Assembly: GCA_020852515.1 (NCBI GenBank)
Contig: JADZAS010000013.1
Span: forward strand, 496,001 to 560,000
Length of the DNA stretch: 64,000 nucleotides
Reading direction: 5' to 3'
Origin: Phycisphaerales bacterium
GTDB lineage: Bacteria > Planctomycetota > Phycisphaerae > Phycisphaerales > UBA5793
A model generated the notes under the pieces. The model was given only the letters and a program-made list of their open reading frames with translations. It was not told the DNA's origin and searched no databases. How positions within the stretch are numbered: the stretch's first letter is position 1; each line of letters starts with the position of its first letter. The translations under genes and the position numbers were made by a program. Below, piece by piece: positions 1 to 64,000 of this stretch.

Positions 1-377
1 CGGGCCAGCGTAGCCACTTCTTCGGGGTAGCGAGGGGCGGTCACAAAGAGCATCGCGGTGCGACCCGAATTGGGCAGGGCGATCAGCGCCGGCCGCAGCT
101 GCCCGTGGTCGCCGGCCACGGCCCAGCACTGGTCGGCGTCGAGGCGCTGAGAACGGATGAACTCAAGGAACCGCCGGGCCGCCGCAGCCGAGGGGTCGCT
201 CCCGCCTCCCACCACGTGGCGCAAGGCGTCGAGCAGCCGGTCCTGCGGGACCTGGAGGATGACGCCGGGCTGGAGGTGGGCAGGGGCGGACACGTAGCGG
301 TCGCTCGAAAATGACGGATCGGCCGCCCAGCGGGTCTGGTCCGGCGGGCGAGTCTCGGGTATGCTAGGACTGCGCAC
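1..377 (-). CDS. N-terminal part of an unrecognised protein, cut by the window edge
   Basis: An open frame reads leftwards off the window and has good coding character ([20 protein letters not shown] near the start, then [19 protein letters not shown] before the edge). No ATG is available: the frame can start at GTG 377 or at GTG 293, and neither has a convincing ribosome binding site. The stretch '[12 protein letters not shown]' resembles, from memory, the front part of GNAT-type acetyltransferases of planctomycetes, but the acetyl-CoA motif would lie outside the window, so this is only a guess. It diverges from the exported-protein gene at 405. A TAGCAT/TATGCT palindromic box around 360-365 could serve as a -10 element in both directions. 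Confidence 0.5.
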
Positions 378-404
378 TGCAGCCCAGCCGCCGGGAGATT
401 TCAG

Positions 405-1034
405 ATGTTTCAACTCAACCTGAGAACTCGACTTGCAGCCGCCCTCCTGCTGGCCGCTCTGGCCGCGATCATCGCCCCGGCTTCGCACAGCGCCTTTGCC
501 GCGCCCGAGCCCAGCGCCCGGCCGCCGCGCTGGGAACTGCACTTCGAGGTCGTGCACGATCTGCGGCTCATCGAGCTTGACGACCAGTGGTACTGGTTCA
601 TGACCTACCTCGTCACCAATCGCACCGGCGAGGATCAGGTCTTCGTGCCCAATGCGGTTCTCGCCACCGACGCGGGCGACATTGCCAAAGACGGCGAAGA
701 CGTGCCCTATGAGGTCACGCAGGAACTTCTCAAACTGATGAAGAATCCCCTGCTCGAATCGAAGAATCAGATCATCGGGCAGCTCAAGACCGGTAAGGAA
801 TACGCCCGCGAAGGACTGCTCGTGTGGAAAGCCGGCACGCTCGATGACGTGCGCGACGTGCGCGTGTTCTTCGGCGGGCTGAGCAGTGACACGCAGGTCG
901 TCAAGAACCCCGTCACCGGCGACGATGCGGTGGTGCGCAAGCACCTCGCCAGGCTGTATGACTGCCCAGGCGACCCCACGGCCGACCCGGCCGACGCCGT
1001 GCAATTGCGCAAGCAGGAGTGGATCATGCGCTGA
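405..1034 (+). CDS. Exported protein of unknown function, 209 residues
   Basis: The protein begins with a clear Sec signal peptide: Arg/Lys-poor N-terminus with R7 and R9, a hydrophobic core at about residues 10-30, and a likely cleavage after AFA near residue 32. The mature part starts [14 protein letters not shown] and looks like a beta-rich domain followed by a helical tail. I recognise no catalytic motif. A weak GGGAG ribosome site lies just before the ATG. The gene is alone, 67 bases before rpmA on the same strand, and may share transcription with it. The signal peptide and coding pattern are seen directly. Any function is unknown. Confidence 0.8.
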
Positions 1035-1101
1035 AGCGCGGCTACCCTTGCCGGCTTTTCCCGGGATTCCGGGATGGATTTGAATACACGGAGCATTCGT
1101 C

Positions 1102-1389
1102 ATGGCACATAAAAAGGGACAAGGCTCGACCAAGAACGGCCGGGACTCCAACCCCCAATACCGCGGCGTGAAACTGTTCGGCGGCCAGCAGGCCCAGGCC
1201 GGCTCGATCATCGTCCGCCAGGTCGGCACGCCCTACAAAGCCGGGTACATGGTCAAGCGCGCCAAGGATGACACGCTGTTTGCCATGTGCGACGGCACGG
1301 TCCGCTTCCGCAACCGCACCGTGGACATCATCCCCGCCGACGATTCGATCCCGCGCTACACGGCCGTGGAGACCGCGACGAGCAACTGA
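1102..1389 (+). CDS. rpmA: Large ribosomal subunit protein bL27
   Basis: bL27 sits near the peptidyl-transferase centre of the 50S subunit, and its flexible N-terminal arm reaches the tRNA acceptor ends. The sequence starts [20 protein letters not shown], the family signature, followed by GVKLFGGQ and the barrel part [13 protein letters not shown]. At 95 residues it is slightly longer than the usual 85, with a short C-terminal tail. The arm begins directly with AHKKG, so no N-terminal propeptide of the Firmicutes type is present. In most bacteria rpmA follows rplU; here an exported-protein gene precedes it and a strong terminator follows, so it is separated from its usual partner. Confidence 0.97.
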
Positions 1390-1416
1390 TCGCCCGATCG
1401 AGCATGAATGACCTGC

Positions 1417-1453
1417 AGGAGCGGCCGGATTGCGGCCGCTCCTGTTCGTTTTT
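1417..1453 (+). terminator. Rho-independent terminator of rpmA
   Basis: A perfect 11-bp stem (AGGAGCGGCCG at 1417-1427 against CGGCCGCTCCT at 1433-1443) closes a 5-base loop and is followed by a T-rich run up to 1453. It lies 28 bases after the rpmA stop. Confidence 0.9.
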
Positions 1454-1515
1454 GAATCGCGGCGCCACTCTGCGCCGGCTCCGCTTGCTGAGTGCGAATC
1501 GCGTAACGAATGCAG

Positions 1516-1592
1516 CTCACGCAGAGGCGCAGAGATCACAGAGGTACTCGGGTCAAGGACTCAGCTCTGCGCACTCCGCGGCTCTGCGTGAG
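1516..1592. repeat. Inverted-repeat element overlapping the end of waaA
   Basis: Arms CTCACGCAGAG (1516-1526) and CTCTGCGTGAG (1582-1592) are perfect inverted copies. The inner part repeats GCGCAGAG/CTCTGCGC motifs. The right arm lies inside the waaA reading frame and encodes its last residues (SHAEPRSAQS), so the stop codon of waaA is supplied by the element. A half copy with the same CTCACGCAGAG core is found at 35133. Confidence 0.75.
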
Positions 1593-2856
1593 ATCCTGCC
1601 TTGACGCCCGTGGTGCGAGCGTGCATCAGATCGGTCAACAGCCGCGCGTGCTCGGGCACGCAGCCCTGCTTCGAGCGGATAACCTCCAGGCCCGCGGCCG
1701 CGACCTCCGCGCGCCGCTGCGGACTGCCGAGCAGTTCGCGCACCACATGGGGCAGTTGTGCGGCGGTGGTTTGAATCATCCCCCCGCCGTCGAGCAGCGC
1801 GCGGGCGACGCTTTCGAAGTTGCGCACATCCGGGCCGACGATGACGGGCTTGCCCAGCGCGATGGGCTCCATCATGTCGCTGCCGCGCTGGTTGGAAAAC
1901 GTGCGGCCGACGATGATGAGATCGGCCAGGGCGTAGGCGGCGCGGAGTTCGCCGATCGAGTCGAGCAGGAAGCGGAAAACGTACCTGTCCCGTTTATTGT
2001 CCTGCGAGCGGCGCACGCACGGCGCGAGCACGCGCGCCGCTTCGTCGAAGTGCTCGGGCTTGCGCGGCGCGACGATCAGTTGCACGTCGTCGGGCACGGC
2101 GGCGTCGATCAGCCCTTCCTCACCCGGCCCCGTGGAGCCGGCCACGACGATCGGCCGCTTGCGATCGAGCCCAAACAGTTCCGCGAGCCGGCCCGCCGCC
2201 TCGTGCAAGCCCTCCTGCCCTTGCAGCGCATTGTCCCACTTCATCGTTCCCACCACGCGCACGCGCTCCGGCCGCGCGCCCACGGCGATGAAGCGCTCGG
2301 CGATCGCTTCATCCTGCGCCACCACCAGGCTCAGCCGGCGAAACGACGGGCGCACGAGCGGGCCGATGCGCCGGTAGCGCGGGAAACTTCGATCGGAGAG
2401 TCGGCCGTTGATCACGGCGACGGGGATCCCCCGCTGCTCGCACAGCCGCGTGAAGTTCGGCCAGACTTCGAGTTCGACCAGCGCGACAAGATCGGGCCGC
2501 GTCGCATCGAGGAATCGCCGCACCGCCCGACTGAAGTCCAGCGGGTAGCGCACCACGGCGTGCTCAGCGGCAAAGAGCGCGCGGGCCCGGGCCAGGCCAG
2601 TGTCCGTCGTGGTCGCGATGACGATCTCGAACTGCGGGGCCAGACGCGCAACCAGGCCGCGGATCGCGTTCACCTCGCCCACGCTCACGGCGTGAAAGAG
2701 GAGGCGCGGCCGGCGCGGCGGGGGAAGCGGGTCGACCTGGCCGAGGCGGGCCCGCAGATCGATGCGCGGCTTGCCGCGCAACGGCCGCACGATGAGCCAC
2801 AGCGGCGCCGTGACGATCGCAGCCAGGAAATAGACAACATCCATCACCAGCGACAT
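1561..2856 (-). CDS. waaA: 3-deoxy-D-manno-octulosonic acid (Kdo) transferase
   Basis: WaaA (KdtA) transfers Kdo from CMP-Kdo to lipid A precursor at the inner membrane, the first step of LPS core assembly. At 431 residues it has normal length. It has an N-terminal membrane anchor (about residues 6-24), then HAVSVGE at 55-61 with the catalytic-base glutamate E61, VELEVWPN near 127-134, INGRLSDRS near 149-157, and a C-terminal GT-B half with MKWDN, AGSTGPGEE and the EPIALGKPVIVGP donor-site block. The last 11 residues come from an inverted repeat and are not part of the family fold. A TAGAAT box (2869-2864) lies 7 bases before the ATG, so the mRNA may be leaderless. It implies an LPS-bearing outer membrane. 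Confidence 0.95.
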   Translation of the reverse strand: MSLVMDVVYFLAAIVTAPLWLIVRPLRGKPRIDLRARLGQVDPLPPPRRPRLLFHAVSVGEVNAIRGLVARLAPQFEIVIATTTDTGLARARALFAAEHAVVRYPLDFSRAVRRFLDATRPDLVALVELEVWPNFTRLCEQRGIPVAVINGRLSDRSFPRYRRIGPLVRPSFRRLSLVVAQDEAIAERFIAVGARPERVRVVGTMKWDNALQGQEGLHEAAGRLAELFGLDRKRPIVVAGSTGPGEEGLIDAAVPDDVQLIVAPRKPEHFDEAARVLAPCVRRSQDNKRDRYVFRFLLDSIGELRAAYALADLIIVGRTFSNQRGSDMMEPIALGKPVIVGPDVRNFESVARALLDGGGMIQTTAAQLPHVVRELLGSPQRRAEVAAAGLEVIRSKQGCVPEHARLLTDLMHARTTGVKAGSHAEPRSAQS

Positions 2857-2913
2857 GGTCGGGATTCTAACGCCACGGGGCGGTTGCCGATTGGCGCCCC
2901 GTAAAATCCGCGC
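2857..2913. promoter_or_regulatory. Divergent promoter region of waaA and the SMR gene
   Basis: On the minus strand TAGAAT at 2869-2864 is 7 bases from the waaA ATG. On the plus strand TAAAAT at 2902-2907 is 6 bases from the ATG at 2914. Both fit the TANNNT-N6/7-ATG geometry of leaderless genes. No Shine-Dalgarno site is seen for either gene. Confidence 0.5.
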
Positions 2914-3285
2914 ATGACCATCCTTTACATGCTGCTGGCGATTGCGTTCGAGACCGGCTGGGCGGTGGCGATGAAGGCTTCCATTGGGCTGAGCCGGCCG
3001 GTGCCGGCGGCCATCACCATCGTCTGCTACCTGCTGAGCGTGGTATTTCTGGCCCTGGCCGCCAAGCGGATGGAACTGGGAGCCGCGTACGCCATCTGGG
3101 CCGGGTCAGGGGCCGTGCTGATCGCTCTGGCGGGGGCGGCGGTGTTCGGCGAGGCCCTCTCGCCGGGTCGGGTGCTCTCGATCGGCCTGATCGTCGCCGG
3201 GATCGTGGGCATTCATCTCTCCGGCAGCCCGCCGCCGGCCGCCCAGACGGGCCGGCAGAGCGCTTCTTTGGCCGATTCGGGCTGA
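2914..3285 (+). CDS. Small multidrug resistance (SMR) family exporter
   Basis: SMR proteins are four-helix dual-topology antiporters that exchange protons for quaternary cations or guanidinium across the inner membrane. This 123-residue protein has four hydrophobic segments, the essential membrane glutamate in FETGWAVAMK (E13), the conserved AYAIWAGSGAV block, and GEALSPGRVLSIGLIVAGI in helix 4. The tryptophan after E13 and the SPGRVLSIGLIVAGIVGI ending resemble the SugE/Gdx guanidinium exporters more than EmrE, but the subtype is not certain by eye. A hydrophilic 20-residue C-terminal tail is extra. It diverges from waaA and starts 6 bases after a TAAAAT box. Confidence 0.88.
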   Translation: MTILYMLLAIAFETGWAVAMKASIGLSRPVPAAITIVCYLLSVVFLALAAKRMELGAAYAIWAGSGAVLIALAGAAVFGEALSPGRVLSIGLIVAGIVGIHLSGSPPPAAQTGRQSASLADSG

Positions 3286-3447
3286 AGAGCCAAGGTCGCG
3301 GCGGCAATGAGCCAATATTTTCTCCCGGACGTGACGCCCAAAACCGGGTCGTGCGTCTACTGTTTGTGATCGACACACATGGCCCGCCGGGCGACCAACC
3401 CGGCTTATCAGACGCGTTCGAGACGGCGCAAGAGAGGGGTTGACCTC

Positions 3448-4695
3448 ATGGCAACGTTGAGCATTCGGCACCACGCAGCAATCGCAGCCACCCTGGGCGT
3501 TCTCGCCCTGGCCCCGGCGGCCTCGGCCCAGCTGTTCGGCCGCACCACGCCCGGACCCGACGGCGACACGACCTACGTCCGTGCGGCGAACATCAAGTTC
3601 GAGAACGAAGAGCACGACTTCGGCGTCGTGGCCGACACGAACCAGATCGTCTGCAACTTCGAGTTCACCAACGTCGGCAACGACATGCTGATCATCTCCG
3701 AAGTGACCAGCGAATGCGGCTGCACGGTGCCCGAACTCAAGGTGCGCGACTACCTGCCCGGCGAGAGCGGCAGTATCGAAGTGCGCTTCGAGCCCAAGGA
3801 CCGCCCCGGCAAGCAGCGCAAGGCCATCACCATCAAGTCCAACGACGTCAACTCGATCAACGGCGAGCGCAAGATCTACATCGACGTGGACGTGCACCAG
3901 GCCGTCAAGCTCTCCACCCCCTCGCTGAGCATCGGCCGGCTCATCTACGGCAAGGGCGGCGGCGGCGAGGTGACGCTCACCTCAAAGCGCGACATCTTCG
4001 AGATCGTCAAGACGGACGTGGCGGGGTCCAATCTCAAGGCCGAAATCGTGAAGAAGGAAGAAATCACGGAGGCCGACGGCACCAAAGCGCAGGCGATCAC
4101 CGTCAAGTTCACGGTCGATCCGGCGGCCCCGATGGGCTACCTCGATAGGCAGATTATGTTCACCACGCGCCTGAGCAAGGAAGACAGCGCCGAGACCATT
4201 GAACACCTTGTGAGGTTCCACGTCAGCGCGCACATCGCCGGGCAGCTGCAGGCCACGCCCGAGCGGCTCACGTTCGGCACGCCCGCCGCGGGTGAGAAGT
4301 TCGAGCGCCAGGTGACGATCTACAACCTGGCCAACAATCCGTTCAAGATCACCAACCTCCGCGTCGAAGCGCCGGAGAATCTCAAACTGACCGTCACGCA
4401 CGACACCGTGACCGTCAACGGCAAAGACGTGCCCCGCGTGCGCGTCGAGGGCTACGCTCCGGAAGAGCGCGGCAGCTTCAACGGCAAGATCTTCGTCTCG
4501 ACCGACCTGCCCAACGAGAAGGACCTTGAGATCACGTTCTTCGGCAGCGTCCGCGCGAGCAACCGCGGCCCGATCGTGATTCCAAGCCAGAAGCCCGCCG
4601 GCGAAACCGATGGCGACAGCGACGGCAGCGCCACCGGCACCGGGCCGGCGACCAAGGGCAAGCCCCAGGCGGATGACGACGGCGCCGACCACTGA
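3448..4695 (+). CDS. Exported DUF1573 protein
   Basis: A 415-residue secreted protein: signal peptide at residues 1-27 (core ATLGVLALAPAASA), then a DUF1573 (Ig-like, HYDIN/ASH-type) domain starting IKFENEEHDFGVVADTN and carrying ECGCTVPEL, whose CxC is typical of the family. A second Ig-like domain starts near LTFGTPAAGEKFERQVTI. The C-terminus is a Gly/Asp/Ser-rich linker. I chose ATG 3448 over an upstream in-frame ATG at 3379 because an AGAGAGGGG site precedes it and the signal peptide then begins properly. It heads an operon with a rhodanese and a MauE-like protein, a grouping that suggests periplasmic redox or sulfur handling (inference). Confidence 0.88.
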   Translation: MATLSIRHHAAIAATLGVLALAPAASAQLFGRTTPGPDGDTTYVRAANIKFENEEHDFGVVADTNQIVCNFEFTNVGNDMLIISEVTSECGCTVPELKVRDYLPGESGSIEVRFEPKDRPGKQRKAITIKSNDVNSINGERKIYIDVDVHQAVKLSTPSLSIGRLIYGKGGGGEVTLTSKRDIFEIVKTDVAGSNLKAEIVKKEEITEADGTKAQAITVKFTVDPAAPMGYLDRQIMFTTRLSKEDSAETIEHLVRFHVSAHIAGQLQATPERLTFGTPAAGEKFERQVTIYNLANNPFKITNLRVEAPENLKLTVTHDTVTVNGKDVPRVRVEGYAPEERGSFNGKIFVSTDLPNEKDLEITFFGSVRASNRGPIVIPSQKPAGETDGDSDGSATGTGPATKGKPQADDDGADH

Positions 4696-4742
4696 TCGAG
4701 CGCGCCGCCAGGCGGCCTGAAGTTCAACGCAGGGAGCGCAAC

Positions 4743-5423
4743 ATGGCGTGCAATCCGGTGAAGTGCGCGGGCATGCAGATGATCGTGCTGACCGCCGTGG
4801 CGGCCGGAGCGGCGACGCTGCATTACTCTTCCGCCACGAAACAGCGCGCGTTGATGGAGGACTTCCTCAAGGCATCAGCCGGGGGTTCGAAGGCGACCGC
4901 GCCTTCGAATGGCGCGCACGCCGCAACGACCGACCCCGCATCCGCCCAAGGGCCCGGCGAGACGCCGGGCGGCGATGAGGGCGCGGCGAATTCGACGCAG
5001 ACTCCGACGGACCCAGCGCTCGACAGCGGGCCGGCGATCCTGCGCGGCCTTGAGTCGTTGATCACAGTTGAGCAGGCGGTGGAAATCTACAATCTGCCCT
5101 ACGTCGATCCGCAGGCGCCGCTGGTGTTCTTTCTTGATGCGCGCGAGCGTGATGAATATGAGAAGGGCCACATCCTCGACGCCTACAACGTGACGCCGCA
5201 GAGTTTTTTCAACGACACGCTGCCCGAAGAGATGGACCAGTGGCCCAGGGATTCGATCATCGTGGTCTACTGCTCGGGCGGCGACTGCGATGCCTCGCAC
5301 CTCGTTGAGACGCGGCTGAGGCTCGAGAAACAGTTCACGCGCGTCTACGTGATGGGCGACGGCTATCCGGGGTGGACGCGTCTGAACCTGCCGACCGACA
5401 TCGGGCCGCGCCCGTCGAACTGA
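4743..5423 (+). CDS. Membrane-anchored rhodanese-domain protein
   Basis: The 226-residue protein has an N-terminal hydrophobic anchor (IVLTAVAAGAATL), a low-complexity Ala/Gly/Pro linker to about residue 100, then a rhodanese fold: FFLDARERDEYEKGHILDA (the CH2A-like block with DAR) and the active-site loop YCSGGDCDAS with the sulfur-carrying cysteine, ending VYVMGDGYPGW. Rhodaneses move sulfane sulfur or bind oxyanions. The extra cysteines C3 and C8 near the N-terminus are unexplained. It lies 47 bases after the DUF1573 gene and 19 before the MauE-like gene, so co-transcription is likely. Confidence 0.88.
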   Translation: MACNPVKCAGMQMIVLTAVAAGAATLHYSSATKQRALMEDFLKASAGGSKATAPSNGAHAATTDPASAQGPGETPGGDEGAANSTQTPTDPALDSGPAILRGLESLITVEQAVEIYNLPYVDPQAPLVFFLDARERDEYEKGHILDAYNVTPQSFFNDTLPEEMDQWPRDSIIVVYCSGGDCDASHLVETRLRLEKQFTRVYVMGDGYPGWTRLNLPTDIGPRPSN

Positions 5424-5442
5424 ACCTCCAGCGGAGCAAGCC

Positions 5443-5991
5443 GTGGCTTCAACGTGCAATGAGAATCCAACGCTGCCCGCCGGCGCGCGAGCGGGCCTGC
5501 TCGTGGCGCGCCTCGTCATGGGCGGCCTGTTTCTCTTCAGCGGAGCGGCCAAACTGGGCTGGGTCTCGACCCTGAAGTCCATCGGCCCGCTCGAAGGGCT
5601 CGGGAGACAGGGCATCGACCCGGCCGCCTTCGCCGGCACCATCAAGGGCTTTCGCATCCTGCACCCAGACCTGATTCCCGCGGCTGCGTTCGCTCTGCCG
5701 TGGCTGGAAGTGGTGTGCGCTGCGGCGCTGATCATCGGCCTGGGCACGCGCGGGGCGGCGCGCATCGTCATCGCGCTGCTGCTGATCTTCTGCGCCGCGA
5801 TGATCAGCGTCATCGTGCGCGACATCGACGTCGACTGCACGTGCTTTGGCAAGTTCCTCGGCGGCGCGGTGGACTGGCTGAGCATCGCCCGCAACGTCGC
5901 CCTTATGGCCGTCATGTGGCCGGTGGCGAAATGGGGCGCGGGAACGCTGGCGCTCGAGCACACGCTGATGAGACGGCCGGCGCAGGCGTGA
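5443..5991 (+). CDS. MauE/DoxX-family membrane protein
   Basis: A 182-residue protein with about four membrane helices. It starts at GTG 5443, since no ATG is available upstream in frame. VARLVMGGLFLFSGAAKLG is the DoxX/MauE helix-1 signature, and DVDCTCFGKF in the third loop matches the CxCFG motif of MauE relatives that help form disulfides or supply reductant in the periplasm. Its position next to a rhodanese and a CxC-bearing DUF1573 protein supports a joint redox role, which remains inference. The C-terminus is followed almost immediately by the next small gene. Confidence 0.85.
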   Translation: MASTCNENPTLPAGARAGLLVARLVMGGLFLFSGAAKLGWVSTLKSIGPLEGLGRQGIDPAAFAGTIKGFRILHPDLIPAAAFALPWLEVVCAAALIIGLGTRGAARIVIALLLIFCAAMISVIVRDIDVDCTCFGKFLGGAVDWLSIARNVALMAVMWPVAKWGAGTLALEHTLMRRPAQA

Positions 5992-5997
5992 TTGCGG

Positions 5998-6381
5998 ATG
6001 GACATCCCGATCGAAGAGATTCGAACGAAGTGGCGTGCATTGGCGGAAGCCGGCACGTTCGCTGAACTGTTCACGAGCGCCGAGACGCCTGTCGCGATCA
6101 TCAAACCGTCGCACATCTATCACTATCGAGTTGACGACGAACTCACTCTGGAACTCGCGTTGATGGTGGTCGTGCATCCCGGAACCGGCGGACAGGCGCT
6201 CACGGCCATTCCACTTGAGGGCGTGGGTGACATCCGACCGAGCGACTACGTACCGCCGCCGGGCTCGATGGCCGAGCAGGGCGACTTTCACTGTGAGATC
6301 ACTTCCGACGCGGTCGAGCAGTTCTTTCGTGACCAGCAGCGACAAGATCCGACTCCGATCGATTCTGCGCCGCCGACGTGA
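5998..6381 (+). CDS. Small protein of unknown function, 127 residues
   Basis: The frame MDIPIEEIRTKWRALAEAG opens 6 bases after the MauE-like stop, so it probably belongs to the same transcript. I use ATG 5998 rather than the TTG two codons upstream. The protein is soluble, mixed alpha/beta, and ends in a Pro-rich tail. I recognise no family. Its last 83 bases overlap the convergent zinc-ribbon gene that ends at 6299, so one of the two 3' ends may be over-extended, though both frames look coding. Confidence 0.6.
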   Translation: MDIPIEEIRTKWRALAEAGTFAELFTSAETPVAIIKPSHIYHYRVDDELTLELALMVVVHPGTGGQALTAIPLEGVGDIRPSDYVPPPGSMAEQGDFHCEITSDAVEQFFRDQQRQDPTPIDSAPPT

Positions 6382-6895
6382 GACGCGGCACGCGGCAGCC
6401 GCACTCGGGGCAGGTGATGTCGTGCTCGAGTGCAGCGGGCAGGTGGCCGTGCAGGTCATAGCCGCAGAACGGGCAGATCGATTCATCGAGATTCGCGAGC
6501 AGCTGGTAGACGGCCAGTCGATTGCGCCTCACATTCCAGAGGTGTTGCGCGGCGCCCATAACGACAAAGCCGAGCATCCCACCGGCCCAGAGAATGATGA
6601 TCTCCAGCATCAGATACCGGCGCGGAGGCAGCAGAAGCGCCGCAAGCCGTCCGCCGAGCAGCATACCGATGACAAATGGCAGGATATACAGCATGAGAAA
6701 TCGCCACAGCCGTCGCGACTGGCTCTCAGCAGGGGTGGCCACGACCGTCAACGCAAAGACCCGATCGCGAGGATCGGCCAGTCGGGCGAGTTCAGGGATC
6801 GACCATGTGTAGATCCACGCGAGGCCCGCGTACCACGCTCGGCCAGCCGCGCCCTCCACGCAGGTGTGCAGGCGATCGTACCAGCGGCCGTACAT
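6299..6895 (-). CDS. Zinc-ribbon membrane protein
   Basis: A 198-residue protein with two or three membrane helices (around FLMLYILPFVIGMLLGGRLA and YLMLEIIILWAGGMLGFVVM) followed by a C-terminal double CxxC ribbon, ICPFCGYDLHGH...ITCPECG. The CGYDLxG...CPECG signature recurs in at least three other genes of this window and is common in planctomycetes, function unknown. ATG 6895 is preferred to TTG 6901. The upstream ankyrin gene stops at 6898, so the two genes are abutting and probably coupled. Confidence 0.75.
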   Translation of the reverse strand: MYGRWYDRLHTCVEGAAGRAWYAGLAWIYTWSIPELARLADPRDRVFALTVVATPAESQSRRLWRFLMLYILPFVIGMLLGGRLAALLLPPRRYLMLEIIILWAGGMLGFVVMGAAQHLWNVRRNRLAVYQLLANLDESICPFCGYDLHGHLPAALEHDITCPECGCRVPRLTSAAQNRSESDLVAAGHERTARPRRK

Positions 6896-6897
6896 GA

Positions 6898-8043
6898 TCA
6901 ACGCTTGCCCGCGGCGCGCTCGGCCTCGGCTCGCGCGATGGCCTGCCGGGCCAGGGCCTGCACCTGCAGCCGCTCATCGGTCGTGTTGTGCGCCGCCCAG
7001 TCGAGCATGTTTGTTTCGCTGTTGTAACTGCGCTCCAGCGGGTCGGCGCCCGCATCGAGCAGCGTCTGCAGCGTGGCGGCGCGGCGATGGTGCGCCGCGA
7101 TCGTCGCCAATGGCGGGCGGTTGCGAACATAGCGCAGGGTGTGATTGGGATCGGCGCCGGCGGCACAAAGCAGCGCGATCATGGCGGGATCATCCGCCTC
7201 GACCGCGGAATACAGCGGCGTCCACCGACCTTCCCCTTCGGCGTTGGGCGCTGATCCGGCTTCGAGCAGTCGCCGCGCGAAGTCCAAAGAGCCGAAGCGG
7301 CTCGCGGCCCAGATGAGCGGCGTGAACTCGTAACGATCGCGCGCGTGGATCGAGGCGGGATTCTCGCGCAGCATCTGCTCGAATGCTCCAACGTCCTGGC
7401 GGATGATCGCCTGTGTGAGCGGGGGAAACCCATCGAGGCTGCCGGGCCCCGCCGGGAACTCGCCGCGCATGTACATGTCATACACTGCGGAAAACATCGG
7501 CCCGAAGTCGTTCTGTTTCAGGTTCGCAACGAGTTGGGCTGTGATCCACTTTCGATCGGTTACAGGCAGGAGCAGCAGACTGACTGAGAGATCACCCGCC
7601 GCGTACAGGGGGACTGAGGGCCAGTCGAAACCGACGGCTTGATTTGGATCAGCGCCGAATTCAAGCAGCAGTTCAGTGAGGTCCACGCTGCGCGCGCTTG
7701 GGAGGGCTGCGTAGTAGAGCGGCGAGAGCGAATCCGCATACAGGTTCGGATCAGCGCCCCCTTCGAGTAGCGCCTCAACCATCTCGACGTACTCAAGTTC
7801 GATGGCGGTGACGAGAAAGGTGCGCGTCTTGACGACATCGAAGTCGCCGGCGAGCAGAATCCCAATGAGCTGGCTGCGCACGAAACTGAGATTCGGATCG
7901 GCGCCTTCATTGAGGAGTCTGGCAGCCAGCGCAACGTCGTTGGCGAGCACCGCGTCTCCCAGCCGGCCGCTGTTACAGCCGGCGCTGAGCAGAAGACACA
8001 GCGCGAGCGGAACCGCCATGGCAAGCCCCGTCGGTCGTTCCAT
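6898..8043 (-). CDS. Ankyrin-repeat lipoprotein
   Basis: A 381-residue protein with a lipoprotein signal (PLALCLLLSAGC, acylated cysteine at residue 23) and at least five ankyrin-type repeats, seen as recurring LLEGGADPNL, LLEFGADPNQ, LLEAGSAPNA, LCAAGADPNH and LLDAGADPLE helix-loop motifs. Ankyrin stacks bind proteins; the target is unknown. The middle part (about residues 145-215) departs from the repeat. The lipobox suggests anchoring to a membrane facing the periplasm. It sits in a four-gene operon with two zinc-ribbon membrane proteins and a tiny membrane protein. Confidence 0.85.
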   Translation of the reverse strand: MERPTGLAMAVPLALCLLLSAGCNSGRLGDAVLANDVALAARLLNEGADPNLSFVRSQLIGILLAGDFDVVKTRTFLVTAIELEYVEMVEALLEGGADPNLYADSLSPLYYAALPSARSVDLTELLLEFGADPNQAVGFDWPSVPLYAAGDLSVSLLLLPVTDRKWITAQLVANLKQNDFGPMFSAVYDMYMRGEFPAGPGSLDGFPPLTQAIIRQDVGAFEQMLRENPASIHARDRYEFTPLIWAASRFGSLDFARRLLEAGSAPNAEGEGRWTPLYSAVEADDPAMIALLCAAGADPNHTLRYVRNRPPLATIAAHHRRAATLQTLLDAGADPLERSYNSETNMLDWAAHNTTDERLQVQALARQAIARAEAERAAGKR

Positions 8044-8051
8044 GGATAACT

Positions 8052-8231
8052 CTAGCTGCAGTCACAGGAGTGGCGAGAACCCCTGCTCGACGCGGCCAGA
8101 CCGATCATCAGCAGGCAGACGAAGAGGAGAATCGACTGCACGACCGTGATCGAAGGCGTGCTGAACGTGATCAGCGCCACAGCCAGAATGTAGAAGATCG
8201 AACGCAGAATCGGGTGGCTACGGACGGCCAT
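8052..8231 (-). CDS. Tiny membrane protein, 59 residues
   Basis: Reading down from ATG 8231 gives MAVRSHPILRSIFYILAVAL and continues through a second hydrophobic stretch (SILLFVCLLMIGLAA) to a Cys-containing tail SCDCS and TAG at 8052. Two membrane helices are predicted by eye. It is 15 bases after the zinc-ribbon gene and 8 bases before the ankyrin gene, all on the same strand, which supports it as a real member of the operon. No family is recognised. Confidence 0.6.
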   Translation of the reverse strand: MAVRSHPILRSIFYILAVALITFSTPSITVVQSILLFVCLLMIGLAASSRGSRHSCDCS

Positions 8232-8246
8232 GCAGAATGGTACCTG

Positions 8247-8477
8247 TCAGAATGTCCAGATCACCTCGATGAGCAGTTGGATGATGATCAGAAGCAACGG
8301 CAGCCCGACTCCAAGCCCAACGAAGAGAAGCAGGACCAGATTCACCGGCACGCGCAGACGCGCTGAATCAGGGGATCGAAACGTCCGGTCATCGCCGGGG
8401 TCGAATACGCGGCCGCACTCCGGGCAGCGGTGCTCGGCGAGATTCTGCAGGTCGTAGTTGCACGACAGGCAATGCAC
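8247..8477 (-). CDS. Small zinc-ribbon membrane protein, 76 residues
   Basis: It starts at GTG 8477 with MHCLSCNYDLQNLAEHRCPECG, a compact CxxC...CxxC zinc ribbon, then a linker and one long membrane helix (VNLVLLLFVGLGVGLPLLLI). It is the ribbon-first version of the module found C-terminally in neighbouring proteins. It is the first gene of the minus-strand four-gene operon running to 6299. Function unknown. Confidence 0.7.
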   Translation of the reverse strand: MHCLSCNYDLQNLAEHRCPECGRVFDPGDDRTFRSPDSARLRVPVNLVLLLFVGLGVGLPLLLIIIQLLIEVIWTF

Positions 8478-8537
8478 ACCACATGATACAACACGATCGA
8501 GGTAAAGTATGATGCACGGGATCCCGACACAGGGGTA

Positions 8538-8634
8538 GGTCAGGTGAAACCTGACAGAACAGCGCGAACCGGAGCGGCGGCGAGCCTCGCGTGCTCATCG
8601 CTGCGCGCGGCCGCCGAAGTGTCAGGCTCTGGCG
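8538..8634. repeat. Dispersed repeat, copy A
   Basis: About 95 bases beginning GGTCAGGTGAAACCTGACAG, then AGCGCGAACCGGAGCG and ending GTCAGGCTCTGGC. A diverged direct copy lies at 9531-9621. The start forms a small hairpin (GTCAGGT/ACCTGAC). The end overlaps the stop codon and last codons of the desaturase gene. Confidence 0.7.
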
Positions 8635-9455
8635 TGATCTACTGATTCGCCCGGCGGATGGCCACGCTGGCTCTTCACGGGGCCGAGGGGGGTCAGGAGC
8701 ATTCCGCGCAGCGTGTCGGTGTCGGCGGCACTGTAGCCATCGAGGCCGAGTTCGATCTGCTGCACCTCATCGCGGACGCGGTACGTGCCGAACACGCGGT
8801 CCCACAGAGAGAAGATCGCCGAGTAGTTCGAGTCGGTTTCGGGCGCCCAGCGCGAATGGTGAACCCAGTGCATGCGCGGCGTGACGATGATCATGCGCAG
8901 CGCGCGGTCGAGAGGCGCCGGGATGTTCACGTTGGCGTGATGAAAGACGGAGGTCGTGAGCAGCAGGATCTTGAAGACGAGGATGTGCAGCACACTGACG
9001 CCGAGGATGGGAACAGCCAGCGCCAGGCCGAACATGGACATGATGATCTCGCCAGTGTGGAAGCGAAACGCCGTGGTCGAATCGACCTCGGCGTCGTGAT
9101 GGTGCACGGCGTGAAAGCGCCACAGCAGCGGCGTCTTGTGCCAGAGGATGTGCAGGAGGTAGTGCCAGAAGTCGAGCAGCAGCAGAGCCGCGGCGAACGC
9201 GAGCAGCGGCGGCAGTTCAGGCGCGAGATGGAGCAGGCCGATGTGATGCTCGCGCGAGAGCAGCGCCAGCCAGAGAATCAGCGGCGGGAAGACCAGCGCG
9301 CACAGCAAGCCATTGGCGACTCCAAGGACGACGTTGCGCATCCCATGGGGCGTGCGGCTGCGGGGCCGGGCGATGAACGGCGCCCAGCCCTCGGCGACCC
9401 AGATGATCATCAGCGCGGCCGCCGCAGCGGCGGCGGGGCCGGTGCTGTCGAACAT
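8622..9455 (-). CDS. Sterol desaturase / fatty acid hydroxylase superfamily protein
   Basis: Members are integral-membrane di-iron enzymes that hydroxylate or desaturate lipids. The 277-residue protein has four to six hydrophobic segments and the histidine clusters of the family: HYLLHILWH, FHAVHHHD, the single H in AFRFH, and MHWVHHSR near the end. The substrate cannot be told from sequence. A strong GGAGGAGAG site precedes ATG 9455. The gene is bracketed by two direct copies of a 95-bp dispersed repeat, and its C-terminal codons (DHARA and stop) lie within copy A. Confidence 0.88.
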   Translation of the reverse strand: MFDSTGPAAAAAAALMIIWVAEGWAPFIARPRSRTPHGMRNVVLGVANGLLCALVFPPLILWLALLSREHHIGLLHLAPELPPLLAFAAALLLLDFWHYLLHILWHKTPLLWRFHAVHHHDAEVDSTTAFRFHTGEIIMSMFGLALAVPILGVSVLHILVFKILLLTTSVFHHANVNIPAPLDRALRMIIVTPRMHWVHHSRWAPETDSNYSAIFSLWDRVFGTYRVRDEVQQIELGLDGYSAADTDTLRGMLLTPLGPVKSQRGHPPGESVDHARA

Positions 9456-9530
9456 GTCTCTCCTCCACCCGGAGTATTCACCGCCGGGATTAAGCCTTGA
9501 TGAGCGGGCAGCGGGGAAAGTCAGCGGTCA

Positions 9531-9621
9531 GGTCAGGTGAAACCCGACAGCAGCGCGAACCGGAGCGCCGGCGGGCCTCGTCCTGATCGCTCCGCAAGGC
9601 CGCCGATGGCCAGGCTCTGGC
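9531..9621. repeat. Dispersed repeat, copy B
   Basis: It begins GGTCAGGTGAAACCCGACAG, continues CAGCGCGAACCGGAGCG and ends GCCAGGCTCTGGC, matching copy A at 8538-8634 in order and orientation with short indels. Confidence 0.7.
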
Positions 9622-9662
9622 TTGCAAGGCGGCCGGCGGCGCTTGCAAGGCGGCCGGCGGCG
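9621..9662. repeat. 21-bp tandem duplication
   Basis: Two identical 21-base units starting CTTGCAAGGCGGCC lie head to tail (9621-9641 and 9642-9662), directly after repeat copy B. Confidence 0.9.
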
Positions 9663-9934
9663 GTGTAGCATCGCCTTGGCCTTGTTGCCGCGCTCCCGTG
9701 GGCCGTCCAACTGCGTGCCCGGGTCCGATGCGGCCGTCACACAACCGAGTCGAAGCTATCGGCGCCCAAGCGGCGCCTTGCCGTCGCGCGCCTGCCAGGG
9801 ATGCAGGCCGCGCCGCATGGGCGCGCGTGCCCGGGCGCGGAAAGGAGCAGCACATGAACTGACCCTTCGCAATCGCCACAGACGCGTTGCGAGCCACGAA
9901 ACACTTTCACATTTTCATTGAAGAGGAGTCCACC

Positions 9935-10588
9935 ATGACAGACTGCAACCTGGCCGACATCACCCTGGTCATCGACCGCAGCGGCTCGATGAGCCACGTT
10001 CGCGCCGAAGCGGAATCGGGAGTGAACGCTTTCATCCGCGAGCAGGCCGCCGCCCGCGGACAGGCCAACCTGACGCTGGTCCAGTTCGACACCGAGTATG
10101 ACTTTGTGCATCGCGGCATGCCCATCGGCGACGTGCCGCCGTACACGCTTGAGCCGCGCGGCTGCACGGCGTTGCTTGACGCCGTCGGACGCGCCATCAC
10201 CGAAGCCGGCCAGCGGCTCGCGGCCCTGCCGGAAGAGGCCCGGCCCGGGCTGGTGGTGTTCGCCATCGTGACCGACGGCCACGAGAACAGCAGCCGCGAA
10301 TTCACCAGGCAGCAGGTGCGCGACATGATCACGCACCAGCGGCAGGTCTACAACTGGCAGTTCGTATTTCTCTGCGTCGATGACAAGGCGTTCGACGAAG
10401 CGGTCGATATGGGCGTCGATCCGGCGGCGACGTCAAAGTACGAGCAAATCGACACGAGTCGTGCCTACAGCGTCCTGTCCCGCGCCGTGTCCCGAGGGCG
10501 AACCAGCGCGATGGCGCATGATCGCCAGTCGATCGAGATTCTGGATTCAGAGCGGCAGGAGTTGCAGCCGCAGCCGCCTTCGAAGTAG
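9935..10588 (+). CDS. VWA-domain protein, soluble
   Basis: A 217-residue single-domain von Willebrand A protein without signal peptide. The metal-ion-dependent adhesion site is complete: DRSGSMS (D14, S16, S18), a threonine in RGCTALLD, and TDGHEN. VWA domains bind a partner through a metal ion. The rest follows the fold, with helix AITEAGQRLAAL and strand VFAIVTDG. ATG 9935 is chosen over an in-frame upstream start because AAGAGGAG precedes it. It stands alone, with a terminator after it, so its partner is not evident from context. Confidence 0.88.
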   Translation: MTDCNLADITLVIDRSGSMSHVRAEAESGVNAFIREQAAARGQANLTLVQFDTEYDFVHRGMPIGDVPPYTLEPRGCTALLDAVGRAITEAGQRLAALPEEARPGLVVFAIVTDGHENSSREFTRQQVRDMITHQRQVYNWQFVFLCVDDKAFDEAVDMGVDPAATSKYEQIDTSRAYSVLSRAVSRGRTSAMAHDRQSIEILDSERQELQPQPPSK

Positions 10589-10621
10589 TGCTGAAGCAAG
10601 ATCCATTTGAGTCCATCAGGC

Positions 10622-10655
10622 GCGCCCCGTCGGCTCAACCCGGCGGGGCGCTTTG
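10622..10655. terminator. Terminator between convergent genes
   Basis: Stem GCGCCCCG (10622-10629) against CGGGGCGC (10644-10651), followed by TTT. It lies between the VWA gene and the convergent pseudopilin gene, so it may end the VWA transcript. Confidence 0.65.
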
Positions 10656-10671
10656 GCTCGTACCCCGGCAA

Positions 10672-11322
10672 TCAGCGCTGCGGATACTCCGCCGGCAGCG
10701 GGTCGGGTCGCCAGGTGCGGCGGTGAAGATCGTCTTCCTTGAGCAGGTCGGCCCCGCCGTCGGCGACGTGCTGGTCGCCGTACATGAAGTTCACCTGCTC
10801 GCTGTGGCGCGGCGACAGGTCCATGCCGCGCACCATGAGGCGATAGGGGCTGTCGGCGAAGATGAGATCGACGCCCGTGAGGCGCTCGGGCTTGACGCCG
10901 CGGAAGCGCCAGTTCAGGCCGTAACTCTGCTCGCTGGTCGGGATCGCCTGCGGGCAGGGGATGCGCCAACTGGGCGGCTGGGCTGGCGCGGCGGCCTCCG
11001 CGTCGAGCAGCTTCTTCGCAAAGTCCCTCGAACCCGGGGGCGGCTGCTGGCCGAAACCGAACGTGCCGCGATACCCGTAGTCCGATCGATCAGCGACCGT
11101 TTCGAACCGCACGGGCTGCAGGTCGTACGCCGACTCGGCCCAGCGGTCGAGGTCGAACGCCTGCTCGAAGTGCAGCAGGCCGAGTTCGTGCAGGTTGGAA
11201 GCGCAGGCCGTCGTGCGCGACGCGGTGCGGGCGCTGGCCAGAGCCGGAGCAAACAGCCCGACGAGCAGCGCGATGACGCCGACGACGATGAGCAGTTCGA
11301 GCAGCGTGAAGCCTCGGCGCAT
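10672..11322 (-). CDS. Type II/IV pseudopilin-like protein
   Basis: The protein of 216 residues starts MRRGFTLLELLIVVGVIALL, the prepilin peptidase cleavage site (G-F) followed by glutamate at +5 and the hydrophobic stalk. The globular part has little similarity I can name; it contains NLHELGLLHF and near the end NFMYGDQHVADGG, a pattern typical of the planctomycete pseudopilin (DUF1559-like) group, where H-A-DGG motifs recur. ATG 11322 is used because GGAGGG lies just upstream. Such proteins are exported by a type II secretion or pilus machine; none is encoded nearby. Confidence 0.88.
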   Translation of the reverse strand: MRRGFTLLELLIVVGVIALLVGLFAPALASARTASRTTACASNLHELGLLHFEQAFDLDRWAESAYDLQPVRFETVADRSDYGYRGTFGFGQQPPPGSRDFAKKLLDAEAAAPAQPPSWRIPCPQAIPTSEQSYGLNWRFRGVKPERLTGVDLIFADSPYRLMVRGMDLSPRHSEQVNFMYGDQHVADGGADLLKEDDLHRRTWRPDPLPAEYPQR

Positions 11323-11487
11323 GATGACACCCTCCAGCCGGCGCCGCGATGGCGTGCGCTTCGGATGTCGTTGCATCGGAAGAGTTTGCCCGGCGTTGAA
11401 GGGGCAGGCGGCAATTCGGGGCGCACCGGCAGCGCCGCAGCTGATCTGGATCGAGCCTGCGGATCACACCGGCTGGGCGTTATCGGA

Positions 11488-13251
11488 TCAGGCGGACTTG
11501 GGACGCGGACCAGAGGACAGACGCGCGGCCTTGAGCACCTCGTCGAGCAGTTGATCGATCTGGAACGGCTTGAAGAGCACGCACTGCAGGCCTTCCTGGC
11601 TGGCGCGGACGATCGAGTGGTGCGGGTCGTAGCCAAAGCCGGTCATCAGGATCACGGGCACACGTTCATCGAGCCGGCGTGCGGCGGCGAAGACCTGGTA
11701 GCCGTTCTGGTCGGGCATTGAAATGTCCGAGATCACCAGATCGACTTCGCCGGCCGACGAGCGGCCGAGCATGTCGATGGCCTCCTGCCCGCTCTGGCAC
11801 ACCGTCACGAGGCAGCCGCGCTTGCTGAGCACGGCGTGGATGGTCTCGCGGATGTTCGGCTCGTCATCAGCCACGAGCACGTGTTTGTTGAGCAGCAGCG
11901 GATCGATCTCCGAGTTCTCGATCGCCTCCTGGATGCCGAGAATGCTCTTGGGCCCCTTGGCGACGTCTTCGACCTTGCGCCGCACGAGGCTCACGAGTTT
12001 GAGCACGCGATCAATGTGCTTGAGCGCGACCGGATCGGTAATCACCTTCTCGCGCAGCGCTTCGGCCTCGGCGGTGATGTCGTTGAGCGGATGGCTGATC
12101 TCGCCGATCACGTTCACGGCCACGGTGCCGCTGGTCGTGACGCGCTCGACCACGAGCAGATCGAGGATGTTGAGCGCCAGCGCGATGTAGCGGCCGAAGA
12201 TTTCAGCGATCTGCCGGTCGTCCTCGCTGAAGGCGCCGGGGCTGAGCGATTCGATGTTGAATACGCCGATGACCTGGTCGTGCAGGCGCAGCGGCACGCT
12301 CAGGCTGCTGGCCGCGTTGTCGAGGCCCGGCAGGTAGCGCGGATCGTTCTGGACGTCGTGGCAGATGTAGCTGCGCCCGGTTGCGGCGACGTAGCCCGAG
12401 ATGCCGTTGCCCGTCGTCTCGGCCCGCAGGTCGTAGTCCGCCACCGACTGCGGCATGCCGACGGTCATGACCGGCAGCAGGCGCTTGCTCTCCTTTTCGA
12501 GCAGGTAGATATTGAAATGGTCAAAGTGCATCAACTCGCGCGTGAAGTTGATGATCTTCTCTTCGAGCAGCGTGAGGCGCTGGGCGGTGTTGAGCGACGA
12601 GACGGCTTCGGATTCGATGCGCACCAGTTCGCTGCCTGCCGCGTCGATCGCGTCGAGTTGCTGCTGCAGGCGGCGGCTCTTTGTCGTGTCCCACACGATC
12701 GCAAGGATGCGCAGCCCGTCGCCGTTGCCGCGGCTCGTGTCGATCACCGGCGAGGCGATCATCTCGTAGAAGCGATTGTCCTCGGTCTGGAACGCGAAGC
12801 GGCGGCTGGAGTCTTCGTTGAGTTCGACCTGCTCGGAGAAGAGCCGCGCCGTCTCCTGGCAGGTCCGCTCCACCTTGCGCGTGACGGATCCGTTGAACTG
12901 CTGGTACTTGCGGTTGGCCCAGACGAGATTGCCGGCCGAATCGCACAGGCACACGCCTTCGCCCAAGGCGCTGAGAAGCGTGCCCGTCTGCCCCTCGGCC
13001 AAGGCGCGCTCGAGAGGCATGAGGCTGGAAGGATCGGCAAGGACCAACGAGCCGCTCGCCGCTTCCTGAGCTGCCTCAGCGTCGCCGATGAAGCGCAGAT
13101 CAAAGTGCTGGCACAGACCTGCAGCAATCCTCGAGTTCGGCTCGATCGCTCCGTCGAGAACGAGCAGACGCGGTCGCCCCTCGGTCTTGAGCGGCTCAGA
13201 GCCGTTCGGCTGGGCCTTGGCGCTCTCGGTGGAATGATTCGTCTCAGCCAT
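11488..13251 (-). CDS. PAS-GAF-receiver signalling protein without kinase ATPase domain
   Basis: A 587-residue soluble signalling protein. About residues 25-85 look like a degenerate receiver (RPRLLVLDGAIEPNSR). A PAS domain follows (about 90-220, GVCLCDSAGNLVWANRKYQQ), then GAF (about 235-385, containing GNGISGYVAATGRSYICHD and SVPLRLHDQVIGVFNIES). A helical hairpin with VIGEISHPLNDI resembles a HisKA dimerisation box but no HATPase (N, G1, G2 boxes) follows. The C-terminus is a complete receiver: VADDEPN, phospho-acceptor in DLVISDISMPD, and K in LFKPF. Starting at ATG 13251, it diverges from the ABC operon. The longer open frame upstream is spurious. Confidence 0.88.
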   Translation of the reverse strand: MAETNHSTESAKAQPNGSEPLKTEGRPRLLVLDGAIEPNSRIAAGLCQHFDLRFIGDAEAAQEAASGSLVLADPSSLMPLERALAEGQTGTLLSALGEGVCLCDSAGNLVWANRKYQQFNGSVTRKVERTCQETARLFSEQVELNEDSSRRFAFQTEDNRFYEMIASPVIDTSRGNGDGLRILAIVWDTTKSRRLQQQLDAIDAAGSELVRIESEAVSSLNTAQRLTLLEEKIINFTRELMHFDHFNIYLLEKESKRLLPVMTVGMPQSVADYDLRAETTGNGISGYVAATGRSYICHDVQNDPRYLPGLDNAASSLSVPLRLHDQVIGVFNIESLSPGAFSEDDRQIAEIFGRYIALALNILDLLVVERVTTSGTVAVNVIGEISHPLNDITAEAEALREKVITDPVALKHIDRVLKLVSLVRRKVEDVAKGPKSILGIQEAIENSEIDPLLLNKHVLVADDEPNIRETIHAVLSKRGCLVTVCQSGQEAIDMLGRSSAGEVDLVISDISMPDQNGYQVFAAARRLDERVPVILMTGFGYDPHHSIVRASQEGLQCVLFKPFQIDQLLDEVLKAARLSSGPRPKSA

Positions 13252-13479
13252 ACTACGGTCTGGTCCGCCCTCCGATGTCGGGCCGCGGGGCAACGAGCCG
13301 CACACGGCCGAGTGGCAGTGTAGAATCACCGCCGCGTCAGGCAATGATACGAGCGCGGCGGGACCGGCGGGTCGGATCGTCGTGCCGGTTCGCGGCGGCT
13401 CGTGCGTCCCGGGGAACTCCGAGCCCGGATCGCAGGCGGGCAACGGTGGTGGCCACTCCAGGTAAGCGAGGTTCCATGC

Positions 13480-14430
13480 ATGATCGAGATTGATCATCTC
13501 ACGAAGTGCTATGGCTCTTTTCGCGCGGTGGGCGACGTCACGCTGAGCATCCCCGACGGCCAGGTGCTCGGCCTGCTCGGCCCCAACGGCGCGGGAAAGA
13601 CCACCATGATCCGCGTCATGACCGGCTATCTCCCCCCCACCAGCGGCCGGGCTTCCGTCGAGGGATTCGACAGCGTGACGCAGTCGCACGAAGTGCGCCG
13701 CCGCCTGGGTTACCTGCCTGAGTCCAACCCGCTCTACGGCGAGATGCGCGTCGTCGAGTACCTCGATTTCCGCGGCCGCATCTTCGGCCTGGCGCGCGAG
13801 GCGCGGCGCAAGGCCGTCGATCGCGTTGTCGAGCGCTGCTGGCTCAAGGAGATGCGCCGGCGGCAGATCGGACGTCTGAGCAAGGGCTACCGCCAGCGCG
13901 TCGGCCTCGCCGCGGCCATGCTTCACCAGCCGCCCGTGCTCGTGCTCGACGAGCCGACGTCCGGCCTCGATCCGATCCAGATCCGCGAGACGCGGCATCT
14001 CATCCGCGAACTGGCCGGCGACCACACCATGGTTCTGTCGAGCCACATCCTTCCCGAAGTCGAAGTGACCTGCGATCGGATCGTCATCATCGCGCGCGGC
14101 GGCATCCGGGCCGACGGCACCGTCGATCAACTCAAGCACAAGGCGGGTGATTCGCAGCACTACGTCCTCGAAGTCAAGCCCGCCGCAGGCGCAAACGGCT
14201 CGATCCGCGAAGCCATCGGACGGATTTCCGGCGTGTCTCGCGTGGATGAGACGAACATCGACGGCTGGACGCGGTACGAGATTACCGGCGGCGCGAGTGC
14301 GGTGGACCTGCGCGAGCCGCTGGGCCGGCTCGTGGCCGAGTCGGCCCTGCCCTGCCGCGAACTGCATCGCGAGTCCGGCTCGCTTGAGCAGTTGTTCGTC
14401 CGGATCACTTCGGAGGTGGATGCATCATGA
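13480..14430 (+). CDS. ABC transporter ATP-binding protein, GldA-like
   Basis: A 316-residue ATPase with Walker A GPNGAGKTT (about 39-47), signature LSKGYRQRVGLAAAM, Walker B VLVLDEPTSGLDP and the H-loop SSHILPEV, followed by a C-terminal domain typical of exporters of the ABC-2 class. It forms a complex with the permease encoded next (ATGA overlap). The set ATPase, permease, large exported GldG-like protein and DUF4340 protein corresponds to the gld/'ABC_transp_aux' cluster common in Bacteroidota and Planctomycetota. The substrate is unknown. Start at ATG 13480. Confidence 0.93.
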   Translation: MIEIDHLTKCYGSFRAVGDVTLSIPDGQVLGLLGPNGAGKTTMIRVMTGYLPPTSGRASVEGFDSVTQSHEVRRRLGYLPESNPLYGEMRVVEYLDFRGRIFGLAREARRKAVDRVVERCWLKEMRRRQIGRLSKGYRQRVGLAAAMLHQPPVLVLDEPTSGLDPIQIRETRHLIRELAGDHTMVLSSHILPEVEVTCDRIVIIARGGIRADGTVDQLKHKAGDSQHYVLEVKPAAGANGSIREAIGRISGVSRVDETNIDGWTRYEITGGASAVDLREPLGRLVAESALPCRELHRESGSLEQLFVRITSEVDAS

Positions 14431-15146
14431 GCCAGATGGTGGCCATCGCCCGCCGCGAGTTTCTCTCCTTCTTCAGCACGTCGGTGGGGTATGTCGTCCT
14501 CGCGCTGTACCTGCTCGTGAGCGGCCTGATCTTCGCGCTCTCGGTGCTGCACACGGGCGTCGAAGCGTCGATGCGGCCGTTCTTTGATCTCTCGCTCTTC
14601 CTGCTGCTGTTCATCGCCCCGGCGATCTCCATGCGGCTGCTCAGCGAAGAGATGCGTCTGGGCACGATCGAGTCGCTCATGACCTGCCCCGTCAGCGATG
14701 CGCAGGTCGTGGTGGGCAAGTGGATCGGAGCCGTAGGCTTCTTTCTGGCGATGCTGGCGCCCACGCTGCTCTACCCGCTGGTGCTCGAGTGGTACTCGGC
14801 GCCGGACTACGGCTCGATCTTCGCCGGCTACTTTGGCCTCATCCTCATCGGCTGCCTCTATCTCGCGCTGGGCACGCTGGCGTCGTCGATCTGGCCCAGT
14901 CAGATTCTGGCGTACCTGGTCGCGGTGTTCTTCTGGCTGCTGGTCGTCGGGCTGACGAGCTGGCTGCCGCGCTTCATCGGCGAGCCTTGGTCGTCCATCC
15001 TGTACAAAATGAGCATCGACCTGCGCTACAGCAACGACTTCTCAAAGGGAGTGATCGACACCTCGACGATCGTCTATTTCGTTTCGGGCATGGTGATCTT
15101 CCTGGTGGCGGCGGTCAAAATCGTGGAGTCGCGACGATGGCGGTAA
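14427..15146 (+). CDS. ABC-2 type permease, GldF-like
   Basis: A 239-residue integral membrane protein with six predicted helices. It starts MSQMVAIARREFLSFFSTSV, the usual N-terminal 'ARREF...F.SP.GY' pattern of GldF-type permeases, and contains ISMRLLSEEMRLGTIESLMT, the conserved ABC-2 amphipathic region that contacts the ATPase. It overlaps the ATPase gene by 4 bases and the following gene by 10, indicating translational coupling. Role: membrane channel of the exporter. Confidence 0.92.
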   Translation: MSQMVAIARREFLSFFSTSVGYVVLALYLLVSGLIFALSVLHTGVEASMRPFFDLSLFLLLFIAPAISMRLLSEEMRLGTIESLMTCPVSDAQVVVGKWIGAVGFFLAMLAPTLLYPLVLEWYSAPDYGSIFAGYFGLILIGCLYLALGTLASSIWPSQILAYLVAVFFWLLVVGLTSWLPRFIGEPWSSILYKMSIDLRYSNDFSKGVIDTSTIVYFVSGMVIFLVAAVKIVESRRWR

Positions 15147-17320
15147 GCAAGAACAAATCTCAGCAGGCGCCGCAGCAGGAGACGGCTTCGAGCCGGCGCC
15201 TTAAGTATGGCCTGAGCGTCGGCGTGCTGCTCCTGTCGCTGCTCATCATCCTTGGCGTGGTCAACTGGCTCGCCTCAGACGCGGCCTATCGCATGGACCT
15301 CACCGAGCGCGGCCGCTACTCCATCAGCCAGCAGACGCGCAACCTGCTCAAGTCGCTCGATGAGCATGTCACCATCACCCTGCTGTTCGCCGAGAGCGAT
15401 CCGACGCTCAACACCGACGAGCAGCGGCTGGTTGCGTCGCAGCGGCGCGAGATCGAAGATGTGCTGCGCGAACTGCGCAACAAGAGCGACAAGATCGAAG
15501 TCGTGCGCATCGATCCCACCGACCATCGCACGATCACGCAATACGACGAACTCATCGCCCGGCTCAAGGAGATCTACGCCGAGGAATCCGCAGCGTACGA
15601 AGCGGCGGCAAGGGAAGGCCAGGCGGCGCTGGAGCAACTCGCCACGTTTGCCGCCCGGCAGGGCGAGGTGCTCATCGGCGCGATGGGTGAACTGCCCTCC
15701 GACCACGTCTCGCGCCGGGACTTCCAGACCATCACGCTCGTGCTCTCTTCCGTGATCCCGCGCGAGAGCCAGGCGGCGATCGAAGCGATCGACGAATCGC
15801 TCAAGGACTCGCCGATGACAGGCGCGCCGTTTCCCGATCTGGCAGGCGCGGTCTCGATCGTCCGGGCTGGCGCCGACCGGGCCGGCACGCTCAACCAGAT
15901 CGCCGATTTCTTCGAACAGTCGATCGACGCCGGCACGCTGCCCGAATCGCTTGCGGGCAAACTCCAGCCGAACATCCAGGCGTACCGCGACATGGCGTCG
16001 TCGCTGCTCGATGAGCAGGAAAGGGTCGACGATCTCAAGCCGCTCGAACTGAGCAAGATCAACTCGGCTTTGCGCTCGCGCAACTGCGTGCTGCTGACCA
16101 GCCCGACGCGCGCCACGGTGCTGTCCTACAGCCGGCTCTTCCCGCCTCCGGGCGCGCAGCAGGCGGCCGAGGAGGCCACGGCCGGCGTGCGGCGCTTCGC
16201 GGGCGAGACGGTGCTTGCTTCGGGCATTCGCCAACTCATGCTCACCGATCGGCCCAAGGTGATCTTCTGCCACTCCGAGCAGGCGCCGACGATTCTCTCC
16301 GGCCGGCCCGATCGCCTTGATCTCGCCTCGGTCGCCAGCCACTTGCGCGACTTGGGCTTTGACGTACAGGAGTGGAATGTGAACTCGGGCCCGCGCCCGA
16401 CGATCGAGCAGACGACTGGCCAGCCGGTGTGGGTCATCCTGCCGCCGGCGCCGACGGGCCAGCAGATGATGACCGGCGCTGAACTGGCCGATGCAGCCAA
16501 GCAACTCGTCGCCGAAGGCGCCAACGTGATGATGAACTTCTTTCCGGGCCTCGTGGCCGGTCTCGGGCAGCAGGACCCGTGGAACGGCGCGATCGAGCCG
16601 TTGGGCGTCACCGCCGACACCGGTCAGATCATCGTCGAGCAGATCCCCCTGCCAAATGGGCCGCCTCAGACGGACCCGACGCACGTCTTCGTCGACTTCC
16701 TCAGCGAGAATCCGATCGCCACGGCCGTGCGCGGTGAGCCGACCCAGTTGAGCCTTATGGTGCCGTTGCAGCTCGACTCCGACGATACCGCCGAAGACAA
16801 AGACCCGCCGGACGAGGATTCGCAGGGCGAATCGCCGCAGCAGCCGCCTGCGGATTCGAACGTCCACAAGACGCCTCTGCTGCAACTCAAGCCCAGCGAG
16901 CGCATCTGGGCGACAGACGTGATGAACCTGATGCAGGGTGGTCAGATCAATCCGCCCGCCGAGCGGCGCAAAGAGCCGTACACCGTGGCCGCCGCCGTAG
17001 AGCGGCGAGGTGACTTCGGCCTGCAGCGGGCGCTCATCATCGGCTCGGCCCAGTGGTGCTGGACGGCGCAGGTCGGGCAGTATGACCTTTCCATGGGTCT
17101 GCCGATGTACCCGGGCAACAGCGAGCTCTTCGCCTCCGGCGTGTGCTGGCTGGCCCATCTTGATGAACTCATCGCCCGCAGTCCGCGTGCCGAATCCGTC
17201 GCTCGCATCGAGAATCTCGGCTCCGGCGCGCAGATTTTCTGGCGCTGGGCATTGATCGGCGGCCTGCCGGTGTTGAGCCTTGTGGCGGGCATCTTCGTGG
17301 CCGTCAGCCGGCGAGGCTAG
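15137..17320 (+). CDS. GldG-like ABC transporter accessory protein
   Basis: The protein of 727 residues has a basic N-terminus, one membrane helix (about 21-42, YGLSVGVLLLSLLIILGVVN) and then DLTERGRYSISQQTRNLLKS, the family hallmark of the GldG/ABC_transp_aux proteins. It ends with a second helix (FWRWALIGGLPVLSLVAGIF) and a short RRG tail. The long region between lies in the periplasm. An acidic, Asp/Glu/Pro-rich stretch near residues 550-575 is a probable linker. It overlaps the permease gene by 10 bases. It probably couples the exporter to a periplasmic or envelope partner; this is by family analogy. Confidence 0.88.
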   Translation: MAVSKNKSQQAPQQETASSRRLKYGLSVGVLLLSLLIILGVVNWLASDAAYRMDLTERGRYSISQQTRNLLKSLDEHVTITLLFAESDPTLNTDEQRLVASQRREIEDVLRELRNKSDKIEVVRIDPTDHRTITQYDELIARLKEIYAEESAAYEAAAREGQAALEQLATFAARQGEVLIGAMGELPSDHVSRRDFQTITLVLSSVIPRESQAAIEAIDESLKDSPMTGAPFPDLAGAVSIVRAGADRAGTLNQIADFFEQSIDAGTLPESLAGKLQPNIQAYRDMASSLLDEQERVDDLKPLELSKINSALRSRNCVLLTSPTRATVLSYSRLFPPPGAQQAAEEATAGVRRFAGETVLASGIRQLMLTDRPKVIFCHSEQAPTILSGRPDRLDLASVASHLRDLGFDVQEWNVNSGPRPTIEQTTGQPVWVILPPAPTGQQMMTGAELADAAKQLVAEGANVMMNFFPGLVAGLGQQDPWNGAIEPLGVTADTGQIIVEQIPLPNGPPQTDPTHVFVDFLSENPIATAVRGEPTQLSLMVPLQLDSDDTAEDKDPPDEDSQGESPQQPPADSNVHKTPLLQLKPSERIWATDVMNLMQGGQINPPAERRKEPYTVAAAVERRGDFGLQRALIIGSAQWCWTAQVGQYDLSMGLPMYPGNSELFASGVCWLAHLDELIARSPRAESVARIENLGSGAQIFWRWALIGGLPVLSLVAGIFVAVSRRG

Positions 17321-17350
17321 GCCGACGGCGCTTCAACTGGAGATCGAGGC

Positions 17351-18790
17351 ATGAACATTCGTCTCACGCTCATCGTGCTCGTGCTCGCCGTCGTGGCCGG
17401 CGTCGTGGCGATTATCAAACTGCGCAATCCCGCCCCGCCATCCACGACTCAGCCCGCCGCGGGCACGCGCCTGCTCAGTCCCGATGAATTCAATCCTGAC
17501 GACGTGACGCGCATCAGCGTGGAGAAGGGTGATGAGCACTACACCTTCGAACGGGACGGCGAGCAGTGGTGGCAGACCGAGCCCGTGCGATTCGAGATGG
17601 TGACCTGGTCGATCCGCATGCTCGCCACGTCGGCTGCGGACCTCACCATCTCCGAGACCATTGCCGCGCGCGATCTCAAGGGAGACCTCACGGCTGAAAA
17701 ACTCGGCCTCGATCCGGCCATGGCAACCGTGACGCTTGACGCCGGCGACAAGCAGTTCAATCTCTACCTCGGTCGAATTGCCGCGGGCGGCAAGGCCTAC
17801 GCGCGGCTCGCGCCCGAAGGCGAGGTGAGCATCGTGGAAGACACGCTCCACCGCCGCGTGTTCGACTCCTCGCCGCGCGAATGGCGCGTCAAGAACCTCT
17901 TCCACGGCGTCGGTGCGGATGCATCGCGCATCACCATCGAGCAGAGCGAGTCCGGCAAGACCACCAGCCTCGTCAGGACCGCCGGCAAGTGGCGCCTCAC
18001 GCTGCCCATCGACACACCGGCCGACGAGACGGCGGTCTCGCGCCTCATCGGAACGCTCGGCTCGCTGCAGGTCGAGAGCTTCGTCGATGACAATCCCGCC
18101 GACCTTGCCGACTTCGGCCTCGACAACCCCTGGGCGACGATCACTGTTGAAACTGACAAGGTCGATTCCGACGGCAAGGTCACGACGAATCGCGAATCAG
18201 TGCTGCTGGGCAGCCCATTCGACCTGCAGGACGCCGCCCGCTACGCGAAGCTCGCCGACCAGCCGCCCGTCGTCAAGGTGCGCGCCAACGACATAAGGAC
18301 GCTCACGCCCGATCCGGCGTCGCTGGCTTCCCGTGCCGTGGTGACGCTGCCGCGCCAGGATGTTCGCGCCTTGGTCATCGATGGCCAGGAGGGCCGCTTC
18401 CGCCTGGAGCGTAATCTCGACGCATGGACGATCACGCACGATGACGGCTCGACAGCGCCGGCGCGCACCGAAGCCGTGATCAGCCTGCTTGATCAGTTGA
18501 CGCTGCCCTGCCAGGGTGTCGAGATCGCCGCCAGCGGCGCTGCGGTCGATGGCAGTTACCTCGGCAAGGTCGCGGTCGAAGGCTTCAGCAGCGGCACCGT
18601 CGCCGAGACGACGTGGTACCGGCGCCAGAAGGATGATGCGGCGCAGCTCGTCCTGGCCGACGGCTCGGGCGCGCTGCGCTGGCGATCAATGGTCAACGTC
18701 CCCGAACTCGTGGCCGAAACATTCGCAGCCGGCGCCGCCACCGGCGGCGGCGAAACCGGCGCCACCAACGAGCCCGAACCGATCAAGTGA
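17351..18790 (+). CDS. DUF4340 protein, membrane-anchored
   Basis: A 479-residue protein with an N-terminal membrane helix (LTLIVLVLAVVAGVVAII) and repeated DUF4340-type segments, for example RLLSPDEFNPDDVTRISVEK followed by FERDGEQWWQTEPV, then KLGLDPAMATVTLD, and later REWRVKNLF and FGLDNPWATITV. DUF4340 genes are nearly always next to GldG-like genes, as here (30 bases apart), so it is a probable periplasmic component of the same ABC system. The C-terminus is Gly/Thr/Glu-rich and disordered. Confidence 0.87.
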   Translation: MNIRLTLIVLVLAVVAGVVAIIKLRNPAPPSTTQPAAGTRLLSPDEFNPDDVTRISVEKGDEHYTFERDGEQWWQTEPVRFEMVTWSIRMLATSAADLTISETIAARDLKGDLTAEKLGLDPAMATVTLDAGDKQFNLYLGRIAAGGKAYARLAPEGEVSIVEDTLHRRVFDSSPREWRVKNLFHGVGADASRITIEQSESGKTTSLVRTAGKWRLTLPIDTPADETAVSRLIGTLGSLQVESFVDDNPADLADFGLDNPWATITVETDKVDSDGKVTTNRESVLLGSPFDLQDAARYAKLADQPPVVKVRANDIRTLTPDPASLASRAVVTLPRQDVRALVIDGQEGRFRLERNLDAWTITHDDGSTAPARTEAVISLLDQLTLPCQGVEIAASGAAVDGSYLGKVAVEGFSSGTVAETTWYRRQKDDAAQLVLADGSGALRWRSMVNVPELVAETFAAGAATGGGETGATNEPEPIK

Positions 18791-18803
18791 TCGAATCGCG
18801 CCC

Positions 18804-19739
18804 CTACGGCAGCGTCCACTGGCCGTCGCGGTAGACGGTGAGCGTCGTGTTGATCTCGTACCACCGGGGCAGCATGCTCAGGTCGAGCACCGGGCGGGCA
18901 CGGGCCTGATCGACGGCCATGCGCGCCGACCACGACGCCTGCTCACCGGATTGCAGGGCGACCTCAAAGAGCAGCATCGAATCGAGGTCAGAGGGCGCGA
19001 TGCGCTCGCCCGGCTCGCCGCCGCAGATGTTGCAGATGATGAACTGCTGTCCGCCGCACAGAGCGCACTGGCCCGGCGAAGCGCCGCCGTGGCACGAGGG
19101 GCACTTGATGATGCGCTCGTTGCGGCAGGTGGGACAGCGCGGGTAGTTGCGGCAGAAGGACATGATCTGGCCAATGGAGCCGAAACTCCGGCCGAACTCC
19201 TTGGCGAGCCGCTGCGTGGCGTCGTTGAGTTCGAGCGCGGCCAGCGCCTTCTGCCCGTCGCCCTGGCGATAGAAACCGAGCATCGAAGACAGCAGCGACG
19301 CGGCGCGGCGGAACTCGCTCTCCGCCTCTTTCAGGCCCAGCGCTTCAGGCGACTCGACTGTCTCCGAATCGGACAGCAGCGCCGCCAGCGAGCGCAGGTC
19401 CCGCTCCTCCATCGACCGGCCGCGGCGCTTCTCGATCTCGGCCATCGCGAGGCATGCGCTGCGGCCAAAGCGATCGCCGTCGAGCCGCGCCGCGAGCACG
19501 AACAGCCGCACCGCCAGGTCGAGTTGATTCTCGTCAATTGCCTCCTCGCCAAGCAGAAAGTACGCCTCAGGATCGGAAGGCGACAGCTGTTCGAGCCTGG
19601 CATCCATGCTCGGCGCGTCTTGGTTCGTCGGCGACGATTCCGCCGGCGCTGCCGCAGCCGGGGGCGACTCCTGGGCGAGAATCGGCCGGGGCGTCAGGAG
19701 CAGCAGACCGCAGAGCATCGTGATCAAAGCGCGTTGCAT
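18804..19739 (-). CDS. Exported protein with DnaJ-type four-CxxC zinc finger
   Basis: A 311-residue protein with signal peptide (ITMLCGLLLLTPRPILAQ), a helical TPR-like part (about 40-175) and, near residues 195-245, four CxxC pairs in close order: CPTC, CPSCHGG, CALCGG and CNICGG. This is the CxxCxGxG spacing of the DnaJ central zinc-binding domain. The C-terminus is a beta-rich segment ending VYRDGQWTLP. It is the last gene of the ExbB/ExbD/VWA operon and its ATG overlaps the previous stop (TGATG). It may bind zinc and unfolded segments in the periplasm (inference); no enzyme motif is seen. Confidence 0.78.
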   Translation of the reverse strand: MQRALITMLCGLLLLTPRPILAQESPPAAAAPAESSPTNQDAPSMDARLEQLSPSDPEAYFLLGEEAIDENQLDLAVRLFVLAARLDGDRFGRSACLAMAEIEKRRGRSMEERDLRSLAALLSDSETVESPEALGLKEAESEFRRAASLLSSMLGFYRQGDGQKALAALELNDATQRLAKEFGRSFGSIGQIMSFCRNYPRCPTCRNERIIKCPSCHGGASPGQCALCGGQQFIICNICGGEPGERIAPSDLDSMLLFEVALQSGEQASWSARMAVDQARARPVLDLSMLPRWYEINTTLTVYRDGQWTLP

Positions 19740-22570
19740 CAGAATCCACCTCCTCGCGCCGCCTGACCGAAGCGCACTTCCCACACCTTGGTCAGCGCCC
19801 GTTCGGCGATGAGCAGTTGCTCCATGGCGTTGCGGCTGGCGGCGAGTCGCTGCGTCGTCGATTCGAGCAGGGTGGAAAGCTCTTGCCGGGCGGCCGGCCG
19901 CTCCGAAGACGTGACGTAACACGCTGCTTCGAGCGTGGCCATCTGCCACGCGTGGAACCGGCCGATCGGGTCGTCGAGCACCGCGGCGCGGATCGCGGCG
20001 CGGTGCGTGATCTGGTGCAGCGTGGCCGGAAGCGGCGCGATGGGCTGCATCGGCCGGGCGACCTCGACCCACTGCTCGAAGCTCAACTTCGCCGCCTGCG
20101 CCGGATCGAGGCTCGATGGAGTGGTGCGCAGCAGACGATCGCCATACACCGCGGCCAGCAGGTCGGCCAGCGAGTCGATGACGGCGTTGGCATTCAGCGC
20201 GCCGCGCAGGTATGCCGCCCGTCGAAGCAGCGCCAACCGCGCCACGCGATACCACTGCTCGTCGCGCGGATCGGGGAGGTTCTCAGCGGTGATGCGCTCG
20301 ATCGCGGCCGAGAGCGCGCCGTCGGAGCGGTCGGGGATCATCTTGTCCGCCAGCGCGAGCAGGACGTTGGGCCCCGACGCGTAGGAGCCTGCGATGGTGT
20401 CCAAGGCCACCTCGCGCATCTCGCGCGGCTGGCCGTTGAGCGCGATGTCGGCGAGCACCGCCGCGTTGATCGGCCCCAGTTCGCCGGCGATGTCGCTGGG
20501 CAGGCGCTCGATGAGTTGCTTCATGCCTTCCCGATCATTGTCTTTGGCGGCGCGGAAGTACTGCACGGCCCACTCGCCGTCGCCGCCGATGGGCGCTTCG
20601 GCCCGGCCGGGATTGTTCGCCGTCGCCAGACGCGCATCAGCCAGGCGCGATTCGGCGCCGGCCAGCAGCAGCGCCGCATCTTCTGGCCGGCCCGCCCAGA
20701 CGAGCGCGGCGGCGCTGTTGTGAAAGGCCGTTTCGATTGTCTGCACGAGGATTTCGCCATGTGTGACGCGCACCGGCTCCACGAGCAGGCGATCGGCGCG
20801 CAGAATCCAGTCGTCGATCCCGGTGCGCGCCGGCGCGCCGCCAGCCGTCTGGCCCGCGGCGGTCCACGCTTCGGCCAGTCGCTGGCGCAGGTCCGCCCGC
20901 TGCTGGGCGCCCGCGTCGGTGGGCACGATGAACGAATCGTCGAGCCCCGGAATGGCGCCGGTCGAGACGATCCACGCTGAGACGACGGCGAGGTCGTCGG
21001 CCGAGACGCGCGGCTCATCCCACCATGCCAGCAGCGCGCTCCGCGCCGCCGCTGACGTGCTCCACCGCACCGCAGAAAAGAGCGCGGCGAGTACGCGGCC
21101 GGCGCTGTCCGAGGTGGCGACGTCGGGCCCTTCGATCAGCAGTTGCCGCGCCGACTCGAGCGCCAGGTCCTCGGCCTGATCTTTGTCGGAAACAGTCGTC
21201 ACGCACTGAAGCCAGGCGATCCAGCTTTCCACGGCGCCGGATTCGATCGTCACGGCGCCCACCAGCGGCATGATCATCTCGCGCAGCGCAAAGCGGGCCG
21301 CGGCGTCGAAGTCGCCCGAGCGCGGCGGAGCGCCGGTGGGCACGTGCCGGCGCCAGTGCTGCTCGACCACGCTCCGCACCGGCGCGGGCAGGTCTGGCTC
21401 GCGCATAAGCACCGCGAGCATGCCCACGGACCAGGCGCGGCCGGTCAGCCCGTCGGGCGCCATCCATCGCGTCTGCTCGGGGTCGAGAAGCGACACGAGC
21501 GAAGCCGCGCTTGGCTGGTCACGGCCGAGCCGATAGATGGCCGAGACGAGCACATCGCGCAGGCGTTCGCGGCCGGCGCTGTCGAACACCATCCACTGCT
21601 TGCGGCCCTGTGTTGCTGCAGATGCGAAGAGATTCAACGTGGCCTGGTCGAGGGTCGAAGCAGCGGCCGAATCGCGATCGAGCTGTTCGAGCACGCCGGC
21701 AAAGGTCTGCGACATGGGGCTCACCGGCAGGCTGATGGTCTCGTTCTCGATGGCCGGCAGCGTCGGGGCGGCCGGGCGCTTGATCGGCGCAGCGGGCGCG
21801 TTGAGCGCAGCCGTCACTGCCGGGTCGGGCTTGGGACGCATGACGTTGATCTGAAAAAACACCCACACGGCGAACGGAACGACGATCGCCGCACAGGCCA
21901 GAAAGGCCATCATTGCCACAAAGAGATTGCGCTTGGCCGCCTCGTGCGCATCGCGATAGGACAGAACGTCGGAGACGTTGAGCGCCGGCGCGGCGTCGAG
22001 TCCGCCGGCAAACGCGGCGGGCGGCGGGCCGACCAGCGGTGTGTCGCGCGGCGTGGCCAGCGTGACGGGCATGGTGAGGATGGCGTCGAGCAGCGCTTCG
22101 CCCGACACGCCGTGTTGGGCGCCGGCGGCGATGATGCGGTGCCGCGCCTTGCCGTTCCACCCTCCGGCCGACACCCACGCGGCCAGCAGATCGCGCAGGA
22201 ACGCGGGCGGGTAGTTCGGCGCGCCTGAGCCGGTGCGGGCCGAGCCGTTCGAAGCCGCGCGAGAAGCGGGCGCTACCGGCGCGGCCGACGCCGCCACACT
22301 CAGTCGCGCCTTGTGGTAGTCTGCGATGAGCGCCCGGCGAGCCTCGGCGTTAAGCAGCAGCGAGGCCGCGGCGCGGATCTCGCGGCGCAGCGCGTCGGCC
22401 GCCGCATCGTCCGAGCCCGCGCGGACGTTGATGCGAGCCAGCAGCGAATCGACCGCCGTCTGCACATGATGCGGCTCGCATCGATCGGGAGTCAGCCCGA
22501 GCAGTGCGAACGGGCCGATGCGGCCCGAGGTGGTGCCGAGAATCTCAAGCCGAAGCGCTTCGGGGGTCAT
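19739..22570 (-). CDS. Large membrane protein with J-domain-like N-terminus
   Basis: A 943-residue protein. Residues about 17-90 (IGPFALLGLTPDRCEPHHVQ onwards) have the helical pattern of a J domain, with FALLGL at the start and a helix ending ALIADYHKARL, but no HPD tripeptide, so it should not activate DnaK. One membrane helix follows around residue 222-242 (VAMMAFLACAAIVVPFAVWV). The remaining 700 residues are alpha-helical repeats without a named family, presumably periplasmic. Start ATG 22570 overlaps the previous stop (ATGA). The next gene encodes the DnaJ-type zinc finger, so the operon seems to carry split DnaJ-like parts. Confidence 0.75.
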   Translation of the reverse strand: MTPEALRLEILGTTSGRIGPFALLGLTPDRCEPHHVQTAVDSLLARINVRAGSDDAAADALRREIRAAASLLLNAEARRALIADYHKARLSVAASAAPVAPASRAASNGSARTGSGAPNYPPAFLRDLLAAWVSAGGWNGKARHRIIAAGAQHGVSGEALLDAILTMPVTLATPRDTPLVGPPPAAFAGGLDAAPALNVSDVLSYRDAHEAAKRNLFVAMMAFLACAAIVVPFAVWVFFQINVMRPKPDPAVTAALNAPAAPIKRPAAPTLPAIENETISLPVSPMSQTFAGVLEQLDRDSAAASTLDQATLNLFASAATQGRKQWMVFDSAGRERLRDVLVSAIYRLGRDQPSAASLVSLLDPEQTRWMAPDGLTGRAWSVGMLAVLMREPDLPAPVRSVVEQHWRRHVPTGAPPRSGDFDAAARFALREMIMPLVGAVTIESGAVESWIAWLQCVTTVSDKDQAEDLALESARQLLIEGPDVATSDSAGRVLAALFSAVRWSTSAAARSALLAWWDEPRVSADDLAVVSAWIVSTGAIPGLDDSFIVPTDAGAQQRADLRQRLAEAWTAAGQTAGGAPARTGIDDWILRADRLLVEPVRVTHGEILVQTIETAFHNSAAALVWAGRPEDAALLLAGAESRLADARLATANNPGRAEAPIGGDGEWAVQYFRAAKDNDREGMKQLIERLPSDIAGELGPINAAVLADIALNGQPREMREVALDTIAGSYASGPNVLLALADKMIPDRSDGALSAAIERITAENLPDPRDEQWYRVARLALLRRAAYLRGALNANAVIDSLADLLAAVYGDRLLRTTPSSLDPAQAAKLSFEQWVEVARPMQPIAPLPATLHQITHRAAIRAAVLDDPIGRFHAWQMATLEAACYVTSSERPAARQELSTLLESTTQRLAASRNAMEQLLIAERALTKVWEVRFGQAARGGGF

Positions 22571-25230
22571 TGATCGCCCCCCTGCCGCTTCATCTGCTCG
22601 TGCAACTCGCGGATCTTCGCGCCCCACGGCTCCGGGCCATAATCCGGATGCAGCAGGATGTGCTGGCTCATGACCTCGCGGGCCCGCGCGGGTTCGCTGC
22701 CATGGAGCAGGCGCATGAAGTGATAGCGCGCTTCGTACCACTCCGGCGCGGATTCAGGGGACCCGGTCATGGCCGTGCGCCAGTGCTGCAGCGCTTCGTC
22801 GGCGCGGCCGCGGCTCTCCGCAATGATCGCGGCGCCGCGCAGCACGCGAAAGTGACGCGGCTGAGCTTCGAGCAAGCTGGCGAACCAGGATTCGGCGAGT
22901 GGACGCAGTTCGGCGTCGGCGCCTTGGGTCATGGTGTCCAGGGTCAGCGCCGCGTCGGCGACGTTGAGCATGATCGCCGCTGACGCCGGTTCGGCAGCCG
23001 AAGGCGGATCGCCCGCCGACCGCAGCGCCCGCCGACCGTGCAGCACGACGCGGCGAAGCGTCTCCTCAAGGCGCGCGTCCTGTTTGAACGTCTGCCAGTC
23101 CTGCACCGCGTAGGTGTAAAGCGCCCGGCTGGCGGACTGGGCGAAGGCACTGTCTGGGTCGGACTTCCATAACTCTTCGCACCACCTGGCCGCTTCCTCG
23201 AAGCCGCCCGAGAGGATCTGCGCCTGGAATCGGCGGTAGTCGAGTTCGCCGGCAACCGCGGAGAGGTCGATGAGCCCCGCCGCACGGGCCGTTTCGAGGC
23301 GATCGAGAATCTGTCTCGCCTCGCTCACGCGCGCCACGCCGCGCGTGAGCAGCACGTCAAGCACGCGCCGGGCCCGCGTGAGATACTGCTCGCGGGCGGC
23401 GGCGTCGGCGCTGCCGATGAACGCGCGGCGTTCGTCGGCCTCAAGCAGCGGCATGGCCACCTCGAGATACTGCTGCGCCGCCTGGATCCGCCGGTCCGCC
23501 GGCGCGTCGCGAAACAGTAGAAAGAGCATGCGTTCGGCCTCGGCCCGTGCGGCGCCGTAGGCATCGCTGCTGGGTGGAATCGCCAGCAACTCCTCAACCG
23601 CCTGCGGAGACGGGGTCGCGTCCGCCGTGGCCTGGCGAAAACGCACGCGGCCGGCGCGGCTGCTGGACGGGAATCGCTTCACAAACTCCTGCAGGGCCCG
23701 GTCGAGGTCGGCGGCCCACTTTGGATCACTCTCATTGGCGGAGGCCAGGCGTTCGCGGCAGACGATGCTCATCCACATGGCGGACTCGGCTTCGTCGCCG
23801 GTGAGTTCACGCGACGTGTCTTCAAAGAGGCTCGCGGCTGGCGCAAGACGTCCCTGGAAGTACTGTGACCAGGCGACGAGCAGGCGCGCGTGCCGTGCTG
23901 CATCGGGCCACTGCCGCGCATCGCGCCGGTCGGCCGTCGTGGTCAGCAACCGTTCAGCCGCGGCGTAAAGCGCGATCATGTTCGGATCGGTGGCCGGCTC
24001 GTCGCCATGATGAGCCTCGCGCGCCGCTTCGTAGGCCTTTATCGCGGGCACGTAGGCGAGGATGAAACTGTCGCCGCCGAGCGAATCGAGTCGAAAGACA
24101 TCGGCAATCTCGATGACCTGGTGCAGTTCGCCCATCTGCGCCAGCATATTGACGGCCTCCTCGCCCAGCCGGCGCGACTGCGCATCGCCGGTGGATTGCG
24201 ATTGCTCAAGCGCGAGCACGGCAAAGAGGCGCACGAGCGTGGTCGTCAGGCGGCCTTCCGAGCGCCACTTGGCGATGGAGAGTTCGATCTCATCCCATTG
24301 ACCCGCGGCGAAGAGCACCACGAGGCGATAGCCGGGCAGAATCGCCTGCACGCGCGGCGACTGCGGATTGGCCGCCTGCACGTTGTCGAGCCACGCAAGG
24401 CCGGTCTGCGCGCGTCCGGCCTGGGCGTGACACAGCGCGATGCCGATGGCGGCGCGGGCGGCGTGCTCGGGGCTGAGCATCGACTCGGGCACATCTTCAG
24501 GCTCGGGCGGCGCGCCGTCAAACTGCAGAATGTCGCCAAAGAGTTGGATCGCCTGGTCAAGGCCCGACGTGCCGCCGCCGAGCCACGCCTGGTAGTACCG
24601 CGCCCATCCGCCGTAGTAGGCCGCCTGCATGGCAAACGTGTCCAGTTCGGCCAGTTGGGCCTCGATCGTCTCTGAATCGACGTTTGACGTGCCGAAGTCG
24701 GTGCTCTCCAGGCGGCGGATGCGTTCGCGGAAACTGGCGTGGCTGTCTCCCATCGCGGCCGCCACTTCGCCCATCAGGCGCGCCGCGGTCTGCCGCTCTT
24801 CATCCGTCGCGCGGCGCAGCCGGTGGAGTTCGGCCAGGCGCTCGGCGCGGAGATAACTCGCCTTGTGGATCGTCAGGCGGAGCGTTTCCGTATTGGCCTT
24901 GGGCACGCGCTCGAGCATGTCGCGGCTCTTGCGCTCCCAGTGGGCCCGCTCGCGATCGTCGCCGGTCTCATCCAGCATGCGGCCGTAAAGCACCGCGAGA
25001 CGCTCGGCCAGCGGAATGCGCTCCTCGCCCAAGGCCTCGCCGAAGCGGCTCTCGAGGCGCGCAATGACCAGATCCGTCAGCCCGTGCCGTTCGAGATACT
25101 CCACCACCGGGTCGTCATCGCGCGTCGGCGAAGCCTGCGCGCGAGCCAGAGAGGCGCCGGCGGCGATCACCACAGCGCTCATCAGCAGGCCGATCAGGCG
25201 TCGCAACGGACTATTTCGATTCGGGGACAT
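22567..25230 (-). CDS. Exported TPR-like helical repeat protein, 887 residues
   Basis: It begins with a signal peptide (about 1-32, LIGLLMSAVVIAAGASLARA) and continues as nearly pure alpha-helix with Ala/Arg/Leu/Glu repeats typical of TPR or Sel1-like solenoids, for example AIGIALCHAQAGRAQTGLAW and ARLLVAWSQYFQGRLAPAAS. No catalytic motif. It starts 20 bases inside the 3' end of the ExbD gene. Its overall plan (length, short N-terminal EYLERHGLTDLV block after the signal, solenoid, C-terminal ARYHFMRLLHG block) resembles the protein at 53787-56408, which suggests paralogy. It is likely a periplasmic scaffold of the ExbB/ExbD complex (inference). Confidence 0.8.
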   Translation of the reverse strand: MSPNRNSPLRRLIGLLMSAVVIAAGASLARAQASPTRDDDPVVEYLERHGLTDLVIARLESRFGEALGEERIPLAERLAVLYGRMLDETGDDRERAHWERKSRDMLERVPKANTETLRLTIHKASYLRAERLAELHRLRRATDEERQTAARLMGEVAAAMGDSHASFRERIRRLESTDFGTSNVDSETIEAQLAELDTFAMQAAYYGGWARYYQAWLGGGTSGLDQAIQLFGDILQFDGAPPEPEDVPESMLSPEHAARAAIGIALCHAQAGRAQTGLAWLDNVQAANPQSPRVQAILPGYRLVVLFAAGQWDEIELSIAKWRSEGRLTTTLVRLFAVLALEQSQSTGDAQSRRLGEEAVNMLAQMGELHQVIEIADVFRLDSLGGDSFILAYVPAIKAYEAAREAHHGDEPATDPNMIALYAAAERLLTTTADRRDARQWPDAARHARLLVAWSQYFQGRLAPAASLFEDTSRELTGDEAESAMWMSIVCRERLASANESDPKWAADLDRALQEFVKRFPSSSRAGRVRFRQATADATPSPQAVEELLAIPPSSDAYGAARAEAERMLFLLFRDAPADRRIQAAQQYLEVAMPLLEADERRAFIGSADAAAREQYLTRARRVLDVLLTRGVARVSEARQILDRLETARAAGLIDLSAVAGELDYRRFQAQILSGGFEEAARWCEELWKSDPDSAFAQSASRALYTYAVQDWQTFKQDARLEETLRRVVLHGRRALRSAGDPPSAAEPASAAIMLNVADAALTLDTMTQGADAELRPLAESWFASLLEAQPRHFRVLRGAAIIAESRGRADEALQHWRTAMTGSPESAPEWYEARYHFMRLLHGSEPARAREVMSQHILLHPDYGPEPWGAKIRELHEQMKRQGGDQ

Positions 25231-25633
25231 ACGTCACCTTCTCAAACCCGGCGTCGCGGCAGCACTGGATCGCGCCGACGGCAAAGCCCACCGGCACCGA
25301 ATCTGATACGCGCACAAACACCCCGAGTTCGTGCGGCAGTTCGCGCAGCAGTTCGAGCAGTTCGCTGCGCGTCGCGATGACGCGCGAGCCGACGCGGTAA
25401 CCCGGCTTGCCGTCAATCACCTCCACGGAGAGCACCTGCGGGCTGAAGTCGGTGCTGCGGCTGGCGCTGCTGACCTGCTGCGTCTGTATGTTGGGCGTCA
25501 GTTGCGACTCGGACGGCGTAATGATCGATGAAAACAGAAAGAAAATGAGCAGCAGAAAGACCACGTCGATCATGCTCGCGAGGTTGAGCGGCACGCGGCT
25601 GCGGTTGTCGGGCTTTTTGGACTTGAAGTTCAT
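25211..25633 (-). CDS. ExbD/TolR-family protein (second copy)
   Basis: A 140-residue protein with the ExbD layout: short cytoplasmic segment, then PLNLASMIDVVFLLLIFFLF, the single helix with the proton-relay aspartate (MIDVVF), then a periplasmic domain ending FEKVTYVPESK. ExbD/TolR dimers sit in the ExbB channel and turn proton flow into motion of a periplasmic domain. ATG 25633 overlaps the stop of the first ExbD gene (TGATG). Having two non-identical ExbD genes after one ExbB is typical of planctomycete clusters. Confidence 0.93.
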   Translation of the reverse strand: MNFKSKKPDNRSRVPLNLASMIDVVFLLLIFFLFSSIITPSESQLTPNIQTQQVSSASRSTDFSPQVLSVEVIDGKPGYRVGSRVIATRSELLELLRELPHELGVFVRVSDSVPVGFAVGAIQCCRDAGFEKVTYVPESK

Positions 25634-26070
25634 CAGCGGGCCGGCTCCGTCGCCAGTCGCCAGCGCCACACGCCGCGCTCGCGGAGGTAGGCGCCCAGGT
25701 CGTTGATCCACTTGCTTGCGCCGCGCTGGTCGGCGCGAATCACCACTTCGAATTCGCCCATCGTGCGGCCATCCTCGCGCAATCGCATGATTTCGCGATC
25801 GATGAGTTCCTTCACGGCGGCCTGTCCCATCTGGCGCTCGCCGACAATATACCGGTCCGGCCCTTCCACGAGGACGTTGACCACCAGCGGGGGCAGCGCC
25901 GCCCGCGCTTCGGCCTCGCCCTTCTCCTCAGGCAACTCGAGTTCGGCCCGGGCCCGCTCGACAAACTGCGCCGTGGTCATGAAGAAGATGATGAGGAGAA
26001 AAATGACGTCGATCATCGCGGTGAGATCGAGTTCAGGCAGGTGAACGCGCTGTTGGGCGGTGAACCTCAC
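25633..26070 (-). CDS. ExbD/TolR-family protein (first copy)
   Basis: A 145-residue protein with helix LDLTAMIDVIFLLIIFFMTT, in which the conserved aspartate of the proton path is present, and a periplasmic domain with NVLVEGPDRYIVGERQM and a helical end. It starts at GTG 26070, overlapping the ExbB stop by 4 bases (GTGA), which fits translational coupling. With the second ExbD it probably forms a heterodimer in the ExbB pentamer. Confidence 0.93.
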   Translation of the reverse strand: MRFTAQQRVHLPELDLTAMIDVIFLLIIFFMTTAQFVERARAELELPEEKGEAEARAALPPLVVNVLVEGPDRYIVGERQMGQAAVKELIDREIMRLREDGRTMGEFEVVIRADQRGASKWINDLGAYLRERGVWRWRLATEPAR

Positions 26071-26888
26071 GTACCCACCCTCGCAGACGCAGCCGGGGGG
26101 GCGGCAGGCCGCGTCGGGCCGCTCGGAGCGGGCGCGGACATCGGGCGCGCCGGCGCCGCGGCCGCCGCACGGGCGGCGCCGGCCGGCGGAGCGCCGGTGG
26201 GCTCAAGCCCGACGGTGATTTCTTCGATGGTCTGAGCCGCCAGTGCGGCATAATGGTCGATGCGGTTGCGCAGATATGAGAACACCGCCATCGTCGGAAT
26301 CGCCACGCACAGACCCATGAGCGTCGTAATCAGGGCTTTAGAGATGTCCGCGGCGAGCAGTTCGGGGCGCGCGCCGCTGCTTGAGATCGTGCTGAACGCG
26401 CCGACCATGCCGATGACGGTTCCGAGCAGGCCGAGCATCGGCGCGATCGAGCCGATCAGGCCCAGCGCATCGGTCTTGCGGTAGAGGCGGGCCACTTCTT
26501 CGGCGCCCGCTTCTTCGATGGCGTCCTTGAACTCGAACGGGCCGAACGCGCTGCGCTGGTAGCGGTTGAGCCCCTGCGCCAGGACGCGCGTGAGGAACGA
26601 ATCGTTCTCCACGCGCTTGCAGACTTCGAGTGCGCCGACGACGTCGCGGTTGATGAGCAGGCCCTGCAGAGCTGCGACGAGGTGCGGCGGCACGAGGCGC
26701 TTCGGCTGAATCGCGATGATGTTCATCACCGCCAGCGTGGCCGCCACGAGACTCAGGAGGATGATGATGTATCCCGTCAGACCGCCATTGTTGATCTGCT
26801 CGAGCAGCGTCATGCCGCGGGGCTCCTCATCCTGCGCGAGCAGAAGCAGCGGCTGGAGCATCGTGGTAGCGAGAACGCCCATGGTCAT
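26067..26888 (-). CDS. MotA/TolQ/ExbB proton channel protein
   Basis: A 273-residue membrane protein with three helices: near residues 38-60 (GYIIILLSLVAATLAVMNII), and the two core helices around IGSIAPMLGLLGTVIGMVGA and ISKALITTLMGLCVAIPTMA, which carry the conserved TolQ/ExbB Thr and Pro positions. An N-terminal hydrophobic segment may be a signal. The C-terminal 50 residues are Ala/Pro-rich and disordered, longer than in E. coli ExbB. It overlaps both neighbours by 4 bases. It forms the proton-driven stator for the two ExbD proteins. Confidence 0.94.
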   Translation of the reverse strand: MTMGVLATTMLQPLLLLAQDEEPRGMTLLEQINNGGLTGYIIILLSLVAATLAVMNIIAIQPKRLVPPHLVAALQGLLINRDVVGALEVCKRVENDSFLTRVLAQGLNRYQRSAFGPFEFKDAIEEAGAEEVARLYRKTDALGLIGSIAPMLGLLGTVIGMVGAFSTISSSGARPELLAADISKALITTLMGLCVAIPTMAVFSYLRNRIDHYAALAAQTIEEITVGLEPTGAPPAGAARAAAAAPARPMSAPAPSGPTRPAAPPAASARVGT

Positions 26889-28048
26889 TGCTTTTTCTCC
26901 GTGGCGGCGATGCGTGGCGCTGCTGCCGCGTCGTTGAGGGGGTGCGTCGGATAGTCGAGCTTGAGTTCAGCGCGGAGCGAGGCGGCGTCCTCCGAACGGC
27001 CGAGATCTTCGAGCGCATCGGCCGCGGCATCGAGGGCGAAGCCGGCGAGATAGGGCTGCGGGCCGCCGAACAGTGCAGGCACAGTCAACAGATCCACCAG
27101 CCCGCCGCGCTGCGTATCCACATCGCTCACCACCACGCGCGCCAGGCCGCGCGCGAAATACGCCCAGGGAGTCAGCGGGCCGGTTTCGCGATACAGCCGC
27201 GCGAACGTGCGGTCAACTTCGACGGGAAAGGGTTTGACTTTTTCCACGGCGGCGAGCACTGCGGTGACCATCAGCGCCGCGGGATCGCGCCGCCACTCTT
27301 CATCGAGGTGATAAAACAGCGCCGCATCCTGCACTCGAGCACCCAGCGCCAGTCGGGCGCCGCGGGCATACAACGCGGCGAGGCGCTCCGTCGCCGGCGC
27401 ATCCACGACGTAATGGTCCAGATCCGAGAGCAGCTGCTCAACGCCCACGGTGCGCGTCCACAGCGGCGGCAGTTGCGGGCACACGCCGCTCGATGGATCG
27501 ACAATCGGCGCCATGTCGAGGTACGCCGCCGGCTTGATGCCGCTGTTGAGCAGCCGGTGCATCTCAAGCCAGGGGATCACGGCAGCCGCGCGGGCGCTCC
27601 GCGCCAGGCGGCAGCGCAGCAGGCCCTCGGCGACGACCAGAGCCGTTGCGTCGGTCCGCCCCATCATCTCACTGAAAAGCGGATCGAGAATCGGCTCGGC
27701 TGCGGCGTAATCCTGCCGCTCCACGCGACTGCGGGCCCGCCAGAGTTTCTCGCTCAGATCGCGGAACTCGGCGAAGCGCTCCGCAAAACCTTCGCGATCG
27801 GTTTCGAGCAGTCGCACGCGGTCCCACGTGTAGAGCGTATCGATGCTGTCGCTGGCCCGCGCGACGCGAAAGAGCACGCCGGCGTCATCGACCTGCACGG
27901 CGCGACCTTCGACCGGATTCTGTGATCCGCGCGCAAAGAGGCGGTCGGCGCGGCACACCGGCGCGGCGAAAGCCAGAACGACCAGCCCGAACCAGGCAGA
28001 GCAAAGCCGCAGGCCGTCGCGATGGGAGTGCAGCCGCATCAGCCTCAC
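26885..28048 (-). CDS. Exported protein of unknown function, 387 residues
   Basis: It starts at GTG 28048 (overlapping the VWA stop as GTGA) or ATG 28039. A signal peptide follows (core WFGLVVLAFAAPVCRA). The mature protein starts DRLFARGSQNPVEGRAVQVD, a beta-rich segment, and then becomes helical with TPR-like pairs (AEPILDPLFSEM, RCRLARSARAAAVIPWLEMH). It always seems to be needed between the VWA and ExbB genes here, with no gap on either side. I recognise no family with confidence. Confidence 0.75.
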   Translation of the reverse strand: MRLMRLHSHRDGLRLCSAWFGLVVLAFAAPVCRADRLFARGSQNPVEGRAVQVDDAGVLFRVARASDSIDTLYTWDRVRLLETDREGFAERFAEFRDLSEKLWRARSRVERQDYAAAEPILDPLFSEMMGRTDATALVVAEGLLRCRLARSARAAAVIPWLEMHRLLNSGIKPAAYLDMAPIVDPSSGVCPQLPPLWTRTVGVEQLLSDLDHYVVDAPATERLAALYARGARLALGARVQDAALFYHLDEEWRRDPAALMVTAVLAAVEKVKPFPVEVDRTFARLYRETGPLTPWAYFARGLARVVVSDVDTQRGGLVDLLTVPALFGGPQPYLAGFALDAAADALEDLGRSEDAASLRAELKLDYPTHPLNDAAAAPRIAATEKKQ

Positions 28049-29043
28049 GGTGGCCCTCCGCCGCCGCCCGGGTTGGGCACGCCGAAGTCGGGCACGTAGC
28101 GATACTCGCCGCCTGATTCCTTGGCGATCTGCCGCATGATCTCTTCGCCGCCGCGGGAGCCGAAGATAATGGTGTTGATCTTGGTCCGCCGGCCTCGCGT
28201 GTTGAGGGCCCGGACGAAGCCTGGCAGCACTTCGGTCTGCTGGCCGTCGGTCATGAAGTAGATGATGTCGGGTCGCGGTTTGAGTTTGAACGCTTCCTCA
28301 AACGCCGGGGCCGGCTCGGTGCCTCCCGCCGACACGAGGCGGCTGATCCACGCGCGTACCTTGAACTTGGTCTGCTCATCCGCCTTGTACCAGCGGTACT
28401 GATCGTTCATCGCAAAAGCATTGTCGCTGTAGGCAATGATCAGAAACGAAGCGTGCTCGGGAAGCGCGTTGATCGACTCGACAAGATTGCGCTGCAGCGT
28501 GCCGATGCGGTCAGCTTCGGACATCGAGCCGGAGACATCCACGATGTAGACGAAGCGGTTGCCGCGCGCTTCGATGCCGAAGAAGCTCGTTCCCGCGCCG
28601 CCGCCGCCGAGCATCTGCCCGGGGCTGAAGTCCTCCCCGGCGCCGCCCAGCGTGTCCACCGCTCCCGGGTCGGCCAGATCGACCGAGACGCTGGCTGGAT
28701 CGGCTTCAAACAGTTCGGCCGGCGACTCGGCCGAGACGGTGAGACTCGGGTCCATCGGCGTGGGGATCGCATCGGAAGGGTCGTCGAGTTTGGTCAGTTC
28801 CTCCTCGGCGAGCGTGGCGAACTCGATCTGCACCTCGCCATCGCCTCGAATCGGCGGGTTGATCACCAGGATCGCGGCGATGAGCAGAAACAGCGCGTGG
28901 AGGAAGATCGACACCGCCGGAGCGATCACCTTCTCAGGCTTGCGGTACTGCGACGTGTGCCGCGACTCCTCCGCAAGCACTTCGTAGACATCGGGCTTGG
29001 GCGCCGCGGTCTCGTTGAGATTGCTCGTCGGCTCGTGGTTCAT
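28045..29043 (-). CDS. Membrane-anchored VWA protein, TonB/BatA-like layout
   Basis: The protein of 332 residues has a cytoplasmic N-terminus, one membrane helix at about 40-62 (PAVSIFLHALFLLIAAILVI), a Pro/Glu/Asp-rich periplasmic stretch, then a VWA domain with an intact metal site: DVSGSMS (D169, S171, S173), a threonine in SAGGTEPAP and TDGQQTE. It ends in a Gly/Pro tail. A single N-terminal anchor followed by an extended linker resembles TonB-type partners of ExbB/ExbD, with VWA in place of the TonB C-terminal domain. It is the first gene of the operon; CAGGAGCAGGC precedes ATG 29043. Confidence 0.88.
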   Translation of the reverse strand: MNHEPTSNLNETAAPKPDVYEVLAEESRHTSQYRKPEKVIAPAVSIFLHALFLLIAAILVINPPIRGDGEVQIEFATLAEEELTKLDDPSDAIPTPMDPSLTVSAESPAELFEADPASVSVDLADPGAVDTLGGAGEDFSPGQMLGGGGAGTSFFGIEARGNRFVYIVDVSGSMSEADRIGTLQRNLVESINALPEHASFLIIAYSDNAFAMNDQYRWYKADEQTKFKVRAWISRLVSAGGTEPAPAFEEAFKLKPRPDIIYFMTDGQQTEVLPGFVRALNTRGRRTKINTIIFGSRGGEEIMRQIAKESGGEYRYVPDFGVPNPGGGGGPP

Positions 29044-29356
29044 GCCTGCTCCTGCCCCTGCAGCGGCAGCTCTCCTGCGTCCGTTGCCTCGCCTCGACCC
29101 GGCTCGCGTGGCTGGCTGCCGGCCCGTGCGGTTCCGGCAGCGACTGGGCCGCATTGGTCTGTTCGGCTGCACCCCCGAAGCGGTTGCGGCCGAGAAAAAC
29201 ACTCGTGCGATTCCATCCTATCGGATGCGCGGCAATGCCCCGGCAATCACGAAACAATTATAGGACAACCATATCTTCCCATTCGGGCGTCGCTCGCGCT
29301 TGACCCTCACCGCCCCGCCGACTCCAATGCTCGAACCCGCTCACCCAGGAATCCTC
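29044..29356. other. Divergent control region between the VWA operon and pyrH
   Basis: The 313-base gap separates two divergent operons. It has an AT-richer stretch around 29190-29280 (GAAACAATTATAGGACAACC), the most likely promoter area. The open frame through 29202 on the minus strand gives only Arg/Ala-rich sequence and is not counted as coding. Alternative upstream pyrH starts (TTG 29300, ATG 29327) fall here. Confidence 0.5.
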
Positions 29357-30088
29357 ATGCCCGAGTCGTCCCGCTATCGGAAAGTCCTGCTGAAAGTCTC
29401 CGGTGAGAGCCTGGCTCAGACCGGCGCCCTGGGCATCGATCCGGAGGCCCTCAACCTGCTGGCCCGCGAGATCATCGCCGCCATCGAGACTGGGACCTCC
29501 GTTGCCGTGGTCGTCGGCGGGGGCAACATCGTCCGCGGCGCTGCCTTGGCCAAGGCCGGGCTCATCCCGCAGGCCAGCGCCGACTACATGGGCATGCTCG
29601 GCACGATTATTAACGGCATCGCCCTCAAAGAGACGCTTGACCAACTCGGCCAGCCGGCGCGACTGCTCTCGGCCCTCAACATCACCTCCGTCGCAGAGCC
29701 GTTCATCCGCGGACGGGCCCTGCGGCACATGGAAAAGGGCAGGGTCATTATCCTCGGCGGCGGCACGGGCAACCCCTTCTGCACCACCGACACCGCCGCC
29801 GCCCTGCGCGCCACCGAACTCGAATGCGACATCATCCTCAAGGCCACCAAGGTGGATGGCGTCTACTCCTCCGACCCCAAGACCGATCCCAAGGCGAAGC
29901 GCTACGAGCGCCTGACGTTCGATGAAGCCATCGCCGCGCACCTCAAGATCATGGACCTCACAGCATTTTCCATGTGCATGGAGCAGAATCTGCCGATCGT
30001 GGTCTTTGACTTCAAAGTGCGCGGCAACATCAAGGCCGTCGTCGAGGGCCGGCCGATCGGGACGATGATTACGTCCAGAGGCGGGTGA
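29357..30088 (+). CDS. pyrH: UMP kinase
   Basis: PyrH phosphorylates UMP to UDP with ATP in pyrimidine nucleotide synthesis and acts as a cytoplasmic hexamer. The 243-residue product is of normal length and shows RKVLLKVSGESLAQTGALGI, VVVGGGNIVRGA, DYMGMLGTIINGIAL, GRVIILGGGTGNPFCTTDT and LKATKVDGVYSSDPKTDP, all family blocks. I use ATG 29357 because CCCAGGA precedes it and the next residues (PESSRYRK) lead straight into the first strand. In many bacteria pyrH lies with tsf and frr; here it stands alone before uppP. Confidence 0.96.
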   Translation: MPESSRYRKVLLKVSGESLAQTGALGIDPEALNLLAREIIAAIETGTSVAVVVGGGNIVRGAALAKAGLIPQASADYMGMLGTIINGIALKETLDQLGQPARLLSALNITSVAEPFIRGRALRHMEKGRVIILGGGTGNPFCTTDTAAALRATELECDIILKATKVDGVYSSDPKTDPKAKRYERLTFDEAIAAHLKIMDLTAFSMCMEQNLPIVVFDFKVRGNIKAVVEGRPIGTMITSRGG

Positions 30089-30181
30089 GAAGTTCGCTGC
30101 GCAAAGGCCGAAGAAACGCTCCGCTGCGCAAAGCCCTCGCGTCGCGGCTAACTGAGTGCGCTTGTAGTAGTTGCTCGGTAC

Positions 30182-30213
30182 CTCGATGCCTTGATGCCTT
30201 GATGCCTCGATGC
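30182..30213. repeat. 8-bp tandem repeat, four units
   Basis: Four consecutive 8-base units of the form CTYGATGC (CTCGATGC, CTTGATGC, CTTGATGC, CTCGATGC), directly before uppP. Related arrays occur at 37521, 45668 (inverted) and 62582. Confidence 0.9.
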
Positions 30214-30229
30214 CTTCCGCTTCCCTCCA

Positions 30230-31120
30230 ATGACTCCACTCCAGGCTGCCATCCTCGGGCTCGTTGAAGGCATCACCGAATTCCTGCCCATCTCTTCGAC
30301 GGGCCATCTCATTCTCACCTCGTGGCTGCTCGGTCTCGACACGCCGGAGATGAAGTCCAGCGTCGATGCGTTCAACGTTGTCATTCAGGGCGGCGCGATT
30401 CTGGCGGTGCTCGGGCTCTACTGGCCGCGCGTGCTGCAGATGCTGCGTGGCCTGATCGGCCGCGACGGGGCCGGGCTGAAACTCGCCATCAACCTCATCG
30501 TCGCGTTCCTGCCGGCGGCCGTACTGGGTCCGCTGCTCGCTGAGACGATTGAAACGTACCTGTTTCGTCCGGTGCCCGTCGTGGCGGCTCTGGCGACCGG
30601 CGGGGTGTGGATGATCGCCATCGATGTGTGGTACAAGCGCTGCCATTCCCACGCCGGCGGGAATCCACCCGGCGAACAACCGTCCGCCGACTCCCAACTC
30701 GCGTCCATCGGCACAACCATCGAAAGCATGACCGTCGCTCAGGCGATGCTCATCGGCCTGTTCCAATGCGTGGCGATGTGGCCCGGCACGAGCCGGTCGA
30801 TGATGACCATCGCCGGCGCCATGATGCTCGGCCTCAAGCCCAAACACGCCGCCGAATTCTCCTTCCTGCTCGGCCTGCCCACACTCGCGGGCGCGTGCGT
30901 CTTCAAGGCAATGAAGAACACCGATGACCTGGCGCAACTCGGCGCCGTGCCGATCCTCGTTGGCGTTCTCGTCGCCACGATCTCGGCAGCGCTCGCCGTG
31001 AAGTGGCTCGTCGCGTTCCTCAACAAGCACGGCCTGACCGCGTTCGGCGTGTATCGACTGGTACTTGCTGCCGTCTTCGGCGGCTTGGTGTTCGGTGGCG
31101 TGGTAACGCTCGCGAACTGA
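30230..31120 (+). CDS. uppP: Undecaprenyl-diphosphatase
   Basis: UppP (BacA) is an inner-membrane phosphatase that recycles undecaprenyl diphosphate to the monophosphate carrier for cell-wall and LPS synthesis; overproduction gives bacitracin resistance in other bacteria. The 296-residue protein has eight predicted helices and both signature blocks, LVEGITEFLPISSTGHL (11-27, with E13 and E17) and MWPGTSRSMM (183-192, with R189). Between helices 4 and 5, residues about 138-158 (RCHSHAGGNPPGEQ...) are not part of the family: they are encoded by a palindromic ATTCCC-N8-GGGAAT repeat and following bases, kept in frame. Confidence 0.95.
   Translation: MTPLQAAILGLVEGITEFLPISSTGHLILTSWLLGLDTPEMKSSVDAFNVVIQGGAILAVLGLYWPRVLQMLRGLIGRDGAGLKLAINLIVAFLPAAVLGPLLAETIETYLFRPVPVVAALATGGVWMIAIDVWYKRCHSHAGGNPPGEQPSADSQLASIGTTIESMTVAQAMLIGLFQCVAMWPGTSRSMMTIAGAMMLGLKPKHAAEFSFLLGLPTLAGACVFKAMKNTDDLAQLGAVPILVGVLVATISAALAVKWLVAFLNKHGLTAFGVYRLVLAAVFGGLVFGGVVTLAN
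30645..30664. repeat. ATTCCC-N8-GGGAAT palindrome inside uppP
   Basis: ATTCCC at 30645-30650, eight bases ACGCCGGC, and GGGAAT at 30659-30664. This is the layout of the Neisseria dRS3 repeat (ATTCCC-N8-GGGAAT), here within a coding sequence and translated as HSHAGGN. Confidence 0.85.
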
Positions 31121-31160
31121 TCGTCGGTAGTCCCGCAGAACTACACTCGCAAAGCGCGTT

Positions 31161-31280
31161 CTGGCTTTCGCCCCGAAGGGGCGCTCGAATGTAGCCACGG
31201 GTGAAGCAAAGCGCGGGCGCAGCCCCGCAAGCGCAACCCGTGGAAATCGCACGCGTTTCTCTCTCCGCCCCGAAGGGGCA
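31161..31280. repeat. Left REP cluster
   Basis: It comprises palindrome CGCCCCGAAGGGGCG (31169-31183), an imperfect stem CCACGGGT (31195-31202) with ACCCGTGG (31236-31243), and palindrome GCCCCGAAGGGGC (31267-31279). Confidence 0.85.
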
Positions 31281-31337
31281 CGCGAGATTCATCACACAGT
31301 GACAGGCAGGAATGACAAACGACGTCAACAATCCCAC

Positions 31338-31790
31338 ATGTCCGGCACTTATTCACAACTGCTGCTGCACATCGTCTTCTCCACAAAGCGCCGCCAGCCC
31401 TGGATCAACGAAGAACTCGCGCCGCACCTGCACGCATACCTCGGCGGCATCGTCCGATCCGAAAAAGGAACGGCCTACGAGATCGGCGGCGTCGAAGATC
31501 ATGTCCACCTGCTTGTTCGCTGGCGACCCGACGAATCGATCTCCAACCTGCTCCGCAACATCAAAACACGATCATCCCGTTGGATTCACGAAACCCGCAC
31601 GGATCTCAAGTCATTTGCGTGGCAGGAGGGCTACTCCGTCTTCTCCGTGAGCAAGTCGCAGGAGCAGGTAGTTAGAAACTACATCCAGCGACAGGTCGAG
31701 CATCATGCGCGCGAGGACTTCGCAACTGAACTGATTCGTCTGCTCAAAGCGCACGAGATCGAGTACGAAGAACGCTACGTAATTGACTGA
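31338..31790 (+). CDS. tnpA: IS200/IS605-family Y1 (HUH) transposase
   Basis: A 150-residue single-domain HUH endonuclease, which cuts single-stranded DNA through a tyrosine and recognises hairpins. It starts MSGTYSQLLLHIVFSTKRRQ, has the metal-binding HUH motif in EDHVHLLV (H55-V-H57), and the nucleophilic tyrosine Y115 in VRNYIQRQ with the following glutamine. Length is normal and the frame is intact, so it may be active. ATG 31338 begins the family's conserved N-terminus. No TnpB partner is present. Together with flanking inverted REP palindromes, this is the arrangement of REP-associated tyrosine transposases. Confidence 0.92.
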   Translation: MSGTYSQLLLHIVFSTKRRQPWINEELAPHLHAYLGGIVRSEKGTAYEIGGVEDHVHLLVRWRPDESISNLLRNIKTRSSRWIHETRTDLKSFAWQEGYSVFSVSKSQEQVVRNYIQRQVEHHAREDFATELIRLLKAHEIEYEERYVID

Positions 31791-31810
31791 CGCTGCCGTG
31801 CCGGTTGAGT

Positions 31811-31923
31811 CGCGAGCCCCTTCGGGGCGAAGCGAATAAACTCGCATCTCTTCCACGGGTTGCGCTCACCGAGCTTCGCTCCACCCGTGGCTACACTCAC
31901 GCGCCCCTCCGGGGCGAAAGCAG
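31811..31923. repeat. Right REP cluster
   Basis: It comprises GCCCCTTCGGGGC (31816-31828), stem CCACGGGT (31853-31860) with ACCCGTGG (31883-31890), and GCCCCTCCGGGGC (31903-31915). It is the inverted counterpart of the left cluster. Confidence 0.85.
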
Positions 31924-32901
31924 CTACACCTCCAACAAGACTTTAATCACCCCCGGCTGCGCTGCTGTCTGCAGCGCTTTCACCCCGTCATCAAGTTTGA
32001 ACCGGCGCGAGATCAAACTCGCCACGTCCACCTGCTTGCGCAGCAGCGCATCGACCGCGTCGGGAATCGAGCCGCAGCGGCTGCCGATGATCTCTATCTC
32101 ATTGATGACCACCGGCGAGAGGTCCGTCTTGCGCATCGTCGGCGCCACGGTCGTCTTGAGCAGCACCTTGCCGCGCGGGCGCACCAGTTGCAGCGCCAGC
32201 TCCAGCCCTTCGGCCGAGCCGGTGCAATCGACGACCACATCCTGATCCGCCCGGCGGCCGATGTCATCCACATGCCGGTGCTTGATGCCCCACTTCGTGC
32301 ACAGGTTCATTTTGTCCGGATGCTTGCCGATCAATCGCACCGATGCGTTCAGTTGCGCCATCACTTGCACGCACAGCAAACCAAGCCGCCCGTCGCCGAG
32401 CACCGTGATGTACGGCTTACCCTCGACGTGCAACTGCCGCGCCGCGTGCAGCGCTGCCGCCAGCGGCTCGGCGAACACGGCCGTGTCGTTGTCGATCGAT
32501 TCGGGCACTTCGACAAGATTGATCGCCGGCAGGGTGAAGCGATCCGCAAAACACCCGTCGCGGCCGAGAATCCCAAGCACCGTGCGATTGCGGCAGTGCG
32601 TGCTCAGCCCCGCCCGGCACATGTCGCACTTGAGGCAGACGGCGTTGATCCCCCCCACCACGCGCTTGCCGGTCAGCCGCCGCGTGTCCGGCCCGCTGAT
32701 CGACTCGACCACGCCGACGAACTCGTGACCCAGCACGCCCGTGAAGCCCATGTAACCCCGGCAGATTTCCAGATCCGTCGAGCAGACGCCGAGTTTCAGC
32801 GGACGGATGACCGCTTCGCCTTCGGCCGGGGCCGGCTCGGCGCGGCGAACATCAAGCGAAAGCGATTTGCCGTCGAAGACGAGAGCGCGCATCGGCTTCA
32901 C
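31924..32901 (-). CDS. Zinc-dependent medium-chain alcohol dehydrogenase-like protein
   Basis: A 325-residue MDR oxidoreductase. The catalytic-zinc region reads GVCSTDLEICRGY and GHEFVGVV, and the structural-zinc cysteines are in CLKCDMCRAGLSTHC. The cofactor domain has VLGDGRLGLLCVQ, a GxGxxG-like NAD(P) loop. It then has VVVDCTGSAEGLELAL. The substrate is unknown (sorbitol or threonine dehydrogenase-like by pattern). Start GTG 32901 overlaps the HEAT gene stop (GTGA); ATG 32892 is an alternative. Its stop codon coincides with the edge of the right REP cluster. Confidence 0.88.
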   Translation of the reverse strand: MKPMRALVFDGKSLSLDVRRAEPAPAEGEAVIRPLKLGVCSTDLEICRGYMGFTGVLGHEFVGVVESISGPDTRRLTGKRVVGGINAVCLKCDMCRAGLSTHCRNRTVLGILGRDGCFADRFTLPAINLVEVPESIDNDTAVFAEPLAAALHAARQLHVEGKPYITVLGDGRLGLLCVQVMAQLNASVRLIGKHPDKMNLCTKWGIKHRHVDDIGRRADQDVVVDCTGSAEGLELALQLVRPRGKVLLKTTVAPTMRKTDLSPVVINEIEIIGSRCGSIPDAVDALLRKQVDVASLISRRFKLDDGVKALQTAAQPGVIKVLLEV

Positions 32902-33731
32902 GATCCCGGCGCGGCGGCGGGCGCAGCGGACGCGGCATCGGGGTAACCCACCGGCACGCCAGGCTCTTCAAAGACCGGCCGGCCAAAGGGCGTGATCGTC
33001 TCGAGCAAAGTCTTGTCGCGCGTGTAGACGGGATACGTGTAGACGCCGCCCTTGGCGAAGGGTTCGGCGGCTTTGCGGCTCCAGTCGAGCCAGGCGACGG
33101 GATCGGTGCCGAAGTTCTCGCCTGTGAGGATGCGAAGCGACCGGCGCGCGTGCACGGCCACTCCCAGCGAGCGATCGTCGAGGCCGCGGATGAGCCCCTC
33201 GATGACGCGGCGCTCGCGGTACTGGCCCAGCGCGGTGGCGGCGGCCATGCGCACATCCACATCTTCATCTTCGACCATCGCCGCGATGAGCGGCGCGACC
33301 GCCTGATCGTTATGGATGCGCTGCAGGCCCTTGGCGGCCTCCCAGCGGACCAGTTGCGACGAGTCCTCGAGCGCCTTGGCCAGCAGCAGCGCATCGGCCG
33401 GCTGGCCGTTCAGACCGAGCGCATGAGCGCTGGCGGCGCGGACCATCGGATCGGTGTCGGCGACGGCCTCGCGGTAGACCTTGAGATAGGGCTCTTCGCC
33501 GCCGAAGGGCGCATTGCTGATGAGCGTGATGCCCAGGCGGCGCTTCTCGGCGTCGCGGTGGAACATCCACGCCGCCGCCTGGCTGGGCGAAGGGGTGTTG
33601 AACTTGAGCGCTTCGCCGATGTCCTGGCCCGCCGTCTCGCAGCCCGCCAGCGAGCCGAGCAGCGCTGCTCCCACTGCGAGAGCGGCCGCGATGCTCAGAG
33701 ACCGCGCCTGTCGTGCGTATGCCATGGCCAT
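32898..33731 (-). CDS. HEAT-repeat lipoprotein
   Basis: A 277-residue protein with a lipoprotein signal (ALAVGAALLGSLAGC) followed by four or so HEAT/PBS-lyase-type repeats: MVRAASAHALGLNG, LVRWEAAKGLQRIHN, DVRMAAATALGQYR and VAVHARRSLRILTG. The C-terminal segment has WLDWSRKAAEPFAKG, a pattern that often follows HEAT repeats in planctomycete proteins. It probably sits on a membrane facing the periplasm and binds proteins. It overlaps the dehydrogenase start, although no functional link is evident. Start ATG 33731 or 33725. Confidence 0.82.
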   Translation of the reverse strand: MAMAYARQARSLSIAAALAVGAALLGSLAGCETAGQDIGEALKFNTPSPSQAAAWMFHRDAEKRRLGITLISNAPFGGEEPYLKVYREAVADTDPMVRAASAHALGLNGQPADALLLAKALEDSSQLVRWEAAKGLQRIHNDQAVAPLIAAMVEDEDVDVRMAAATALGQYRERRVIEGLIRGLDDRSLGVAVHARRSLRILTGENFGTDPVAWLDWSRKAAEPFAKGGVYTYPVYTRDKTLLETITPFGRPVFEEPGVPVGYPDAASAAPAAAPGS

Positions 33732-33894
33732 GCCACCACTGAAAGAACGTGCACCCGAACCCATCGAGCCGGCCGATCGACCGAAGGCACATCATAGCAG
33801 GTTGGCGCAATAACCGCCTGCGGACCGTGCCTGCCAACCCTTCGGCTAGAATCGCCTTTGAGCCTCAATTGTGACCCGCCAGAGAGATGCCGCG

Positions 33895-35130
33895 ATGCCC
33901 CACATCGAACGATTCGACCTCGCCTGCGGCATGCCGCTGCTCGTCGAGCGCCACGACACCGCCTCGTCGGTCGCACTGACCTGGCTGCTGCCGCTGGGCA
34001 GCGCCTCGGATGAGCCGGGCCGGATCGGCGCGAGCACCGTCCTGGCCGAGTGGCTCTGGCGGGGGGCGGGCGATCTCGATTCGCGCGGCCTCTCTGACGC
34101 TCTGGACCGCTGCGGCGTGCAGCGATCCAGCCACGTCGGCGGGCGGCACCTGTCCATTTCCGCCACGCTCATCGGTTCGCGCCTCGCCGAGGCCCTGCCG
34201 ATCCTTGCCTCCGTCGTCACCCGGCCGCGCTTCGAAGACGCGTCCTTCGAAGCCGTGCGCGACCTGACGCTCCAGTCGATCGAAGGCCTGCACGATGAGC
34301 ACCAGCAGCGCACCATGCTGCTGGCGCGCAGGCACTTCTTCCCCGAACCGTTCAACCGCTCGGGCTACGGCGAGGCGGACGATGTCAAGCAACTCGCGCC
34401 GGAGGCGGCGCGGCAGGCGTGGTCGCAGTGGGCCCGGCCCGGCGGTTCGATCCTCGCGCTCGCAGGCGATGTCGATGGCGCCGCAGTGGCGAAACAACTC
34501 GATGAACTCCTGAGCGGATGGAGTGGTGGAACGGTCGAACCGAAGCCGCAGGCGTGGCCGGCGCCGGGGATGCACCACGAACCCGAGACGATCGCGCAGG
34601 TGCATATCGCCGTCGCGGCCCCGGCGCCGCCTGAACCCGATGCCAACAACATGAAACAGCGCATCGCCACGGCGGTGCTCAGCGGCGGCATGAGCGGGCG
34701 GCTCTTCACCGAGGTGCGCGAGAAGCGGTCACTGTGCTACAGCGTGCACGCCTCGTATGCGGCCGGGCGCGACTTCGGCGCGATCTTCGCCTACTCGGGC
34801 ACGACCGCCGAGCGAGCCCAGGAGACGCTCGATGTGCTGATTGCGGAACTCGAGCGCGTGCACAGCGGCGTGGATGAATCGGAATTCGCGCGTGCCGTAG
34901 TCGGCCTCAAGTCGCGCCTGGTCATGCAGGGCGAATCGACCAGCGCCCGGGCGTCGTCGCTGGCCCACGACCTCTACAACCGCGGCGCAGCGCGCACGCT
35001 GGATGAGGTGCGCGACCAGGTGGATGCGGTGACGCTGGAGGATGTGAACGCCTATCTCGCCGGCCGCAGCGCGGGCCCGTTCACGATTGTGACCTTGGGG
35101 CCGAAGGGTTTGACGCGACGGGAAGTCTGA
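33895..35130 (+). CDS. M16-family peptidase homologue lacking the HxxEH zinc site
   Basis: A 411-residue protein with the two-half M16 fold. In the place of the zinc motif (normally G-x-x-H-F-L-E-H) it reads GASTVLAEWLWRGAG, so all three metal ligands are absent. The C-terminal half keeps EVREKRSLCYSVHASY, the Arg/Tyr substrate-binding block. Such dead subunits usually pair with an active M16 partner, as in mitochondrial processing peptidase or bacterial two-gene M16 pairs, but none is adjacent. ATG 33895 follows AGAGAG; GTG 33871 is a less likely start. It diverges from the HEAT lipoprotein gene. Confidence 0.85.
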   Translation: MPHIERFDLACGMPLLVERHDTASSVALTWLLPLGSASDEPGRIGASTVLAEWLWRGAGDLDSRGLSDALDRCGVQRSSHVGGRHLSISATLIGSRLAEALPILASVVTRPRFEDASFEAVRDLTLQSIEGLHDEHQQRTMLLARRHFFPEPFNRSGYGEADDVKQLAPEAARQAWSQWARPGGSILALAGDVDGAAVAKQLDELLSGWSGGTVEPKPQAWPAPGMHHEPETIAQVHIAVAAPAPPEPDANNMKQRIATAVLSGGMSGRLFTEVREKRSLCYSVHASYAAGRDFGAIFAYSGTTAERAQETLDVLIAELERVHSGVDESEFARAVVGLKSRLVMQGESTSARASSLAHDLYNRGAARTLDEVRDQVDAVTLEDVNAYLAGRSAGPFTIVTLGPKGLTRREV

Positions 35131-35132
35131 TT

Positions 35133-35162
35133 CTCACGCAGAGACGCGGAGTTCGCGGAGAG
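35133..35162. repeat. Half copy of the CTCACGCAGAG repeat
   Basis: CTCACGCAGAGACGCGGAG starts at 35133, sharing the 11-base core of the inverted repeat at 1516. It fills the gap between two convergent genes. Confidence 0.6.
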
Positions 35163-35163
35163 G

Positions 35164-35556
35164 TCAGCGGCGAGGAGAATGATCCGTTCCACACTCCGGG
35201 CAGCGGCCGCTGGTCGATCCGCGCAGATCATAACCGCACTTGCGGCAGCGCGGAATGCCATCCGGAGGCCTCAGGTCAAAAGCAGCAGCGAGATTCCATC
35301 CGGTCGGCAGCAGCCCCGCAAACAACCACATGCAGCCAAGCGAGGTGGCGGGAGTTTCTGTTGGGGAAGTGAAAACCACCGTATAAAGAGAAACCAACGT
35401 GACGTAGTACGCAATGGTGCCGACCGTGTGAATGCGCCACTTCCATACGCGTTGGTGGAAGGAGCGGGCCCGCAGCGCCCAGATGGCCCACGTGGTGCCG
35501 GGAGCGCCGACGAGAAAGAGCAGGCAAAGCACAAGCCCGGGTCCACCGATGTCCAC
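35164..35556 (-). CDS. Zinc-ribbon membrane protein, 130 residues
   Basis: GTG 35556 is chosen because AGGAG lies 7 bases upstream (35568-35564). The longer frame upstream is Arg/Ser-rich and unlikely. The protein has three hydrophobic segments (LVLCLLFLVGAPGTTWAIW, IAYYVTLVSLYTVVF and CMWLFAGLLPTGWNLAAAF) and a C-terminal ribbon CRKCGYDLRGSTSGRCPECG. This is the same CGYDLRG...CPECG module as at 6299-6895 and 45964-46758. Function unknown. Confidence 0.72.
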   Translation of the reverse strand: MDIGGPGLVLCLLFLVGAPGTTWAIWALRARSFHQRVWKWRIHTVGTIAYYVTLVSLYTVVFTSPTETPATSLGCMWLFAGLLPTGWNLAAAFDLRPPDGIPRCRKCGYDLRGSTSGRCPECGTDHSPRR

Positions 35557-35709
35557 TTGCAAACTCCTGAACGCGCCGACCGCCCCACACCGGCAACTAT
35601 ACGAACGGCGCGCCGCCGATGTCGCCGCCACCGCAGAACGATTCCATCCTCGGTTGTGATGCCAGGACCGAAGGCGTTCCCACGGGCACGACAAGTCCGA
35701 GTCTAGCGA

Positions 35710-36147
35710 TCAGTTCTCAGGCTCAACATCTGGATCTTCATCGAGTTCGCCCATCACCAGGACTCGACGAACGTCCGCGTACTCCAGGGGGATCATCCGC
35801 TGCGCCGTCTCGGGGTCGGGGTAGTGCACGATGCGATGGCTCCAGAGTTGTTGCATGTCAGCCATGTCTCCATCGCACATCTCGCAGAAATACTGCAGCC
35901 GCTCGTCTTTGCCGTGCAGGAGGACCGCCCACGCTGTACCGTCGTCCGCGACGTCCACCACGGCCACAACTGCGTCGTCCGGCAGGTCGCCGAACTCGAT
36001 CTCATCGCTCGCCTGAATCAGAGCGCAGACGAACTCCGGCGATGTCATCATGTCGTCGATCCACTTGTCGCCAAACAGGAGGGTGCACCCGGGAAGCGCG
36101 ACGAGCGAAACAATCAGCACCAGTACGACTGCACGAGACTCCGTCAT
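35710..36147 (-). CDS. Small lipoprotein of unknown function
   Basis: A 145-residue protein with lipoprotein signal VVLVLIVSLVALPGC, cysteine at about residue 21. The mature part is acidic, predicted mostly soluble, and contains DDMMTSPEFVCALIQASDEI and ALVMGELDEDPDV-like acidic ends. It has two further cysteines in YFCEMCDGD, a CxxC pair. No family recognised. The gene stands alone between two short gaps. Confidence 0.65.
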   Translation of the reverse strand: MTESRAVVLVLIVSLVALPGCTLLFGDKWIDDMMTSPEFVCALIQASDEIEFGDLPDDAVVAVVDVADDGTAWAVLLHGKDERLQYFCEMCDGDMADMQQLWSHRIVHYPDPETAQRMIPLEYADVRRVLVMGELDEDPDVEPEN

Positions 36148-36278
36148 GATCCGGCCCTTTCCGGTGCAACTCTGCGCGCAGGCTCGCCTGCAATCGCGAC
36201 GTCGGCGCGTCTGATCCCATTCCCTCGATTCACCGGTATTCTTTCAGATCATCGGCGCCGGACGCTGCGGAGAGTTCA

Positions 36279-36572
36279 TCACCCTTCCCACATCCGCAAC
36301 CCCACAAACAACGCGCAACCGATCACGCCGCCAACCGCGCCGAGGACGCACAGGCGCCTGCCCAGCAGGTGCGGGTTGCGGTCGATGTGGCGCCAGCCCA
36401 TCACCGCCACGACGATCGCCGCCAGCGACAGCGGCACAAAGACCAGCCCGTCGATCGGCGCTGCCAGGCCAAGCATTCCCGCCACCAGCGCATAAGGACT
36501 GCGCGCTTCGACAAACTCGCGGCCCCACTGGGCGCGCTGGGCTTTGCCCGGCATGTCACGACCAAACAGCAC
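36279..36572 (-). CDS. Small membrane protein, DUF4190-like
   Basis: A 97-residue protein starting at GTG 36572 (or ATG 36554, 91 residues). It has two membrane helices (LVAGMLGLAAPIDGLVFVPL with AAIVVAVMGW, and VLGAVGGVIGCALFVGLRM). Between them, GWRHIDRNPHLLGRRLCVLG matches the 'I.R.P...GR.LA..G' pattern of DUF4190. It begins 2 bases after the stop of the preceding gene, so the two are coupled. Confidence 0.65.
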   Translation of the reverse strand: MLFGRDMPGKAQRAQWGREFVEARSPYALVAGMLGLAAPIDGLVFVPLSLAAIVVAVMGWRHIDRNPHLLGRRLCVLGAVGGVIGCALFVGLRMWEG

Positions 36573-36574
36573 CG

Positions 36575-37345
36575 TTACCGGCTCCGCGAACTGATCGCCT
36601 TGCTGATGGGCATGAGCAGGTGCGGAATGACCCGGTCGTGCGCGATTTCCTCGGCTGTCGCCGCGAGCATTTCAAAGATTCTCGGCAGTTCTTCGATGTG
36701 CTCAATCGGGCCGATGCGGCGCAGGCTCAGGAACACGCTGATCGGCTCATCGCCGCCGCCCGAGTCGGCCGGGGGCGGGCTGTCCTCGCTCGCCTCGGAT
36801 TCGCCGCTGCGCGTCTTGACTTCGAAATTCACCTGCACCTGGCGCTCGGGATCGAGCGCGAAGGTGAGGAACGGCTGCACATCCATCGCGATGAGCCGGT
36901 CGGCATCGACCACGCGGCCCAGCGGCGTGTCGGCCAGCAGCGCCTCGTACACGATGTCATCGTGGTTGCCCGGCGCTTCGAGATCGAAGCCGAACATGAG
37001 TTCGAGGTAGTCCACATCCAGCGGGCTGATGCTCAGGTAGAACGGCGCCACCTCAAGCAGCATGCGATGGAGCTGGTACGCCTGCGCGAGGCTTTCAGGG
37101 TTGACCGTGCCGCTGCGCGCGGCGGTCTGGCGCAGGGCGACCCAGTCGTACTGCCCGGCGCTGGAGGTCGATTCAAGAGCCAGTTCGCCTTCGAAGCGCC
37201 GGAAGCGGTTCATGGTGGGGCGAAACTTGCGGATGCGGTCAAAGAGGTCCAGGACGGTCTCCCGCCCGGTCGGCAGGTCCATCTTCAGCGCCAGTTTCTG
37301 GTTGATGTAGAAGTCGGTGCACAGGGCGCTGAAGCTCGTGGCCAT
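36575..37345 (-). CDS. Conserved soluble protein of unknown function, 256 residues
   Basis: The start MATSFSALCTDFYINQKLAL is preceded by AAGGGGGTGAT, nearly a perfect match to the anti-Shine-Dalgarno sequence, which suggests strong translation. The protein has alternating helices and strands, for example QAYQLHRMLLEVAPFYLSIS and DPERQVQVNFEVKTRSG, then an acidic linker (about 190-205) and a final segment with LSLRRIGPIEHIEELPRIFE. The regular pattern without membrane or signal suggests a well-folded cytoplasmic protein. I have no function for it. The small DUF4190-like gene follows in the same operon. Confidence 0.75.
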   Translation of the reverse strand: MATSFSALCTDFYINQKLALKMDLPTGRETVLDLFDRIRKFRPTMNRFRRFEGELALESTSSAGQYDWVALRQTAARSGTVNPESLAQAYQLHRMLLEVAPFYLSISPLDVDYLELMFGFDLEAPGNHDDIVYEALLADTPLGRVVDADRLIAMDVQPFLTFALDPERQVQVNFEVKTRSGESEASEDSPPPADSGGGDEPISVFLSLRRIGPIEHIEELPRIFEMLAATAEEIAHDRVIPHLLMPISKAISSRSR

Positions 37346-37520
37346 CGCCGATCACCCCCTTTCGAGAGGCAGAAAGTCACTCAAGCGGTTGCGGGAAGGG
37401 CGTTTTTCAGCCCTCGCAGCCATTCCGGCCGCGCCGATCCGTAAACAATACGCGGCAGAGAGGGCTTTGGTTGGGTTCAAGAGGAATTTGGCCCTGATAC
37501 CTGAACGCCGCAATGCACTT

Positions 37521-37560
37521 CTCGATGCCTCGGCGCCCTGATGCCTGGATGCCTCATTTC
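37521..37560. repeat. 8-bp tandem repeat, degenerate units
   Basis: CTCGATGC, CTCGGCGC, CCTGATGC and CTGGATGC lie consecutively from 37521 to 37552, then CTCATTTC. The array reaches the stop codon of the aldolase gene. Confidence 0.8.
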
Positions 37561-38239
37561 AGTCCCGATCGTCGCCCAGCCCCCACATCTCGCGCTTGAC
37601 CTTCAGCAGATCGGCCATCTCCGTCTCGCTCAGGCGGCGCATCTTCCCCAGCAGGCTCAGCTCGATCACCAGACGGCAGTAGGATTCGAGCATCTCCAGC
37701 CGGGCCAAGGCGGTCTCGAGCGAATCGCCCAGCGTCACCGTGCCGTGGTTGCCCAGCAGCATCGCGGCGGTGTGGGACGTGAGCGCTTCGGCCGTCGCCT
37801 CGGCGAGCAGGCCGGTGCCGGGCGTGACGTAGGGCACGATGGGAATGCGGCCCAGCAGCAGTTCCGCCTCGGGATGAACCGCTTCGGGCAACGGCTCACC
37901 CGTGCATGCCCACGCCGTGCTCCGCGGCGCGTGCGAGTGGATCACGGCTTCGACGTCGTGGCGGGCGCGGTAGACAGCCAGGTGCACCGCCCGCTCGCTG
38001 CTGGGATGCGGGCCGTGGATGAGCGAGCCGTCCTCGACGCGCACGACGCACATGCTGTCAGAGCGCATGTCGCCTTTGCTCACTCCGCTGGGGGTGATGA
38101 TGATGAGGTCATCGTCGAGGCGCGCCGAGATGTTGCCATCGCTGCCGGCGCAGAAGCCCTGCCGCCACATCCGCTCGCCGACGCGGCAGATCTCGCTGCT
38201 GATCGAGTCGTACAGGTCGATGGGAAACGGCAGCCCCAT
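37559..38239 (-). CDS. Class II aldolase/adducin family protein, fuculose-phosphate aldolase-like
   Basis: A 226-residue zinc enzyme of the family that includes L-fuculose-1-phosphate aldolase and ribulose-phosphate 4-epimerase. Visible features: phosphate loop GSDGNIS (32-38), ITPSGVSKGDM (48-58), the acid/base glutamate in PSSERAVH (E82), zinc ligands H101 and H103 in IHSHAP, and H165 in LLGNHGT. The substrate cannot be fixed by eye; methylthioribulose-phosphate dehydratase is another possible member. TACACT at 38251-38246 lies exactly 6 bases before the ATG with no Shine-Dalgarno, fitting leaderless transcription. Confidence 0.87.
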   Translation of the reverse strand: MGLPFPIDLYDSISSEICRVGERMWRQGFCAGSDGNISARLDDDLIIITPSGVSKGDMRSDSMCVVRVEDGSLIHGPHPSSERAVHLAVYRARHDVEAVIHSHAPRSTAWACTGEPLPEAVHPEAELLLGRIPIVPYVTPGTGLLAEATAEALTSHTAAMLLGNHGTVTLGDSLETALARLEMLESYCRLVIELSLLGKMRRLSETEMADLLKVKREMWGLGDDRD

Positions 38240-38297
38240 GCGGCAAGTGTACTCGACCCCGCCGGTGGCTCAAGCAACCGAACCCAGAGCCAGCCGG

Positions 38298-38326
38298 TTG
38301 ACAAGCGGCGCCGGGCGTTGTATTAT
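38298..38326 (+). promoter_or_regulatory. Consensus sigma-70-type promoter of the toxin-antitoxin pair
   Basis: TTGACA (38298-38303), a 17-base spacer and TATTAT (38321-38326), followed by ATGATAAC. AGGAG at 38342-38346 is 6 bases before the ATG at 38353. It is the clearest promoter in the window. Confidence 0.85.
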
Positions 38327-38352
38327 ATGATAACAGCGGCAAGGAGAGGCGA

Positions 38353-38601
38353 ATGCCCTGGCTGGAAGTGATCTGGATTGACGGGCCAAAGGGCAACGTC
38401 CAGCACATTGCTTTGCACGGAATCTCTCCCGCGGAAGTTGAAGCGGTGTTGCAGAACCCGCTCGACGGCGATGTCAGCGAATCATCGGGTCGCCCGATCG
38501 CTTTCGGACGGACGCCCAGCGGACGATTCCTGGCGGTGGTCTACGAGCCGATCGATGAGATCACGGTTTATCCCATTACCGCATTTGACGTAGAGGAGTA
38601 A
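38353..38601 (+). CDS. BrnT-like (DUF4258-like) toxin candidate
   Basis: An 82-residue protein: HIALHGISPAEVEAVLQNP is the helical block that opens BrnT/DUF4258 toxins, followed by beta strands GRPIAFGRTPSGRFLAVVYE and ITVYPITAFDV. BrnT toxins are RNase-fold ribonucleases. The catalytic residues cannot be assigned by eye. A helix-turn-helix gene follows 4 bases after the stop, the usual toxin-first order for this family, and a consensus promoter precedes it. The toxin role is inferred from fold and context. Confidence 0.7.
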   Translation: MPWLEVIWIDGPKGNVQHIALHGISPAEVEAVLQNPLDGDVSESSGRPIAFGRTPSGRFLAVVYEPIDEITVYPITAFDVEE

Positions 38602-38605
38602 TGAC

Positions 38606-38974
38606 ATGCCTCAACCCATTCGCAGGTCATCCAAAAAACTTCCGTCCCACCGCGTCCGCGAACTGAATCGCCTTGCTGAGCAGATCGACCGCGACGAGGG
38701 GGACTCGATCAGGCGACGAGGCCGCGCCGTCCGGGCCCGGCACGACGCCCTGCGCGACATCGTACAACTCCTCAAGGCCGAGCGGCAGCGCCTGGGACTG
38801 AGCCTGACCGACGTGGGCGAACGGTCCGGGATCGGCAAGGCCAACCTGTCTCGGCTCGAAAACGACCCCGATCCGAATCCGACCATCGACACGCTCATGC
38901 GCTACGCCGACGCACTGAACAAGGAGATTCGGATCGACATCACGGACCCGCCGCCGCAGCGCCGATCGGCATAG
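38606..38974 (+). CDS. XRE-family antitoxin/regulator
   Basis: A 122-residue protein with a basic N-terminus and a helix-turn-helix at about residues 65-105: LGLSLTDVGERSGIGKANLS then RLENDPDPNPTIDTLMRYAD, the classical Cro/C1 pattern. The ribosome site GAGG lies within the end of the toxin gene. Antitoxins of this kind neutralise the toxin and repress the shared promoter; the strong promoter at 38298 would be the target. BrnA antitoxins are normally ribbon-helix-helix, so this would be an XRE-type replacement. Confidence 0.82.
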   Translation: MPQPIRRSSKKLPSHRVRELNRLAEQIDRDEGDSIRRRGRAVRARHDALRDIVQLLKAERQRLGLSLTDVGERSGIGKANLSRLENDPDPNPTIDTLMRYADALNKEIRIDITDPPPQRRSA

Positions 38975-39111
38975 CGGCCAAGCAGCAGACAGATGCTGAT
39001 TCGCGATGCGATGCTGCTTGACGAATGCCTGCCCAGGCGAGGGGGCGGTACCGTGCCGGCCCATCGTCGCCATCACCGGCAACTGCCCCTCAACCCCGCC
39101 GCCGCCTCGTC

Positions 39112-39117
39112 TACAAT
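39112..39117 (+). promoter_or_regulatory. Candidate leaderless -10 box of speA
   Basis: TACAAT lies 6 bases before the speA ATG, and no Shine-Dalgarno sequence is seen between them. Confidence 0.5.
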
Positions 39118-39123
39118 TCACCT

Positions 39124-41109
<1,986 letters not shown>

Positions 41110-41150
41110 CCGCCTTTCCAATCGCCTTGCTGAGCTGATCGAGAGCGACG

Positions 41151-42035
41151 ATGGCCTACCACCACCAGCCGCGCAACCCCGGCTTCCTCGACCTGCCTGC
41201 CGAGATGCGCGATCCGCTGCACTCGCGCTTTGCCGTGCTCCCCGTGCCCTACGACGAGACGAGCAGTTGGCAGAAGGGCGCCGACAAGGGCCCGGCCGCG
41301 ATCATCGACGCCTCGGCCACGGTCGAATGGTACGACATCCAGACCAACTCCGAGCCCTGCCGGCGCGGCATCACGACGCTGCCGGCCATCGAGTGGAAGG
41401 GTTCTTCGAAGGAGCTCGCCGAGCGCGTTGAGGCGGCCGTCGATGCGATCTTCGATCGCGAACAGCTGCCCATCATCCTCGGCGGCGAGCACAGCGTGTC
41501 CATCGGCGCCATCCGCGCCGCCGCCCGCCGCGTCAAGGGCCTGAGCGTCCTTCAGATCGATGCGCACGGCGACACGCGCGAGGAGTACGAGGGCAACACC
41601 TACAGCCACGCCTGCGTCATGGCGTGGGCCCGGCAGTGGTGTCCGATCGTGCAGGTTGGCATCCGCGCCATCGACGCCGCGGAGGCGGAGACGATGGAGC
41701 CCGATCGGGTCTTCTTCGCGCACCACATCGTGCAGAGCGCCGATGCGTCGTGGATGGATCGCGCCATCGACCTGCTCAGCGATGATGTCTACCTCACCAT
41801 CGACCTCGATGCGTTCGATCCGAGTCTCATCCCCGCGACCGGCACGCCCGAGCCCGGCGGGCTGTCGTGGAATGAAGTCGATCGCTTTCTCAGTCGCGTT
41901 GTGGCCAAACGGCGCATCGCGGCGTTCGACGTGGTCGAACTGCTCCCCATGCCCGGCCACCACGCCAGCGCCTTCGCCGCCGCCAAACTCGTCTACCGCC
42001 TCATCAGCATGATCGTCGCCCGCGAACCGACGTGA
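41151..42035 (+). CDS. speB: Agmatinase
   Basis: SpeB hydrolyses agmatine to putrescine and urea. The 294-residue protein has the binuclear manganese motifs of the ureohydrolase family: GGEHS (H114), DAHGDTRE (D137, H139, D141), SHACV and DLDAFDPS (D218, D220), and the C-terminal ELLP...H region. It opens with a typical agmatinase pattern (FAVLPVPYDETSSWQKGADK). It lies 41 bases after speA and is probably co-transcribed with it. Arginase or formiminoglutamase are alternatives by fold, but the speA context favours agmatinase. Confidence 0.92.
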   Translation: MAYHHQPRNPGFLDLPAEMRDPLHSRFAVLPVPYDETSSWQKGADKGPAAIIDASATVEWYDIQTNSEPCRRGITTLPAIEWKGSSKELAERVEAAVDAIFDREQLPIILGGEHSVSIGAIRAAARRVKGLSVLQIDAHGDTREEYEGNTYSHACVMAWARQWCPIVQVGIRAIDAAEAETMEPDRVFFAHHIVQSADASWMDRAIDLLSDDVYLTIDLDAFDPSLIPATGTPEPGGLSWNEVDRFLSRVVAKRRIAAFDVVELLPMPGHHASAFAAAKLVYRLISMIVAREPT

Positions 42036-42121
42036 GCCAAAAGTCGGCAACGCTCTGAATGTCTGGAGCACCAACGGTGCGCCCCATGACAGCCCGCATC
42101 GGGGCTGAACTGCGTCGCCCA

Positions 42122-43147
42122 TCAAATCCGCACTCGCACACTCTCTCCACGGGTCGCGCTCTCCCGCGCTGCGTCGAAGATCTCGACTACGCGCAACGAC
42201 TGCCGGGCCGTGACCAGCAGGGGTTGCCCGTCGCGCACCGCCTCGAGAAAGTTGCGGTGCAGATCGGCCGGCGGTGGCGTCTGCGTGATGATCTGCTCAG
42301 CCTCGTCCGTGTTTCGCGCCGTCGCCGACTCCCAGTGGCCGATCAGCGAGCCGCGCTCGCCTACCACGATCCACTTGCATGCCGGGCCGATGGGCGCGAC
42401 ATCGCTCTTGCCCACCAGCGCCCGCGAGCCATCTTCGAAGAGCAGATCGATCATGAAGTGATCATCGGCATCGCCGTAGTGCACGTGCCGCACTTCGCCG
42501 AGCACCATGACGACGGAGCCGGCGTCATGCATGAGCGTGAGGACCTGGTCGAGCAGGTGCGGCCCCCAGTCGAGCATCGTGCCGCCGCCCAGCGCCGCGG
42601 TGATGCGCCACTGCTGGTGGAACTCGGGCGCTCCGAAGCGCGTCGCCGGCTCGCGCTCGAAGAGGCGATTCTCGACGCGCAGCGGCCGGCCGATGAACCC
42701 ACTCTGCACGATCTGCCGCACGCGAAGAAAGTCCGCGTCCCAGCGCCGGTTGTGATAGACGCTGCACAGTACGCCGCAGCGCTCGCAGAACTCGCAGATG
42801 CGCTGCCCCTCGGCGGCCGTCATCGCCAGCGGCTTTTCGATGAGCACGTGAATGCCGCGTTCGGCCAGCGGCTCCACCACGCTCAGCCGCACGCTCGAAT
42901 GCGGCGCCACCAGCGCCGCCTGCACGCCGCTGGAAGCGAACTCATCCATGTCGCTGCAGACCTGCGGCACACCCAGCGCCCTGGCCGCCTCGCGCCGCGC
43001 GGGCGTGACGTCGAGCACCGCCTGCACCTGCCAGCCCGCCTGTCGCAGCGGCGGCAGGTGATACAACTCCGCCATGCGGCCGAAGCCGACGATGCCGATC
43101 TTCACCGGCTCACCGGTCCCGTTGCCCCCTGCCATGCCAGTAGCCAT
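42122..43147 (-). CDS. Gfo/Idh/MocA-family oxidoreductase
   Basis: A 341-residue NAD(P)-dependent sugar or related dehydrogenase. The Rossmann motif is VKIGIVGFGRMAELYHLPPL, and the conserved EKPLAMT carries the catalytic-site lysine. The C-terminal sheet domain contains GGGTMLDWGPHLLDQVL, in which the D...H pair of the active site is present. The first 15 residues (ATGMAGGNGTGE) look like an extension, so an internal start is possible. These enzymes are numerous in planctomycetes; the substrate is unknown. Confidence 0.9.
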   Translation of the reverse strand: MATGMAGGNGTGEPVKIGIVGFGRMAELYHLPPLRQAGWQVQAVLDVTPARREAARALGVPQVCSDMDEFASSGVQAALVAPHSSVRLSVVEPLAERGIHVLIEKPLAMTAAEGQRICEFCERCGVLCSVYHNRRWDADFLRVRQIVQSGFIGRPLRVENRLFEREPATRFGAPEFHQQWRITAALGGGTMLDWGPHLLDQVLTLMHDAGSVVMVLGEVRHVHYGDADDHFMIDLLFEDGSRALVGKSDVAPIGPACKWIVVGERGSLIGHWESATARNTDEAEQIITQTPPPADLHRNFLEAVRDGQPLLVTARQSLRVVEIFDAARESATRGESVRVRI

Positions 43148-43172
43148 GCCTGCCTCACCCGCGCCCGCCGCA

Positions 43173-44156
43173 TCACGGCTCGTGCCGGTTCAGGTACGCC
43201 GTCCACTTCTTTACGTCCGACGATCGGATCGCATACGTGCTGTAGAGCACATCGGCCGGCTGCGCCGCATACACGACGACATCGCGCACCACCTTCGACT
43301 CGGGGCCGGGCAGATCCTCGATGTAGCGGATCAACTGCCAGCGCTGCTCGATGGTGATGCTGTCATCATTCATCCGCTCGCGCAGCGTGCGCGTGATGCG
43401 CGACTTCACGGCCCGCGTGTCGCAGGCCGCGGCGATGCGGCCCTGCAGATCGAAGATGAGCACACCCAGCAGCCGCATGCCTGTCTCGGGCATCGCGTCA
43501 GCGAGCATGTTGCGGAACTTCAGCGCCGGCTGGTTGAGCAGTTCCACCTGCTTGTCGTCAAAGTGAATCGCATCCCACCGCCGCTGGAGTTCGGCACGCA
43601 CTTCGGCGTTGCGGCCGGCATCCAGCGCCAGCCGCTCGAGCGCTTCGTGCGACTGCGTATCCGCCGAAGCGCAGCGAAGCAGGCGCGGCAGGTTGCCGAT
43701 GAGCCGCTCGTAGGCATCGCCGTCCATCGCGCCCCAGTTGGCGTCGAAACTGAGCAATTGCCAGCGGATGTACCCGTCCACCGCCGCGTCTTCCCGATCC
43801 TGCACGGCGGCGACGGCGTCGTGCAAGTCGCGCGGCCGAACGAAGTATTCGAACGATTGGGCGAAGTCCGCCTCCTGACGCGGCAGATTGCCGGTGGCGC
43901 GAAACTGCCGCCCCTCTTCTCGCAGTCGTTCGATGGCGATGTGCAGCGCCGTATCGGGCGCGACGAACGCCGGCTTGTCATTGCCCGGCGAAGCGGTCGC
44001 CGGCGCCTGTGGTTGAGGTTGAGGTTGAGCGGGCTGCGCGGGCGCGGGTTGCTGGGCGGGTGATCCCCCAGCGCCGGGCGACTGAGCCAGCGCGACACCG
44101 GTCGTCGCCAGCACCGCCGCCGTCACTGCGCTCTGGATGGCTCGCCACGTGTGCAT
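43173..44156 (-). CDS. Exported protein of unknown function, 327 residues
   Basis: A signal peptide (AIQSAVTAAVLATTGVALAQ) is followed by a Pro/Ala/Gln-rich linker with repeated PAQP units and then a helical domain (about 70-327) with FAQSFEYFVRPRDLHDAVAA and ALERLALDAGRNAEVRAELQ. ATG 44156 is used, preceded by GGGAGCGGT; ATG 44171 and 44183 are alternatives. It occupies the place where fusA would follow rpsG in a typical str operon, but a terminator separates them. No family recognised. Confidence 0.72.
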   Translation of the reverse strand: MHTWRAIQSAVTAAVLATTGVALAQSPGAGGSPAQQPAPAQPAQPQPQPQAPATASPGNDKPAFVAPDTALHIAIERLREEGRQFRATGNLPRQEADFAQSFEYFVRPRDLHDAVAAVQDREDAAVDGYIRWQLLSFDANWGAMDGDAYERLIGNLPRLLRCASADTQSHEALERLALDAGRNAEVRAELQRRWDAIHFDDKQVELLNQPALKFRNMLADAMPETGMRLLGVLIFDLQGRIAAACDTRAVKSRITRTLRERMNDDSITIEQRWQLIRYIEDLPGPESKVVRDVVVYAAQPADVLYSTYAIRSSDVKKWTAYLNRHEP

Positions 44157-44242
44157 ACCGCTCCCGTCCATCCACCGAGCCATCTTACTGGCAACCCGGC
44201 CTGCGAGCAACAGGGACATTCCACCGGGCCGGCGCCCCCACC

Positions 44243-44278
44243 CAGAAACGAACAGCCGCAGACTGTCGCCTGCGGCTG
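44243..44278 (-). terminator. Terminator of rpsL-rpsG
   Basis: On the minus strand CAGCCGCAG and CTGCGGCTG form a perfect 9-bp stem with an 8-base loop (44278-44253), followed by TTCGTTTCT. It is 28 bases after the rpsG stop. Confidence 0.8.
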
Positions 44279-44306
44279 CCGGTGTCATTTGTTTGTCGCG
44301 AGGAAC

Positions 44307-44801
<495 letters not shown>

Positions 44802-44825
44802 TGCAAACTCCTGTCTGGCTCATCC

Positions 44826-44924
44826 GGTCGATCATGCGATCGACCCGTCTGTTCACCGCGCCGGCTGGCGAGGCCGGGAGCGATTACTTGCCGTTTGGTT
44901 GTGCCGCGCTCACTGCGAGCGCGG
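44826..44924 (-). other. Two hairpins in the rpsL-rpsG spacer
   Basis: GGTCGATC (44826-44833) pairs with GATCGACC (44838-44845) around a 4-base loop, and CCGCGCTC (44904-44911) pairs with GAGCGCGG (44917-44924) around a 5-base loop. They could form an S7-binding or attenuating structure in the mRNA. Confidence 0.5.
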
Positions 44925-44985
44925 GTAAGGTGCGTTGATGCTCAACCGGTTGCGACGGCGCTCGCTGAGCGATGACCGGCGGCGC

Positions 44986-45357
44986 TTACTTGCCGCGCTT
45001 GGCGCCGTACTTCGATCGGCCCTGCTTGCGGCCGTCCACGCCGAGGCAGTCCAGCGCCCCGCGGACCACGTGGTAGCGCACGCCGGGCAGATCGCGGACG
45101 CGGCCGCCGCGGACGAGCACGATCGAGTGTTCCTGGAGGTTGTGCCCTTCGCCGCCGATGTACGCGGTGATTTCCTTGCCGTTGCTCAGGCGGACGCGGC
45201 AGACCTTGCGAAGCGCCGAGTTGGGCTTCTTGGGCGTGACCGTCTTGACCTGCAGGCACACGCCGCGCTTCTGCGGGCAGGCGGCAAGGTCCTTGACCTT
45301 GCTCTTGGGCTTGGGCGAGACGCGGGGATTGCGAACCAATTGATTAATCGTCGGCAT
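44986..45357 (-). CDS. rpsL: Small ribosomal subunit protein uS12
   Basis: uS12 lies at the decoding site and influences accuracy. The 123-residue protein is of normal length and starts [13 protein letters not shown]. The streptomycin-related loop reads [15 protein letters not shown] with unmodified K43-type residues (sensitive type), and [13 protein letters not shown] carries the aspartate that is methylthiolated in other bacteria. CGGAG precedes the ATG. It is the first gene of a two-gene operon with rpsG. The EF-G gene that usually follows is not in the window. Confidence 0.97.
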
Positions 45358-45484
45358 ACCGACCGGGCTCCGTATCTGTCAGCGTTGTCGAAAGGGGCGT
45401 CCCACCAGGGAAGTCGATCCCGCATTCCGAGACGGCAATCGTAGCCCCGGCCCGGCGGCGGTCCAGAGGAGTGATTGGGTGAGT

Positions 45485-45511
45485 GGGGTGAGGGGTGAAG
45501 GGGTGAAGGGG
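45485..45511 (+). other. G-quadruplex motif upstream of rpsL
   Basis: Four runs of exactly four G at 45485, 45492, 45500 and 45508 are separated by TGA, TGAA and TGAA. They are part of an 8-bp tandem GGGGTGAA array and lie about 130 bases upstream of the rpsL start, on the strand opposite to its transcript. Confidence 0.8.
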
Positions 45512-45667
45512 TGAGCGGCGCCAGCCGTCGTCGGCTTGCCATGAGCGAGGCCGCGAGTCGATTGGAAGCCGATGGTCACCCAGCGAGCCCAAATCGGCAT
45601 CGAAGCGACGAGGAGTGGCCGCGAAGAGGCACAGAAGGCGCAAACGGGAGTGCGGGTGTGGGAGAAA

Positions 45668-45715
45668 GCATCGGGGCACTGAGGGATCTGGGCATCGAGG
45701 CAGCGAGGCGATGAA
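45668..45715. repeat. 8-bp tandem repeat, inverted orientation
   Basis: Six consecutive 8-base units from GCATCGGG to GCGATGAA, including GCATCGAG, the reverse complement of the CTCGATGC unit at 30182, 37521 and 62582. Confidence 0.7.
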
Positions 45716-45790
45716 CAACGCCCGGGCATAGCCATGCCTGGGCCGCCGTCGCGCCAGGTTGGGAGACGCGTCTGGAAAATCGACGGAGAG

Positions 45791-46079
45791 CGCCGGGCTG
45801 GTCGCGGCGAGACATGCGGGATGGTAAGTAGGTCGGGACAAGGCTCGGCGCAGGCCCGGCGGTCGGGCGGCCGATGCGCGAGGCACATCGAGCCTGTGAT
45901 ACACGCAAAGCCCCCGCCCGGGATCCCGTTCGATCGCCCTCACGGCAAGCAGAACAGCGGCCCCTACGCGACTCGATCACGAGGCGTGCCGCATTCGGGA
46001 CACACGGGGTGGGCAGCGCCGCGAAGGTCGTAGCCGCAGGCGGTGCAGCGCCCGGCGCGGCGGCGGAGGTGGTGGCGCG
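45791..46079. repeat. Left copy of a ~290-bp duplicated segment
   Basis: It matches 46734-47023 almost base for base over about 290 bases (for example the identical CCGGGATCCCGTTCGATCGC), offset by 943 bases. It covers the 3' zinc-ribbon codons of the gene ending at 45964, the following spacer, and the beginning of a further gene copy. Confidence 0.85.
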
Positions 46080-46758
46080 TGATTGGCACGAGTGTGAACG
46101 GAACGAAGAGGACGGCGACATAGAGAAGAGTGTTAATGATCGCGCCGGGCCAGATGATGCGCAGCGGGATGACGCGCGGGGTAATGGTCCGTGACGACTG
46201 CATGTTCTCGACGACCAGACCATCTTCCACTTCAAACTCCCCGCGATCCGGCCATGGCCAACGCCCAAAATAGGACGCACTGCGCCACGGCCAACCACAA
46301 CCGACTTCGATCCCGATTGAGAGCGATGGCGCCTGCACACCAGACGGAAACGGGCGCGGCGCGACCTTCTCGGGTCGTAGCCACGATGGCGGTCTGGCTG
46401 GCAGATAAGTCGTCGGAATACCTGAACTCTGACCCCAGATGACTTCCTGCCACTCGAGCCGCTTCCAATCGGGCCAGACCTGATAGTCGCTCACATCCTG
46501 CAGGTCTGACCCCACCGCGACCGAGAAAACAAGGCCTAGCACATCTTTGCCCGGCGCGCGCCTGCAATCGACTTCGAGACGGAGGCTTCGATCCCCTTCC
46601 TGCGCGGTGGCTGCGAGCAACCTCTTTCGAATGGTCGGGGACTTGACCACACCGAAGCCCACGGCGACGAGGTACTGAACGACCGCGCCCAAGAGGAGGC
46701 AGAGGACGGCGCGTCTGGCGAGTCGGCGGAAGGCGCCGGGTTGGTCGCGGCGGGGCAT
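45964..46758 (-). CDS. Zinc-ribbon membrane protein, 264 residues
   Basis: It starts MPRRDQPGAFRRLARRAVLC and has an N-terminal membrane helix (VLCLLLGAVVQYLVAVGFGV), a periplasmic domain of about 160 residues with RPPSWLRPEKVAPRPFPSG, a second helix (IINTLLYVAVLFVPFTLVPI) and a C-terminal ribbon CTACGYDLRGAAHPVCPECG on the cytoplasmic side. It is the only intact copy in a tandem array; a 3' fragment lies upstream and a 5' fragment downstream. Function unknown. Confidence 0.75.
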   Translation of the reverse strand: MPRRDQPGAFRRLARRAVLCLLLGAVVQYLVAVGFGVVKSPTIRKRLLAATAQEGDRSLRLEVDCRRAPGKDVLGLVFSVAVGSDLQDVSDYQVWPDWKRLEWQEVIWGQSSGIPTTYLPARPPSWLRPEKVAPRPFPSGVQAPSLSIGIEVGCGWPWRSASYFGRWPWPDRGEFEVEDGLVVENMQSSRTITPRVIPLRIIWPGAIINTLLYVAVLFVPFTLVPITRHHLRRRAGRCTACGYDLRGAAHPVCPECGTPRDRVA

Positions 46759-47023
46759 TGGGGGATGCTATGTAGGTCGGGACAAGGCTCTGCGCCGGCC
46801 CGGCGGTGGGGCGGCCGATGCGCGAGGCACATCGAGTCTGTGATACACTCAAAGCCCCCGCCCGGGATCCCGTTCGATCGCCCTCACGGCAAGCAGAACA
46901 GCGGCCCCTACACGACTCGATCATGAGGAGTGCCGCATTCGGGACAGACGGGGTGTACGGCGCCGCGGAGGTCGTAGCCGCAGGCGATGCATCGGCCGGC
47001 GCGACGGCGGAGGTGGTGGCACG
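46734..47023. repeat. Right copy of a ~290-bp duplicated segment
   Basis: Counterpart of 45791-46079. It spans the start of the intact zinc-ribbon gene, its upstream spacer and the 3' end of a truncated relative. Confidence 0.85.
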
Positions 47024-47030
47024 GCTGCTT
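46908..47030 (-). pseudogene. 3' fragment of a zinc-ribbon gene
   Basis: On the minus strand this reads HHLRRRAGRCIACGYDLRG, then CPECGTPHDRV and a stop at 46908, matching the last 40 residues of the intact gene (HHLRRRAGRCTACGYDLRG). Upstream of 47030 the similarity ends, so only the ribbon end remains. It is a remnant of a tandem duplication. Confidence 0.8.
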
Positions 47031-47052
47031 TTGCAGGTTTCCGATAATCTGC

Positions 47053-47091
47053 GGGTTTTTCCTTGACAGCGACGCCCGATTCCCTCATGCT
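47053..47091 (+). promoter_or_regulatory. Promoter of the beta-helix gene, shared motif
   Basis: GGGTTTTTCCTTGACAG at 47053-47069 includes a perfect -35 TTGACA (47063-47068). With a 17-base spacer the -10 is CATGCT, a weak match. The same 17-base block occurs at 63011-63027. Confidence 0.6.
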
Positions 47092-47181
47092 CTACGGACA
47101 GAGCGCCTGACCCGTTGACCGGGCGCGGCGAACGCCTCCCTACCTGACCGCCCAGCACAGCGGACGAAGAGGAGCCCCATC

Positions 47182-49203
47182 ATGTTGTTTTGCACGAAGT
47201 CGATGTTCGGTGCGCTCGCGCTGGGCGCGGTCCTTTCACTTGGATCACTCTCCGTCGGGCAGACGACGTACTACGTCAACGGCTCGTGCGGGAACGATGC
47301 ATGGACGGGACTCTCACCGGTGTGCGAAGCGCCGGATGGCCCGAAATCCACGATCCAGGCCGGGATCAACGCGGCAAGTGATCTGGACACGGTTCGGGTG
47401 GCGGATGGTGTGTACGCCGGCGAGGGGAACAAGAATCTCACGTTCTTCCAGAACGAGGTGATCCTTCAGTCGGTCGGCGGGGCCGAGAACTGCATCATCG
47501 ACTGTGAAGGCGACGGGCGCGCAATCAACCTGGACTCGGGCGAACCCCAATTCATCACGATCCAGGGATTCACCGTGCGCAACGGCATGGCGCCCGGAGG
47601 CGGAGGGATCTTCATCGCCGGCGTGGATGCGAGGGTGATCGAATGCGTGATTGACAATTGCACCTCGGCAGGTTCGTCTCTGGGCGGCGGAGGGATTCTG
47701 GTCAACAGCGACTCGAACTTTGTAACGATCGCGCGGACCAGCTTTCGCTCCAACCTCGCCTATCTCGACATCGGCGCGGGCCAGGGCGGAGGAATGACGA
47801 TCGCCGGCACAGCGATTGTCGACATCCAGAAGTGCACGTTCAGCGACAACGGTGCGACGGGATTGGAAGGACGCGGGGGCGCGCTGGCAACCAACGGGAG
47901 ACCTGAGGTGAGCGTCACGGACTGCTCGTTCACGGGCAGCAGCGCCGTAGGTGAAACGCCGGGCCGCGGCTTTGGCGGAGCGATTTACAACGAAGCATCT
48001 TTGCTGGCCTTCATCCGTTGCCGCATCACCAGCAACGTTGCAACGGGGTGGAACCAGCAGGGCTTTGGCGGCGGCATCTACAACGCTGGCATCTTCAGCG
48101 CCAGCGACTGTCGCATTGAAGACAACGAAGCATGGGACGGCGGAGGCGTGTATGGCCGCCAGTGCACGCTGACGGACTCTTCAATCCGTGACAATCGGGC
48201 GTTTGGAACTGGTGGTGGGATCTGGACCTCTCACTGCTTGATAGAGCGCTGCGACATCATTGGCAACGAAGCGGCGGTCGACGGCGGAGGAATCGCCAAG
48301 TCCGGTCCCATTTTCGAGCTTCGTCAGTGCAATGTACGCCACAACACCGCCGGGCGCGACGGCGGTGGATTATGCGAAGTTGAGTCTTATTCTGGAATGT
48401 CGGTGTGGCAGTCGCTTTTCGCGGACAATTCCGCGGGCCGCAGCGGCGGTGCCATCTGCGGAGATTCACTCGACTTTGGCGATGTCAGGGAAACCACCGT
48501 CACCCACAACAGCGCTGGTGCAGAGGGCGGCGGATTCTATCTCAACAGTCAGGGGAGCGGCAAGATCTACAGCGTTCTGATCTGGGGCAACACCCCCGAC
48601 TCCCTGGTGATTGCCGCGGGCGATGGCGACCCCCACTATTGCAACATCGAGGGCGGCTGGGCTGGCAGGGGCGATTTCGAAGCGCCGCCGCGCTTTGTCA
48701 ATCCGGAGCAAGGCGATTACCGCCTGAGCGCCGGATCGCCCTGCATCGACGCGGGAGACGGGCGCAATGGGCGCGGCGAGTTTGATCTCGACGGACTCCC
48801 TCGCGGCATCGATGATCCGGGCATGCCAGATGCCGGCACGGGTCCGCTCGACATCGGCTGCTATGAGTTCCAGGGTACGACTGACGAATTCGTGGTCATT
48901 CGCCCGCTTCCGGGCGCGGCAGGAAGGCCTAACACGGTGAACGCGGCTGGAGCGCAGCCAGGCCACCTGGTTCGATTTGTCTACGGATTTCGTGCAGGCC
49001 TGACGGAGATTCCGGGCTGCCCGGGAGTGACCCTCGACATCGTCGAGCCGCGCTTTGCCGCGCAAGCCACCGCGGATGTCGAAGGACGCGCTTCGGTGAC
49101 AATGCAAGTGCCCTGGCGTGCTGTCGCAAAGCAGATTATCCTGCAAGCGGTCGATCTGGAAGCATGCGAGGTGAGTTCGTACGTGTGGTATCAGTTCCAC
49201 TAG
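47182..49203 (+). CDS. Exported right-handed beta-helix protein
   Basis: A 673-residue secreted protein: signal peptide (ALALGAVLSLGSLSVGQ), then TTYYVNGSCGNDAWTG and GPKSTIQAGINAASDLDTVR, the opening of planctomycete pectate-lyase-like proteins. About residues 90-480 form repeated helix turns rich in GGG and N (GGGGIFIAG, GGGILVNSDS, GGGMTIAG, GGGIYNAG, GGGVYGRQ, GGGIWTSH, GGGIAKSG, GGGFYLNS). The part APPRFVNPEQGDYRLSAGSP to DIGCYEFQG is the 'choice-of-anchor Q' ending. The final 100 residues form a separate beta domain. AGGAG precedes the ATG. It is a likely cell-surface or secreted structural or sugar-binding protein; no catalytic site was identified. Confidence 0.9.
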   Translation: MLFCTKSMFGALALGAVLSLGSLSVGQTTYYVNGSCGNDAWTGLSPVCEAPDGPKSTIQAGINAASDLDTVRVADGVYAGEGNKNLTFFQNEVILQSVGGAENCIIDCEGDGRAINLDSGEPQFITIQGFTVRNGMAPGGGGIFIAGVDARVIECVIDNCTSAGSSLGGGGILVNSDSNFVTIARTSFRSNLAYLDIGAGQGGGMTIAGTAIVDIQKCTFSDNGATGLEGRGGALATNGRPEVSVTDCSFTGSSAVGETPGRGFGGAIYNEASLLAFIRCRITSNVATGWNQQGFGGGIYNAGIFSASDCRIEDNEAWDGGGVYGRQCTLTDSSIRDNRAFGTGGGIWTSHCLIERCDIIGNEAAVDGGGIAKSGPIFELRQCNVRHNTAGRDGGGLCEVESYSGMSVWQSLFADNSAGRSGGAICGDSLDFGDVRETTVTHNSAGAEGGGFYLNSQGSGKIYSVLIWGNTPDSLVIAAGDGDPHYCNIEGGWAGRGDFEAPPRFVNPEQGDYRLSAGSPCIDAGDGRNGRGEFDLDGLPRGIDDPGMPDAGTGPLDIGCYEFQGTTDEFVVIRPLPGAAGRPNTVNAAGAQPGHLVRFVYGFRAGLTEIPGCPGVTLDIVEPRFAAQATADVEGRASVTMQVPWRAVAKQIILQAVDLEACEVSSYVWYQFH

Positions 49204-49314
49204 GCGGCGTTTGCATGGATCGAACACCGCGCGCTGTCGCGTGCGGCTCGTTGATCCCATTCCTCGCTCACACTTCGGGCTCGCTTTGGGGCCGTTGATC
49301 GCCGTCTGTTTGGC

Positions 49315-49320
49315 TACAGT
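49315..49320 (+). promoter_or_regulatory. Candidate leaderless -10 box of radA
   Basis: TACAGT lies 6 bases before ATG 49327, with no Shine-Dalgarno sequence in between. Confidence 0.45.
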
Positions 49321-49326
49321 CTCGCC

Positions 49327-50793
49327 ATGGCCAAGGTCCGCCGATCGTTTGTGTGCAATCAGTGCGGCTCCGTGTCGCCCAAGTGGGTTGGCAAGTGCGG
49401 CGAGTGCGGGGCGTGGGACTCGCTCGAGGAGTTCACGCCCAGTGCGGCGGGCGGGTCGGAGAAGAAGGACCCGCAGCGCGGGCTGGCCGAGGCGTGGGCG
49501 GCCGAGGGGGAGATCGCGGCGGGGAATCCTGAGGCCAGGCGGCTGGATGAGATCGAGCCGCTCGACGTGCCCCGGCTGGCCACGGGCATCGGCGAGCTGG
49601 ACCGGGTGCTGGGCGGCGGACTTGTGCCGGGCTCGACGGTGCTCATCGGCGGCGAGCCGGGCATCGGCAAATCGACGCTGCTATTGCAGGCGGCGGCGCG
49701 CATCGCACGGATGGGCCAGCGCGTTCTGTATGTGACGAGCGAAGAGAGCAGCCAGCAGATCCAGATGCGGGCGATGCGATTGGATGTCAACGGGCGAGAC
49801 GCCCGCTCCACCGGGGACGCCCGTTCCACCAGTCCCGCGGATCTGTTTGTTCTCGCCGACACGAACCTTGCGCGGATTTTTGCGCAGGCAGGCAAGGTCC
49901 GGCCGGCGGTGATGGTCATTGACTCGGTGCAGATGATCTACAACGCGTCGCTGGACGCCTCGCCGGGCTCGATGACGCAACTGCGGCGCTGCTGCATGGA
50001 ACTGGTCTACCTGGCGAAGGCGACGCAGATGGCCATCGTGCTCGTGGGCCACGTGACCAAGGACGGCCAGGTCGCCGGGCCGCGGCTGCTCGAACATCTT
50101 GTCGATGCGGTGCTGTACTTTGAAGGCGATCGCTACCACGCGCACCGGATCGTGCGCGGCGTGAAGAACCGCTTCGGGACCACATTAGAGATCGGCCTGT
50201 TCGAGATGGGTGAGTTCGGGCTGGCCGAGGTGGTTGACCCATCGGGCGTGCTGAGCAGCGAGGCGGGTAGCGGCGTGGGCAAGCCGGGCTGCGTGATCGT
50301 GCCGGCGATGCAGGGCAGCCGGTGCTTCATGGTGGAGGTGCAGGCGCTGACGGCCAGCGGCATTCTCGGTGCGGCCAGGCGGCGCGTGTCGGGATTGGAT
50401 GCCAATCGCTTGAGCATGATTCTGGCCGTACTGGAGCAGCACGCGGGCTTGCGCCTGGCGGACCAGGATGTGTTTGCCAGCGTGGTGGGCGGGATGAAGG
50501 TGGCCGAGCCGGCAGCGGACCTCGGCCTGGCGCTGGCGATCGCCGGCAGCCACCTGCGCAAGGCGGGGGCGGCGGGGACCGTCGCACTGGGCGAAGTGGG
50601 TCTGAGCGGCGAGGTGCGGCGGGTGAGCCAGATGGAGCAGCGACTGCGAGAGGCGGCGCGGCTGGGCTTCAAGCGGGCCCTCGTGCCGGCCGGGGCCGCG
50701 GCGGACAAGGGACCCGCAAAGAGCAAGGGCGCCAACTCAATTGAAATCGTGCCGGTGCGATCCGTAAGCAGCGCGTTGGAACGCTGGCGTTAG
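49327..50793 (+). CDS. radA: DNA repair protein RadA (Sms)
   Basis: RadA is a RecA-like branch-migration motor acting in recombinational repair and transformation. The 488-residue protein has the N-terminal four-cysteine zinc finger (CNQCGSVSPKWVGKCGEC), Walker A GEPGIGKST, Walker B VMVIDSVQ, the RadA-specific VKNRFG motif, and the C-terminal Lon-like domain (ALGEVGLSGEVRRVSQMEQR). Residues about 155-170 (NGRDARSTGDARSTSP) are an insertion between MRAMRLDV and ADLFVLADT, encoded by a palindromic repeat; the length is accordingly above the usual 455-460. A TACAGT box is 6 bases before the ATG. Confidence 0.95.
   Translation: MAKVRRSFVCNQCGSVSPKWVGKCGECGAWDSLEEFTPSAAGGSEKKDPQRGLAEAWAAEGEIAAGNPEARRLDEIEPLDVPRLATGIGELDRVLGGGLVPGSTVLIGGEPGIGKSTLLLQAAARIARMGQRVLYVTSEESSQQIQMRAMRLDVNGRDARSTGDARSTSPADLFVLADTNLARIFAQAGKVRPAVMVIDSVQMIYNASLDASPGSMTQLRRCCMELVYLAKATQMAIVLVGHVTKDGQVAGPRLLEHLVDAVLYFEGDRYHAHRIVRGVKNRFGTTLEIGLFEMGEFGLAEVVDPSGVLSSEAGSGVGKPGCVIVPAMQGSRCFMVEVQALTASGILGAARRRVSGLDANRLSMILAVLEQHAGLRLADQDVFASVVGGMKVAEPAADLGLALAIAGSHLRKAGAAGTVALGEVGLSGEVRRVSQMEQRLREAARLGFKRALVPAGAAADKGPAKSKGANSIEIVPVRSVSSALERWR
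49791..49832. repeat. REP-like palindromic repeat inside radA
   Basis: Palindrome CGGGCG-AGA-CGCCCG (49791-49805) is followed by CTCCACC, then a second partial unit GGGGACGCCCGTTCCACCAG (49813-49832). The two units repeat the GACGCCCGYTCCACC core and keep the radA frame open. Confidence 0.85.
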
Positions 50794-50816
50794 AATGAGC
50801 CCGGAGCAACGCAGCC

Positions 50817-52247
50817 GTGGCACTGATCGAGCAGGAATTCGGGCAGGCGTATCAGGCGGAACTCGCGACGCTGATGCGGCGGCGGTTTCGGCTGTTGTGC
50901 GCGGTGTGGTCGGGCATACTCATCATCCTGCTCATTGCCGACCTGGCGGACTGGTGGGGGCAGTGGTGGCGCTTCGGGGCCCAGATCGGCGCGCACGGGC
51001 TGCAACTGGTGGTCATCGGCGCGATGTGGCGGCGGCACGAGGCGCCGGCAGTGCGGCGCGACGAACTCCTTCGCCTCTCCTTCTGGATGGTTGTGCTCAA
51101 CGCGGCGATCGCCAGCGTGGTGTTTCACCTGGCGGTGGGCGAGGGCGGCGTCGGGCTTCTGCGCGTGGGAGTGGGCTACCTGCTGGCGTGCCTGATCCTG
51201 CCGTGGACGCCGAGGCAGGCGCTGCTGCCGGGCGCGGCGGTGTGGCTCGTGTGGGTGCTGGCGCAACTCGGCCTGGCGCGGGTGGAGTTCGGCATCGGGC
51301 TGCTGGCGATGGATGTGCTGGCCGGGGCGCTGGTCGTGCCGGCTGGTTTGCTCGAGTGCTGGATCCGCACGCGGGCCATCGGGCGGCGCGTCGAGTCGGA
51401 TTCGCTGCGGCAGCATTATGAAGAGTTCCACCGCGAACTGTTCGACGCGCGCAAAATGCACGAGGCGATCTTTCCCAAGCCGCGCACGAGCGGGCCGATC
51501 CGCTTTGCGTTTCGCGATGCGCCGCGGCTGGGCATCGGCGGCGATCTGCTCGCGGCACACGAGTCGCCAGACGGCTCGCTGAATCTCATCCTGCTCGACG
51601 TGGCAGGCGATGGCATCGCGGCGGCGCTGACGGTGCACCGGCTGCATGGTGAGATCGAGCGGCTCTTTGCCGAGTCGGCGTACCTGCGGCCGCGCGAGGT
51701 GATTGCGGCGCTGGATCGATACGCACATCTCACGCTGGCGCCGCACGGCGTGTTCGCGACTGGATTTGCCATGCGCTTTGAGGCCAGCGGGGCAGTGCGC
51801 TGGTGCGGCGCGGGGCATGCGCCGGCGTTTATCCGGCGCGGCGACGGGTCGGTAACCAGGCTCATCTCGACGACCTGGCCGCTGGGGGCGTCGGACCGCC
51901 TGTGCGAGGAGTGCGAGGAGCGCATCGAGGCGATGGAGCGCGATGATGCGCTCATCGCCCACTCCGACGGCGCGTGCGACTGGCGCAACCGCAAGGGGCA
52001 GTGGCTGGGCTACGGCGGGGTCGAGGCGATCGTGCGCACCACGCGCGTGGATGATGCGCTGCAGTGGCCCGAGGCGTTTCTGCGGCAACTCAATACCTTT
52101 CGCGGCTGGCACGGCGAGCCGGATGAGGATGTGTTGATCGTGGCGGTAAGCGTCGGCCCGGCCGCGGCGTCGCGCACGTCGCTGCGCACGAGCCGGTTCT
52201 TCTTTTCGCGCGAGGCGAGCGCGGCGACGGTCGAGGCGGCGACATGA
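50817..52247 (+). CDS. SpoIIE-type PP2C phosphatase, membrane-bound (first)
   Basis: A 476-residue protein starting at GTG 50817. Residues about 20-185 form five or six membrane helices (LLCAVWSGILIILLIADLAD and on). A short coiled segment leads to a SpoIIE/PP2C domain (about 215-450) that dephosphorylates serine or threonine in partner-switch pathways. The metal-binding blocks are GIGGDLLAAH, LLDVAGDGIAAALTV and IAHSDGACDWRN; compared with consensus GGDYYD, DVSGHG and YTDG, the second has Asp instead of His. Activity is therefore uncertain. It overlaps the next, similar gene by 4 bases. Confidence 0.87.
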   Translation: MALIEQEFGQAYQAELATLMRRRFRLLCAVWSGILIILLIADLADWWGQWWRFGAQIGAHGLQLVVIGAMWRRHEAPAVRRDELLRLSFWMVVLNAAIASVVFHLAVGEGGVGLLRVGVGYLLACLILPWTPRQALLPGAAVWLVWVLAQLGLARVEFGIGLLAMDVLAGALVVPAGLLECWIRTRAIGRRVESDSLRQHYEEFHRELFDARKMHEAIFPKPRTSGPIRFAFRDAPRLGIGGDLLAAHESPDGSLNLILLDVAGDGIAAALTVHRLHGEIERLFAESAYLRPREVIAALDRYAHLTLAPHGVFATGFAMRFEASGAVRWCGAGHAPAFIRRGDGSVTRLISTTWPLGASDRLCEECEERIEAMERDDALIAHSDGACDWRNRKGQWLGYGGVEAIVRTTRVDDALQWPEAFLRQLNTFRGWHGEPDEDVLIVAVSVGPAAASRTSLRTSRFFFSREASAATVEAAT

Positions 52248-53740
52248 GGCCGATCGCACCGCCGGTGGTGTCGGCATCGACTTTTGAAAGCGAGATCGCG
52301 CGCCTGCTGCGGCTGCGCTTCACGTGGCTGGTGTCGCTGTGGCTGGCGTTGGTGGTGGTGCAGTACGCCATGGCGCTGGCGATCCAGACGTGGCTGCCGA
52401 CCACCGGCGTGGAGCCGCCGGTGCGCTGGCTGGAGAGCCCGATTCTCATGTCGCTGGCGGCGGCGCGGCTGGCGACGCTGGGCGTGGCACTGGTGCTGGT
52501 GCGATCGGTCATCACCTCGGGCGCGGGGGTGCTGCGCTTGGCGTACTGGGTGCTCGTGCTGACGGGGTTGTGCTCGATCGGCGCGGCGGTGGGCGAGCAG
52601 ATCGCGATGCCCGAGGCGTCGATGAGCATGGGCGCGATGGCCTGGCCGATTGTGGGCATTGCGATCTCGCACTTCTTTGCCTGCGCGCTGCTGCCGTGGA
52701 CGCCGGGGCAGGGCGTCAAGCCGCTGCTGGTGCTCTACCCGGCGTGGATCATCATCACGGCGCTGGTCGAGCGGTTCTCCGTGCTGCACGTGGCGACGGG
52801 GGTGTTCATCGCGCCGTCGATCAACGGGGCCGGGCTGCTGCTGTGCTGGTGGCGCATCAGCCGGCTGCGGCATACGGTGGAAATCACGCAGCTGCGCCGG
52901 CAGTTCAGGCGCTCGCGGCGCGACCTTATTGACGCGAGGAAGATCCACGAACTGCGCTTTCCGCGGCCGGTGCGCGGCGGGCCGATCCAGTTCAACTATT
53001 CCTATGAACCCATGCGCCAGGTGGGCGGCGACTTTCTGCACGCGCACCTCGACGAGCGAGGCTGCCTGCACGCAGCGCTCATCGACGTGACCGGCCACGG
53101 CATTCCCGCGGCGCTGACCGTCAACCGCGTCGATGGCGAGGTGCAGCGCTACTACGCCGAGCATCCCGATGCTTCGCCGGGCGAGGTGGCGCGGGCGTTG
53201 AACCGCTATTTTCACCTCGTCATGTTCCGCCACGGCATCTTCGCCACGGCGTTTATCTTCCGCATCAGCCCGGACGGCGCGATGGAGTGGGTCAACGCGG
53301 GCCACCCCCCCGCTTTCATCCGCCGCCGCGACGGCTCGCTCGAGGCGCTCGAATCCACGACGTTCATGCTCGGCGCGGCGCCTGACGAGGCGTTCGAGCC
53401 TGAGATGCAGACAGCGCGGGTGAATGAGGATGAACTCGTGGTCATCTACACCGACGGCGCGACCGAGGCGGTGGATGAGCGCGGCCGGCAGTTCGGCGTC
53501 ATGGGCGTTCGGCAGGTTGTTGAAAGGTGGCAGCCGGAGATGCATCTGGATCTGAGCGACCTGCTGCCCCAGGCCGTGTGCCGGTACCGCGATGGGGCGA
53601 CGCGCGATGACGTGCTCATCACCACGGTGCGGCTGGCGTCGGCCGCGGCTGTGGAGACGATTGCGGCAGGCGCGGCGGCGGCTTCAGCTCCTGCGGAGGT
53701 GGCGCGGGGCGCGGTGGTCGGCGCGACAATGCCGGGCTGA
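52244..53740 (+). CDS. SpoIIE-type PP2C phosphatase, membrane-bound (second)
   Basis: A 498-residue paralogue of the preceding gene. It has an N-terminal membrane region (about 20-200) and a SpoIIE/PP2C domain with consensus motifs VGGDFLHAHL, LIDVTGHGIPAALTVNRVDG, NAGHPPAFIRRRDG and IYTDGATEA, so it should bind metal normally. An Ala-rich tail ends the protein. The start overlaps the previous stop (ATGA). The pair shows one consensus and one diverged phosphatase in tandem, which suggests regulated heteromers or division of labour (inference). No anti-sigma or antagonist gene is adjacent. Confidence 0.9.
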   Translation: MRPIAPPVVSASTFESEIARLLRLRFTWLVSLWLALVVVQYAMALAIQTWLPTTGVEPPVRWLESPILMSLAAARLATLGVALVLVRSVITSGAGVLRLAYWVLVLTGLCSIGAAVGEQIAMPEASMSMGAMAWPIVGIAISHFFACALLPWTPGQGVKPLLVLYPAWIIITALVERFSVLHVATGVFIAPSINGAGLLLCWWRISRLRHTVEITQLRRQFRRSRRDLIDARKIHELRFPRPVRGGPIQFNYSYEPMRQVGGDFLHAHLDERGCLHAALIDVTGHGIPAALTVNRVDGEVQRYYAEHPDASPGEVARALNRYFHLVMFRHGIFATAFIFRISPDGAMEWVNAGHPPAFIRRRDGSLEALESTTFMLGAAPDEAFEPEMQTARVNEDELVVIYTDGATEAVDERGRQFGVMGVRQVVERWQPEMHLDLSDLLPQAVCRYRDGATRDDVLITTVRLASAAAVETIAAGAAAASAPAEVARGAVVGATMPG

Positions 53741-53786
53741 CCATTCCTACAATGCGGTGCGCAGAAGTTTGTCAGTAGTTCGACTC

Positions 53787-56408
53787 ATGAAGACGCGTCA
53801 TCTGTTCAACCTGATCGCCCTGCTCGCGCTGCTGGCCGGCGGCGCGGCGCGGGCGCAGGGTCTTGATGAGCAACTGGACCAGGACCAGTTCCTCAAGGGC
53901 CTGGCGGAGTACGGTCTGGATGATCTGCTCGACTACGTGCTCGAATCGAGCAGCGCCGGAGATGCGGCGCTGACCGAACTGGTCGAGATCGCCCACCTGC
54001 AGGCCTCGCTGGCGGATGAAGAGCTTGACAGCGAGGCGCGGAGCCTGACGATCGAGCGCCTCGTCGGCGCGCGGCGAAAACTGATCGACGCCCACCCGAA
54101 CGATCCGCGAATGCCGCTGTGGCAGGCGGATCTCGCGTTCAACCTGCTCTTTCTCAAGACAGCGCAGAGCGCGCTCGATCTGACCATCGAGTTCGGCATC
54201 GCCAGCGAAGCGCAGTGGGAGCAGATGCGAGCCGCGGCGAGTGAAGCGCTGCGCCTCGTGGATGATGCGACGGTGGGTCTGTCTGATGAGATTCTCGATC
54301 TCGAGGAGGATGAGGACTTTGCCGGCAGCGCGGCAATGCAGCAGCGGCATCGGTATCTGCTGCAGGTGGAGCAGCGCCAGCGGCTGCCGTTTCTCAATGC
54401 CGCGGCGGCGTACTACAGCGCGCTCGCCGGCGCGGGCGCGGATGACGATCTGTGTAAACTCGTGGCCGAAACGCTCACGCCGCTGCTGGGCGAACTCACC
54501 GAGCCGTGGCTCAGCCGCGGCCGATCGATGGCGGCGATGAGTCTCGTGCGGCTGGGGCGCTACGACGAAGCGCGGCTGCACTTTGACACGCTGCTTGGCG
54601 CGAGCGGCGCGGACGCCGTCGCGCTGCTGCGGGCGCGACTGGGAATGGTCGAACTGCTGCGCCGCTCCGAGGGAACTGCGGCGGCGGCCGCGGCCCTGGA
54701 CAAACTCGCCGCCGCGGCCGAGATCCGGCGCGATCCGTTTACGTTCCTTCTCATCTGCGACCAGCGATTTCTCGACGCGGTGCGCGGCGCGGCCGACGGC
54801 GACACGCCCATCGACCTGCGTGCGACGACGGGGCAGGCCGCACAGCGGCAGGTGGATGACGCCGTGCGCGTGTACCGCGCCTATCTCGACAACGACCTGC
54901 TGCCGCTCAACGCGGCGCAGCGGCAGGAAGTGGTGGCGGGTCGCTGGCGCTCGATTCTGCCCGACTCGATTCCGCTCTCGGATCTGCCGCCCGAGATGGC
55001 GCTGGCGCAGGCCGAGCGCATGGCGGGTGATCCGCAGCGGCAGAACGAAGCGACAGCACTGCTCGAATCGCTGCTGACGCGGCACGGCGATGATCCGCAG
55101 ATCACGCCGCGCGTCATGCTGGCGCTGGCCAGCGCCCACGCAGCGCGCGGCCAGGCGCCCGAAGCGGCGCGCCTGCGCATGGACGCCGCAGCGCGCTTTC
55201 CGCTCAGTCCGCGGGCCCAGCAGTCGGCCGAGCAGGCGGCGGCGCTGCTTTCGGCCGCGGTGCTCGATCAACCGGACTCGCCTGAACTGCAGGCGCTCTA
55301 CGAGGAAGCCCTGGCGCTCGTCGTCGAGCGCTTTCCGCAGGCGAGCCTGTTCGACCGCTGGGCGTACGAGCGCGGCCTGCTGCTTTCGCGCCAGCAGCGC
55401 TACGGCCAGGCGGCGCACAATTTCAGCCTCGTAGCGTCGGAGTCGGACCTGTATCCCGATGCCGCGTTCCAAGCCGTGCAGATGAAGTGGAACGAAGCGC
55501 AGGCGACAGGCGGCGCCGACCGCGAGGTCCTGCTGCGCGAGATGATCGGCGGCGCCGAGCGCGTGGTGCGCCTGCTCGATGCGGCGCTGGCCGGCCCGGG
55601 CGTGAGCGACTCGCGGCGGCAGGATCTGCGCTACTACCGCGTCGCCGCGGCGGTGCGGGCCGCGCAGGCCCAGCGCGATCTGGGCGAGCATGATGCGGCT
55701 CTCAAACGGCTTGAAGGGCTCGAAGAGGGCGAGGGCATCGACAACGTGCTGGCGGCGGAGGTCATCGACGCGCGCATCTCGGTACTCGAAGCGCTGCAGC
55801 GGACCGAACAGATCGAAGCGGATCTCAAGGAACTGGCGCAGCGCTCGCCGCAGCGGGCCTTGAGCATCATCACGCGCATCGGCAACCAGCGACTGGCTGA
55901 AGCGCGCCGCCTGATCGACGCGGGCGATGAGCAGGCTGGGGCAACCATGGCGCGCGAGCGGATCGTGCCGATCTCCAGCCTCGGCTGGTCGATCGCCGGG
56001 CCGCTCGATCATTCAAGCGAAGCGTGGGCGGCGGCGGGGCTGTGCCAGGCCGAGGCGCTCCGCCTGGCGGGTGATTGCGATGAAGCGCTTGGCGTGTACG
56101 AGCAGGTGCTCGTGTGGCGCGAAAACTCCGCGGAAGCGACGCTGGGCCGGTCGGAGTGTCTCTTTGCGATCGATCGGCTGGGCGAAGCGCTGCCGGGCTT
56201 TCAGCGGATTGCAGCGGCGTCGGCGGAGCGGCGCGATGCGAACTTCTGGCTCGCCGAACTCCGCATCCTGCAGATCTTCGACCAGGCCGGCCGCAATCTC
56301 GAACGCATCTACCCGCGCATTCAGCGCCTGCGGCTCATCGACGGCCAGCTCGGCGGCCCGCGCTTGCGCCGGGAGTTCGCGGTGCTGGAAGATCGGCACG
56401 CACCGTAA
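53787..56408 (+). CDS. Exported TPR-like helical repeat protein, 873 residues
   Basis: A signal peptide (LFNLIALLALLAGGAARAQ) is followed by GLDEQLDQDQFLKGLAEYGL and a long alpha-helical solenoid with Ala/Leu/Glu/Arg repeats such as GRSMAAMSLVRLGRYDEARL, RDLGEHDAALKRLEGLEEGE and AGLCQAEALRLAGDCDEALG. The C-terminus has NFWLAELRILQIFDQAGRNL. It resembles the operon protein at 22567-25230 in size, N-terminal block and ending, so they are likely paralogues. TACAAT at 53748-53753 may be its own -10. ATG 53787 is used; the open frame upstream overlaps the phosphatase gene. No function is known. Confidence 0.8.
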   Translation: MKTRHLFNLIALLALLAGGAARAQGLDEQLDQDQFLKGLAEYGLDDLLDYVLESSSAGDAALTELVEIAHLQASLADEELDSEARSLTIERLVGARRKLIDAHPNDPRMPLWQADLAFNLLFLKTAQSALDLTIEFGIASEAQWEQMRAAASEALRLVDDATVGLSDEILDLEEDEDFAGSAAMQQRHRYLLQVEQRQRLPFLNAAAAYYSALAGAGADDDLCKLVAETLTPLLGELTEPWLSRGRSMAAMSLVRLGRYDEARLHFDTLLGASGADAVALLRARLGMVELLRRSEGTAAAAAALDKLAAAAEIRRDPFTFLLICDQRFLDAVRGAADGDTPIDLRATTGQAAQRQVDDAVRVYRAYLDNDLLPLNAAQRQEVVAGRWRSILPDSIPLSDLPPEMALAQAERMAGDPQRQNEATALLESLLTRHGDDPQITPRVMLALASAHAARGQAPEAARLRMDAAARFPLSPRAQQSAEQAAALLSAAVLDQPDSPELQALYEEALALVVERFPQASLFDRWAYERGLLLSRQQRYGQAAHNFSLVASESDLYPDAAFQAVQMKWNEAQATGGADREVLLREMIGGAERVVRLLDAALAGPGVSDSRRQDLRYYRVAAAVRAAQAQRDLGEHDAALKRLEGLEEGEGIDNVLAAEVIDARISVLEALQRTEQIEADLKELAQRSPQRALSIITRIGNQRLAEARRLIDAGDEQAGATMARERIVPISSLGWSIAGPLDHSSEAWAAAGLCQAEALRLAGDCDEALGVYEQVLVWRENSAEATLGRSECLFAIDRLGEALPGFQRIAAASAERRDANFWLAELRILQIFDQAGRNLERIYPRIQRLRLIDGQLGGPRLRREFAVLEDRHAP

Positions 56409-56457
56409 GAACATGCGGGCCATCCGCGACGGCGCTGCGCCTTTGTCGCGGCTGCCG

Positions 56458-57273
56458 TCAGCGCGAGGACTCTCGCGCGAGTACGAGATTCACGTCGCGG
56501 GTGTAGCCAGTGATCTGGATGGGCTGCCAGTCGAAGTCGTAGGCGGCGACGCAATCCAGTTCGCTTTCTTCGAGCAGGCCGAGCCACTGCGACAGGTTGT
56601 ACGAGCGCAGGTCGTAGTGCGACTCGTGAGTCGATCGCCCAGAGGGCTTGTCCACGATGAGGTGGTTGATGATGCGCTCGCGGCGGCGGGGGCGATCGGG
56701 CGGGACGTTGAACATGACGTGCCGCACCCTGCAGCGGCCGCGCCGCGCGATCCACACCTCTTCGCCTGGCTGCGGATCGTCATAATCGACCAGATCGATG
56801 CCCAGTACGTACACACCGCCGCGCTTGAGCGAGCGGGCGATGCAGTTCAGATGCGACAGCGCCTCGAGCGGATCGAGGAGGTGGCGGAAGGTGTTGATGA
56901 GATTGAACGCGATGTCAAACGTGCGCGGCCGCACGAAGGTGGCCATGTCACCGAGGCAGAGTTGGGCGCTGAGGCCGCGCGCCTTCAGGCGCCGCCGGGC
57001 GTAGTCGAGCATGATGGGGCTGGCGTCGTAGCCAAGAGCGTTGCAGCCGCGGGAGGCGAGGACGCGCAGAAATCGGCCGGTGCCGCAGGCGGGTTCGAGC
57101 CAGCGCCGCCCGCCGGTGCCGTGCCTTTCGTTGATGCGCTGCAGCTGGGTGACTTCGGCGGCGGTGCCGGCTTCGTGCACGATGTCGTACCACTGCGGGC
57201 AGTCGTAGAGCGAGAGCGGCTGGGCCGGCTTGTCGCGCGACTCGGTCGCGCGGCGGGCGGTCTTACGAGCCAT
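56458..57273 (-). CDS. Class I SAM-dependent methyltransferase
   Basis: A 271-residue enzyme with motif I WLEPACGTGRFLRVLASRGC, an acidic residue in ALGYDASPIMLDYARR, motif LGDMATF, and a post-I helix FDIAFNLINTFRHLLDP. The C-terminal half has LSQWLGLLEESELDCVAAYD. The target (small molecule, tRNA or protein) cannot be told. Its first codons overlap the lipoprotein gene by 11 bases, so they share a transcript. A Lys/Arg-rich N-terminus precedes the domain. Confidence 0.9.
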   Translation of the reverse strand: MARKTARRATESRDKPAQPLSLYDCPQWYDIVHEAGTAAEVTQLQRINERHGTGGRRWLEPACGTGRFLRVLASRGCNALGYDASPIMLDYARRRLKARGLSAQLCLGDMATFVRPRTFDIAFNLINTFRHLLDPLEALSHLNCIARSLKRGGVYVLGIDLVDYDDPQPGEEVWIARRGRCRVRHVMFNVPPDRPRRRERIINHLIVDKPSGRSTHESHYDLRSYNLSQWLGLLEESELDCVAAYDFDWQPIQITGYTRDVNLVLARESSR

Positions 57274-57757
57274 CCGCGCTGCCGAACTCGACGGTGACGG
57301 ACTCCGTAAAGGAAACCGTGGGCACGCGCACGCCGGTGTCGAAGAGCACCTCGCCGAGTTGCCCGGGCGCGATGTAGGAGAGTTTGCCCGAGACGACCAG
57401 CGCGTGCACGCCGGCGAGCGGACCTCCGGCGGCGCCGGCGGGAATGACCACGGGCAGGACGATGCTCTGGGTGCCGAGGCGGCGCAGGGTGGCCTGCGCG
57501 GCGCGGCGGGTCTCGATGAGGCGATGCCCGTCGAGGGAGGCGGAGTAGTTGAATTCGACGAGCGGGACAGGATCCGGATTGTCGTTGGTCAGTTCGAGCG
57601 TCAGTTCGACCAGCGAAGCCTCGGGCCGCTGCTCGACGACGCGGGCGCTGACCAGGTCGATGCGCGGCGCTTTGGTCGTGTCGCAGCCCGCGGCGAGCAA
57701 TGCCAACAGCGCAAGAACGAACGCACCGGTGACGCGAAATGAATGGCTTGAGATCAT
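57263..57757 (-). CDS. LEA type 2-like lipoprotein
   Basis: A 164-residue protein with lipoprotein signal VLALLALLAAGC (cysteine near residue 25) and a beta-sandwich domain with the LEA_2/WHy pattern: ASLVELTLELTNDNPDPVPL then FNYSASLDGHRLIETRRAAQ and LPVVIPAG. The bacterial members are membrane-attached and stress-related; exact role unknown. It overlaps the methyltransferase start and lies 6 bases from the DUF5658 gene stop, forming a three-gene minus-strand run. Confidence 0.8.
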   Translation of the reverse strand: MISSHSFRVTGAFVLALLALLAAGCDTTKAPRIDLVSARVVEQRPEASLVELTLELTNDNPDPVPLVEFNYSASLDGHRLIETRRAAQATLRRLGTQSIVLPVVIPAGAAGGPLAGVHALVVSGKLSYIAPGQLGEVLFDTGVRVPTVSFTESVTVEFGSADGS

Positions 57758-57763
57758 GCACCG

Positions 57764-58225
57764 CTAGGGTAGCGGCGCGGAGACGACCCGTCGATTGTGG
57801 AACAGCAGCCACTGATCGCTCTGCTGAGCCTCGCCGATGGTGACCGTGTTGTTGAAGGCGCCCATTTCCTGGGTGTACACCGCCCAGCGGACCGTGAGCA
57901 TGATGAGAATGCTCGCGGCGATCCACGCGGCGATTTCGCCCTGCCGCCGGTGCCGAACCACGAGGATTGTGGAGATGCAGGCCGAGATTGAGCCGACTTT
58001 GAAGAGGACCAGCGCGAAGGGATTCTGCTGGCGGATGATGAACGCCGCAAACGGGTTGACTTCCTGCATGCCGAACGAGTTGAGAAACGTCCAGGTGACG
58101 AGCAGATCGCCCAGGCTCAGCATGGCGATAAGGACCACGAGCAGACACACCCGCCGGCACCGGGCCTGCGCAACCGGGGAGGTCACATCCACCTTGAACC
58201 GAGATTCGATGTACCGTTCCAGCAC
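57764..58225 (-). CDS. DUF5658-like membrane protein
   Basis: A 153-residue protein starting at GTG 58225 with four hydrophobic segments. SLGDLLVTWTFLNSFGMQEV is followed by NPFAAFII and LVLFKVGSI, the conserved core of DUF5658 proteins (D...T....G..E.NP....K). The C-terminus has QWLLFHNRRVVSAPLP. Role unknown. It diverges from the PQQ-propeller gene. Confidence 0.8.
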   Translation of the reverse strand: MLERYIESRFKVDVTSPVAQARCRRVCLLVVLIAMLSLGDLLVTWTFLNSFGMQEVNPFAAFIIRQQNPFALVLFKVGSISACISTILVVRHRRQGEIAAWIAASILIMLTVRWAVYTQEMGAFNNTVTIGEAQQSDQWLLFHNRRVVSAPLP

Positions 58226-58331
58226 TGGCTCGCCCTCTCCGACCTTGTCTGACTGTCGGACCGACTCAACAAAAGTTCATCCCGAAAGATGGAAATTCCC
58301 TTCGTCGTGACGCCACGCACTCCCCGATCGG

Positions 58332-58337
58332 TATAGT
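58332..58337 (+). promoter_or_regulatory. Candidate -10 box of the PQQ-propeller gene
   Basis: TATAGT lies 20 bases before ATG 58358; CCAGGA at 58347-58352 is a fair ribosome site. Confidence 0.5.
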
Positions 58338-58357
58338 CTTTCACCGCCAGGATTCCG

Positions 58358-61300
58358 ATGCTCAAGCCTACGTCCGATCACCGTCTTTGCAAACGAAAAA
58401 CACCCGGTTTCGCCCTGATTCTTGCGATCATCGGCCTCTGCTGCCCCCTTGCCGCTGGCCAGACCGTGGCGCCGACGCCCGTGTTCATCGATGACTCGCC
58501 CGAAGCGAGTCAGTGGTTCGATCAGGCCCACGACCAGGTGCGGATCGGCAACACCGCCGAGGCCCTCCGTTTATACCAGCGGCTGCTGGACCAGTTCCCC
58601 TATCGCCTTCTCAGGGCTGCCGACCAGGAATTCGCGTTCGTTTCGGTGCGCCAAGGGGTCCAGGAAGTGCTCCTCGGCCAGCCCGATCTGCTGGCCGCGT
58701 ACGTGGAGGTCAACGAGCCGGTCGCTCATCGATTGCTTGAAGAGGGCCGGGCGGACGAGGTTTTCATCAGCCGCTTCCTCACGCCGGCGGGGCTTACGGC
58801 CGCGCTGGACGTCGCCGAGTCGATGATGGTGCGGGCGAGGTTCGACTTTGCCGCCGACGTGCTGACGGAGTGTCGGCAGCACCCTCGACTTGCGGGCGAA
58901 GCGCAAAGCCGGTGGGGCATGCTGTCGGTGCTCACGGGCGTCTATGGCGGCCGGCCGGGTCTGGTTTCGCAGGCAATTGAGGCCATCGCGGATCGGCCCG
59001 AATCGAAGCGACTGCGTGAACTGGCCGAGCGGATCAGCGGGACGTTCGAGCAGCCGCCGCCCAGCGACGCCGAGAGTTCGGCAGCGCTGGATCGCGCCAC
59101 GCTGGCGCAAATGGGTAAGTCGCCGACCTGGCGCCACGACCTCGAGAATTTCCGCTCGATTCCGATGCGCACGCGGCGCGGCGGCATTCCCGAGCCGGCG
59201 CAGCGCAGCGACGAGGAGACGGCAAGGCTGCTTTCCATCATCCCGACTGTCACCAGTGACTTTGTCTTTATTCACAACGGCGTCACGCTCACCGCGCTCG
59301 ACCGCTTCGATGGACGCGAGCGCTGGGAGGCCGATTACGGCCTGACGGCATCGTCCGACGACGGTCGCTTCCCGAGCATGCTCGATTCCACCTCGATTCA
59401 GAATGATCCGACCATCGCGGCGGTGGACAAGGATCGCGTCGTGGCGATCGTGATGCGTCCTGCGAGCGACCCCGATCTGCACACCCTGGTCATCTGCCAC
59501 GACGCCAACACCGGCGAGCGGCTGTGGACGACGACGCCCGGCGGCATCAGCGACGAATTGAGCGGCGCTTCGTTCATCGGTATGCCGATCGTGCACGACG
59601 GACTCGTGATTGTGACCGTGCGCAAGCAGACGCTGCGACTGGCGTCGGACTACCTGGCGGGGGTGGACCTGGCGACGGGACGGCGCGTGTGGCACCAGCA
59701 TCTGGCGAGTTCGGCGATCTTCGGCTATTACGCGGTGCTGCCTTCGACGCGCCCGCTGCTGGCCGACGGCACGATCTACTTCTCCACGCCGCTGGGCGCG
59801 ATGACGGCGATCGATGCGCGAAGCGGGCTGGTGCGCTGGCTGCGCGTGCACGAACCATTCGGCGCGCGGATGCGCGGCGACCTCACGCCGCCGAGCACGT
59901 ACGACACCATGCTCATGACGCCCATCGGCGTCATCGGCTTCACGCCCAGCAGGCGCGGCATCGTTGTGCTCGATCCGCTCACCGGCGCGCAGCGCTCGTT
60001 CCATGCCGCCACATCCTGGGGCGACCCGCTCTATCTCGCTCACGGCGACAATGCACTGCTGGCGATCGGCCCGCCGCTCCCGGGCCAGTCGATCACGCGC
60101 ATCGCCCTGGACGGCCTCGATCACCCGGCGGGAAACTGGATTCCGCTGCGCCCGGACGAGTTCATCAACGGCCGCGTGACCACCGGCCCCGGGCGCGTGC
60201 TCGTGCCGACGAATCAGCGGCTGCGCATCTTTGACGCCAGCGGCAAGGAACTCGAGTCCGTCGAGATCAATCAACTGGCCGTGCCGGTGATGGTGGGCGG
60301 CGAGGTATTGCTGGCGTCGGCCGAGCGGCTCGAGTCGTTCATCCCTTATGAAATCGGCGAGCCGCATCTGAGGGCGCGGCTCGAGGCCAACCCCCACGAC
60401 CCGAACCCGGCGATCAGTCTGGCGCGGCTGGCGTTTCAGCATCGCCGGCTCGAGACGCTGATGACTTCGATCGACCGCGCCATCGACATTATCAACGCCG
60501 ACCCGCTCAGCGAGATCAACAGCACGGCCCAGGAGCGCCTCTTCGCGGGTCTGCTGGACATGGCCCCTCACTCGGTGCTGCCTGATGAACTGTCCGACGC
60601 GATCTACTACCGGCTCGAGTTGCTGGCCGCAACGCCCCAGCAGCGCCTGGCGTTTCTGCTCAGCCACGCGGGAAGCCTGGCCCAGGCGGGGGACGCGGCC
60701 GGGGCGATCGATTCATATGAAGCAGTGCTGACGACTCCAGCGCTCATCGACGAGCCGTGGACTGAGCAGGGCTCGACGCGCCGCGCCGGCGACGTGGCGC
60801 GATTCCGGTTGACGGCGGTGGTCGCCGACGGCCATCGCGACCTATACCGGCCGTATGAGGACACGGCGCAGCGCGAGTTCCAGTCCGCTCGCTCGCAGGG
60901 CAGCGCCGATGAACTGCTCCGGGTAGCGCGGCGCTATCCGCTGGCCGAAGTCGCCTCGAGCGCCTGCATCGCCGCTTCGCACCAGTTGCGGCTGGAGGGG
61001 CGCACGGATGCAGCCGAGGCGGCGCTGCGCTTCGGCCTGAGTCTCCAGCCGGTGCAGCCGGCGCTGGGCCGCGTCCGCTCTGAACTGCTGCAGATATACG
61101 AGGCCACCGGCCAGTGGTTCGAGGGCATGCAATTGCTTCGAACCGTGGAGCGCGGCGACGCGACGGCAACCGTGCCGCTTGTCGAGGGCCGGCCGCTCTC
61201 GATCGACGAATGGCGGCAGCGCTTTGCATCACTGCTCCCGCCCGGCGAGCGCCTTGCGGCGATCGGGCCGCTGGGACAACTTGCCGACATCAAAGAAGGC

Positions 61301-62509
61301 CAGACGCTGCTCACTCCGGCGGTCGGTTCGCCGTCGTCGCAGTACGCGCTGGTGCGCGACAACCGGAATCTCATCGGCTACGACTCGAGCAACCGCGCGC
61401 AGTTCATCGAGATACTCGACTCACCCACCAAGGAACTGCTCGCGGTGGACGGCAGCGTGGCGCTGCTGGGCGTGCTCGCCAGCCGCGGCGACCGCATCGT
61501 CGAAGCGTACGACATGGCCCAGAAGCGCACGCTGTGGCGCTCGGGTGATTTTGACGGGTGGTTCGAGCGCAACGACGGTTCGCGCCCCAGCGGCAGGCTG
61601 TTTCCCGCCGTGACTGCCGATTCCGTCATCCTGGCCGAAGAGACCGGGCGCATTGGATGCCTCGATCGGCGCACGGGTGAGGTCCGGTGGGCCATCACGG
61701 CGGACATCGACGCCGTCAAGTCCGTCAGCGCTTCCGACTCGCTGCTGCTCGTGGCGGGGGCGACACAGAGCGGCGGGCGGCGCGGCCGGCGCGAAGTCGA
61801 ATCCAATCACGTCCTGCTGCTGCGACCGCAGACCGGCGCGACGGTCGTCGACATCGAGACGGATCGCTTCGTGCCGCTGGACTTCGCCGTACTCAGTCCG
61901 CGCGGCGAGGTCGTCTATGCGACGCAGGGACGGATCTTCTGCTTCGACTCGCTGCGGCGCCAGCAGCGCTGGGCCATCAGCGATGAATCGCTGGCCGATC
62001 CGAAGTGGGCGGGACTGACGGGCTCGAGCCTGCTCGTGTTCCGCGGCGACGGCCAGGCCGTGAGTATCGATCTCGATACTGCAGCCATCACCGCCCAACC
62101 GATGATCGCCCCGATCGACAGCGGCGAATCCGATCCGCGCATCGTTCGCCACATGGACCGCTTCGTGCTCAAGGCGCACAACGGCGTGTACGTGATCGAA
62201 AGCGACGGGTCGATCTCCGGTCTCATGGCCGGTTCGGGCCGCGTGAACGCCACGGTGCAAGGCGTTGCGTGCGCCGCTGACCGCATCATTGTCGTTGTCA
62301 CGGTGGACAATGCCGCCCGGGGCCTGCCGCGCTCCGTCGAGATGCACACGCTCGATCTCACCGGCCGCCGCATTGATCAGCCTTACGAACTCGACGATCG
62401 AACGGAACTGCCCGGGCCCAACGGCATCCAGGCGCTCGACGGGCTGGTGGTGGTGGATGCGGGGCGTGATATCGTGTTCATGCCCGCGCCGGTGGGCTTG
62501 GGGCCGTGA
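58358..62509 (+). CDS. Exported PQQ-type beta-propeller protein with TPR segments, 1383 residues
   Basis: The protein has a signal peptide (FALILAIIGLCCPLAAG), a TPR-like opening (about 45-110, AEALRLYQRLLDQFPYRLLR), then a PQQ-type eight-bladed-propeller region with blades marked by ALDRFDGRERWEADYG, ANTGERLWTTTPGG, LATGRRVWHQHLAS, DARSGLVRWLRVHE and, in the second half, AQKRTLWRSGDFDG, DRRTGEVRWAITAD and DSLRRQQRWAISDE. Two helical blocks lie between the propeller halves. The repeats bind partners or quinone-like cofactors in the family; no quinone site is evident. It is one of the largest proteins here, probably periplasmic. Confidence 0.88.
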   Translation: MLKPTSDHRLCKRKTPGFALILAIIGLCCPLAAGQTVAPTPVFIDDSPEASQWFDQAHDQVRIGNTAEALRLYQRLLDQFPYRLLRAADQEFAFVSVRQGVQEVLLGQPDLLAAYVEVNEPVAHRLLEEGRADEVFISRFLTPAGLTAALDVAESMMVRARFDFAADVLTECRQHPRLAGEAQSRWGMLSVLTGVYGGRPGLVSQAIEAIADRPESKRLRELAERISGTFEQPPPSDAESSAALDRATLAQMGKSPTWRHDLENFRSIPMRTRRGGIPEPAQRSDEETARLLSIIPTVTSDFVFIHNGVTLTALDRFDGRERWEADYGLTASSDDGRFPSMLDSTSIQNDPTIAAVDKDRVVAIVMRPASDPDLHTLVICHDANTGERLWTTTPGGISDELSGASFIGMPIVHDGLVIVTVRKQTLRLASDYLAGVDLATGRRVWHQHLASSAIFGYYAVLPSTRPLLADGTIYFSTPLGAMTAIDARSGLVRWLRVHEPFGARMRGDLTPPSTYDTMLMTPIGVIGFTPSRRGIVVLDPLTGAQRSFHAATSWGDPLYLAHGDNALLAIGPPLPGQSITRIALDGLDHPAGNWIPLRPDEFINGRVTTGPGRVLVPTNQRLRIFDASGKELESVEINQLAVPVMVGGEVLLASAERLESFIPYEIGEPHLRARLEANPHDPNPAISLARLAFQHRRLETLMTSIDRAIDIINADPLSEINSTAQERLFAGLLDMAPHSVLPDELSDAIYYRLELLAATPQQRLAFLLSHAGSLAQAGDAAGAIDSYEAVLTTPALIDEPWTEQGSTRRAGDVARFRLTAVVADGHRDLYRPYEDTAQREFQSARSQGSADELLRVARRYPLAEVASSACIAASHQLRLEGRTDAAEAALRFGLSLQPVQPALGRVRSELLQIYEATGQWFEGMQLLRTVERGDATATVPLVEGRPLSIDEWRQRFASLLPPGERLAAIGPLGQLADIKEGQTLLTPAVGSPSSQYALVRDNRNLIGYDSSNRAQFIEILDSPTKELLAVDGSVALLGVLASRGDRIVEAYDMAQKRTLWRSGDFDGWFERNDGSRPSGRLFPAVTADSVILAEETGRIGCLDRRTGEVRWAITADIDAVKSVSASDSLLLVAGATQSGGRRGRREVESNHVLLLRPQTGATVVDIETDRFVPLDFAVLSPRGEVVYATQGRIFCFDSLRRQQRWAISDESLADPKWAGLTGSSLLVFRGDGQAVSIDLDTAAITAQPMIAPIDSGESDPRIVRHMDRFVLKAHNGVYVIESDGSISGLMAGSGRVNATVQGVACAADRIIVVVTVDNAARGLPRSVEMHTLDLTGRRIDQPYELDDRTELPGPNGIQALDGLVVVDAGRDIVFMPAPVGLGP

Positions 62510-62581
62510 GCGCTGAGGCGCGCGGTGGGACGCGGTCGCGCTCCGCGGCGCAGAGCCTCCGCGTCGCCGCTCACTGACATC

Positions 62582-62613
62582 CTCGGCGCCTTGTTGCCTC
62601 GATGCCTCGATGC
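62582..62613. repeat. 8-bp tandem repeat, four units
   Basis: CTCGGCGC, CTTGTTGC, CTCGATGC and CTCGATGC lie head to tail between the PQQ gene and the next small gene. Confidence 0.85.
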
Positions 62614-62640
62614 CATCGCCCACGCTACACTTGCCGCGTC

Positions 62641-62895
62641 ATGACGAACTACGAAACCACGAGCCTTCACGCGATCCGCATGTGGTGCGAAGCCAACGGA
62701 TACTGGCCCGGACATGTGGCCGGGGACAAGACTCGCATCCGCATCGGCGGCGGCACTTTTGCCCCGCCCGAAGAACTCGAACTCATGGACTGGGAAGACT
62801 GGTACGAACAGTTCAGCAAGCGTCAACTCAAGTTCGTCTACGATCCCACGCAGGGCTGGTACGACCTGCAGTCGCGGAACGTGAAGCCGGATTGA
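62641..62895 (+). CDS. Small protein of unknown function, 84 residues
   Basis: MTNYETTSLHAIRMWCEANG begins at ATG 62641; the open frame starts a little earlier but this ATG gives the better opening. The protein has RIRIGGGTFAPPEELELMDW and ends QGWYDLQSRNVKPD. It is compact, aromatic-rich and soluble. No family is recognised. TACACT at 62626-62631 lies 9 bases upstream of the ATG. Confidence 0.6.
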   Translation: MTNYETTSLHAIRMWCEANGYWPGHVAGDKTRIRIGGGTFAPPEELELMDWEDWYEQFSKRQLKFVYDPTQGWYDLQSRNVKPD

Positions 62896-63010
62896 AGGGC
62901 CCTTCGATTGGAGATCCCGCATCGCGCCGGGGGTCAGGGCCCGCCTGCGTGGAAGTGTCGTACTTTTTCTCGCCAGACCCGCCAGGTGAACCAACGTTGA
63001 TGCCATGCAG

Positions 63011-63049
63011 GGGTTTTTCCTTGACAGGCGGTCAGAAATCCGGACAATG
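63011..63049 (+). promoter_or_regulatory. Promoter with shared motif, upstream of broken FG-GAP gene
   Basis: GGGTTTTTCCTTGACAG at 63011-63027 contains TTGACA (63021-63026); GACAAT at 63043-63048 (16-base spacer) is a fair -10. The 17-base block is identical to 47053-47069. Confidence 0.65.
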
Positions 63050-63050
63050 A

Positions 63051-63561
63051 ATGGCGTGTATTGAGATTTCGCCGGAGAGGGCTCATCCCGGGAGTTTGGC
63101 TGTGGGCAAGGTCTACCTCTTCGCGGGGGCGTCGACTATCCCAGCACCGAACAGGATGCAGAGGCCTACGCCAAGTTCGTCTTCGATGGCGAGGCGACAG
63201 GCGACAAGTTCGGCCAGGCCCTGGCGTCGGGAGGAAACATCAACGGCGATGGTGTTAACGACATCTTGATCAGCAGCAACCTCTACGACGTCACCGAACA
63301 GAGCCCCCAGACCGATGTCGGCCGAGTCTACGTCTTTCCGCTTCCTGATTACGCGACCAATGGGTGGCCCGAGGAGCAAATCGACTGTCTTGCTTCGAAC
63401 GAACGACTATCGCCCTACTTGGGTCGATCCATCATTTTGCGGGTGATGTAGATGGTGCATCGCCGCACAACGATGATCTCATGATCGGCTGTCCTGGGTG
63501 GGACGCGGTGTTGGCACCGAACAAAGACGACCGAGGCGGTGTGTACTACCGAGACTTCTAA
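63051..63561 (+). pseudogene. Broken FG-GAP repeat protein gene
   Basis: Pieces of one protein lie in three frames: GKVYLFAG up to about 63130 in the first, then DYPSTEQDAEAYAKFVFDGE with GDKFGQALASGG and NINGDGVNDILISSN in the second, then after about 63430 HHFAGDVDGASPHNDDLMIG and DDRGGVYY to the TAA at 63561 in the third. The FG-GAP calcium-binding pattern (GDxFG, NxDGxxD) is clear, and each junction behaves as one lost base. No signal peptide remains at the 5' end. It is either a pseudogene or the site of sequencing errors. An intact relative begins at 63658. Confidence 0.75.
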
Positions 63562-63570
63562 TGGTGTTTT

Positions 63571-63598
63571 GTGTCGGATGCAGAATCCGATCCGACAC
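63571..63598 (+). terminator. Hairpin after the FG-GAP pseudogene
   Basis: GTGTCGGAT (63571-63579) pairs perfectly with ATCCGACAC (63590-63598) around a 10-base loop. No T-tract follows, so it may act as a mRNA end or stabiliser rather than a classical terminator. Confidence 0.5.
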
Positions 63599-63657
63599 AC
63601 CCCGCAAACTAACGGGACGAATCGAGGACGCACGTTTGCGTGGAATGGGAGTCGAAG

Positions 63658-64000
63658 ATGGTCATTCGGTCACTTGGTCTTAGCGTGCTTGGCACCATGA
63701 CTGGACTCGCCGCCGCTGCGGGTGCTCCGACCAATCTCCCGCCCTGTCCACCAATGCAGCTCGAACAGCTAACCGCACCTTCGTGCACCGAATTCCAGAC
63801 GTTTGGTCGGCGACTGGCGGTGTTCGATGGACGACTCGCGGAGGGGCACTACGAGCAAAGTGGCGGCAAGGTGCGGACGTATGTGCTTTCGGGTCCATCG
63901 CAATGGACGTTCGAATCAGAGTTGAGCCCGCCCGGCTTGCACCCCATCGACAACTTCGGAGCCTCCATTGAGCTCGCCACGCCAGACCTGTTAGCGGTCG
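63658..64000 (+). CDS. Start of an exported FG-GAP protein, cut by the window edge
   Basis: An open frame of at least 114 codons from ATG 63658 begins MVIRSLGLSVLGTMTGLAAA, a signal peptide, then FQTFGRRLAVFDGRLAEGHY and LHPIDNFGASIELATPDLLA, which match the FG-GAP pattern (FG...L....D) found in the broken gene just upstream. No stop occurs before the window ends. It is probably an extracellular calcium-binding repeat protein of integrin-alpha-like type, based on the family. The gene lies about 100 bases after the pseudogene and may be its intact sister. Confidence 0.75.
   Translation, partial: MVIRSLGLSVLGTMTGLAAAAGAPTNLPPCPPMQLEQLTAPSCTEFQTFGRRLAVFDGRLAEGHYEQSGGKVRTYVLSGPSQWTFESELSPPGLHPIDNFGASIELATPDLLAV

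Follow-up and report, generated by a model that had tools for sequence, protein, structure and literature searches.

What does a bacterium do with an ExbB/ExbD-type motor that is encoded beside a VWA-domain protein and several large helical proteins, and what would such a machine act upon? The question is raised by an operon of eight minus-strand open reading frames (ORFs) at 18804–29043 of a 64,000-nucleotide stretch of contig JADZAS010000013.1 from a Phycisphaerales bacterium, hereafter called the window. An ORF check of the window found an overlap at every junction, and all of the ORFs and overlaps given in an earlier note, which was made from the DNA letters alone, proved correct (Table 1). 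The overlaps are GTGA (28045–28048), ATGA (26885–26888), and GTGA (26067–26070) at junctions 1/2, 2/3, and 3/4, TGATG at 25633 at junction 4/5, 20 bases (25211–25230) at junction 5/6, ATGA (22567–22570) at junction 6/7, and TGATG at 19739, where the ATG of gene 8 starts, at junction 7/8. In orthologous loci, the median spacings from junction 1/2 to junction 7/8 are -4, -4, -4, -1, -17, -4, and -4, with starts chosen by script and a few large negative values that are start errors; the gene 5/6 junction overlaps in 23 of 25 loci. Because the overlaps are kept across orthologous loci, they are more than chance, and they point to one co-expressed unit, as the earlier note had supposed. A scan of 18804–29043 gave neither a sigma-70-type promoter-like site nor an excess of sites resembling terminators.

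Table 1. Genes of the operon and the flanking pyrH gene in the window, with the basis of each assignment.
Feature	Position	Strand	Basis
Gene 1, VWA transducer, 332 aa	28045..29043	-	Pfam, motifs, hydropathy
Gene 2, exported protein, 387 aa	26885..28048	-	Signal-like N-terminus, profile comparison
Gene 3, ExbB/TolQ-type motor subunit, 273 aa	26067..26888	-	Pfam, residue conservation
Gene 4, ExbD/TolR-type subunit 1, 145 aa	25633..26070	-	Pfam, invariant Asp21
Gene 5, ExbD/TolR-type subunit 2, 140 aa	25211..25633	-	Pfam, invariant Asp23
Gene 6, exported alpha-solenoid (TPR-like) scaffold, 887 aa	22567..25230	-	AlphaFold2, Foldseek
Gene 7, J-like/membrane/solenoid protein, 943 aa	19739..22570	-	Predicted model, hydropathy
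Gene 8, exported helical protein with zinc-ribbon insert, 311 aa	18804..19739	-	CxxC motifs, gene 7 fusions
pyrH (UMP kinase), outside the machine, flanks the VWA end	29318..30088 (start codon approximate)	+	Locus comparison

Pfam matches above the cut-off are to VWA (gene 1), MotA/ExbB (gene 3), and ExbD (genes 4 and 5); genes 2, 6, 7, and 8 matched no Pfam family above the cut-off, and NCBIfam gave the operon proteins only sub-threshold matches. By hydropathy, the gene 1 protein has one helix in its N-terminal region (residues 43–61), gene 3 has three helices, genes 4 and 5 have one each, gene 7 has one internal helix (217–235), and genes 2, 6, and 8 have signal-like N-termini. In the putative motor, T157 and T189 of the ExbB protein are invariant in all 44 rows of the alignment and T188 in 43 of them, and the membrane aspartates of ExbD1 (D21) and ExbD2 (D23) are likewise invariant in 44 of 44 rows. 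What characterizes an ExbB/ExbD proton motor, family matches together with a membrane Thr in ExbB and a membrane Asp in ExbD, is thus all present, and these invariant residues, being those that conduct protons in motors of this type, suggest that the complex is driven by protons.

The gene 1 protein is ordered as a cytosolic tail, the membrane helix, a D-box-like segment, a linker, and a C-terminal VWA domain (Pfam VWA_3, E 6e-8). Its membrane helix carries SIFLH, that is, the SxxxH motor-docking signature of TonB and TolA, and the S and the H are each found in 41 of 42 VWA homologues, with A or N in the remaining rows. In TonB and TolA, docking is by the Ser and His of the SHLS motif (PMC12204202); the L and the second S of that motif are off the TonB positions in the window protein. 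Just outside the membrane, VQIEFAT fits the hydrophobic/hydrophilic pattern of the TonB D-box, the segment to which the ExbD dimer binds (PMC10907165). The VWA proteins of the four families of the order that we number f1 to f4 share a related string, EFAxL...EL, and those of families f5 and f6 have a different one. The helix and the D-box-like segment together place the VWA protein where TonB or TolA would sit, the position that the earlier note had assigned to it next to an ExbB/ExbD stator. The MIDAS site is intact (DVSGS, T242, D266), its D169, S171, S173, and D266 are invariant among the VWA homologues, and gene 1 has no match to TonB_C. Judged from its sequence, the protein shows the traits of a transducer coupled to a motor, with a metal-dependent binding domain serving as the hand. 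The corresponding VWA transducer of a genome from another class (G176, L127:9247-10287) has a zinc ribbon (CFYC...CPHC) in its cytosolic tail. VWA homologues without adjacent motor genes occur in other planctomycetes (L129–L133, L139, and L140, mostly family f32), and an SxxxH helix was seen in L129.

The earlier note took a complex of this kind to be undescribed, which does not hold. In Williams-Jones et al. 2025 (PMC12204202), vWA force transducers of unknown function are predicted beside tolQ, two different tolR genes, and a TPR gene in the PVC group, and are reported in Planctomycetes and Verrucomicrobia with a single SHLS-like helix, a disordered linker with a motor box, and a C-terminal VWA domain. 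The window shares with that account the single helix with its docking His, the D-box linker, the C-terminal VWA domain, and the adjoining tolQ-like, two different tolR-like, and TPR genes; by these described features, the locus belongs to the vWA force transducer kind. Compared with the same account, the VWA gene is the first gene in the window and lies downstream in the published version, the window has two exported helical/TPR-like proteins flanking the motor genes, and genes 7 and 8 seem to be additional to the published description.

The exported proteins of genes 2 and 6 were compared by profile and by predicted structure. Gene 2 has an N-terminal strand-rich stretch followed by putative helical/TPR-like repeats, and its WRAR...R.D motif is invariant; it matches the TPR-containing proteins at the gene 2 position of f5 and f6 with a profile score of 91.8 percent (E 7e-7). 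Gene 6 is homologous end to end with the long secreted proteins of f5 and f6 (98.2 percent, E 4e-14, 788 columns), a match obtained with an alignment without verrucomicrobial rows, the mixed alignment of f5, f6, and Verrucomicrobia having failed. AlphaFold2 predicts gene 6 as an all-helical solenoid (pLDDT 88.4), for which Foldseek returned TPR proteins with low TM-scores. Among these are 9hmf_K, the periplasmic scaffold of the Campylobacter flagellar motor, at rank 28, and LbcA, the TPR adaptor of a periplasmic protease. Because the TM-scores are low, 9hmf_K is no proof, but it offers a helpful parallel for a scaffold that surrounds a stator.

The gene 7 model (pLDDT 78.2) comprises a J-like domain (1–93), a second small helical domain (122–172), the membrane helix, and a long alpha-solenoid (288–936); we infer an orientation with the J-like domain in the cytosol and the solenoid in the periplasm. 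Foldseek found nothing below 0.001 for gene 7 and only alpha-solenoids of the HEAT/ARM kind. Residues 20–93 are modeled as a short helix followed by three helices, and the first 80 residues, when compared with PDB sequences, matched only two DnaJ 2 chains weakly (E 0.3–0.6). In gene 7 proteins, HP is common, the D is kept in few, and HPD is lost in most. The label J-like given in the earlier note is therefore fair, on the weak DnaJ matches and the helix pattern, despite the loss of HPD. Its reading of gene 8 as a DnaJ-type zinc-finger protein stands for the window protein, which has four CxxC motifs, and fails for the family, as other lineages have two and 6 of 19 orthologues have none; the DnaJ cysteine-rich zinc domain with its four conserved CxxC is not a conserved feature of gene 8. 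Genes 7 and 8 form one ORF in two loci (L056 and L057), and a gene 8-like tail is present in L069. This fusion favours a physical association of the two proteins and puts gene 8 on whichever side of the membrane holds the C-terminus of gene 7. The further claim that the large helical proteins of the operon are periplasmic is also supported.

The gene order was followed in other genomes, as the earlier note had proposed, and it is kept well beyond this one, so that the first of the refuting findings named in the note is not obtained. A search with the VWA protein matched 59 of 61 relatives, the weaker matches including other VWA proteins, and iterated profiles were run over 40 of the matched loci. 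The complete set of eight genes, with order and strand unchanged, is found in 18 other genomes of families f1–f4 (L028, L029, L049–L055, L058–L060, L063–L068), and a core of five to seven genes reaches far beyond, into f5 and f6, another order, and other classes. The f5/f6 core has one or two VWA genes, in most cases a homologue of gene 2, the ExbB-ExbD-ExbD trio, and a gene for a secreted protein of about 800–1100 residues; the J-like and zinc parts (genes 7 and 8) are missing there and the rest is retained. In G176, genes 1–7 follow one another as in the window (E 5e-100 for gene 6 and 4e-13 for gene 7); G136, likewise outside the order, combines motor, VWA, and gene 6 with an exported protein where gene 2 would stand. 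In G115, of the same class and another order, VWA, the motor, and gene 6 are followed by a J-like membrane protein of 1044 residues, the first 150 of which match gene 7 (E 1.5e-4); full-length gene 7 matches are otherwise limited to the order. In the window, as in each of the 27 f1–f4 loci examined, pyrH adjoins the VWA side of the operon, divergently except in L066 and L067, the f1–f4 ExbB proteins form one clade with G176 as sister, and the machine is present even in genomes of about 2.4 Mb (L069, L071). From the pyrH position, the ExbB clade, and the conserved order, the operon is seen to be vertically inherited at a fixed place.

One genome departs from this arrangement and counts against the proposed reading of the operon as a motor-coupled machine. 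In G023 (L062, about 12472–17398), genes 1, 2, 6, 7, and 8 are kept and ExbB-ExbD-ExbD is missing; genes 2 and 6 meet in a GTGA overlap (CCGTGAAC), the VWA helix retains SVLVH (SxxxH), and elsewhere in that genome only ExbB paralogues of 29–32 percent identity were found. If there is no assembly error, this transducer must use another motor. Separate sets also occur. The window's own genome carries a second VWA gene with a gene 2 homologue and no motor (G000:C30, L122:8579-10698), and an ExbB-ExbD-ExbD set without VWA (G000:C2, L125:9325-11404), the ExbB of which groups with family f5 (support 86/62). Behind gene 7 of G176 (L127:19209-19501) there is another gene 2-like start (LRGDADPVAGYVESRSGGV), truncated where the retrieved sequence ends. 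In six f5 loci (L073, L074, L075, L078, L079, L081), VWA is immediately preceded on its own strand by genes for an ABC ATPase, a permease, and a large membrane protein of ~700–800 aa. In the window, DUF7088 (GldG-type, 14720–17320, plus strand) and DUF4340 (17351–18790, plus strand) belong to an ABC transporter set convergent with the operon; a functional link to these ABC/GldG-type/DUF4340 genes (13402–18790, plus strand) was considered and rejected, the arrangement being kept in near relatives only.

As the best explanation of what is directly seen, namely the gene order, overlaps, domains, motif conservation, predicted folds, and gene 7–8 fusion, we consider it probable that the operon encodes a PMF-driven trans-envelope force-transducing complex, as the earlier note had suggested for planctomycetes; the assembly, stoichiometry, proton drive, and ligand belong to the inferred part of this proposal. 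An ExbB-type pentamer and an ExbD1/ExbD2 pair would form the inner-membrane motor, on which the VWA protein would dock in the manner of TonB or TolA, with its SxxxH helix on ExbB and its D-box-like strand on the ExbDs. The periplasmic VWA domain, with its complete metal site, may then grip and pull a putative ligand on the outer membrane or cell wall. The exported proteins of genes 2 and 6 would serve as periplasmic scaffolds, gene 7, with its one-helix anchor, would join the cytosolic J-like domain to a second periplasmic solenoid, and gene 8 would be the periplasmic partner of gene 7.

The task of such a complex has to be judged against the known systems of the same envelope. With Tol-Pal, the operon has in common a TolQ/TolR-type motor, the transducer helix motif, and a periplasmic TPR partner (compare CpoB); it differs in having neither a TolA C-terminal domain nor a Pal or TolB-like partner among its genes. 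TolB_N was found in 0 of 21 relatives, with control genomes positive, so that the machine occurs where the canonical Tol system does not; TonB_C is present in only 11 of 21 relatives, and 15 of 15 genomes lack FtsZ. OmpA-domain proteins occur in every one of the 15 genomes examined, and none is linked to the VWA locus. The main texts of the Planctopirus and Verrucomicrobium essential-gene papers do not mention the operon genes. A housekeeping envelope role would fit the near-universal occurrence in the order, which extends to small genomes, and a Tol-like role is our best guess, weakly supported as it is: we tentatively suggest that the machine links outer membrane and wall while the cell grows and constricts, in bacteria without TolB or FtsZ. 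More doubtful is the fuller proposal that the VWA-motor complex replaces Tol-Pal in the outer membrane–wall coupling of these planctomycetes and that gene 7 relays a signal from its cytosolic J-like domain to the periplasmic scaffold.

The machine might instead serve uptake, its VWA transducer opening an outer-membrane channel for large nutrients such as polysaccharide, in a Ton-like manner without TonB-dependent receptors. The ExbBD proteins, SxxxH, and D-box are closest to Ton, with which the operon has in common the motor subunits, the SxxxH helix, and the D-box-like strand, and transport machines include periplasmic TPR scaffolds. It departs from Ton in that a VWA domain replaces the TonB C-terminal domain and the two ExbDs differ. 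Against an uptake role, the operon encodes neither an outer-membrane barrel nor a glycan enzyme, C14 of the window's genome carries a separate TonB/ExbBD set close to a gene with a plug domain, and the VWA system is near-universal in the order. The TonB-receptor plug domain is absent in four genomes of the order (G006, G010, G015, G023), all of which keep the VWA system, so the machine is independent of TonB receptors; energizing such receptors is therefore rejected as its task, and uptake in the wider sense is unlikely. Distinctly unlikely is a gliding or surface-adhesion machine, an idea put forward by Williams-Jones et al. 2025 (PMC12204202). The combination of a single TolQ and two different TolR proteins with TPR proteins, a zinc ribbon, and a VWA domain does recall the Agl-Glt (AglRQS-Glt) machinery of Myxococcus. 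CglB, however, is a secreted VWA adhesin without a membrane-helix tether and not a motor-docked transducer, a MotA/MotB pair of the window's genome lies among ORFs that read as flagellar genes, and conservation across the order and in small genomes fits housekeeping better.

If the motor powered a chaperone-like or quality-control complex acting on proteins of the outer membrane or surface, the J-like domain, the gene 8 zinc ribbon, and the TPR solenoids would be its chaperone parts, a reading that has an echo in the LbcA result. Yet the loss of HPD and the variable zinc cysteines make Hsp70-type action unlikely, so that an Hsp70 co-chaperone reading of genes 7 and 8 is rejected, and f5 and f6 lack the J-like and zinc parts and keep the rest; we regard this reading as very unlikely. 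VWA and MotA/ExbB-type genes are also found in BatA-type complexes and in phage defence (Zorya-like), either of which might by chance adjoin an ExbBD set. The locus has no MoxR, DUF58, or nuclease/helicase genes, PADLOC gave no match at all, the VWA topology (one N-terminal helix, not C-terminal) and SxxxH differ, and the locus is fixed and vertically inherited beside pyrH. Both are practically ruled out by the missing neighbours and the PADLOC result, and the possibility raised in the earlier note, that the VWA protein is of the BatA type, falls with them. The Tol-like envelope role remains our preferred reading.

The idea of a motor with a VWA partner was thus published in 2025; as far as we found, the larger and very stable version with big scaffolds and a J-domain-like membrane protein is not described, and a literature search that covered few subscription journals returned no paper describing genes 7 and 8. 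New here are the conserved layout, the two secreted helical/TPR-like proteins, and the J-like/membrane/solenoid protein with its zinc-ribbon partner, fused in two lineages, together with residue statistics over 42–44 sequences, the fixed place, the homology of genes 2 and 6 across families, and the absence pattern of TolB, FtsZ, and the plug domain. The residue conservation is independent support for the 2025 vWA-transducer prediction, and any model of the complex must include the two exported scaffolds, the J-like anchored solenoid, and the zinc-ribbon partner. Planctomycetes divide without FtsZ, and the members examined lack TolB; for the holding and constriction of their outer membrane, an operon that stays next to pyrH in four families and whose core reaches other classes offers a concrete, deletable candidate.
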